A DNA stretch of 34,625 nucleotides from Dehalococcoidia bacterium (GTDB lineage Bacteria; Chloroflexota; Dehalococcoidia; Dehalococcoidales; CSSed11-197). How positions within the stretch are numbered: the first letter of the stretch is position 1; every line of letters starts with the position of its first letter. Below, piece by piece: positions 1 to 34,625 of the stretch. The notes under the pieces are model-generated. The model had not been told where the DNA came from and ran no database searches. It saw nothing but the letters and a program-made list of their open reading frames with translations. The stretch lies in NCBI GenBank assembly GCA_003552785.1, contig PUOQ01000064.1, positions 1 through 34,625 on the forward strand, written 5' to 3'. Position numbers and translations under genes: made by a program.

Positions 1-1
1 A

Positions 2-166
2 GTGGTTTTCTCCTGGCCGGGAATGGGTACTCTTATTTATGATGCTATCGGCGCCCGGGACTATCCGCTGTTGCAATCCGCCTTTTTCATTATTGCAGTA
101 TGTGTGCTCGTTGCCAATTTTGTGGCCGATTTATTGTATAGCAAGCTGGACCCGAGGACCGGTTGA
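2..166 (+). CDS. ABC transporter permease (DppB/OppB-like), C-terminal part, truncated by window start
   Basis: Open frame from the window edge: VVFSWPGMGTLIYDAIGARDYPLLQSAFFIIAVCVLVANFVADLLYSKLDPRTG*, the typical C-terminus of DppB-type permeases; stop overlaps the start of the next permease. Confidence 0.85.
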   Translation: MVFSWPGMGTLIYDAIGARDYPLLQSAFFIIAVCVLVANFVADLLYSKLDPRTG

Positions 167-1005
167 TGAATCTGTTGCGGGCTGTAAAATCTAACAGCTT
201 GATCGCTACCGGAGCAGTAACTCTGGCGGTTTTGTTGCTTGTGGCTCTATTTGCGCCTTTTCTTGCACCCCATGACCCATGGCATTATTATCAGGCATTT
301 CTCCCACCTTCAATTGACCATTTGCTGGGCACCAACGATGTCGGTCAGGATATTTTTTCAGAACTTGTTTTTGCCGGCAGGGTGTCACTCTCGGTTGGGT
401 TTCTTGCAGCGCTTATTGCCACGTTTATCGGAGTTTCGGCAGGCACACTGGCCGGTTTCAGGCGCGGCATACTGGATAATATATTGATGGGGATGACTGA
501 CGTAGCTCTGGTTGTTCCTGCCTTGCCACTTATTATTCTTATTTCAGTATACATTGGGCCGGGGTTTTTTAATATTGCTCTGGTTATTGGGCTAATTTTA
601 TGGCCGGTGATGGCACGGGTTGTCCGTTCCCGGGTTTTAAGTCTGCGAGAATCCGGTTACGTAGAGTCTGCCAGGGCACTGGGAGCTGGAAACTGGTGGA
701 TAATGACTCGCCACGTTTTACCCAATGCATTACCGATCATAGCTGCAAAATTTGTATTAACCCTGGCTTCAGCCATGCTAATCGAAGCCTCAATAAGCTT
801 TCTGGGCCTCGGTGACCCTTCTGCAAAAAGTTGGGGCAGCATGCTGCATTATGCTTTTTCAAGAGGGGGCTTTATACGCGAAATGTGGTGGTGGTACCTG
901 CCTCCAGGGTTGCTTATAGGACTTTCAATTTTTGGGTTAAATTTAATTAACCTTGGGTTTGAAGACAAAGGGGACCCGCGCTTAAAAAGGATGCTTGAGA
1001 GATGA
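166..1005 (+). CDS. Dipeptide/oligopeptide/nickel ABC transporter permease (DppC-like)
   Basis: ORF; BPD-type permease with EAA-like loop (ARALGAGNWWIMTRHVLPNALPIIAAK); overlaps upstream stop (TTGATG). Confidence 0.9.
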   Translation: MNLLRAVKSNSLIATGAVTLAVLLLVALFAPFLAPHDPWHYYQAFLPPSIDHLLGTNDVGQDIFSELVFAGRVSLSVGFLAALIATFIGVSAGTLAGFRRGILDNILMGMTDVALVVPALPLIILISVYIGPGFFNIALVIGLILWPVMARVVRSRVLSLRESGYVESARALGAGNWWIMTRHVLPNALPIIAAKFVLTLASAMLIEASISFLGLGDPSAKSWGSMLHYAFSRGGFIREMWWWYLPPGLLIGLSIFGLNLINLGFEDKGDPRLKRMLER

Positions 1006-2012
1006 AAAACCTGCTTTGCGTAACAGGTTTACATGTAAACTTTGAAACTTCAACGGGAGCTGTCCGTGCAAACAGGGGAGTAAACCTGACGGTGGAAAAA
1101 CAGGAACGGCTGGGAGTCATGGGAGAAAGTGGCTGCGGTAAAACAGTTCTTATGCTTTCCCTGATGCGCCTGCAGCAACCCGGCGTAATAGCTAAAGGTT
1201 CAATAATATTTAACGGCCGTGACATTACCGGGTTGAGTGAAAATCAGATGCGTCATATAAGGGGCAGAGGTATTGCTCTTATCCCTCAGAACCATTCAAC
1301 CGCTCTGAATCCTGTGTATACAGTTGGACAGCAGCTGGGGGAGACAATTGGGCGGAGGCATGGTAGAACCGGCTTGTGGCAGATTATTAGGACAAGGCAA
1401 CCCGGATACGGCTCTCCGGCTTACAATGAAATTAAAGACCTGTTTAATCGCATGAATTTCGGGGATGAAAGGTTTTTTAAGAGGCTGCTGGATAGTTATC
1501 CGCATGAGTTGTCCGGTGGTATGCGCCAGCGTGTCCTGATCGGCATGGCTCTGCTGCTTGAACCGCAACTGGTAATTGCCGATGAACCTACAACTGCTCT
1601 GGACAGGGCTACCCGGCTCGAGATACTTGAACTGCTTGGTATGCTTGCCGGTAAAACCACCCTGATAGTTGTGAGTCACGAGGTTGATGCTATTAAAAGT
1701 ATTTGTAACCGGGTAGCGGTTATGTATGGCGGGCGAGTGGTCGAATTCGGTAAAACTTCAGCGGTTCTTTCAAGCCCAAAGCATCCATATACCCGGCTGC
1801 TTCTCAAGAGTCAGCAGTTCAAGCGAGGCGGGTCCATAAGCATAACTGCCGGGGCGCTTGACATGGTTACTTTTCCTTCCGGTTGCCCCTTCTACCCACT
1901 TTGCCCTCAAGTAATGCCGGTTTGTTCTCAGGTCGAGCCGGCTGAGGTAGCAACCGGTGAAGGGGTCGTTGCCTGCCATCTTTACCATGGAGGCAAAGAA
2001 TGCTGGAAGTAA
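1002..2012 (+). CDS. Dipeptide/oligopeptide ABC transporter ATPase (DppD-like)
   Basis: Walker A GESGCGKT, signature LSGGMRQR, Walker B LVIADEPTTALD, C-terminal Cys-rich oligo_HPY-like tail; ATGA overlap with upstream gene. Confidence 0.92.
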   Translation: MKNLLCVTGLHVNFETSTGAVRANRGVNLTVEKQERLGVMGESGCGKTVLMLSLMRLQQPGVIAKGSIIFNGRDITGLSENQMRHIRGRGIALIPQNHSTALNPVYTVGQQLGETIGRRHGRTGLWQIIRTRQPGYGSPAYNEIKDLFNRMNFGDERFFKRLLDSYPHELSGGMRQRVLIGMALLLEPQLVIADEPTTALDRATRLEILELLGMLAGKTTLIVVSHEVDAIKSICNRVAVMYGGRVVEFGKTSAVLSSPKHPYTRLLLKSQQFKRGGSISITAGALDMVTFPSGCPFYPLCPQVMPVCSQVEPAEVATGEGVVACHLYHGGKECWK

Positions 2013-2962
2013 GAAACTTAAGCAAGAACTTCACATTGGGCCATAATCTATTGGCCCGTCTTGGTCATTCGGATCAAATTATTCAGGCAGTCCGCAATGT
2101 TTCGTTTGGTGTAAAAAGGGGCGAGATATTCGGTATTGCAGGTAAAAGCGGATCAGGTAAAACAACGCTGGGTAAAACAATATTGAGGCTGCTTGAGCCG
2201 GACGGCGGCAGCGTTTTGTATAAAGGCAGTGAAATATTTAAATTCAGCCCAGGGGATCTGAAGCAATATCGCCGCCAGGTGCAGGTGGTTTTTCAGGATG
2301 CAGATTCAACCCTGAACCCGCGCCAGAGTCTGTATTCGGCTCTGGAAGAACCGCTGCTGATTCACTGCGTGGGTGCCAAAAAACAAAGGCAGAAGGCCAT
2401 AAGCAAGGCGCTTGAGCAGGTTAATCTGCCTTATTCGCTTACAGGGCGCTATCCTTCGGAGCTTTCCGGCGGGCAGCGCCGCCGCGCGGCCCTGGCAAGG
2501 GCGCTGGTACTGGAGCCGGAATTAATCATTGCCGATGAGCCCAATACAGGCCTGGATCCGGTAGTTTCGGCTCAGGTGCTTGCCCTGTTACTTGAATTGA
2601 ACCGGCAACATAATCTGAGCCTCATATTAATCTCGCACGATTTAGCCGCAATTAATTACCTCAGCAACCGGGTTGCAGTTATGTATGGCGGGAAAATTGT
2701 GGAGATGATAGACGGGAGCATGTTTGAATTCTTTTCTCGTCATCCCTATACACGCTTTTTGCAGGGCTTTAATGGCGATGTAATTTTGCAAAACGGGGTT
2801 TGTGATGTTCATGCAAAAAGCAGGGTTTCAGATGAAGGTTGTGTTTATGTTGCCTGCTGCCCGGAAGCCCGGGATGAGTGTTTTAAAGCCAGCCCGGAAT
2901 TAACCCGGGTAGCTTTCGGGCACCTGGTTGCCTGTCACAGGGTTCACGGTCCGGGGAGGTAA
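2000..2962 (+). CDS. Dipeptide/oligopeptide ABC transporter ATPase (DppF-like)
   Basis: Walker A GKSGSGKT, signature LSGGQRRR, Walker B LIIADEPNTGLD; overlaps upstream ATPase gene. Confidence 0.92.
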   Translation: MLEVRNLSKNFTLGHNLLARLGHSDQIIQAVRNVSFGVKRGEIFGIAGKSGSGKTTLGKTILRLLEPDGGSVLYKGSEIFKFSPGDLKQYRRQVQVVFQDADSTLNPRQSLYSALEEPLLIHCVGAKKQRQKAISKALEQVNLPYSLTGRYPSELSGGQRRRAALARALVLEPELIIADEPNTGLDPVVSAQVLALLLELNRQHNLSLILISHDLAAINYLSNRVAVMYGGKIVEMIDGSMFEFFSRHPYTRFLQGFNGDVILQNGVCDVHAKSRVSDEGCVYVACCPEARDECFKASPELTRVAFGHLVACHRVHGPGR

Positions 2963-3050
2963 AGATGCTTCATGTAACAATTAAATAATGGTTTTTCGCA
3001 GGGGTTATTTTTGATATGTAAACATAATTTATTGCCTGGCAAGAACACTA

Positions 3051-4394
3051 TTATTTTCTTTTGGTCCATTTCACATTATCATCAATCTGGCTAACATTGA
3101 AGCGCAGTAAATCCATAACTTCCTCCTGCCACTGTTTATTTGAAGAATATATTACCCGGCCTATAAACAGGTCTCGCAGGATCCTCAGGGATGGTATTTG
3201 CTGTAATGCTTCCCGGTATTTACGATAGCGTGGCTCCCGCAGCCTTTCCTCTGGAAGGTAGACAGGCTCGCGCCTGAAATTTATTGCCTGCATGCAGCGG
3301 TTTACATATTTTACAAAGGTTTCTACTGCGCTTTCCAGGTTTTGCGGGCACTGATAGAAAGCATAGTCGCTGCGGCTGACAATCCGAAAAAAATAGGTAG
3401 CTTTACTTCCACCCTTGCCGCTTACTGCTTCCATAGCTATGGCGTTGCCCGGCTCCGAGTGGTTGGTGGAATAAATGGGTATAAGCAGCCATATGTATTC
3501 CCCTCCCCCAATCTTACCCATCAGGCCCTTTTTTATGCCTGCATATATTTCGTTTTCTTGAGCTATAGATGTCAGGAAATTGTACTTTTCTTTTATGCCC
3601 GTTTGAGCCAGCTTTTTTTCAAGCTCCGACCAGAGGTTCGGAGATACGCCTTCGATTTCTGAGCGTTTTACAGCTTTACCCTCTTTCATTAAACGTGAAG
3701 CTTTACGTATAACCGTTGGGCTTATCCCTGGCAATAACTCGCCCAGGGTGCATTGTACTTTAAAATAAAGCTCTTCCATTGCCCTGGAAAGCTCTTGTAA
3801 AAGCAGGTCAAATTGCTGGCCCAACATGGAAAAAATATACTTTTCGCCCCAGTCGGTAAATATGCTTAATTTGCAACCCTTGCTTTTAAATTCAAAAATT
3901 TCACCATATGACAACCTGACGATTTCCCCTGTACCGGGCAGTATAACAACGGAGCTGTCATAAATTCTGATTTCGCTTTTTCCAATAATATGCTCTTTAC
4001 CTTCATCGTTTATAAACGTCACCTGCCCCGCAATGCCCGGCATTTTCAAGTTTTCGTTTACCAGTAAATCCTTTAAAAGCACTTCGTTGCGCAAACCTGA
4101 AAGTACTCTTAAAAAGTCATCATAGCGATACTCCAGGTTAAAAAGTGAAAGGGTTTCCCCGGAAGTGCAAGTCAGTTTCGCTTTGTAATCCTGCCTGTAA
4201 ACTTTGATAATATCACGGTACTGCAGGTGGAGGACCTCTTTACGGGCCTGGATTATAGAAATTCCCTCTTCCGTCAGCCGCGCAATAGCTTCTCCGCTTG
4301 TTATGTCTTCACCGTATATATCAGAAAGCAGGTAGCTAACCGGGCACTCGAATTTATTGTCGGCTTTTGTTTCTTTGTGGATTTTATCGTTCAT
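3051..4394 (-). CDS. Hypothetical protein, 447 aa, no recognised family
   Basis: Long uninterrupted ORF on the minus strand, convergent with the ABC operon; predicted soluble, mixed alpha/beta. Confidence 0.75.
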   Translation of the reverse strand: MNDKIHKETKADNKFECPVSYLLSDIYGEDITSGEAIARLTEEGISIIQARKEVLHLQYRDIIKVYRQDYKAKLTCTSGETLSLFNLEYRYDDFLRVLSGLRNEVLLKDLLVNENLKMPGIAGQVTFINDEGKEHIIGKSEIRIYDSSVVILPGTGEIVRLSYGEIFEFKSKGCKLSIFTDWGEKYIFSMLGQQFDLLLQELSRAMEELYFKVQCTLGELLPGISPTVIRKASRLMKEGKAVKRSEIEGVSPNLWSELEKKLAQTGIKEKYNFLTSIAQENEIYAGIKKGLMGKIGGGEYIWLLIPIYSTNHSEPGNAIAMEAVSGKGGSKATYFFRIVSRSDYAFYQCPQNLESAVETFVKYVNRCMQAINFRREPVYLPEERLREPRYRKYREALQQIPSLRILRDLFIGRVIYSSNKQWQEEVMDLLRFNVSQIDDNVKWTKRK

Positions 4395-4677
4395 TATGGT
4401 GTGTTTGAACTAAATTCTGAGGTGTATTTTGGCATGGAAAGCAACGTTTTACAGGGTATTCTACAACCAGAGGCAAACCGTTGCAAGAAAGTGATGCTGG
4501 CTATAAAATACCAAAAAAAGAAAGTGTTTGTGCTGGAACCCGGTTAAAAACTTTCCTTAAAAGACTCTTTGTTGGATTATAAATGCAAATTCTTAAAACA
4601 AAATAATTAAATTTGTGCTTATGTTATATAATTAAGGTAAAGGATTGAGTCCTGGCAGGGAGATAATATTTGAGAGT

Positions 4678-4911
4678 ATGGGTGGCATGGAGAACCTTGG
4701 CAAAATTCTCATAATTACCGGGGCGGTGATTGCCGTAATGGGTTTGATATTTTTGTTCTGGAACAAGGTACCGTTTCTGGGAAAATTACCGGGCGACATC
4801 TTTTTTCATAGAGGAAGCTTCCAAATAATATTTCCTGTGGCTACCTTCCTTCTAATCAGCCTTGTTTTAACAGTCATAATTAACCTTGTCATATGGTTTT
4901 CCGGAAGGTAA
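4678..4911 (+). CDS. DUF2905 family small membrane protein
   Basis: MGGMENLGKILIITGAVIAVMGLIFLFWNKVPFLGKLPGDIFFHRGSFQIIFPVATFLLISLVLT matches the DUF2905 pattern (LGKLPGDI, two TM helices). Start could be 4678 or 4687. Confidence 0.85.
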   Translation: MGGMENLGKILIITGAVIAVMGLIFLFWNKVPFLGKLPGDIFFHRGSFQIIFPVATFLLISLVLTVIINLVIWFSGR

Positions 4912-5231
4912 AACGAGATAAATCCGGAATCTAGATTTTGTTTTTCAACAATTTAGCAGCAGAGTTTAGTTTAATGCCCTTACATCCTTAACTTCACTTT
5001 ATATCCTTAATTTCACTGGCCGCCGGGAATATCAGGCCTGGTGCCCCGCTTAATCTGCAGGGCAGTTAAGTTTGGCGGTAAAAAGTTTTTGCCCAAATTA
5101 TAAGTTTTTAAAAGATAATTGCCAAAGCTTGTTTCAAGTGTGATACAATTACGAAAATTTTTAACTGCTCAGTCCGGGTTTTTGCCGGGCAGCTTTACTT
5201 TTCTAAGGCAGCGGTAAAAAAGGAGAATGTG

Positions 5232-6071
5232 ATGAAGGTTCAGGTTGTTACAGACAGCACCTCTGACATCCCGCAGGAAGTGGCAAAGCAGATGGGCATC
5301 ATAGTGGTGCCGGTCCATTTGAGGTTTGGCAACAAAGATTACCTTGACGGAGTGGATATTCAAACTAATGAGTTTTATTCAATGCTGGCCTCTTCTGCCG
5401 ACCATCCGGCGACTTCTCAGCCCAACCCGGAAGATTTCTCGTCTGTTTATCGTGAGTACTGCGGGGCAACCGGTGGCATTGTTTCCATTCATGTATCATC
5501 TAAAATCAGCGGCACCTTTAATTCAGCAGTGATGGCAAAAAATACACTAAAAAGCCAGTGTCCGATTGAAGTTGTAGACTCCAAATTCAATTCAGCCGGT
5601 CTTGGGCTGGTGGTTATGGCCGCAGCAAGGGCAGCCAGGGCTGGTGCGAGTGTTGAACAGGTGGCGAATGAAGCCAGGGAGGCCGTTGGTAAAGTAGGTA
5701 TGTTTGGCATGTTTGAAACCATGAAATACCTGGCGCGAAGCGGCAGGGTGAATAAAACCATAGCTACTGCCTCCCGAATACTTAATGTTATGCCCCTTCT
5801 TACATTTCATGATGGGGAAATTGTCCGTGGCGGATTGGTACGTACTGTCAACAAAGGCATGGACAGGATTTATGATTACGTTAGAAGAAATATTCCTATA
5901 AGTGAGCTTGTCATAGTCCATAGCAAAGTAGCCGACCGGGCGGTCCTGCTAAAAAAGCGGTTGAGTGAATTCATAGAAGAAGAAAAAATTTCTATAGATG
6001 AACTGGGTCCCAGTCTGGGAGTGCATGGCGGCCCCGGCGTATTACTGGCAGCTATAAGAAGGGCTGAATAA
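5232..6071 (+). CDS. DegV family protein (fatty-acid-binding fold)
   Basis: VTDSTSDIPQEVA, ISGTFNSAVMA and MFGMFETMKYLARSGRV motifs of DegV; RBS AAAAAGGAG upstream of ATG. Confidence 0.92.
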   Translation: MKVQVVTDSTSDIPQEVAKQMGIIVVPVHLRFGNKDYLDGVDIQTNEFYSMLASSADHPATSQPNPEDFSSVYREYCGATGGIVSIHVSSKISGTFNSAVMAKNTLKSQCPIEVVDSKFNSAGLGLVVMAAARAARAGASVEQVANEAREAVGKVGMFGMFETMKYLARSGRVNKTIATASRILNVMPLLTFHDGEIVRGGLVRTVNKGMDRIYDYVRRNIPISELVIVHSKVADRAVLLKKRLSEFIEEEKISIDELGPSLGVHGGPGVLLAAIRRAE

Positions 6072-6095
6072 ATAACAGTAATTAAGGTAGTAGCA

Positions 6096-6635
6096 ATGAT
6101 GGAAATAGAACAGTTAATTTTACTGGCAATTAATATTGTGGGCGGTATAGCGGTTATTAGTAGCTATGTTCTGTGCCTGAAATCTCAGGAGGGTGGAGCC
6201 GATGCACTGTGGGGCGGTGTGCCTCAAAAAATCCGCCCGGCCTATGGTATTTCAATGATTATTGCTGCACTGGGTTATTTTGCCTTTCTGTCTTATATTT
6301 TTTTCCAACTTGAACCTGCTACAGTAACCATAGCCGGTACATTCAGTTACAATATTTTTTATGCCGTTTTTGTTTTAATTCTTTTACCTTCCGCACTTTG
6401 GATGCCACTTACCAGCAAGTACGTAGACAGGCCAGCTGCGTTAAAATGGGTTGGTGTGCGCCTGGTTTTGTTTATTGTTGGCCTGGCCTCGATCGGGTTA
6501 GTCTGGACCTTGTTAAGCCTGGACGGCATTCAGAGAGATTTCTACCTGTGGCTTGCAGTTGCCGGCAGCGGCTATTTCGCATTCCACACCATGGTTCTTG
6601 ATGCCATAATCTGGGCCGCTCTATTTAAGAAATAA
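6096..6635 (+). CDS. Hypothetical multi-pass membrane protein (paralog of the 7634..8170 product)
   Basis: ORF, 179 aa, about five hydrophobic segments; shares GADALWGGVP, GYFAFL, LLPSALWMPLT and FHTxVLDAxIW with the minus-strand paralog. Confidence 0.8.
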   Translation: MMEIEQLILLAINIVGGIAVISSYVLCLKSQEGGADALWGGVPQKIRPAYGISMIIAALGYFAFLSYIFFQLEPATVTIAGTFSYNIFYAVFVLILLPSALWMPLTSKYVDRPAALKWVGVRLVLFIVGLASIGLVWTLLSLDGIQRDFYLWLAVAGSGYFAFHTMVLDAIIWAALFKK

Positions 6636-6668
6636 CCTTTATTCTCCGTAGTAGCATAGGGTTAAAAA

Positions 6669-6700
6669 GGGCAGACTGGTAGCGATCTACCAGTCTGCCC
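6669..6700 (-). terminator. Rho-independent terminator for the minus-strand lipoprotein gene
   Basis: Perfect 14-bp inverted repeat GGGCAGACTGGTAG-N4-CTACCAGTCTGCCC; read on the minus strand it is followed immediately by TTTTTAAC. Confidence 0.85.
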
Positions 6701-6719
6701 GATTACAGGGTAAGTGCCG

Positions 6720-7133
6720 TTATCCGTTTCCCTGATCGCTGATGAGTTCCTGCGCCAGCATATCCCACACACCGTCCATTACGGCACTTATTACTTGGCC
6801 CTGCTCTATTGTGACCATTGCTTCATGGGGCGTTATTACCTCCAGTAACATCTGTCCGGTCCTGTCGCCATAGCCGTATTGACGGCTTTCAAATTCAAAA
6901 ACAAAAGTCCAGGCATTTTCAATATCGGGGTAAAGTGTCTCCGTAAGCACCAGAGTCTCCTCCATGCCATCAAAAGCAAATGTTGGGCTTTGCCTGACAA
7001 ACTGCTCTGCTTTTTGCCTGGCCTTTCCTTCGGTGAGGGCGTCCTGTCCGCTGGCGACCTGGCTTGAGCAGGCTGTTGCCATCAGCGGGAGTATTACCAT
7101 AGACGAGATAAGTATGTATTTGAAACCTTTCAT
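6720..7133 (-). CDS. Small predicted lipoprotein, unknown function
   Basis: MKGFKYILISSMVILPLMATACSSQ: lipobox-like ATAC followed by SSQ; strong terminator just downstream. Confidence 0.7.
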   Translation of the reverse strand: MKGFKYILISSMVILPLMATACSSQVASGQDALTEGKARQKAEQFVRQSPTFAFDGMEETLVLTETLYPDIENAWTFVFEFESRQYGYGDRTGQMLLEVITPHEAMVTIEQGQVISAVMDGVWDMLAQELISDQGNG

Positions 7134-7251
7134 TTATGTATCCCTCCGATTATTCACATTCAATAATATTAACGCTCAAAATCGTTAAGGGATAGCAGTT
7201 CCCGGTGTCAATCTAGAATGTTTTCTTTTTAAACATTAAATTTACGGCTGA

Positions 7252-7599
7252 CTAGACGCCTGCTTCTTTTTCAAGGTAGCTGGCACTGGCTCCGAAGTGG
7301 ACATTTCCATTTATTATTACCACCGGCCGGCGAACCAGGCGTGGCTCTTTAAGCATAAGCTCAATAAGTTCTTCATCGCTTAGCTTTTCTTTATCGAGGC
7401 CGAGCTTTTTATAGGCAGGGCTTTTAAAATTAAACATTTCTTCTGGTGAGTTGGTTTTCAGTATGGAAGTTATTTCATCCCGGGAGAACTTGTTCTTGAA
7501 AAAATCCCTTTCATCCAGATTGTAACCCTTTTGCAAAAGAAACTCTTTTGCTTTACGGCAGGTATTTCATTTTGTCCAGCAATAGAAATGGATTTTCAT
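7252..7599 (-). CDS. ArsC/Spx-family (YusI-like) thioredoxin-fold reductase, predicted selenoprotein with in-frame TGA (Sec) at codon 11
   Basis: Minus strand from ATG 7599: MKIHFYCWTK[TGA]NTCRKAKEFLLQKGYNLDERDFFKNKFSRDEITSILKTNSPEEMFNFKS...PVVIINGNVHFG. Aligns to the ArsC-family pattern FYxYPKCGTCRKAKKWLxxxG (from memory of the family) with TGA at the first Cys of CxxC; RBS (AAGGAG) precedes ATG 7599; SECIS-like hairpin follows TGA. The ORF track begins only at 7536. Confidence 0.85.
7533..7551 (-). promoter_or_regulatory. Candidate bacterial SECIS element (hairpin downstream of TGA at 7569..7567)
   Basis: Minus-strand GCAAAAG-AGUUU-CUUUUGC: perfect 7-bp stem, 5-nt loop with G at loop position 2; loop begins 22 nt after the UGA. 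Confidence 0.65.
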
Positions 7600-7633
7600 A
7601 ATTACTCCTTTTAATTAACAAATTATTTTGGCT

Positions 7634-8170
7634 TTATTGAAGAAACAACACCGGCCATATAACTGCGTCCAGCACCAGGGTATGAAAAGTAAAATAAGCA
7701 CTGCCTGCAATAGCAAGCCAGCGAGATAGGCCCGGGTAAACCGGGCGCAACTTAAGAATAGCCATTAGCAGGCAGAGAGAACCTATGCCAACCATTGCCA
7801 GCACCAGGACTACCCCTGCAAAGTAGAATGGTCCAGGGTTTGCCAGGTACAGATTGGTAAGCGGCATCCAGAGTGCAGAGGGAAGCAGTATTGCAATAAA
7901 AATCAGGTGAAAAACCCCGTAGCTGAATGCGTTTACAGCCCCGGTACCAGCCAGGTTTATTTTTACCAGTATATAATATAAAAATGCGAAATACCCGGCA
8001 GCAGCAATGAACATGGAAACAGTGTAGACAACCCTTATATTTTCAGGCACTCCTCCCCAAAGGGCATCAGCCCCGGCTGGCTGAGCATTAATACCAAAGA
8101 TGTAACTGCCGATAACTGAAACACCTCCTATAATGTTGATGCATAACAGGATAATTTTGCTTTTAACCAA
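7634..8170 (-). CDS. Hypothetical multi-pass membrane protein (paralog of the 6096..6635 product)
   Basis: ORF; TTG start at 8170 preceded by GAGGGG gives 178 aa, matching the 179-aa paralog; shared GADALWGGVPxxIR, LLPSALWMPLT, FHTLVLDAVIW. Confidence 0.8.
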   Translation of the reverse strand: MVKSKIILLCINIIGGVSVIGSYIFGINAQPAGADALWGGVPENIRVVYTVSMFIAAAGYFAFLYYILVKINLAGTGAVNAFSYGVFHLIFIAILLPSALWMPLTNLYLANPGPFYFAGVVLVLAMVGIGSLCLLMAILKLRPVYPGLSRWLAIAGSAYFTFHTLVLDAVIWPVLFLQ

Positions 8171-8539
8171 AATAATTCCCCTCAAATTTTGTAGAATAAT
8201 ACCATTTTTCCAGTAAAAAGTTCGCATTATCACCAATCTTAACGGCTGATAGTCAGTAACTCACTACCGCTTAAGGATTCAAGCCATTTATGCACCTGTT
8301 CCCGATGGCCTGCATTGTAAAATACTACGGGTTGCATGGCCTGGCAAAAACTGTTTGAAATCTGTCTTTTAAGACCTGCTGGTTAATCTCAGGATCCCTA
8401 TATGTAAAGGCGCAGTGGTTGAAATTATAACTATACTTTAGCAATAGTTGCTAGCAGCCAATGTTTTTTGGTAGACTTCGAAAAATTTTAAGACCTGCAT
8501 TTTTTGATGTACTTTACTCCGGACAAGCAATAAGCGTAA

Positions 8540-8581
8540 AAACAGGTGGCCTTGGAGTCGATGCACTTTGGCCACCTGTTT
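8540..8581. promoter_or_regulatory. Perfect 12-bp inverted repeat in the leader of the DUF485/symporter operon
   Basis: AAACAGGTGGCC - 18 nt - GGCCACCTGTTT, about 30 bp before the ATG at 8610. Confidence 0.5.
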
Positions 8582-8609
8582 ATGTTATTAACCGAAAGGA
8601 AAGAACACT

Positions 8610-8903
8610 ATGGGACACGGACCTTCAACAGAGTGGAAGACTGAGAAATCAGGGGCTTTCAAGTCAAAGCTGGGGCTTATATTGTTTGCTGTTTTTACGC
8701 CGATATATCTGATTTTCGTCATCATGAGTGTTGTAAGCCCGACATTCATGGCATCTGATATAGGCCCGCTCAACCTGTCTATAGTATATGGCTTTGGCCT
8801 TATCATTCTGGCTGTAATTCTGGCAGTCATCTACAACCATATATGCTCCAACAAGGAAAAGGGTGATGACGCTTGCGAAGAAACCGAAGAGGGGGTTGAG
8901 TAA
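8610..8903 (+). CDS. DUF485 family membrane protein (symporter-associated)
   Basis: SKLGLILFAVFTPIYLIFVIMSV...GLIILAVILAVIYNHIC, two TM helices; stop overlaps start of SSS symporter, the usual DUF485-ActP arrangement. Confidence 0.85.
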   Translation: MGHGPSTEWKTEKSGAFKSKLGLILFAVFTPIYLIFVIMSVVSPTFMASDIGPLNLSIVYGFGLIILAVILAVIYNHICSNKEKGDDACEETEEGVE

Positions 8904-10813
8904 TGAATTATCCAGCTGAACCCCTGGCAATTGTAATATTTATATTATTCGTTCTTGTTGTATTGGGCCTGTCATACTGGTTTGCTCGCAGAGCCAGATC
9001 TGCCAGCGGTTATTATGCTGCCGGAGGCAATATACACTGGGGCGTTAACGGTATAGCCTTTGCCGGTGATTATCTATCCGCCGCCTCATTCCTGGGCATC
9101 GCCGGCATGATTGCTTTATATGGTTACGACGGTTTTCTTTACTCCATCGGCTTTCTTGCCGGCTGGATGGTAGCCCTCTTTGTAGTTGCTGAACCACTCA
9201 AACGCATGGGTAAATACACTTTCGCCTCTGCCATTGACGCCAAGTTTAAATCCCGGGGGGTAGTTCTGGCAGCCGGTATATCCACTCTGGTCGTTTCTTT
9301 GTTTTACCTGATTCCCCAAATGGTAGGGGCAGGTGCTCTTATTACGCCACTGCTCGGCCTGCCATTTGAAGCCGGTGTTTTCATGGTTGGCGCGGTAGTC
9401 ATCCTGATCGTAGCTACCGCAGGCATGGCCTCTACCACAATGGTGCAGTTTATAAAAGGGGGTTTACTGATTGGTTTTTCGCTGGGAGTCACCGGGCTGC
9501 TTCTGTTTAGCGGTTTTTCTACATCCCCAGGCGAAGAGGGCAACCCCCTTCATGACCTGCAGACCATTGAACTGGCTAATGCAACACCCGGAAATATTGA
9601 ACTGAAAAACCCTTCATACACTTTAATCGAAGAATTTGAAGCAGAAGGCATGGTATTCGTAAAAGCCGAAAAGGACAACCTTATCAACTTCTGGAAGCTT
9701 GAAGAGGATCAGGGAATTCTAACCCAGGCCCAATCCATAGTTACCCAGCCAGGCCAGCCCGATCTTTACAATGGTGCCCCAAAGGAAGAAGGAAAATTTT
9801 TCCAGGTAGGTCACCTCAGTGTTATCGATGGAAAGGACAATGTCCAGACAGGCCCGGTTAACCTGCTTTCCTTTTTTGGCATAATAAAGGAGGGCGAAGT
9901 AGTTCGCTGGGGTTCACAGCGTCTATATGATGGCAACAGCCAGGCAACTGTATATTACCAGATACCAACGAAGGGCTCAGAAATACTGGTGCCCGGGCAA
10001 AACTTCAAAATAGATCCAGATAAGGGGGCATCCGGGGCCGACCGGGTTAATTTTGTCTCACTCATGTTGTCACTTTTCCTGGGAACAGCCGCTCTACCGC
10101 ATATACTTATACGATATTATACGGTTCCCAGCCCGGCTTTTGCCCGTAAGTCAACCATTGTAGCTGTAGCATCTATCGGGCTTTTTTACCTGTTGACATT
10201 TTTTATAGGCCTGGGTGCTATGACGCATGGAGTGATTGATCTTACCAACGAAAATATGTCGGCACCGTTGCTGGCTCGTTCTTTTGGCCTGGGTATATTT
10301 GCTATCATATCTGCTATAGCCTTTGCCACCATACTTGGCACTGTAAGCGGTCTTATTGTAGCTGCTTCCGGAGCAGTTGCCATAGATCTGGCTCATAAAA
10401 CGTTTAGAATCCAGTTGTCAGAAAAAAAGATGGTACTTGTCGGCCGCTTAGCAGCCGTTACGGTAGGCATAATTGCCATGGCTTTGGGTGTTGCTTTCAA
10501 AAATATGAACGTTTCCTTTCTGGTGGGGTGGGCTTTTACCATCGCTGCGTCAGCCAACCTGCCGGCTATAATCATGATACTTTTCTGGAGTAAGGTTACA
10601 GCAAAAGGTGTTATTGCCTCTATAGCTGTTGGCTTGTTTGGCTCTCTGGTGATGATACTTCTGGCACCGGAAACATTCAGCCAGGTGTATGATTTGCCTG
10701 CCTCCAGCGCTCCAATGCCTATAAGTCAGCCGGCAATAATTTCAGTGCCCCTCAGCTTTTTAACACTTGTTGCCGTGTCTCTATTGACTAAAAAGAAGGA
10801 TGAGGTAGAATAA
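8903..10813 (+). CDS. Sodium:solute symporter, acetate/monocarboxylate type (ActP-like) with enlarged central loop
   Basis: SSS motifs: YYAAGGNIHWGVNGIAFAGDYLSAASFLGI, GTAALPHILIRYYTVPSPAFARKS, AISAIAFATILGTVSGL. Confidence 0.92.
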   Translation: MNYPAEPLAIVIFILFVLVVLGLSYWFARRARSASGYYAAGGNIHWGVNGIAFAGDYLSAASFLGIAGMIALYGYDGFLYSIGFLAGWMVALFVVAEPLKRMGKYTFASAIDAKFKSRGVVLAAGISTLVVSLFYLIPQMVGAGALITPLLGLPFEAGVFMVGAVVILIVATAGMASTTMVQFIKGGLLIGFSLGVTGLLLFSGFSTSPGEEGNPLHDLQTIELANATPGNIELKNPSYTLIEEFEAEGMVFVKAEKDNLINFWKLEEDQGILTQAQSIVTQPGQPDLYNGAPKEEGKFFQVGHLSVIDGKDNVQTGPVNLLSFFGIIKEGEVVRWGSQRLYDGNSQATVYYQIPTKGSEILVPGQNFKIDPDKGASGADRVNFVSLMLSLFLGTAALPHILIRYYTVPSPAFARKSTIVAVASIGLFYLLTFFIGLGAMTHGVIDLTNENMSAPLLARSFGLGIFAIISAIAFATILGTVSGLIVAASGAVAIDLAHKTFRIQLSEKKMVLVGRLAAVTVGIIAMALGVAFKNMNVSFLVGWAFTIAASANLPAIIMILFWSKVTAKGVIASIAVGLFGSLVMILLAPETFSQVYDLPASSAPMPISQPAIISVPLSFLTLVAVSLLTKKKDEVE

Positions 10814-10841
10814 AGATAATAACGAGGAGGAGGTAAGTCTG

Positions 10842-11300
10842 ATGCAAGAAAAAATTATAGTACCTCTCGATGGTTCAAAAGTAGCTGAAGCGGTGCTGCC
10901 CTATGTTGAAGAAATTGCTGCCAAAATGTACCCGGATACAATGGTAGATGTTACATTAATGAAAGTAATACCTGCCACCAAATTTAACATACCTACCAGG
11001 GACCGTAGTGCTCAGGCGCCCCAAAAACCGGATGAACTGGAAGAGATACACAAAGAAGCTTTGCAGTATCTGGAAATGATGGCAGAATCACTGCGGCCCA
11101 AATTTTCTAAAGTAAATACCCTGGTGGCTATTGGTAAAACAGCAGAGGAAATTGTTAACGCAGCCATGGAAAAAAAGGCAGACGTCATAGCTATGTCGAC
11201 GCACGGCTTTTCAGGCATAAAACGGTTGGCCCTTGGCAGTGTAACCGAAGAAGTTGTAAGAATAAGCGACGTGCCCGTTCTTATCGTGCGCGGTAAATAG
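10842..11300 (+). CDS. Universal stress protein (UspA family)
   Basis: KIIVPLDGSKVAEAVLPYV...DVIAMSTHGFSGIKRLALGSVTEEVVRISDVPVLIVR (G-2x-G-9x-G(S/T) ATP-binding pattern); RBS GAGGAGG. Confidence 0.95.
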   Translation: MQEKIIVPLDGSKVAEAVLPYVEEIAAKMYPDTMVDVTLMKVIPATKFNIPTRDRSAQAPQKPDELEEIHKEALQYLEMMAESLRPKFSKVNTLVAIGKTAEEIVNAAMEKKADVIAMSTHGFSGIKRLALGSVTEEVVRISDVPVLIVRGK

Positions 11301-11495
11301 CTGATTCTTTACCCCTCTTTTTCAGTGCTGCCTCTAAATGGATTCCGGTCGGTTTGTTGCACCGGGTGACCGGGTTGCATAAGCATATATCAAGGCGGCA
11401 ATAAATTATCGCCCCATAATTTGTTCGGTGCAAACCATCACTTAAGGATCAGCGTTTGCAAACTTTAAGTTTTTTCGGTTTGCAATAATTCCAAC

Positions 11496-11516
11496 TTATG
11501 ATATATACTATCATAA
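11496..11516. promoter_or_regulatory. Candidate operator palindrome upstream of the regulator/heme operon
   Basis: TTATGATA-TATAC-TATCATAA, 8-bp perfect arms with 5-bp spacer. Confidence 0.45.
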
Positions 11517-11569
11517 TTCTTAAATATTATGTAGATTTCTTTAGATTTGCAATCGTATGGTGAAGTGTT

Positions 11570-12223
11570 ATGCAGGCAAAAAAAATGCTAAACATCCATG
11601 AAGCCAGTAATTTTTTAGGCGTTAGTGAAGCCACCTTGAGGTTATGGACTGATGAAAGCCAGGTCAAGGCTTTCATAACACCGGGAGGTCACAGGCGTTA
11701 CGACTTGGATGAACTCAAGCGCTTTTATGCATCCAGGCAAAAGGTTTTAAGTATCAAAGATATGGCCGCGAAACTGGAATTAACGTCTGCAACTTACAGA
11801 CAGGTTGCACATGAGCATGTAAGACCCGAATGGTTTAAACGTTTATCTCATGAAGACCAGCAGGAGTTGCTTGGAGTCACCCAGAGCTTATTTAACCTTA
11901 CAATAAATTTTATTAAAAGCCCCGCCCAGCGTAAACAAATATCCCAGGCGGCACAGTTAAAAGGTGAAGAGTTCGGCACACTTTTAGCAAAGCTGGAACT
12001 GTCTCTTACCGAATCTGTGGAAGCTTTTCTTTCCAACCGGGGCCATACCATAGATTTTATGGCTGATCTAATCAAAAAGAATACTGCACAGGATAAACGT
12101 GTTCTGGAATCATTGCCTTCTTTAAACCATATGTTGGATGAAGTGCTTTTATCTTTGATTACTGCTCATCAAAAATACGTAAAACCGAAAAAAAATAAGA
12201 CCGAAAGGGTAAGCCAAAATTGA
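11570..12223 (+). CDS. MerR-like/excisionase-type HTH transcriptional regulator with helical C-terminal domain
   Basis: MLNIHEASNFLGVSEATLRLWTDESQVKAFITPGGHRRYDLDELKRF is a MerR-type HTH; first gene of the heme operon. Confidence 0.85.
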   Translation: MQAKKMLNIHEASNFLGVSEATLRLWTDESQVKAFITPGGHRRYDLDELKRFYASRQKVLSIKDMAAKLELTSATYRQVAHEHVRPEWFKRLSHEDQQELLGVTQSLFNLTINFIKSPAQRKQISQAAQLKGEEFGTLLAKLELSLTESVEAFLSNRGHTIDFMADLIKKNTAQDKRVLESLPSLNHMLDEVLLSLITAHQKYVKPKKNKTERVSQN

Positions 12224-13407
12224 TCTCAGTCTCCAGGTTACTGTGTAACACCGTCAGTCCGGGTGACCATCTACGATACAGGACAGGAGGTCATGTATCA
12301 TTTAGTCCTGATAATGCCATCCCAAAACCCGTTGTTGTTTGGAATTCAACGCGGGCGTGTAACCTCAAGTGCCTGCACTGTTATGCATCAGCTACTACAG
12401 AAGCCGCGCTTGATGAGCTCACCAATTCTGATGCCAGAGAGTTCATAACAGATATTGCCAGCTTTAATGCACCGGTAATCCTATTTTCCGGCGGTGAACC
12501 ACTGATGAGGCAGGACTTTTTTGAATTAGCCTCTTTTGCTGCAAATGCAGGATTGAGGGTGGCTCTTTCTACCAACGGCACGCTTATTGACGCTCAAACA
12601 GCGCAAAGCTTAAAGCAGATAGGCTTTACTGAAGTAGGTATCAGCCTGGATGGCATCGGGGATAATAACGATCGCTTTCGGGGCTCCAAAGGCGCTTTTA
12701 CTGCTGCCTTGAATGGAATACGCCACTCAATCGACCAGGGGCTTAGAGTATCACTCAGGATAACTATGACCCGGTTCAATTACAAAGAAGTACCGGCTAT
12801 ATTTAAACTGATTGAAGAAGAAAATATCAATCGAATATGCCTTTATCATTTGGCTTACAGCGGCCGGGGGGACAGGCTTATAAAAGCAGACCTTACTTCT
12901 GAAATGACGCGTGAAACTATGGAAACTATAATCTGGCACACTGTCGACCTTCATGACAGGGGAAAACCTAAAGAGGTTCTTACAGTGGGAAACCATGCAG
13001 ATGGAGTATATCTGTACCTTAAATTATTGAGGGAGAAACATCCACAGGCAGAAAAGGCGCTTGAACTCTTAAAAAGCAATGGCGGCAATAACTCGGGTGT
13101 ACGCATTAGCGCTGTTGATAATACGGGCAATGTGCACCCTGATCAGTTCTGGTGGCATTACTCTCTGGGTAATATAAAGCAAAAACCTTTCAGCCAGATA
13201 TGGAGTGATGAAAGTGAGCCGCTACTGAAAGCTCTTAGAAACCGCAAGCCCCTTTTAAAGGGCAGGTGTGGGGCGTGCAAATACATCGATATATGTAATG
13301 GAAATCTGAGGGTTAGATCTGAAGCTTATTATAATGACCTTTGGGGGCCGGACCCTGCCTGCTATCTTACTGACGACGAGATAGGAGCCAAAGTCGAGAT
13401 TGCATAA
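12220..13407 (+). CDS. ahbC: 12,18-didecarboxysiroheme deacetylase, radical SAM (AhbC / NirJ1-like)
   Basis: VVVWNSTRACNLKCLHCYA (CxxxCxxC), LFSGGEPLMR, C-terminal CGACKYIDICNG; location within an alternative heme operon. AhbC versus AhbD assigned by sequence features and gene order. Confidence 0.85.
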   Translation: MISVSRLLCNTVSPGDHLRYRTGGHVSFSPDNAIPKPVVVWNSTRACNLKCLHCYASATTEAALDELTNSDAREFITDIASFNAPVILFSGGEPLMRQDFFELASFAANAGLRVALSTNGTLIDAQTAQSLKQIGFTEVGISLDGIGDNNDRFRGSKGAFTAALNGIRHSIDQGLRVSLRITMTRFNYKEVPAIFKLIEEENINRICLYHLAYSGRGDRLIKADLTSEMTRETMETIIWHTVDLHDRGKPKEVLTVGNHADGVYLYLKLLREKHPQAEKALELLKSNGGNNSGVRISAVDNTGNVHPDQFWWHYSLGNIKQKPFSQIWSDESEPLLKALRNRKPLLKGRCGACKYIDICNGNLRVRSEAYYNDLWGPDPACYLTDDEIGAKVEIA

Positions 13408-14488
13408 CTTATCAAGTAGCAACCTGATCAAGCCGGAATTGCGGATGGTAGCCTGGGAGCTTACCCGGGCATGCAACTTGCGTTGCGCCCACTGCAGGGC
13501 CTCTTCTGACAAAGAAGTAGATTCCGATGTATTGCCACTAAAAAGTTGCATGGATATAGTAAATCAAATCATCGAAGTATCCAAGCCGGTTGTTATACTT
13601 ACCGGGGGCGAACCGCTGTTAAGTGACAATATGTACGACATTGCCCGTTACAGTACGGGTAAAGGTTTGCGTGTTGTACTTGGAACCAACGGAACCCTGA
13701 TCACTCCAAAAGTAGCCGCAGATCTAAAAAAAACAGGTGTCAGCGCAGTCGGGATAAGCATTGATTATCCTGATGCTGAAAGTCAGGATGCATTCCGGGG
13801 AGTCAAAGGAGCCTTTGAGAGAGCAGTAAGCGGCATAGGGCATTCATTGGCTGCCGGCATATCTGTTCAGGTTAATACAACGGTTACACGCCTTAATTTC
13901 GAACATCTTGAAGAACTGTTAAGGCTCGCACTTGATGTCGGGGCCAGTGCCTTTCACCCTTTTTTACTGGTGCCTACCGGCAGAGGCGAAGATCTAAAAA
14001 GTGTCGAACTTTCTGCTGAGGAATATGAAAGGGTTCTTAACTGGGTTTATGACAAGCAAGTAGAACACAGTGACCGTATATTCATCAAGCCAACAGATGC
14101 ACCGCATTACATGCGCATTGTAGCGCAGAGGAAGCAACAAGGTCAGGAAGCAATAGCAAAATCTGTCCATGCGCGAAGCATGAGCAGAGGGTGCCTGGCC
14201 GGAGTTAGTTTCTGCTTTATTTCACATACCGGAATAGTCCAGGGTTGTGGTTACCTTACATTTCCGGCCGGAGATCTTAAAAAGCAGGTTTTTAAAGAAA
14301 TCTGGCAACAGTCGCCTCTTTTTAATGATCTCAGGGACATATCCAAACTCAAAGGCAAATGTGGAAGCTGTGAATACAAACGGGTGTGCGGTGGTTGCCG
14401 CGCGCGTGCCTATGAAGCTACTGGAGATTACCTGGAAGCCGAACCCTATTGTTTTTATTGGCCTTCAGTTTGCCAGGCTGCATTTTAA
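13400..14488 (+). CDS. ahbD: Heme synthase, radical SAM, Fe-coproporphyrin III to heme (AhbD / NirJ2-like)
   Basis: LRMVAWELTRACNLRCAHCRA (CxxxCxxC), LTGGEPLLS, C-terminal CGSCEYKRVCGGCRARAY. Start uncertain (TTG 13400 or ATG 13445). Confidence 0.85.
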   Translation: MHNLSSSNLIKPELRMVAWELTRACNLRCAHCRASSDKEVDSDVLPLKSCMDIVNQIIEVSKPVVILTGGEPLLSDNMYDIARYSTGKGLRVVLGTNGTLITPKVAADLKKTGVSAVGISIDYPDAESQDAFRGVKGAFERAVSGIGHSLAAGISVQVNTTVTRLNFEHLEELLRLALDVGASAFHPFLLVPTGRGEDLKSVELSAEEYERVLNWVYDKQVEHSDRIFIKPTDAPHYMRIVAQRKQQGQEAIAKSVHARSMSRGCLAGVSFCFISHTGIVQGCGYLTFPAGDLKKQVFKEIWQQSPLFNDLRDISKLKGKCGSCEYKRVCGGCRARAYEATGDYLEAEPYCFYWPSVCQAAF

Positions 14489-14501
14489 TTGAGAAGAGAA
14501 T

Positions 14502-15467
14502 ATGCTTGATTCTATTAACAAAAATTTAATAAGCATACTGCAATCCAGTTTCCCCCTGGTCAAGCAACCATATTACGAGATTGGTAAAAAACTGAACATC
14601 AGCACCGAGGAAGTAATATACAGGTTGACCAAATATAAAGAATCAGGGCTTGTGCGTGAAATCAGTGCTATAGCCAACCCTCACATGCTGGGTTATACGA
14701 CTACGCTGGTTGCAATCAAAATACCGTCGCAGGCCATAAAACGAGGTACGGAAATTATATGCAGTCATCCGTTTATCAGCCATGCTTACCTGCGCAATCA
14801 TGAATTTAACCTGTGGATAACTCTGGCGGCAAGAAAAGATCAAAACATTGCTGAGGAGATCGAAAAAATAAGATTGGGCTGCAATGCCACCACGGCTATC
14901 AGCCTGCCTTCAACCAGGGTTTTCAAGTTAAAGGCTGTTTTTGACGAAACAAACAAGCCATTGACGGAGCCAATTAAAAAGAACAAACCAGCAACCATTG
15001 AACTATCTCCGAAGCAAAAACGCGTTTTGAAAATTATACAATCAGACCTGCCACTTTCATCAACTCCATTTTATGAGCTTTCTCGGGAAATGGATATTCG
15101 AACCGACGAATTTTTGGATATGGTAAGGGAGCTAATCGGAGCAGGAGTGGTAAAGCGATATGGTGCCAGTGTAAATCACCGCCGGCTAGGATATGAGTTC
15201 AACGCAATGACCTGTTTTTGCGTGGACAATAAAACGGCTGAATCTCTGGGTAAATATTTTTCCCGACAAGAACAGGTTAGCCATTGTTATTTAAGAAAAC
15301 CGCATAAACTGTTCCCCCAAAACTTTTTTGCCATGGTTCACTGTGCAAACGAGGTTGAGCATTCGCTTTTTATGCAGAAAGTAGCCTCAGAAACCGGTCA
15401 CAGGGAATACCTTTCTCTGGTCTCTGAAGGTGAGATAAAAAAACAAAGGAACCGGTATTATTCATGA
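14502..15467 (+). CDS. ahbAB: Siroheme decarboxylase, fused AhbA-AhbB (Lrp/AsnC-like domains)
   Basis: Two homologous halves, each wHTH + AsnC-like ligand domain: LDSINKNLISILQSSFPLVKQPYYEIGKKL / LSPKQKRVLKIIQSDLPLSSTPFYELSREM; second half has the AhbB-type VVKRYGASVNHRRLGYEFNAM. Confidence 0.88.
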   Translation: MLDSINKNLISILQSSFPLVKQPYYEIGKKLNISTEEVIYRLTKYKESGLVREISAIANPHMLGYTTTLVAIKIPSQAIKRGTEIICSHPFISHAYLRNHEFNLWITLAARKDQNIAEEIEKIRLGCNATTAISLPSTRVFKLKAVFDETNKPLTEPIKKNKPATIELSPKQKRVLKIIQSDLPLSSTPFYELSREMDIRTDEFLDMVRELIGAGVVKRYGASVNHRRLGYEFNAMTCFCVDNKTAESLGKYFSRQEQVSHCYLRKPHKLFPQNFFAMVHCANEVEHSLFMQKVASETGHREYLSLVSEGEIKKQRNRYYS

Positions 15468-16129
15468 AACCACCAATCCGTAACAAGCCTTATCCCGTCG
15501 GTCTTCTTTTAAAAGGCAAAAACTGCCTTGTAGCAGGAGGCGGTGCTGTAGGAGCGAGAAAGGCTGCAACTCTGCTGGAACACGGGGCAGTAGTGACTGT
15601 TGTAAGCCCGGAAATTTGCCCGGATTTGCAATCACTATTGGATAAAGGAAAGATTGTCCACATATCGAAACTTTATTCAAGCAATGATATTGAAAATATG
15701 AGCCTTGTAATAGCTGCAACAAACAATAAAGAGATTAATACAACAATTTCCAATGATGCCAGGAAGAAAAGAGTCTTGGTAAATGTTGTTGATGACGAAG
15801 AGTTGTCCGATTTCATACTTCCGGCGTATTTTTGCAGAGGCAGTCTGGTGGTAACTGTAGCTACTTCGGGCCAGAGCCCGGCACTTGCCCGTAAACTAAA
15901 AGAAAAGCTGGAAGAGGAATTTGGGCCTGAGTATTCGACACTTGTCGATATCATTGGTCATGTAAGGCACCAGTTAAAGCTGGAAGGGAAAAATCCTCCC
16001 TACTCGGCATGGCAAGAAGCACTTGATATTGAATCATTGCTTGGTTTTATTAAACAAGGCCAGGCAAAAAGAGCTGAGGATTATATTACAACAAAAATAA
16101 CCCGGGCAACCGGATTGAACTGCGATTAG
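15464..16129 (+). CDS. Precorrin-2 dehydrogenase (CysG N-terminal/Met8/SirC-like)
   Basis: YPVGLLLKGKNCLVAGGGAVGARKAATLLEHGAVVTVVSPE, VATSGQSPALARKLKEKLEE. Confidence 0.93.
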   Translation: MKPPIRNKPYPVGLLLKGKNCLVAGGGAVGARKAATLLEHGAVVTVVSPEICPDLQSLLDKGKIVHISKLYSSNDIENMSLVIAATNNKEINTTISNDARKKRVLVNVVDDEELSDFILPAYFCRGSLVVTVATSGQSPALARKLKEKLEEEFGPEYSTLVDIIGHVRHQLKLEGKNPPYSAWQEALDIESLLGFIKQGQAKRAEDYITTKITRATGLNCD

Positions 16130-16138
16130 AACAAGCAA

Positions 16139-17398
16139 ATGAGTTTTTATCTTATAGGTTTGAACCATAATACAGCGCCCCTTGAGATACGTGAGAGCCT
16201 TTCGATAAGCCAGCGTAAACTTCCGGTTTACCTGGAAGAGTTGTGCTCACATGTGCAGTGCGGTGTCATTTTGTCAACATGCAACCGCACCGAGTTTTAT
16301 TTGTGGGACGATAATCCTGGTAATATAACTAAAGGTTTTGATAATTTTCTACATGCTCGCTCAGGTTTGAATATGGAATCTATCAGCAATTATCTTTATT
16401 GCAAACATGATGCTGACGTTGCTTTACATCTCTTCAGGGTCGCCTCCGGGCTCGAGTCAATGATACTGGGGGAGTATGAGGTTTTAGGTCAGGTAAAAAA
16501 TGCTTATTATGCTGCAGAATCAGCAGGGTCACTGGGCCTTGCTTTGAAAAAATTGTTTGAAGCGGCTATAAAGACAGGTCGGCGAGTCCGGGAGGAAACA
16601 GCAATAAGCCAAAATTCGCTTTCAGCAAGCTCTATGGCGGTGGATATCGCCCTTTCAAAAAGCGATGAACCGGCCGACCTGAAGGCTCTTGTTATCGGCA
16701 CCGGTGAAGCCGGAAAGCTGGTGGCGCAGGTAGCAAAAGCTAAAGGCGTCGGCAGCATTATAATGGCCAGCCGGTACTGCCAAGATGCTCGGGATATGGC
16801 GGATAAGCTGGATGTAGAGCTGGTTGATTTTGCTTGTGTCGAAAAGGTTTTGCAGGGGGTTGATATCATTATTACCTGTGCCCACGCGCCTCATTACCTT
16901 TTAAACGCAGAGCAGATTCGCCATGTATTATCGAATAACCCCGGTAAAAAGCTTGTTATTGTAGACATTGGCGTTCCCAGGAATGTTGATCCCGCCATAC
17001 ATGGATTTGAAGGGGTTTTGCTTTACAATATTGATGATATAGGCCGAGCATGCGACAGCAACTTAAGCAAGCGCCAGACAGAAACAAATGCGGCCCAGGC
17101 AATTATTGATCAAGAAATTGTTCGTTTCAGAGAGTTTTCTCACACATTGAATGTGCGTCCTATAATTCGGTCTCTGGCTCAGCGGGCGGAAAATATCAGG
17201 GCCAGTCATCTGGAAACAACACTCAGAAATTTAAACACAGAGCTTTCGCCAAAAGAGCGCTACCAGATAGATGCGATGACTAAAGCCATAGTTAACCGCA
17301 TCTTGCAGGACCCGATCGGTTATTTAAAACAAAATCCTCAAAACAGTCTGTATGTCAATGCAGCTGTTGAACTATTTAAACTTTCTGAAAGGAAATAG
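16139..17398 (+). CDS. hemA: Glutamyl-tRNA reductase
   Basis: LIGLNHNTAPLEIRE, LSTCNRTEFY, ESMILGEYEVLGQVKNAY. Confidence 0.97.
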   Translation: MSFYLIGLNHNTAPLEIRESLSISQRKLPVYLEELCSHVQCGVILSTCNRTEFYLWDDNPGNITKGFDNFLHARSGLNMESISNYLYCKHDADVALHLFRVASGLESMILGEYEVLGQVKNAYYAAESAGSLGLALKKLFEAAIKTGRRVREETAISQNSLSASSMAVDIALSKSDEPADLKALVIGTGEAGKLVAQVAKAKGVGSIIMASRYCQDARDMADKLDVELVDFACVEKVLQGVDIIITCAHAPHYLLNAEQIRHVLSNNPGKKLVIVDIGVPRNVDPAIHGFEGVLLYNIDDIGRACDSNLSKRQTETNAAQAIIDQEIVRFREFSHTLNVRPIIRSLAQRAENIRASHLETTLRNLNTELSPKERYQIDAMTKAIVNRILQDPIGYLKQNPQNSLYVNAAVELFKLSERK

Positions 17399-17400
17399 TT

Positions 17401-18309
17401 TTGAAAAAGAGATTGATAATAGGCTCAAGGGCAAGTAAACTCGCTCTAATTCAGGCACAAATGGTGGCAGACCGGCTAAAAGCTTTTGTGCCGGATATAG
17501 ATATCAAAATAAAGCAAATTTCAACCACCGGCGACAGGGACAAAGAAACAGCCCTGGACAAGATGGGCACGGTAGGGGTTTTCGTAAAGGAGCTCGAAAA
17601 AGCACTGGAGCTTCACCGGATTGACATCGCTGTACACAGCCTTAAAGACATGCCGGCAAAACAGCCTGAAGGCTTGTTTTTGTCAGCGGTATTGGAGCGT
17701 GAAGATCCCGGAGACGTGCTTGTTTCAAGTGCAGGCAACCTCGACCAGCTCCCGGCAGGAGCTAGAATCGGCACCGGCAGTTTGCGCCGCCAGGTACAGC
17801 TTAAAACTGCAAGGCCAGATCTACAGGTTATGCCTTTAAGGGGAAACATTGACACACGCTTGAAAAAATTGCATGACGGAAACTATCAGGCAATAATAAT
17901 GGCAGCAGCAGCTTTAAAGCGCCTGGGATTGGAGCACTGGATAACCCAGTATCTGGATGCCGATGTATTTGTTCCTTCTGGATGCCAGGGTATCATCGGC
18001 ACCGAAATACGTAAAGAAGACAACGAGTTAGATAAAATGCTTGGGAAAATAAATCATTTACCTACCTCGCATGAAGCAACAGCAGAGAGGGCATTTCTAA
18101 GGGTGCTTGGAGCCGGCTGCCATGCGCCGGTAGGGGTAAAAGCCAGTTGCCTGGATAATCAGATGACCATCAGAGCCATGGCTGCCAGCCTCAGCGGGGA
18201 TTCGGTAGTATTTGATTCTGTTAAAGGCATCGTAACGGATGCCAGTAAAATGGGAACAGAGCTGGCAGAATCATTTGTAGTAAAAGGAGCTCCGGATTTT
18301 AGTGGATAA
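17401..18309 (+). CDS. hemC: Hydroxymethylbilane synthase (porphobilinogen deaminase), TTG start
   Basis: IGSRASKLALIQAQMV, VHSLKDMP, GTGSLRRQ, LRGNIDTRL, RVLGAGCHAPVG. Confidence 0.97.
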   Translation: MKKRLIIGSRASKLALIQAQMVADRLKAFVPDIDIKIKQISTTGDRDKETALDKMGTVGVFVKELEKALELHRIDIAVHSLKDMPAKQPEGLFLSAVLEREDPGDVLVSSAGNLDQLPAGARIGTGSLRRQVQLKTARPDLQVMPLRGNIDTRLKKLHDGNYQAIIMAAAALKRLGLEHWITQYLDADVFVPSGCQGIIGTEIRKEDNELDKMLGKINHLPTSHEATAERAFLRVLGAGCHAPVGVKASCLDNQMTIRAMAASLSGDSVVFDSVKGIVTDASKMGTELAESFVVKGAPDFSG

Positions 18310-19855
18310 TAAACCAGAAAATAAAGCAGGCAAAGTTTACCTGGTCGGGGCCGGCCCAGGGGATCCGGGGCTAATGACAGTAAAAGCGCTGGAATTGCTG
18401 AAAAAGGCAGACTCCGTTGTTTATGACCGCCTGGTGGATATAAATATCGGTGACTATGTTGAATCAGGCACAGAGTTGATTTTTGCCGGAAAGGCGCCTG
18501 ACAGGCATACATTGAAGCAAACGGAAATCAATCAACTTTTAGGCAGTCTTGCCATGCAGGGTAAAACTGTCGTAAGGCTTAAAGGGGGAGACCCTTTCGT
18601 ATTGGGGCGAGGTGGTGAAGAAGCAGAGCACCTGAAATCTTTAGGGATTAAATTTGAAGTTGTGCCGGGGGTGACTTCTGCTGTAGCTGCTCCGGCCTAT
18701 GCCGGCATTCCCGTTACCCACAGAGGGCTGGCTTCATCTTTTGCTGTGATAACCGGGCATGAAGATCCGGATAAGGAAATTTCCAGTATTAATTGGGGAA
18801 AACTGGCAACTGGTGCAGATACTCTGGTATTTCTGATGGCCATGGCGCGCATGGGTCAAATTACAAAAAGACTAATGGAAAACGGTCTGGCAGGAGACAC
18901 GCCGGCAGCGGTAATAAAAGATGGAACTAGGCCATCACAAAAAGTTATTTGTGCAACCCTGGAAACCATCTCAGAAGCGGTAAGAAAGTTTGAAGTCGGC
19001 CCTCCGGCTGTTTTAATAGTTGGCCGGGTAGCCGGTCTGCGTAATTCTTTAGAGTGGTTTGACAACCGGCCATTATTTTCTAAAAAAATACTGGTAACAC
19101 GTTCCAGGCATCAGGCGAGCCGTCTGAGCAGGGTTCTTTTTGAAGCAGGGGCAATTCCGGTTGAGCAACCGGCCATTGAAATAGAACCTTTTAAAAATAC
19201 AGAACGTCTCGACAAAGCTATCAAGTCAATTCAAAAATATCAGTGGGTGGTTTTCACCAGCGTTAACGGGGTTTCAATATTTTTTAAACGCCTTTCGGAG
19301 TTGGGGTATGATTCCCGAAAACTGAACGACCTTCGTGTCGGTGCCATTGGTCCGGCAACGGCCAGCCTTTTGCTTGAACACGGTATTTCCCCGGACTATA
19401 TGCCACAGGAGTATACAGGCAGTGCTTTTATTAAGAATCTTGATAAAAACATGGTTAAAGGTCAGTTTTTTCTGTTGCCCCGAGCAAAAGCAGCTGATGA
19501 TGAAGTTCCCATGGGCATAGAATCACTGGGAGGTCAGGTTGATGACGTACCGATTTACGATACCGTTCCGAGTAGAAAAACATTGCAAAAAATTAAACTT
19601 ATGCTGGAACAAAAGCAAATCGATGTAGCTACATTTGCGAGTTCTTCAACTGTTACCAACCTCTTGGGAGCTCTGGGTAGCCAGGCACAGGATCTATTGG
19701 AAGGGGTGGACATAGCTTGCATCGGGCCAAAAACGACCGCAACAGCTCAAAAAGCCGGGCTCAGTGTAAAAATCATAGCGCGTGAAAGCACGATACCCGG
19801 GCTGGTTCGGGCCATGGAAGAATACTATGACAGGAGGAGTTCTTATGGCAGCTGA
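18302..19855 (+). CDS. cobA-hemD: Fused uroporphyrinogen-III C-methyltransferase / uroporphyrinogen-III synthase
   Basis: N-terminal SUMT motifs VYLVGAGPGDPGLMTVKALELL, RLKGGDPFVLGRGGEEAE; C-terminal HemD domain (ILVTRSRHQASRLSRVLFEAGA, WVVFTSVNGV). Confidence 0.95.
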   Translation: MDNKPENKAGKVYLVGAGPGDPGLMTVKALELLKKADSVVYDRLVDINIGDYVESGTELIFAGKAPDRHTLKQTEINQLLGSLAMQGKTVVRLKGGDPFVLGRGGEEAEHLKSLGIKFEVVPGVTSAVAAPAYAGIPVTHRGLASSFAVITGHEDPDKEISSINWGKLATGADTLVFLMAMARMGQITKRLMENGLAGDTPAAVIKDGTRPSQKVICATLETISEAVRKFEVGPPAVLIVGRVAGLRNSLEWFDNRPLFSKKILVTRSRHQASRLSRVLFEAGAIPVEQPAIEIEPFKNTERLDKAIKSIQKYQWVVFTSVNGVSIFFKRLSELGYDSRKLNDLRVGAIGPATASLLLEHGISPDYMPQEYTGSAFIKNLDKNMVKGQFFLLPRAKAADDEVPMGIESLGGQVDDVPIYDTVPSRKTLQKIKLMLEQKQIDVATFASSSTVTNLLGALGSQAQDLLEGVDIACIGPKTTATAQKAGLSVKIIARESTIPGLVRAMEEYYDRRSSYGS

Positions 19856-20828
19856 TTTTCCCCGGTTGAGACTTCGTCGCCTGCGTACAGGTCAGGCCAT
19901 GCGCAACCTGACCAGGGAAACCAGTTTATGCGTTGAAAATCTGGTTTGCCCCATATTTTTAGTGGAGGGTGCAGGGCGCCTGGAAGAAATAGAATCGATG
20001 CCAGGAATATACCGTTTTTCCATAGATATGCTGGAGCCGGAAATAAAGCAGGTTTCCAAACTTGGGATACAAGCGTTATTGCTTTTTGGTGTTCCCCATG
20101 CTACAGATGAAACCGGTAGCGGGGCTTACACAGAAAATAATTTGATACAGCAAGGTATAAAAGAAATTAAAAACATCAATTCAGACCTGGTTGTAATAAC
20201 CGATGTTTGCCTGTGTGAGTACACTACTCACGGCCACTGCGGAGTTATAGTAAATGGCAACATAGACAACGATGCCACCCTGCCATTGCTGGGTAAAATG
20301 GCACTCTCTCACGCTGAAGCGGGTGCTGATATGGTTGCTCCTTCAGACATGATGGACGGCAGGATAGGATACATAAGAAAGACGCTTGACGCCCATGGCT
20401 TTACCAACCTGCCAATAATGGCATACTCGGCCAAATTTGCCTCATCGTTTTATGGCCCCTTCCGGGAAGCCTGTATGTCGTGCCCTTCCTTCGGAGATCG
20501 TGCAAGTTATCAGATGCAGTATACAAATTCAAGGGAGGCACTGAGGGAAATAGCCCAAGACGTCAAAGAAGGGGCTGATATAATAATGGTTAAGCCGGCA
20601 CTTTCATTTCTTGATGTAATTAACCGGGCTCGTTCATCTTTTAATCTGCCATTGGCTGCATATAATGTGAGTGGCGAGTATTCAATGTTAAAACTGGGCT
20701 CAAAAAATGGTTTGTTTGAAGAAAAGAAGGTTATCCTGGAAGTGCTAACGTCTATAAAAAGGGCGGGAGCAGACATAATAATTACTTATCACGCGAAAGA
20801 AGCTGCCGGCTGGCTTAAACAAAAATGA
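19845..20828 (+). CDS. hemB: Delta-aminolevulinic acid dehydratase (porphobilinogen synthase)
   Basis: DVCLCEYTTHGHCGVI (metal-binding Cys), GADMVAPSDMMDGRIG, IMVKPALSFLDVI; ATG 19845 with RBS AGGAGG. Confidence 0.96.
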   Translation: MAADFPRLRLRRLRTGQAMRNLTRETSLCVENLVCPIFLVEGAGRLEEIESMPGIYRFSIDMLEPEIKQVSKLGIQALLLFGVPHATDETGSGAYTENNLIQQGIKEIKNINSDLVVITDVCLCEYTTHGHCGVIVNGNIDNDATLPLLGKMALSHAEAGADMVAPSDMMDGRIGYIRKTLDAHGFTNLPIMAYSAKFASSFYGPFREACMSCPSFGDRASYQMQYTNSREALREIAQDVKEGADIIMVKPALSFLDVINRARSSFNLPLAAYNVSGEYSMLKLGSKNGLFEEKKVILEVLTSIKRAGADIIITYHAKEAAGWLKQK

Positions 20829-20838
20829 AAGGAGGAAT

Positions 20839-22125
20839 ATGTCCAGATACAAAGTTTCCGATGAATTATTTGAAAAAGCATTACAGGCCATTCCTGGAGG
20901 TGTAAACAGCCCGGTGAGGGCCTTTAAGAATGTCGGCAAAAACCCTTTGTTCATAAAAAATGGGAGCGGTTCCCGTATAACCGATGTCGATGGCAATGAA
21001 TACATAGATTATGTTTGTTCATGGGGGCCCCTGATACTAGGTCATTCTCATCCGGAAGTCATCACTGAAATCAGGCGTGAGATAGAAAATGGCATTAGCT
21101 TTGGTGCGCCTTGCCTGAAGGAGCTTGAGCTGTCAGAGTTTATCGTAAAAGCAGTGCCTTCCATTGAAAACATTCGATTGGTAAATTCGGGTACAGAGGC
21201 GACCATGTCAGCATTGCGCCTGGCAAGGGCTTTTACAGGGAGAGATAAAATTGTCAAATTCTCGGGGTGCTATCATGGTCACGCTGATGGTTTGCTTGTA
21301 AAAGCAGGCTCAGGAGTGGCCACCGCCGGGCTGCCCGATTCACCAGGAGTTCCAAAAAGCTATACTAAACACACATTGATCGCTCCTTACAATAATCTCA
21401 AAGCAACAACCGAGCTTTTTGAACATTACCCCGGGAGCATTGCAGCTATCATTGTAGAGCCGGTTGCGGCAAATATGGGTGTGGTTAAGCCCGAGCCGGG
21501 TTTCCTGGAGGGGTTGAGGCAGCTGGCTACAGCCTACGGGGCCGTTCTAATCTTCGATGAAGTTATCACCGGGTTCCGTTTGAGCTTTGGCGGGGCTCAG
21601 CAAGCAACAGGGGTTATACCTGATTTAACTTGTCTGGGTAAAATAATAGGGGGCGGCCTGTCCGTTGGCGCTTATGGAGGTAAAAAAGAGATTATGCAAA
21701 TGGTAGCGCCTCAGGGAGCTGTCTATCAAGCCGGTACACTGTCAGGCAACCCGGTAGCAGCGACTGCAGGGCTGGCAACACTTAAAGTGCTGGCTCAGAA
21801 AGGAATTTACGAAGAGCTTCAGCAAAAAACAGATCGCCTGGAGGAAGGAATCAATAACCTTTTAAGACAAACTTCTGGTGAATTTTGCCTTAATCGCATT
21901 GGTTCTTTACTGACACTTTTCTTTACCTTGAAAAAAGTCAATGATTTTGAGAGTGCTTCTTCATCAAATATGCACTCCTTTATGGGTTTCCATCAGAGCC
22001 TTTTAGGGCAGGGCATTTACTGGCCTCCTTCTCAATTCGAGGCAGCGTTCATTTCTCTTGCGTTAACCAATGAAGATATTGATAAGACACTAAAAGCTAT
22101 GGAGAAAGCTTTAGCTTTCGCCTGA
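20839..22125 (+). CDS. hemL: Glutamate-1-semialdehyde 2,1-aminomutase
   Basis: PGGVNSPVRAFKNVG, VNSGTEATMSALRLAR, LIFDEVITGFR, CLGKIIGGGLSVGAYGGK. Confidence 0.96.
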   Translation: MSRYKVSDELFEKALQAIPGGVNSPVRAFKNVGKNPLFIKNGSGSRITDVDGNEYIDYVCSWGPLILGHSHPEVITEIRREIENGISFGAPCLKELELSEFIVKAVPSIENIRLVNSGTEATMSALRLARAFTGRDKIVKFSGCYHGHADGLLVKAGSGVATAGLPDSPGVPKSYTKHTLIAPYNNLKATTELFEHYPGSIAAIIVEPVAANMGVVKPEPGFLEGLRQLATAYGAVLIFDEVITGFRLSFGGAQQATGVIPDLTCLGKIIGGGLSVGAYGGKKEIMQMVAPQGAVYQAGTLSGNPVAATAGLATLKVLAQKGIYEELQQKTDRLEEGINNLLRQTSGEFCLNRIGSLLTLFFTLKKVNDFESASSSNMHSFMGFHQSLLGQGIYWPPSQFEAAFISLALTNEDIDKTLKAMEKALAFA

Positions 22126-22212
22126 AAATCAAAACTTTATTTCAGGTATAATTAAGAGCCGTGTTGTTACAAAATACATACTCTTTTAGCAACCGGGGAT
22201 AAGTGATTAAAG

Positions 22213-24906
22213 ATGCAAAAGAAAGACCAGATTAATTTTCAAGATTTGGTTGAGAATTTAAATGAAATTGTATATGTACTGGATACAAAGGCAAGGATAC
22301 AATATGTTTCCCCCAGTGTTAAAGATATTGCCGGTTACCTTCCTGAAGAAATAACAGGCAAGAGCTTTGTAGATATTGTCCACCCTGAAGACAAAGCCGG
22401 CCGAATAGATAATTTTAAAAAAGCATTGGCAGGCAAAGCTGAGGCTACTGAATACCGCTTTGTAAAAAAGAACGGTGATGCCGCGTGGGTAAGAACCCAG
22501 GCAAAACCGGTTATAAAAAACGGGCGGCTAGTTGGCATACAGGGAACCCTTGTCGATATCACTGAAAAGAAAAAGCTGGAACATGAACTCATTCAGAAGA
22601 CCCGGGAATATGAAAGCATATTTAACAGCGCCCAATCTGCCATTTTTCTGGTTAATGTCATTGATGAAAAAACCTTCCGTTATGTGAGAAGTAATAATGC
22701 CCATCAAGTTGCCACTGGTTTTTCACCGGAAGACCTGAAGGGTAAAACCCCCCGGGAATTAATGGGCGAAAAGCTCGGCGGCGAAATAGCCCAGAAGTAT
22801 CTAAGTTGTGTTTCATCCCGAAAACCGGTGGCCTACGAGGAAACTTTAAGCCTGCCTGCGGGCACCAGAACCTGGATTACAAAACTAACCCCTGTAACAG
22901 GCCAGGATAACCAGGTGGTTTACATTGTAGGGTCCAGCGTAGATATAACCGAGCGCAAGCATGCGGAAGAAGCTCTAAGGGAGAGCGAAGCAAAATACCG
23001 CCGCATCGCTGAGAATATGGCAGACGTGGTGTGGACAGCAGATTTGAATCTTAACATCAATTATGTGAGCCCTTCGGTTGAAAAATTGGTGGGGGAACCT
23101 GCAGGGAAGTATCGAGCAATGACCATGGAGGAGAGGTTTACTACGGATTCACTCAACAGTATTTACAAAGTGCTTGGTGAAGAGCTTGAAAACGAGAAGA
23201 ACCCGAATTGTGACAAGGAAAGAACACGAATGCTGGAACTTGAGCATTACCATGCAGATGGAAGTACGTTTCGGGCTTCCATGCATGTTTCTTTTATCAG
23301 GGATAAAGAGGGAAAACCGGTAGGCATCCAGGGTATAACCAGAGACATAGACGAACTCCATAAGGCCAGACAGGAAATTGCTCGGCAGGCATATGAGTAT
23401 GAAACTGTTTTTCGCGGCACCCAGTCAGCAATGTTTTTGGTAGAAGTTGCCGGGAATGGAGTTTTCCGGTTTCTGAGGAACAATCAGGCTCATCAAGAAG
23501 CTACAGGAATACCCCTTGGGCAGTTGCAGGGAAAAACACCGCAGGAGCTTTTAGGTAATGAGGAAGGCACAGAAATATCTCAAAAATATCAATCTTGTGT
23601 TGACTCTGGAAAATCTGTCTCTTACGAAGAAACACTTGAGTTGCCAGGCGGCACCAAAACCTGGCACACGAAGCTTTCACCTGTTTTTAGTGAAAACAAT
23701 ACGGTTACTTACATAGTTGGTTCAAGTGAAGATATCACCGAGCGCAAGCAATTGGAAGCCGAACAGCAGGAATTAAGGCAAAGGGCTGAAATATCAAGCC
23801 GCCTGGCAGCCGTGGGTGAAATGGCCGCCGGAATCGCCCATGAAATTAACAATCCCTTAACCAGTGTTCTTGGGTTTTCAGAGCTGCTTGCCGAAGAAGA
23901 ACTTCCTCCGGAAACCAGGCAACATGTCAAACACATTGTTGACGGTTCAAAAAGGGTTAAAAGTATTGTGCAGCGCATGCTAACCTTTGCCCGGCAGCAC
24001 AAACCCTTTAAAACCACGACCGGCATTCACGGCCTGATTGATAATACCCTGGATATGCGCAGTTACGTTTTAAAGACTGCAAATATTGAAGTTATCAAAG
24101 AATATGACCCCGGGCTTCCCTGGGTTACTGTTGATCCGGGCCAGATGCAGCAGGTGTTTTTGAATCTGCTAATTAACGCTGAACATGCCATTAAAGAAGC
24201 GGGGAGAGCCAGGGGCATCATCCGCATCAGCACCTGCGCAGACAGCAATAATTTATGCATAAGGTTTAATGATAACGGTACCGGCATGACTGAAGAAACC
24301 AGGGCCAGGATATTTCAACCCTTCTTCACCACCAAGGACCCCGGGGAGGGTACGGGCCTGGGCACATCGCTGGCACATTCCATAATAGTTGACCAAGGTG
24401 GTGCGATAGAAGTTGAAAGCAAACCCGGTGAGGGCTCTACTTTCATAATCAGGCTGCCGCTAAAACAAGAGGAACCGGCAAGAAAGCTGGGCCAGGCTGA
24501 AGCAGCACCTGCGCCTGAACCGGCAACAACGGGCGGTAATATTCTTGTAGTCGATGATGAACCATCAATAAGAGCACTGATAAAACGAACTCTCATTTCT
24601 GATGGCCATACCGTCACAGAAGCAGAAAGCGCTGATAGCGCCCTTGAACAGATTAAGAAAAACGACTTTGATGTAATACTTATGGATATACGCATGCCCG
24701 GTGTTAGCGGCAAAGAATTATACGAAATACTCGTTACACATAAACCCCATATCTCAAAGCAAATAATCTTTATAACCGGGGACGCTTCAGATGCTGATAC
24801 ACAAAACTTCTTGAAAAAAGAAAAACCTCATTATATAACCAAGCCTTTTGACAGAGCTGAAATCATTGGTAGGGTAAATAAGATTATTGCAAGTTCACCT
24901 CTGTAG
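22213..24906 (+). CDS. Multi-PAS hybrid sensor histidine kinase with C-terminal receiver domain
   Basis: Four PAS-like repeats with DITERK-type linkers; H-box AAGIAHEINNPLTSVLGFSELL; ATPase G boxes (FNDNGTGMTEETRARIFQPFFTTK, GTGLGTSLAHSII); REC NILVVDDEPSIR...DVILMDIRMPGVSGKELY. Confidence 0.95.
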   Translation: MQKKDQINFQDLVENLNEIVYVLDTKARIQYVSPSVKDIAGYLPEEITGKSFVDIVHPEDKAGRIDNFKKALAGKAEATEYRFVKKNGDAAWVRTQAKPVIKNGRLVGIQGTLVDITEKKKLEHELIQKTREYESIFNSAQSAIFLVNVIDEKTFRYVRSNNAHQVATGFSPEDLKGKTPRELMGEKLGGEIAQKYLSCVSSRKPVAYEETLSLPAGTRTWITKLTPVTGQDNQVVYIVGSSVDITERKHAEEALRESEAKYRRIAENMADVVWTADLNLNINYVSPSVEKLVGEPAGKYRAMTMEERFTTDSLNSIYKVLGEELENEKNPNCDKERTRMLELEHYHADGSTFRASMHVSFIRDKEGKPVGIQGITRDIDELHKARQEIARQAYEYETVFRGTQSAMFLVEVAGNGVFRFLRNNQAHQEATGIPLGQLQGKTPQELLGNEEGTEISQKYQSCVDSGKSVSYEETLELPGGTKTWHTKLSPVFSENNTVTYIVGSSEDITERKQLEAEQQELRQRAEISSRLAAVGEMAAGIAHEINNPLTSVLGFSELLAEEELPPETRQHVKHIVDGSKRVKSIVQRMLTFARQHKPFKTTTGIHGLIDNTLDMRSYVLKTANIEVIKEYDPGLPWVTVDPGQMQQVFLNLLINAEHAIKEAGRARGIIRISTCADSNNLCIRFNDNGTGMTEETRARIFQPFFTTKDPGEGTGLGTSLAHSIIVDQGGAIEVESKPGEGSTFIIRLPLKQEEPARKLGQAEAAPAPEPATTGGNILVVDDEPSIRALIKRTLISDGHTVTEAESADSALEQIKKNDFDVILMDIRMPGVSGKELYEILVTHKPHISKQIIFITGDASDADTQNFLKKEKPHYITKPFDRAEIIGRVNKIIASSPL

Positions 24907-25196
24907 TTTTTTGCATTTGAGAAAGAGCATTACCAATTGCCAGTTAATTTGATATCCAGCTTTATTTATGATTGCAACCTTGATTATTGACATGTGCAAA
25001 GTGGTGCTCGGTACTCATATTTTAATAAACAATAAACAAGATTCTGAGGTTTTTCTGAGGGATTTTAGAAATATAAGCTTTAGTTGTAAATTTTAGCTTA
25101 AGAGTTAACAGAAGCAGGGCAAGCGGTATTAAATACAACTCTCGACTGATTTTCAGCAAATCTGGCAGGAGGCAATATGTGATATAATTCCCAGCT

Positions 25197-26207
25197 ATGA
25201 CTGTGGCGGTGACCGGTGCATCCGGACATATTGGAGCCAGCCTGGTTAGAGATCTGCTGTCGCAGGGCAGGCGGGTTCGTGTACTGGTGCATACAGACCG
25301 GAGGGCTCTGGAAGGCCTTGATGTTGAAGTTGTATCAGGTGACATATGTGACCTGGACTATCTTAAAGCCAGCTTCTCTAATATCGAAACAGTCTACCAT
25401 CTGGCAGCAGTAGTATCCATCTACGGCAACAAATGGCCTTTATTTGAAAACGTGAATGTTGAGGGCACCAGGAATGTGGTGCAGGCATGTCTGGACTGCG
25501 GTGTAAAGAGACTTGTCCATTTCAGCTCAATTCATGCTATTTCCCAGCAACCTCTTGACATGCCTGTCGATGAAACAAGCCCTCTGGTGCCATGCAGGCG
25601 TTACATGCCTTATGACAGCTCCAAGGCCGAATCTGAAAAAGAAATATACAAGGGCATTCAGCAGGGGTTGGACAGCGTCATTCTCAGCCCGACTGGAGTA
25701 CTGGGCCCGTATGACTTTAAGCCTTCCCTTACCGGAGAAGTGCTCCTGAAGATGGCACGGGGCACCCTTCCCGGCCTGGTGAATGGTGGCTTCGACTGGG
25801 TTGATGTCCGTGACATAACCCGGGCGGCAGTTCGGGCAGAACAGACAGCACCTGCCGGCGTCAGATACATCCTTTCAGGGCACTGGGCATCCGTTAAAGA
25901 GCTGGCAATGCTGGTTGAAGAAATAACCGGAACTCCGGCTCCCGGTCGGGTTTACCCCCTGTGGCTGGCAGCCCTTGCAGCCCCTGCTATCACTTTCCTT
26001 GACCGCATTTCAGGCAGGAGGCCTCTTTATACCAGTGCTTCACTCAAGGCACTTCACTCCAACTGCCATATCAGCCATGACAAGGCCAGCCGGGAATTGG
26101 GCTTTAGCCCCCGTCCTTTGAAGGAAACCGTAGCAGACTCCCTGTTGTGGTTTAAACAAAACGGCTGGTTGAATAGCACCCAAAAAAAGATAAAGGCTGA
26201 ATCATGA
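25197..26207 (+). CDS. NAD-dependent epimerase/dehydratase, 3beta-hydroxysteroid dehydrogenase-like extended SDR
   Basis: VTGASGHIGASLVRDLLSQG Rossmann motif; YDSSKAESE (YxxxK); extended SDR fold similar to 3beta-HSD/dihydroflavonol-4-reductase/HpnA groups. Confidence 0.88.
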   Translation: MTVAVTGASGHIGASLVRDLLSQGRRVRVLVHTDRRALEGLDVEVVSGDICDLDYLKASFSNIETVYHLAAVVSIYGNKWPLFENVNVEGTRNVVQACLDCGVKRLVHFSSIHAISQQPLDMPVDETSPLVPCRRYMPYDSSKAESEKEIYKGIQQGLDSVILSPTGVLGPYDFKPSLTGEVLLKMARGTLPGLVNGGFDWVDVRDITRAAVRAEQTAPAGVRYILSGHWASVKELAMLVEEITGTPAPGRVYPLWLAALAAPAITFLDRISGRRPLYTSASLKALHSNCHISHDKASRELGFSPRPLKETVADSLLWFKQNGWLNSTQKKIKAES

Positions 26208-26965
26208 CAGAACAGGTTATTTTTAATTACCTTTTAGTCGCCTGGTTTCTACTGGCAGGCACGGTATTTATACTATTGTTCTTCATTTCTGCTCCATATG
26301 GCCGCCACCTGCGCAAAGGATGGGGCTTGAATATAAACCCAAAAACTGGCTGGGTGGTGATGGAAGCGCCTGCAGTGCTGGTTTTTGCCGCCTGCTTTAT
26401 ATTTGGCAGCGCGCCGTATTCGTTTGCTGTGCTGGCTTTCTTTTTCATGTGGCAGGCCCACTATGTACACAGGGCTTTTGTGTATCCTTTAGAAATTGGC
26501 AGATCAAGCAGGAGAATGCCTCTTCTCATCGTGGGCTTTGGTTTTACTTTCAGTGTTATAAATGCCTATCTAAACGGGCGGTACCTGTTTACTTTTTCAG
26601 GTGGTTATGCTTCTGATTGGCTTGGTGACCCGCGGTTTGTGGTTGGAGTTATTCTCTTTGGCCTGGGTTATATAATAAACAGACGTTCTGACGGTATTTT
26701 ATTAAACATGAGAAAGAACGGCATTTCAGGTTATTCCATCCCGGAAGGGGGGCTTTATCGCTGGGTTTCCTGCCCAAACTACCTGGGCGAGGTGATAATA
26801 TGGACGGGGTGGGCGGTTGCCACCTGGTCTTTACCCGGGCTGGCGTTTGCTTTATGGACGATAGCCAACCTGGTTCCCAGGGCAAGGGCGCACCATGCGT
26901 GGTACAGGAAAAACATGCCTGATTATCCACCGGAGCGCAAGGCGCTTCTTCCCCGGTTATGGTAG
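26204..26965 (+). CDS. 3-oxo-5-alpha-steroid 4-dehydrogenase (steroid 5-alpha-reductase, SRD5A) family membrane protein
   Basis: C-terminal signature GGLYRWVSCPNYLGEVIIWTGWAVATWSLPGLAFALWTIANLVPRARAHHAWYRKNMPDYPPERKALLPRLW; ATGA overlap with SDR. Confidence 0.9.
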   Translation: MTEQVIFNYLLVAWFLLAGTVFILLFFISAPYGRHLRKGWGLNINPKTGWVVMEAPAVLVFAACFIFGSAPYSFAVLAFFFMWQAHYVHRAFVYPLEIGRSSRRMPLLIVGFGFTFSVINAYLNGRYLFTFSGGYASDWLGDPRFVVGVILFGLGYIINRRSDGILLNMRKNGISGYSIPEGGLYRWVSCPNYLGEVIIWTGWAVATWSLPGLAFALWTIANLVPRARAHHAWYRKNMPDYPPERKALLPRLW

Positions 26966-27035
26966 CCTGAAAAAAGCAAGCTTTGGCAACTCTAAAGCGG
27001 AACACATTATTGGAAAATCAGGGGGGGCTGGATTA

Positions 27036-28016
27036 ATGAAGCTCTGGAAGCCGGAAGTTTATCAGGGGCGGCGAAAAATGCGGGCGTATTTTGAAGGCTG
27101 GTATTATAAAATGGTGGATGGCAGGGGCCGGAATGTCGTTGCCATCATACCGGGAGTTTCATTTGAGAAAGACGGTTCAGCGCACGCTTTCATACAGGTT
27201 GCCGGTTCCGGCACCGGGCCGGCATTATATTTCAAGTACCCTTTAGAAGCCTTCCGTTATTCAGAAAAGATTCTCGATGTAACAATTGGAGGCTCTACCT
27301 TTAAAAGAGAAGGGCTGGATATAAATGCTTGCAGTGATATAAACCAGATTACCGGAAGCCTGAAATTCTCCGGTTTGAGCCCCTGGCCTGTTAAACCAGG
27401 CAGCCCCGGGGCTATGGGCTGGTATGCTTTTGTACCTTTTATGCAGTGTTATCACGGTGTAGTGAGCATGGACCACGAGATTTATGGCAGTATCAGCATA
27501 AACGGCAAAAGTATAAATATGGACGGTGGCCGCGGGTATATAGAAAAAGACTGGGGCAAATCTTTTCCCAGGTACCATATATGGATGCAAACCAATCACT
27601 TCGATGTCGGCGGTGCGTCACTTATGTGCTCAATAGCCAATATACCCTGGATGAAAAGGCACTTTGACGGGTTTATAGCCGGATTTTTACTAAACGGCAG
27701 CTTGCACCGTTTTGCAACCTATACCGGGGCAAGGCTGGCCGAGCTGGAGATAAAGGCGGATTCTGTTTCTATTGCCATAGAAGCAAGAAATCACATACTG
27801 GAAATACACACCCCGAGACAAGGAGGCATAGAGCTGGCTGCGCCTGCATCTGGAGAGATGATTGGCAAGCTTCGAGAAAGCCTCAAAGCCGTTATTGATG
27901 TAAAACTTTTCGCAAATAATTCAAGTGGCAAGGTGCTGTTGTTTGAAGGAACTGGCAGTAACGCTGGCCTTGAGATTGCGGGTAATATAGAACAAATGAA
28001 AAATATCACGCGTTAG
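27036..28016 (+). CDS. Tocopherol cyclase-like family protein
   Basis: RRKMRAYFEGWYYKMVDGRGRNVVAIIPGVSF...GGRGYIEKDWGKSFPRYHIWMQTNHF resembles the tocopherol-cyclase-like family; ATG 27036 with preceding GGGGGGG. Confidence 0.75.
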   Translation: MKLWKPEVYQGRRKMRAYFEGWYYKMVDGRGRNVVAIIPGVSFEKDGSAHAFIQVAGSGTGPALYFKYPLEAFRYSEKILDVTIGGSTFKREGLDINACSDINQITGSLKFSGLSPWPVKPGSPGAMGWYAFVPFMQCYHGVVSMDHEIYGSISINGKSINMDGGRGYIEKDWGKSFPRYHIWMQTNHFDVGGASLMCSIANIPWMKRHFDGFIAGFLLNGSLHRFATYTGARLAELEIKADSVSIAIEARNHILEIHTPRQGGIELAAPASGEMIGKLRESLKAVIDVKLFANNSSGKVLLFEGTGSNAGLEIAGNIEQMKNITR

Positions 28017-28048
28017 GTGGTGGGCCCGGCAAGGAGCAATGTCCGGCA

Positions 28049-28084
28049 AAATACGGCAAGCATAAAAACGTTCTTGCCGTATTT
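28049..28084. terminator. Probable transcription terminator after the tocopherol-cyclase-like gene
   Basis: Perfect 12-bp inverted repeat AAATACGGCAAG - 12 nt - CTTGCCGTATTT followed by ATTATA; AT-rich ends. Confidence 0.65.
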
Positions 28085-28134
28085 ATTATACAGGCCCGCT
28101 TTTTTTGCAGGGCCTTGGTAATATTTATAATTCA

Positions 28135-28163
28135 TTGACTCAAACGCCTCTGCATGATATCCT
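28135..28163 (+). promoter_or_regulatory. Predicted sigma-A-type promoter of the asparagine synthase gene
   Basis: TTGACT - 17 bp - TATCCT. Confidence 0.5.
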
Positions 28164-28167
28164 AATA

Positions 28168-28189
28168 ATACGGTATACAATTACCGTAT
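28168..28189. promoter_or_regulatory. Candidate operator palindrome overlapping the predicted transcription start
   Basis: ATACGGTA-TACAAT-TACCGTAT, 8-bp perfect arms directly downstream of the predicted -10. Confidence 0.5.
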
Positions 28190-28267
28190 ATTAAGCCTTG
28201 ATGTTTTTCGGAGAAAGGAATTGTTGCCGGAAGCATCAAAAATTTTAGCTTAAGGATGTGATTTTTT

Positions 28268-29875
28268 GTGTGTGGTATAAGTGGATGTTTTGGAAAGAGA
28301 GACGAGGTAACAATAAACAAAATGCTGGATGCGCTTACCAAGCGTGGCCCGGATGACAGGGGTGTCTACGCTTATGGCGATATGGTGCTTGGCCATACCC
28401 GGCTTTCGATTGTGGACGTTAAAAAAGGCCACCAGCCGATTCTGGCGAAAGCTGGCCGAGCAGGGGTCATCTGCAACGGTGAAATTTACAATTTCATGTC
28501 GCTTCGCAACCAAATTGGGCCGGGGGCCTCTTTTAAGACGGGTTCAGACTCCGAAGTAGTTCTGCATATGTATTTGAAGGAAGGACCCGATTTTGTAAAG
28601 AAATTGGATGGCATGTTTGCCTTTGTTGTATTTGATGGGGATGATTTCATGCTGGCGCGAGACCCTGTGGGCATAAAACCCCTTTATTATGGTTATTCCA
28701 AAGGGGCTATGTATGTAAGCTCCGAACTGGGCGCGATGAGCCTTGCGGATGTCAGTGAGGTGTACGAATTCCCAGCTGGCCACTATTATACGCCGAAAGA
28801 AGGTTTCAAGCGCTATTATTCGACTCCTCCGGTTCATGACTTTATCCTTACAGAGGTAGAGGAAGCCAGCAGCCTTATACGCCAAACCTTTAAAGCAGCA
28901 GTAAAGAAACGTTTACTTGCTGACAAAGAAATTGCAGTAGGTTCATTTTGTTCTGGCGGACTTGACTCAAGCCTGGTCGCTGCCATAGCAGCAGAAGAAA
29001 TTCCGCACCTGCATACCTTTGCCGTGGGCATGAAGGACAAAGACGGCAATGAGAGTGACGACCTGCCGGCTTCGCGTGTGGCTGCCCGGCATATTGGGTC
29101 GACTCACCACGAACTGATATTTTCCGAGGATGATTATTACCGGGCCCTGCCCGGGGTTATCCGCAAGCTGGAAAGTTACGACCCTTCTCTGGTCAGGTGT
29201 GCTGTTCCCTGTTATTTCACCTGCAAACTTGCCAGTCCGTATGTTACTGTAGTGCTTACCGGTGAGGGAGCCGACGAACTGTTTGCGGGTTACCATTATA
29301 TGAAGCATTTGCCGCCGGATAAAATAAATGCCGAAGGACGGCGCCTGATCGGGAATCTACACAACATAAACCTGCAGCGGGCAGACAGGATGGGCATGCA
29401 CTTTGGTCTTGAGTTGAGAGTGCCCTTTTTGGATTTATCCATGATAGATCTGGCCATGAAAATACCTGCCCGGCTTAAAATACGCGAGTTCAACCATGCC
29501 GGTGAGAGCATCGAGAAATGGATTTTGAGAAAGGCTTTCAGTGGCACCGGATTGCTCCCTGAAGACATTTTGTGGCGCTACAAGGTGCAGTACACACAGG
29601 GCACCGGTTGTGAAAGCCTGGGGGAGAAGCTTGCCGAAGACGAAATCAGCGACGATGAGCATGAGAGACTTAAAGCCGAAAACCCCGGTGCCTTTTTAAA
29701 CACTAAAGAAGCTGCCTACTATTTTAAGATATTTAAAAAGTACCACCCGCAGGAATCAGTCTTAAAATCAATCGGTATCTGGAAGGGGTTTAATTTCGCC
29801 GAAGAGAGGGAACCGGTTAGCGGAACGTTTGGGGATGAGCTGGTGCATGACTACCGGGGCATTGCCAGCGGTTAG
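28268..29875 (+). CDS. asnB: Asparagine synthase (glutamine-hydrolysing), GTG start
   Basis: MCGISGCFGK (catalytic Cys2), RGPDDRG, CNGEIYNF, SGGLDSSLVAA (PP-loop), GEGADELFAGYHY, GLELRVPFLD. Confidence 0.93.
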   Translation: MCGISGCFGKRDEVTINKMLDALTKRGPDDRGVYAYGDMVLGHTRLSIVDVKKGHQPILAKAGRAGVICNGEIYNFMSLRNQIGPGASFKTGSDSEVVLHMYLKEGPDFVKKLDGMFAFVVFDGDDFMLARDPVGIKPLYYGYSKGAMYVSSELGAMSLADVSEVYEFPAGHYYTPKEGFKRYYSTPPVHDFILTEVEEASSLIRQTFKAAVKKRLLADKEIAVGSFCSGGLDSSLVAAIAAEEIPHLHTFAVGMKDKDGNESDDLPASRVAARHIGSTHHELIFSEDDYYRALPGVIRKLESYDPSLVRCAVPCYFTCKLASPYVTVVLTGEGADELFAGYHYMKHLPPDKINAEGRRLIGNLHNINLQRADRMGMHFGLELRVPFLDLSMIDLAMKIPARLKIREFNHAGESIEKWILRKAFSGTGLLPEDILWRYKVQYTQGTGCESLGEKLAEDEISDDEHERLKAENPGAFLNTKEAAYYFKIFKKYHPQESVLKSIGIWKGFNFAEEREPVSGTFGDELVHDYRGIASG

Positions 29876-30071
29876 CGGAATTATTGAAACTTCTGACTTT
29901 TTAAAACCTCCTGGCTTTAGGTTACAATTAACCCGGAGGAAATCTCCGCGCCAAAGATTCTATAATAACCATACAGGAATTTTTGCGTTATACTAACGGC
30001 GGAATTGTGACCTGTAGAATGCAGCCTTTATTTGCCGATAATTAAGAACCAGGAGTAACCAGCCTTAACGC

Positions 30072-31010
30072 ATGAGTTTAAAAAAACCCTTAAAAAGCCC
30101 GGTATTTTTTGGTGTGCTTCTTTTTGTTGCCGCCCACATTGTCATGCTTTTCCTGGTATCCAGCATGAACCCCTTTCTTGAGGAGCAAAACATTTATGTG
30201 CCTCCCCAGCCACCCGAAGTTATTACCTTGTGGCCGGGAGAGGTGACCCTCCCATCCGGGGAGGTTTACCAGGTTTCGCCTTACTCATCGCTCGGGCCGA
30301 TAATCATCTATTTCGTGGTCGTGGTGGCTGTTTTAAGCCTGGTTCTTTCCGTAATTCCACTCGGGGCTTTGAAATTTATCCTTAGATTGGTATTTGCACT
30401 GCTTTTTGCCTGGGGAGGGTTTATAGGCACGGTGTTTTACCTGCCCTATCCACTGGCAATTATAATTGGCTTGGGGCTGGGGGCAATCTGGGTGTTTATG
30501 CCGATGGTATGGTTGCATAACCTGGTTTTGATACTGGCTCTTACCAGTCTGGCGGCGGTTTTTGGGAGGTTTATTACTCCCTGGACGGCCATGTTTGTTG
30601 TTCTGGGGCTTGCGCTCTATGACTTTATTGCGGTGCGCTACGGGTTTATGCTGTGGATGGCAGACAAATTAGCCAGGTCGGATGCCCTGCCGGCAGTTAT
30701 AATTCCCAAAGATATCCATGGCTGGGGGTTGAACCTGAAGCGCAATGGCGTTACGGATCTTCTTGAACCCAAGCCCGGTGACAGGCAGTACTCCATATTG
30801 GGTGGTGGCGATATTGCCTTCCCCTGCCTGCTTACCGCTTCGGTGTACTTTGCCCAGGGTTTAACACCGGCACTGGTGATTGCAGCTTTCGGCTTGCTGG
30901 GGCTTATGGGAGCTTACGCCATCCAGGCATTTGTTGTAAAAGGCAGGGCAGTGCCTGCCATACCGCCGATTGCCGCCTTTTGTATAGTTGGCCTGCTAGT
31001 GGCTTTATAA
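30072..31010 (+). CDS. Presenilin/signal-peptide-peptidase-like (A22-type, archaeal DUF1119-like) intramembrane aspartyl protease candidate
   Basis: About nine hydrophobic segments; ordered motifs ALYDFIAV (YD, Asp184), LGGGDIAFP (GxGD, Asp247), AVPAIPP (PAL-equivalent, residues about 293-299). Confidence 0.75.
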   Translation: MSLKKPLKSPVFFGVLLFVAAHIVMLFLVSSMNPFLEEQNIYVPPQPPEVITLWPGEVTLPSGEVYQVSPYSSLGPIIIYFVVVVAVLSLVLSVIPLGALKFILRLVFALLFAWGGFIGTVFYLPYPLAIIIGLGLGAIWVFMPMVWLHNLVLILALTSLAAVFGRFITPWTAMFVVLGLALYDFIAVRYGFMLWMADKLARSDALPAVIIPKDIHGWGLNLKRNGVTDLLEPKPGDRQYSILGGGDIAFPCLLTASVYFAQGLTPALVIAAFGLLGLMGAYAIQAFVVKGRAVPAIPPIAAFCIVGLLVAL

Positions 31011-31110
31011 TTAAAAGAAAACATTATAAAGAGAGCCGGATTTGTCAGGCTATTTAAGCAAACGGGGTATGGTAAACTGCACCTGTTTAAAAAATGGGCC
31101 ATTAAAATTT

Positions 31111-31347
31111 ATGATGGGAGAGAAATTGGATAAAGAAGTAGTAATCCGTACCAGGGGCCTTACCAGGCATTTTACTACGTTGTGCCGTAACCTTCTGGAA
31201 GTGGATGATTTGAGTATTGAAGTATCAAAGCTGGAAAATTTGCCAATGTGCCCCTACCTTTCCGGGCGGACCAATCTGGAGGTGCCTGCCTGATTCGACA
31301 TTGCAGATCGAACGGGTAAACCGCAGCAGGATATTGATGGATTAATT
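31111..31347 (+). pseudogene. Remnant of an ABC transporter ATPase (Walker A to Q-loop missing)
   Basis: EVVIRTRGLTRHFTTLCRNLLEVDDLSIEV (ABC N-terminal strands) joined to PYLSGRTNLEV (post-Q-loop YLSGRxNLE), no Walker A; next frame continues as FDIADRTGKPQQDIDGLI. Confidence 0.6.
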
Positions 31348-32745
31348 ATGCAAAGGCAGGAAAATATCTACCGGCAACTTATAAAAGAAACTCGAGTCTG
31401 GGCCAGGGGCAGGCAGAAGGGTCCCGGGCGCGCCTCAGGCCTCCGGCATGAAGCGATCTTAAATAACCACGCCTATTACATGGATAATGTTCCGTGCTAC
31501 CGGAAACTGGCGCTTGAGGAAGGCTTAAGCAAAGAAGTTGATTTAAGTACCATTAAATCTTCCCTGATGCTGGAAGCCGGGGTTTTTAAAAGCTATGACC
31601 AGAAATGGCTGGATAACGGGGATTATACCCGGATGACGCAGTGGCTTTCGGATATCTACCACCGGCGTATCCATGTCGATATGGCCGGGGTTGCTGCCAT
31701 AGATGAATGGATAGACCGGCTTGATAAAAACGGGATTCACGTGGTTTACAGTTCAGGCACTTCCGGTAACTTCTCTTTTGTGCCCCGACAGAAGAAAAAC
31801 CGGGCTCTTTCCCGGACGGTTAACATTGCCGGGCTGTCCCCTCAACTTGCCAGCAGAATTGGAAGTGGCTTTGCTGGGGCTTTGCTTCGTATGTCTGCAG
31901 CGTTTGTGCCACCTGAAGGTGTTATGAAGTTTGCTACCAGAAAAAGCCTTGGCGGTTATGACGGATGCTTTCTTACTTTTCGTGGCGGCAGAATGGGAAA
32001 CCAGTCACTGATAGAAGAGCTTGCTCCCATGTTTAGCCAGCATTACTTTCTTTACACTATGGATATAACCGGCTCGGCGCTTCGCAGCTTGCGGCGTGGC
32101 GCAAAAAACGAAGTGGAACGGCAGCTGGTTGAAGATTTGAAAAGGGAAGTTTTAGAGCGGAAGGAAGAGAATTACCGCTGCATTATTGAAAATATGCAGG
32201 CTTCGACTGACGCAGGCAAGAAAGTTTTTGTTTTCGGGGCACCCTATCAGTTCAAGGAGTTATGCGAGATCCTGGAAAGCATGAACCGGTGCCTTGATTT
32301 GAAAGAGGGCAGTCTGGGGCTTTTTGGTGGTGGGTGGAAATCCTTTGCTGGGGAAGCTATAGAGCGTGAAGTGCTGGTTGAAAATATCAGCCTTAAACTG
32401 GGCCTGTCGCCGGAAATGATTCTGGAAGGCTATTCTATGACTGAAATTAACGTGCTAACGCTAAGATGCAGTAGGGGGCGCTTTCACATTCCGCCTTCTA
32501 TAGAACCGGTGCTGCTGGATGAAGAGTTGAACGTAAAGGATGGCCTGGAAGGGGAAGGCACCTTTGGCTTTCTTGACGCTCTGGCGGTGGATTACCCCGG
32601 TTTCATAATAACCGGAGATCATGTGAAGATGGTGGAAGGCGAATGCGGCTGCTCTCTCTCCGGTCCTGCAGTAATACAAGTTGGGCGCAAGGCCGGTGTC
32701 GAGTTAAAGGGGTGCGGTGGTATTATGGGTTCTATGGGGGTATAA
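31348..32745 (+). CDS. LuxE-like acyl-protein synthetase
   Basis: VVYSSGTSGNFSFVPRQ (adenylate-forming P-loop), FGGGWKSFAGEAIEREVLVENI, EGYSMTEINVLTLRC; followed directly by a LuxC-like gene. Confidence 0.85.
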   Translation: MQRQENIYRQLIKETRVWARGRQKGPGRASGLRHEAILNNHAYYMDNVPCYRKLALEEGLSKEVDLSTIKSSLMLEAGVFKSYDQKWLDNGDYTRMTQWLSDIYHRRIHVDMAGVAAIDEWIDRLDKNGIHVVYSSGTSGNFSFVPRQKKNRALSRTVNIAGLSPQLASRIGSGFAGALLRMSAAFVPPEGVMKFATRKSLGGYDGCFLTFRGGRMGNQSLIEELAPMFSQHYFLYTMDITGSALRSLRRGAKNEVERQLVEDLKREVLERKEENYRCIIENMQASTDAGKKVFVFGAPYQFKELCEILESMNRCLDLKEGSLGLFGGGWKSFAGEAIEREVLVENISLKLGLSPEMILEGYSMTEINVLTLRCSRGRFHIPPSIEPVLLDEELNVKDGLEGEGTFGFLDALAVDYPGFIITGDHVKMVEGECGCSLSGPAVIQVGRKAGVELKGCGGIMGSMGV

Positions 32746-32758
32746 AAAGGAGGGGCAC

Positions 32759-34360
32759 ATGGAAGCGCTTTGCAACCGGCATGGTTTATTCAGGTTAAAA
32801 GAAGAGCTGGTTCGAGTTCCATTTGTAGTAAAAGGCAGGCTGGTATTGCCGCCCGAGGTTAGCCCGGAAAGTGTCAGGGAGGCATTCAGTCGAGCTGGTG
32901 AATATGCCACACTGGTAAAAATGGAGAACGTACAGGTTTTAAGGGAGCCTGTTATCCAGCGCTCCAGCATGAAGTATACCGGGGAATATATTTATCAGGT
33001 TATGCCTGCCCCCGGTGCTTATGAACTCATCGAGCCTGAAACAGCTACTCTGGCAGACGGCCTTTATCGGCTGGGTGTTGACGACATTCTTGATTATATC
33101 GAGTCAATCGTATCTACTTTGCTGGAAAACTATTCGCTGGCGATGAGGGTTCTTGAACTGTTGCGCCGGACCTCAGAGTTTCCGGAAGCGTTTCTTGATG
33201 ACTGGATAAACAGTACAGCCTCAAGCTTAAACCGTGAAACCGCCCGGCAGATGATTGACAGTGAGCTATCTTTTATGGGAAAACCGGGCAGCCAATATCT
33301 TGAAGGCTGGGTTGAAGTTCCCGGCGGTGCCAAATCCGGGTGGTTAAGGCAAAAAGCGGTTGAAATATTCGGGCGAAATGAAAATATGCCTGAGGTAAAA
33401 CGGCCGTATGTGCGGGCTATGCCTACACGTCAATTGCACATAACTGCCGGGAACGCGCCTGAAGTGCCGCTGGTTTCAGCCCTAAGGGCAGTGCTCACCA
33501 AGTCTGCCGCAGTAATAAAGATGCCATATGGCGCCACTTTATCAGGAGCTTTTTTTGCGATGGCGGCGGTTGCAGCCGCCCCCGATCATCCCATAACCCG
33601 GCACCTTTCTATGGTTTACTGGCAGGGTGGCGATGAAGCAATAGAGGCCGAATTACTGATGTCAGGTGCATTTGACCGGATGGTGGTGTGGGGTGGGCAT
33701 GAGGCCATAGCTTCTATGCAATCCAGAACCCATTTTGCCCGGGCTGTGTATCTTAATCCGCGCTACGGTGTGAGCTTTATCGGCAATGAAGCCTTTTCTG
33801 CAAGCCTGGAAGAAGTGGCGATGAGGGCTTCACTGGATGTAATGATACACAATCAGAAAGCATGCAGTTCTTCACTGGTGCATTATGTTGAGGGCTCAGC
33901 CGGGCAGGCTGTCAGGTATGCAGGAATGCTTCAGGAAGCGCTTTACAGGTGGGATGAGGAAATACCCAATTTTTTAAATCCTTTAAAAAAGGCTCAGTTG
34001 AAGCGTATGCGGCGGGGCCGCTATATCGGGGCTGAATGGCTGGTAAATACGCGGGAGGGAGAATTTTCATCCGGTGTGGTTGTTATTCAGGACGAGTTCG
34101 ACATATTGGACCATCCCATGTGCCGGCTGGTAGTGGTTAAACCCGTAGACAGGCTTGAAGGAGCCTTGAAGAAGTTAAACCAGTTTGTTTCTACTGCCGG
34201 AGTTTACCCGGAAGAGCGCCGCTTGGAACTCAGAGACAGGATGCTCTCAAGGGGGGTTTCGAGTGTATTAAGCCTGGGGCATTGTGAAAACCTGTATTCC
34301 GGTATGCCTCATGACGGCATGCTGGTTCTTGGCCACCTGGTGGATTGGAAGAACAGTTAA
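32759..34360 (+). CDS. LuxC-like acyl-CoA reductase
   Basis: HITAGNAPEVPLVSALRAVLTKSAAVIKMP, MVYWQGGDEAIEAELL, VMIHNQKACSSSLVHYVEG (catalytic Cys region of LuxC); RBS AAAAGGAGGGG before ATG 32759. Confidence 0.88.
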   Translation: MEALCNRHGLFRLKEELVRVPFVVKGRLVLPPEVSPESVREAFSRAGEYATLVKMENVQVLREPVIQRSSMKYTGEYIYQVMPAPGAYELIEPETATLADGLYRLGVDDILDYIESIVSTLLENYSLAMRVLELLRRTSEFPEAFLDDWINSTASSLNRETARQMIDSELSFMGKPGSQYLEGWVEVPGGAKSGWLRQKAVEIFGRNENMPEVKRPYVRAMPTRQLHITAGNAPEVPLVSALRAVLTKSAAVIKMPYGATLSGAFFAMAAVAAAPDHPITRHLSMVYWQGGDEAIEAELLMSGAFDRMVVWGGHEAIASMQSRTHFARAVYLNPRYGVSFIGNEAFSASLEEVAMRASLDVMIHNQKACSSSLVHYVEGSAGQAVRYAGMLQEALYRWDEEIPNFLNPLKKAQLKRMRRGRYIGAEWLVNTREGEFSSGVVVIQDEFDILDHPMCRLVVVKPVDRLEGALKKLNQFVSTAGVYPEERRLELRDRMLSRGVSSVLSLGHCENLYSGMPHDGMLVLGHLVDWKNS

Positions 34361-34397
34361 TCGGGGTTAAGAACATTTTAAGGCAAGGAGAAAATAT

Positions 34398-34625
34398 TTG
34401 GAAAAATTAAAAAAAGCCTGGTGTAAGCTTATATTAATTTCCGTTGCTCTGACTTTTCTTTTACTTTTGCCGGTTTTTTATGAAATCTATTACCAGGCTT
34501 ATTATTACACCCTTGTGATTCTTATCTCACCCCTGCCCTTTTTAAGGATATTTTATGAAAGAAAGCTAGACGAAGTTTTTTATCGGAAGTGGGAAAAACA
34601 ACGGCGGTGGGGGTTCTGGCCAAAT
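34398..34625 (+). CDS. Hypothetical membrane protein, truncated by window end
   Basis: TTG start after AAGGAG: MEKLKKAWCKLILISVALTFLLLLPVFYEIYYQAYYYTLVILISPLPFLRIFYERKLDEVFYRKWEKQRRWGFWPN. Confidence 0.55.
   Translation, partial: MEKLKKAWCKLILISVALTFLLLLPVFYEIYYQAYYYTLVILISPLPFLRIFYERKLDEVFYRKWEKQRRWGFWPN

Follow-up and report, generated by a model that had tools for sequence, protein, structure and literature searches.

The window analysed here is a 34,625-nucleotide stretch from a Dehalococcoidia bacterium whose genome measures 1.42 Mb and is 92 % complete. At 30072–31010 (+) it carries a gene for a predicted presenilin/SPP-type (A22, PSH-like) intramembrane aspartyl protease of 312 amino acids plus stop. 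The reading frame opens with ATG, and the encoded N-terminus (MSLKKPLK) resembles that of the relatives at loci L002 and L022 (MSFKRTIK), so that the start matches those of related genes. Three motifs lie where the original prediction had placed them. The YD motif (LYDF) contains Asp184 (codon 30621–30623), the GxGD motif reads GGGD (G244-G245-G246-D247 in LGGGDIAFP; 30801–30812, with the Asp247 codon at 30810–30812), and a PAL-type motif reads PAIPP (P295–P299 in VPAIPP; 30954–30968). A catalytic role is predicted for both aspartates. In comparisons with three relatives, pN was 0.14–0.23 and pS, with synonymous sites near saturation, was 0.66–0.77, so that the frame is seen to be under purifying selection.

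Directly 3′ of the protease gene, and separate from it, blastp revealed the decayed remnant of an ABC-transporter ATPase gene (31042–31293, +). It aligned with the intact ABC ATPase of locus L050 (E=9e-9) across a 53-residue gap; relative to this intact gene, which adjoins the L050 orthologue of the protease, ~53 amino acids including Walker A are missing. Two overlapping tandem genes follow (31348–32745 and 32717–34360, +), coding for a LuxE-like acyl-protein synthetase and a LuxC-like acyl-CoA reductase. We noticed no luciferase gene within the window, and a LuxE/LuxC-like pair also sits after the protease gene in locus L023. Upstream of the protease gene, a haem biosynthesis cluster (11570–22125, +) contains hemA-, hemC-, cobA/hemD-, hemB- and hemL-like genes together with genes for a NirDL-like siroheme decarboxylase and two radical-SAM/SPASM proteins, and appears to use the siroheme route. 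Three consecutive genes at 25197–28016 (+) encode an NAD-dependent epimerase/3-beta-HSD-like protein, a steroid 5-alpha-reductase-family protein (PF02544) and a tocopherol-cyclase-family protein (PF14249), possibly a lipid-modifying cassette. Two similar small polytopic membrane proteins without a Pfam match are encoded near each other at 6096–6635 (+) and 7634–8236 (−); they look like diverged duplicates.

We compared the window protein with family profiles. The NCBIfam model of the archaeal presenilin-family protease PSH (NF041679) matched residues 76–311 (E=4.2e-11, 42.9 bits) and also matched 17 of 17 relatives; the score of the window protein did not reach the equivalog cut-off of 125 bits. 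Judged by its sequence, the protein is thus homologous to PSH but not an equivalog under NCBI's rule. In a six-frame search of the genome, the Pfam model PF06550 (SPP) gave the window gene a marginal 25.2 bits (gathering cut-off 23.9), and hmmscan of the window ORF alone did not report PF06550. Among the 17 relatives, PF06550 matched 15 (E up to 0.1) and PF04258 matched six. With the single window sequence as query, phmmer matched no chain in the PDB. With a family profile built from the 17 relatives (A1), the match to archaeal PSH (4HYC) had E=3.9e-12 and a weak match to human presenilin-1 had E=0.0017; the YD, GxGD and PAL segments were in register. In hhalign, the Dehalococcoidia family matched PSH-like proteins of Diapherotrites archaea at E=7.6e-25, and these in turn matched PSH at E=1.9e-29. 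The profile search that had been proposed as a check therefore returned A22 matches, from NF041679 as well as from PF06550.

The same profile served as input for AlphaFold2, which gave a model of good confidence (pLDDT 86.7, pTM 0.86). In agreement with the roughly nine hydrophobic segments counted originally, the model has nine membrane helices (residues 10–38, 74–94, 97–121, 126–142, 146–167, 170–189, 245–262, 264–287 and 297–311). The first is encoded at 30099–30185 and the sixth at 30579–30638. Asp184 lies in the sixth helix and Asp247 at the N-terminal end of the seventh, as expected for A22 enzymes, and the PAIPP motif marks the start of the ninth. Between the sixth and seventh helices lies a loop of residues 190–244 (30639–30803) with seven K/R and six D/E and two short predicted strands (208–212 and 240–244). 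The second strand, ahead of GGGD, probably occupies the place at which presenilin forms a hybrid sheet when substrate is bound. Counted over alternating loops, 12 K/R fall inside and none outside. This distribution is consistent with an N-terminus and a TM6–TM7 loop on the inside, in agreement with presenilin topology.

Foldseek searches of the PDB with this model returned presenilin (in gamma-secretase), SPPL2a or PSH as all of the top 23 matches (probability 0.95–1.00). Among the matches listed, the probability fell to ≤0.14 after rank 23; the 16 matches with E<0.001 had TM scores of 0.53–0.71. Going by this fold match, the two aspartates would be near enough to each other for catalysis. These results bear on the reading that the protein is a type IV prepilin peptidase-like (A24) enzyme, or some other polytopic protein with presenilin motifs by chance. 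A24 enzymes have a GxGD motif too (PMC2947513), but YD and GxGD on adjacent helices followed by PAL are the pattern of A22 and not of A24. Neither Pfam nor NCBIfam gave a match to A24 or any other family outside A22 for the window protein and its 17 relatives, and Foldseek was significant only for A22. We regard this reading as refuted by sequence, conservation and fold, its probability being negligible.

Motif conservation was read from an alignment of 70 sequences, 69 of which cover each motif site. Y183, D184, G244–G246 and D247 were invariant wherever covered, including both aspartates in all 69 covering sequences. Position 297, the middle of PAL, was L in 65 of 69 sequences and I in the remaining four; PAIPP thus differs from PALPP by a conservative substitution. 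Two features that had been singled out as unusual are therefore ordinary within the family: GGGD is its fixed form and is also present in Diapherotrites archaea, and PAIPP departs mildly from a PALPP that Diapherotrites archaea share. The same alignment speaks to the suggestion that the protein is catalytically silent and has been retained as a scaffold, a leak channel or a chaperone in the membrane. Some eukaryotic family members, SPPL2c for example, are reported to have roles other than proteolysis (PMC11513070). The essential invariance of both aspartates, the three glycines of GGGD and the PALPP core across divergent sequences is instead what an enzyme would display, and we consider a silent member highly improbable.

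Taken together, the homology, fold, motifs, conservation and charge distribution indicate that the window protein is a member of A22 and, by extension, an active GxGD protease; we put the probability of this reading at roughly 90 %. The presenilin/SPP-family assignment of the original prediction is thereby borne out by the PSH profile match, the PSH/presenilin/SPPL2a-like fold and the invariant pair of aspartates. The archaeal YD/GxGD protease MCMJR1 cleaves transmembrane helices, and mutation of either aspartate abolishes its activity (PMC2947513). Being homologous, the window protein should act in the same way. The transmembrane helix of a substrate would enter the helix bundle from the lipid side and unwind near the inner membrane face, where the unwound stretch would pair with the strands predicted ahead of GGGD. 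Hydrolysis would then be by water that Asp184 (TM6) and Asp247 (TM7) activate between them, and the PA(L/I)PP segment of TM9 would give the active site its shape. Like PSH and SPP, the enzyme would need no partners of the nicastrin, APH-1 or PEN-2 type.

We scanned genomes for further members of the family and found 70 loci, nearly all of them titled Dehalococcoidia, Dehalococcoidales or Chloroflexi. Three carried other titles: Nealsonbacteria (L088), a Diapherotrites archaeon (L090) and 'Bacteroidales' (L072). The last of these is a Dehalococcoidia-type copy (397–1257) on a 1.8-kb contig and probably reflects mis-binning. Identity to the window protease was 78 % in L022 and 66 % in L023. The protease family was found in 18 of 61 related genomes (including that of the window) and in 25 of 296 sampled genomes of the class. 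PF06550 proteins occurred in 12 of 301 sampled genomes of the phylum, in 12 of 294 Patescibacteria genomes and in 17 of 19 genomes of the Diapherotrites phylum. The family had been thought rare in bacteria; it is in fact common in Dehalococcoidia and also occurs in Patescibacteria and in another Chloroflexota lineage. A plasmid search with the window protein as query gave no match, and one with MCMJR1 gave a single copy on a haloarchaeal megaplasmid. On a Natrinema megaplasmid (L138), a PSH gene annotated as hypothetical (1029–2723) sits after srp19 and gar1, neighbours that are a possible clue tying archaeal PSH to protein secretion.

In a tree of 60 sequences, the Dehalococcoidia proteins formed one clade (support 100/100) apart from archaea. 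Patescibacteria joined this clade (96/98), and Diapherotrites archaea adjoined. With archaea as the source of the nearest characterised relatives, archaeal contamination of the assembly might be suspected, but orthologues are present in many independent Dehalococcoidia assemblies, single-contig genomes included, the clade is separate from archaea, and ordinary bacterial genes lie on the same contig. Contamination is thus extremely unlikely. The PF06550 domain of a second Chloroflexota genus grouped elsewhere, with the Natrinema and Methanoculleus PSH proteins (100/99). A single clade for all Chloroflexota sequences was rejected (p-AU 0.02), as was one for all bacterial sequences (p-AU 0.005), the groupings having been chosen after the tree was inspected. 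This suggests that bacteria acquired presenilin-family genes at least twice, a reading that is only suggestive because of the post hoc groups, the long fusion branch with its deviating composition, and the thin archaeal sampling.

In this second genus, the presenilin domain is part of a larger protein. At locus L092 (592–2166, +), an NfeD integral-membrane domain, an NfeD C-terminal domain and a presenilin/SPP domain are joined in one protein, and the same fusion occurs in L093, L131–L134, L136 and L137. The NfeD_membrane, NfeD C-terminal and SPP domains were found together in seven of seven fusion proteins of 519–537 amino acids. All nine matching genomes of the genus carry the NfeD–presenilin gene, in one of them as a shorter frame of 280 amino acids. 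A structure model of the fusion was of low confidence (pLDDT 40.5) and was set aside. The fusion protein is like the window protease in having YD within a PF06550 domain and in belonging to the phylum Chloroflexota, and its GxGD motif reads GFGD. It differs in being fused to NfeD, in having AGLP in place of PAL, a trait in common with the Natrinema and Methanoculleus PSH proteins, and in grouping with haloarchaeal and methanogen PSH. The genome of the window has two separate NfeD genes, both unlinked to the protease gene. We found no description of an NfeD–presenilin fusion in the literature searched.

What do these proteases do? NfeD proteins act together with SPFH/stomatin scaffolds, so the fusion points to membrane quality control; in our analysis it is the sole functional hint. 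Across ~70 loci, no conserved neighbour gene named a substrate or partner. The neighbours differ between sub-clades, and local clusters recur only inside them; hemW comes after the protease gene in seven loci. We considered whether the protease replaces SppA and rejected this, as SppA was absent from three of 18 genomes with the protease and from nine of 43 without it (Fisher p=1.0); signal-peptide clearance in place of SppA is accordingly left without positive support. The protease is also no substitute for S2P (M50), which is nearly universal (59 of 61 related genomes). Among the possible jobs we tentatively favour a general one, in which the protein would rid the cytoplasmic membrane of leftover signal peptides and of single-span helices that have come loose.

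A more specific role can also be envisaged. Eukaryotic A22 enzymes perform regulated intramembrane proteolysis, and an active bacterial member might likewise be dedicated to a single regulator with one membrane span, or to a small number of them, such as an anti-sigma factor, a sensor or a transporter regulator, cutting it probably after a prior extramembrane cut. The patchy presence of the gene (18 of 61 genomes) suits an optional role of this kind better than essential housekeeping. On the other hand, the ~70 loci have no co-conserved regulator or sheddase gene adjacent, and S2P, the usual bacterial enzyme for the task, accompanies nearly all of the genomes. We regard regulated proteolysis as the chief competing reading, though less likely than not. 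A further, more speculative reading covers both bacterial forms, and we put it forward with reserve. Presenilin-family genes may have entered bacteria independently on two or more occasions, giving a stand-alone form with PALPP, common to Dehalococcoidia and Patescibacteria, and a form fused to NfeD, whose relatives are euryarchaeal PSH proteins. Both might be membrane-protein quality-control proteases, and the fused one would be in physical connection with the NfeD/SPFH (stomatin) scaffold.

Presenilin is a membrane-embedded protease linked to Alzheimer's disease. Homology of such bacterial proteins to the presenilin family is already recognised by Pfam and NCBIfam, and the bacterial branch is real and poorly described. 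A review of regulated proteolysis in bacteria exemplifies the aspartyl class by eukaryotic presenilin alone (PMC7593790). In the literature searched, we found no presenilin-family protease described from Dehalococcoidia/Chloroflexi or Patescibacteria, and Raut et al. 2021 (Proteins 89:232) may list bacterial members. The points of interest are the spread of the family in bacteria and the NfeD fusion, which offers a clue to the job of prokaryotic presenilins. MCMJR1, when described, had no known natural substrate and no obvious PAL motif (PMC2947513). With its genuine PAL motif, a compact enzyme from bacteria could offer a simpler system in which to study presenilin and SPP.

The nearest characterised relative of the window protease is archaeal PSH/MCMJR1 of Methanoculleus marisnigri (PDB 4HYC, 4HYG and 4Y6K; NF041679). 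The two are alike in size, in their nine helices, in YD on TM6 and GxGD on TM7, and in the expected independence from partner subunits, without which PSH works. Their identity in structural alignment is only 17–19 %. Where the window protein has GGGD and PAIPP, MCMJR1 has GMGD and AGLPPL; the window protein also has one residue fewer directly behind the YD block, and its outside TM1–TM2 loop is longer, with a predicted hairpin. The PSH-like proteins of Diapherotrites and Patescibacteria (PF06550) resemble the Dehalococcoidia family in their LGGGD or LGTGD and PALPP motifs but have a TKHM block after YD, the place of which is typically taken by RFG[FY]M in the Dehalococcoidia clade. Human presenilin-1 and SPPL2a resemble the window protease in YD, GxGD and fold (best matches TM ~0.57–0.64), and presenilin-1 has a PAL motif, as does the Dehalococcoidia family. 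Compared with these human proteins, the window protease is without the large TM6–TM7 loop and without extra domains and, unlike human presenilin, would not be expected to have gamma-secretase partners.
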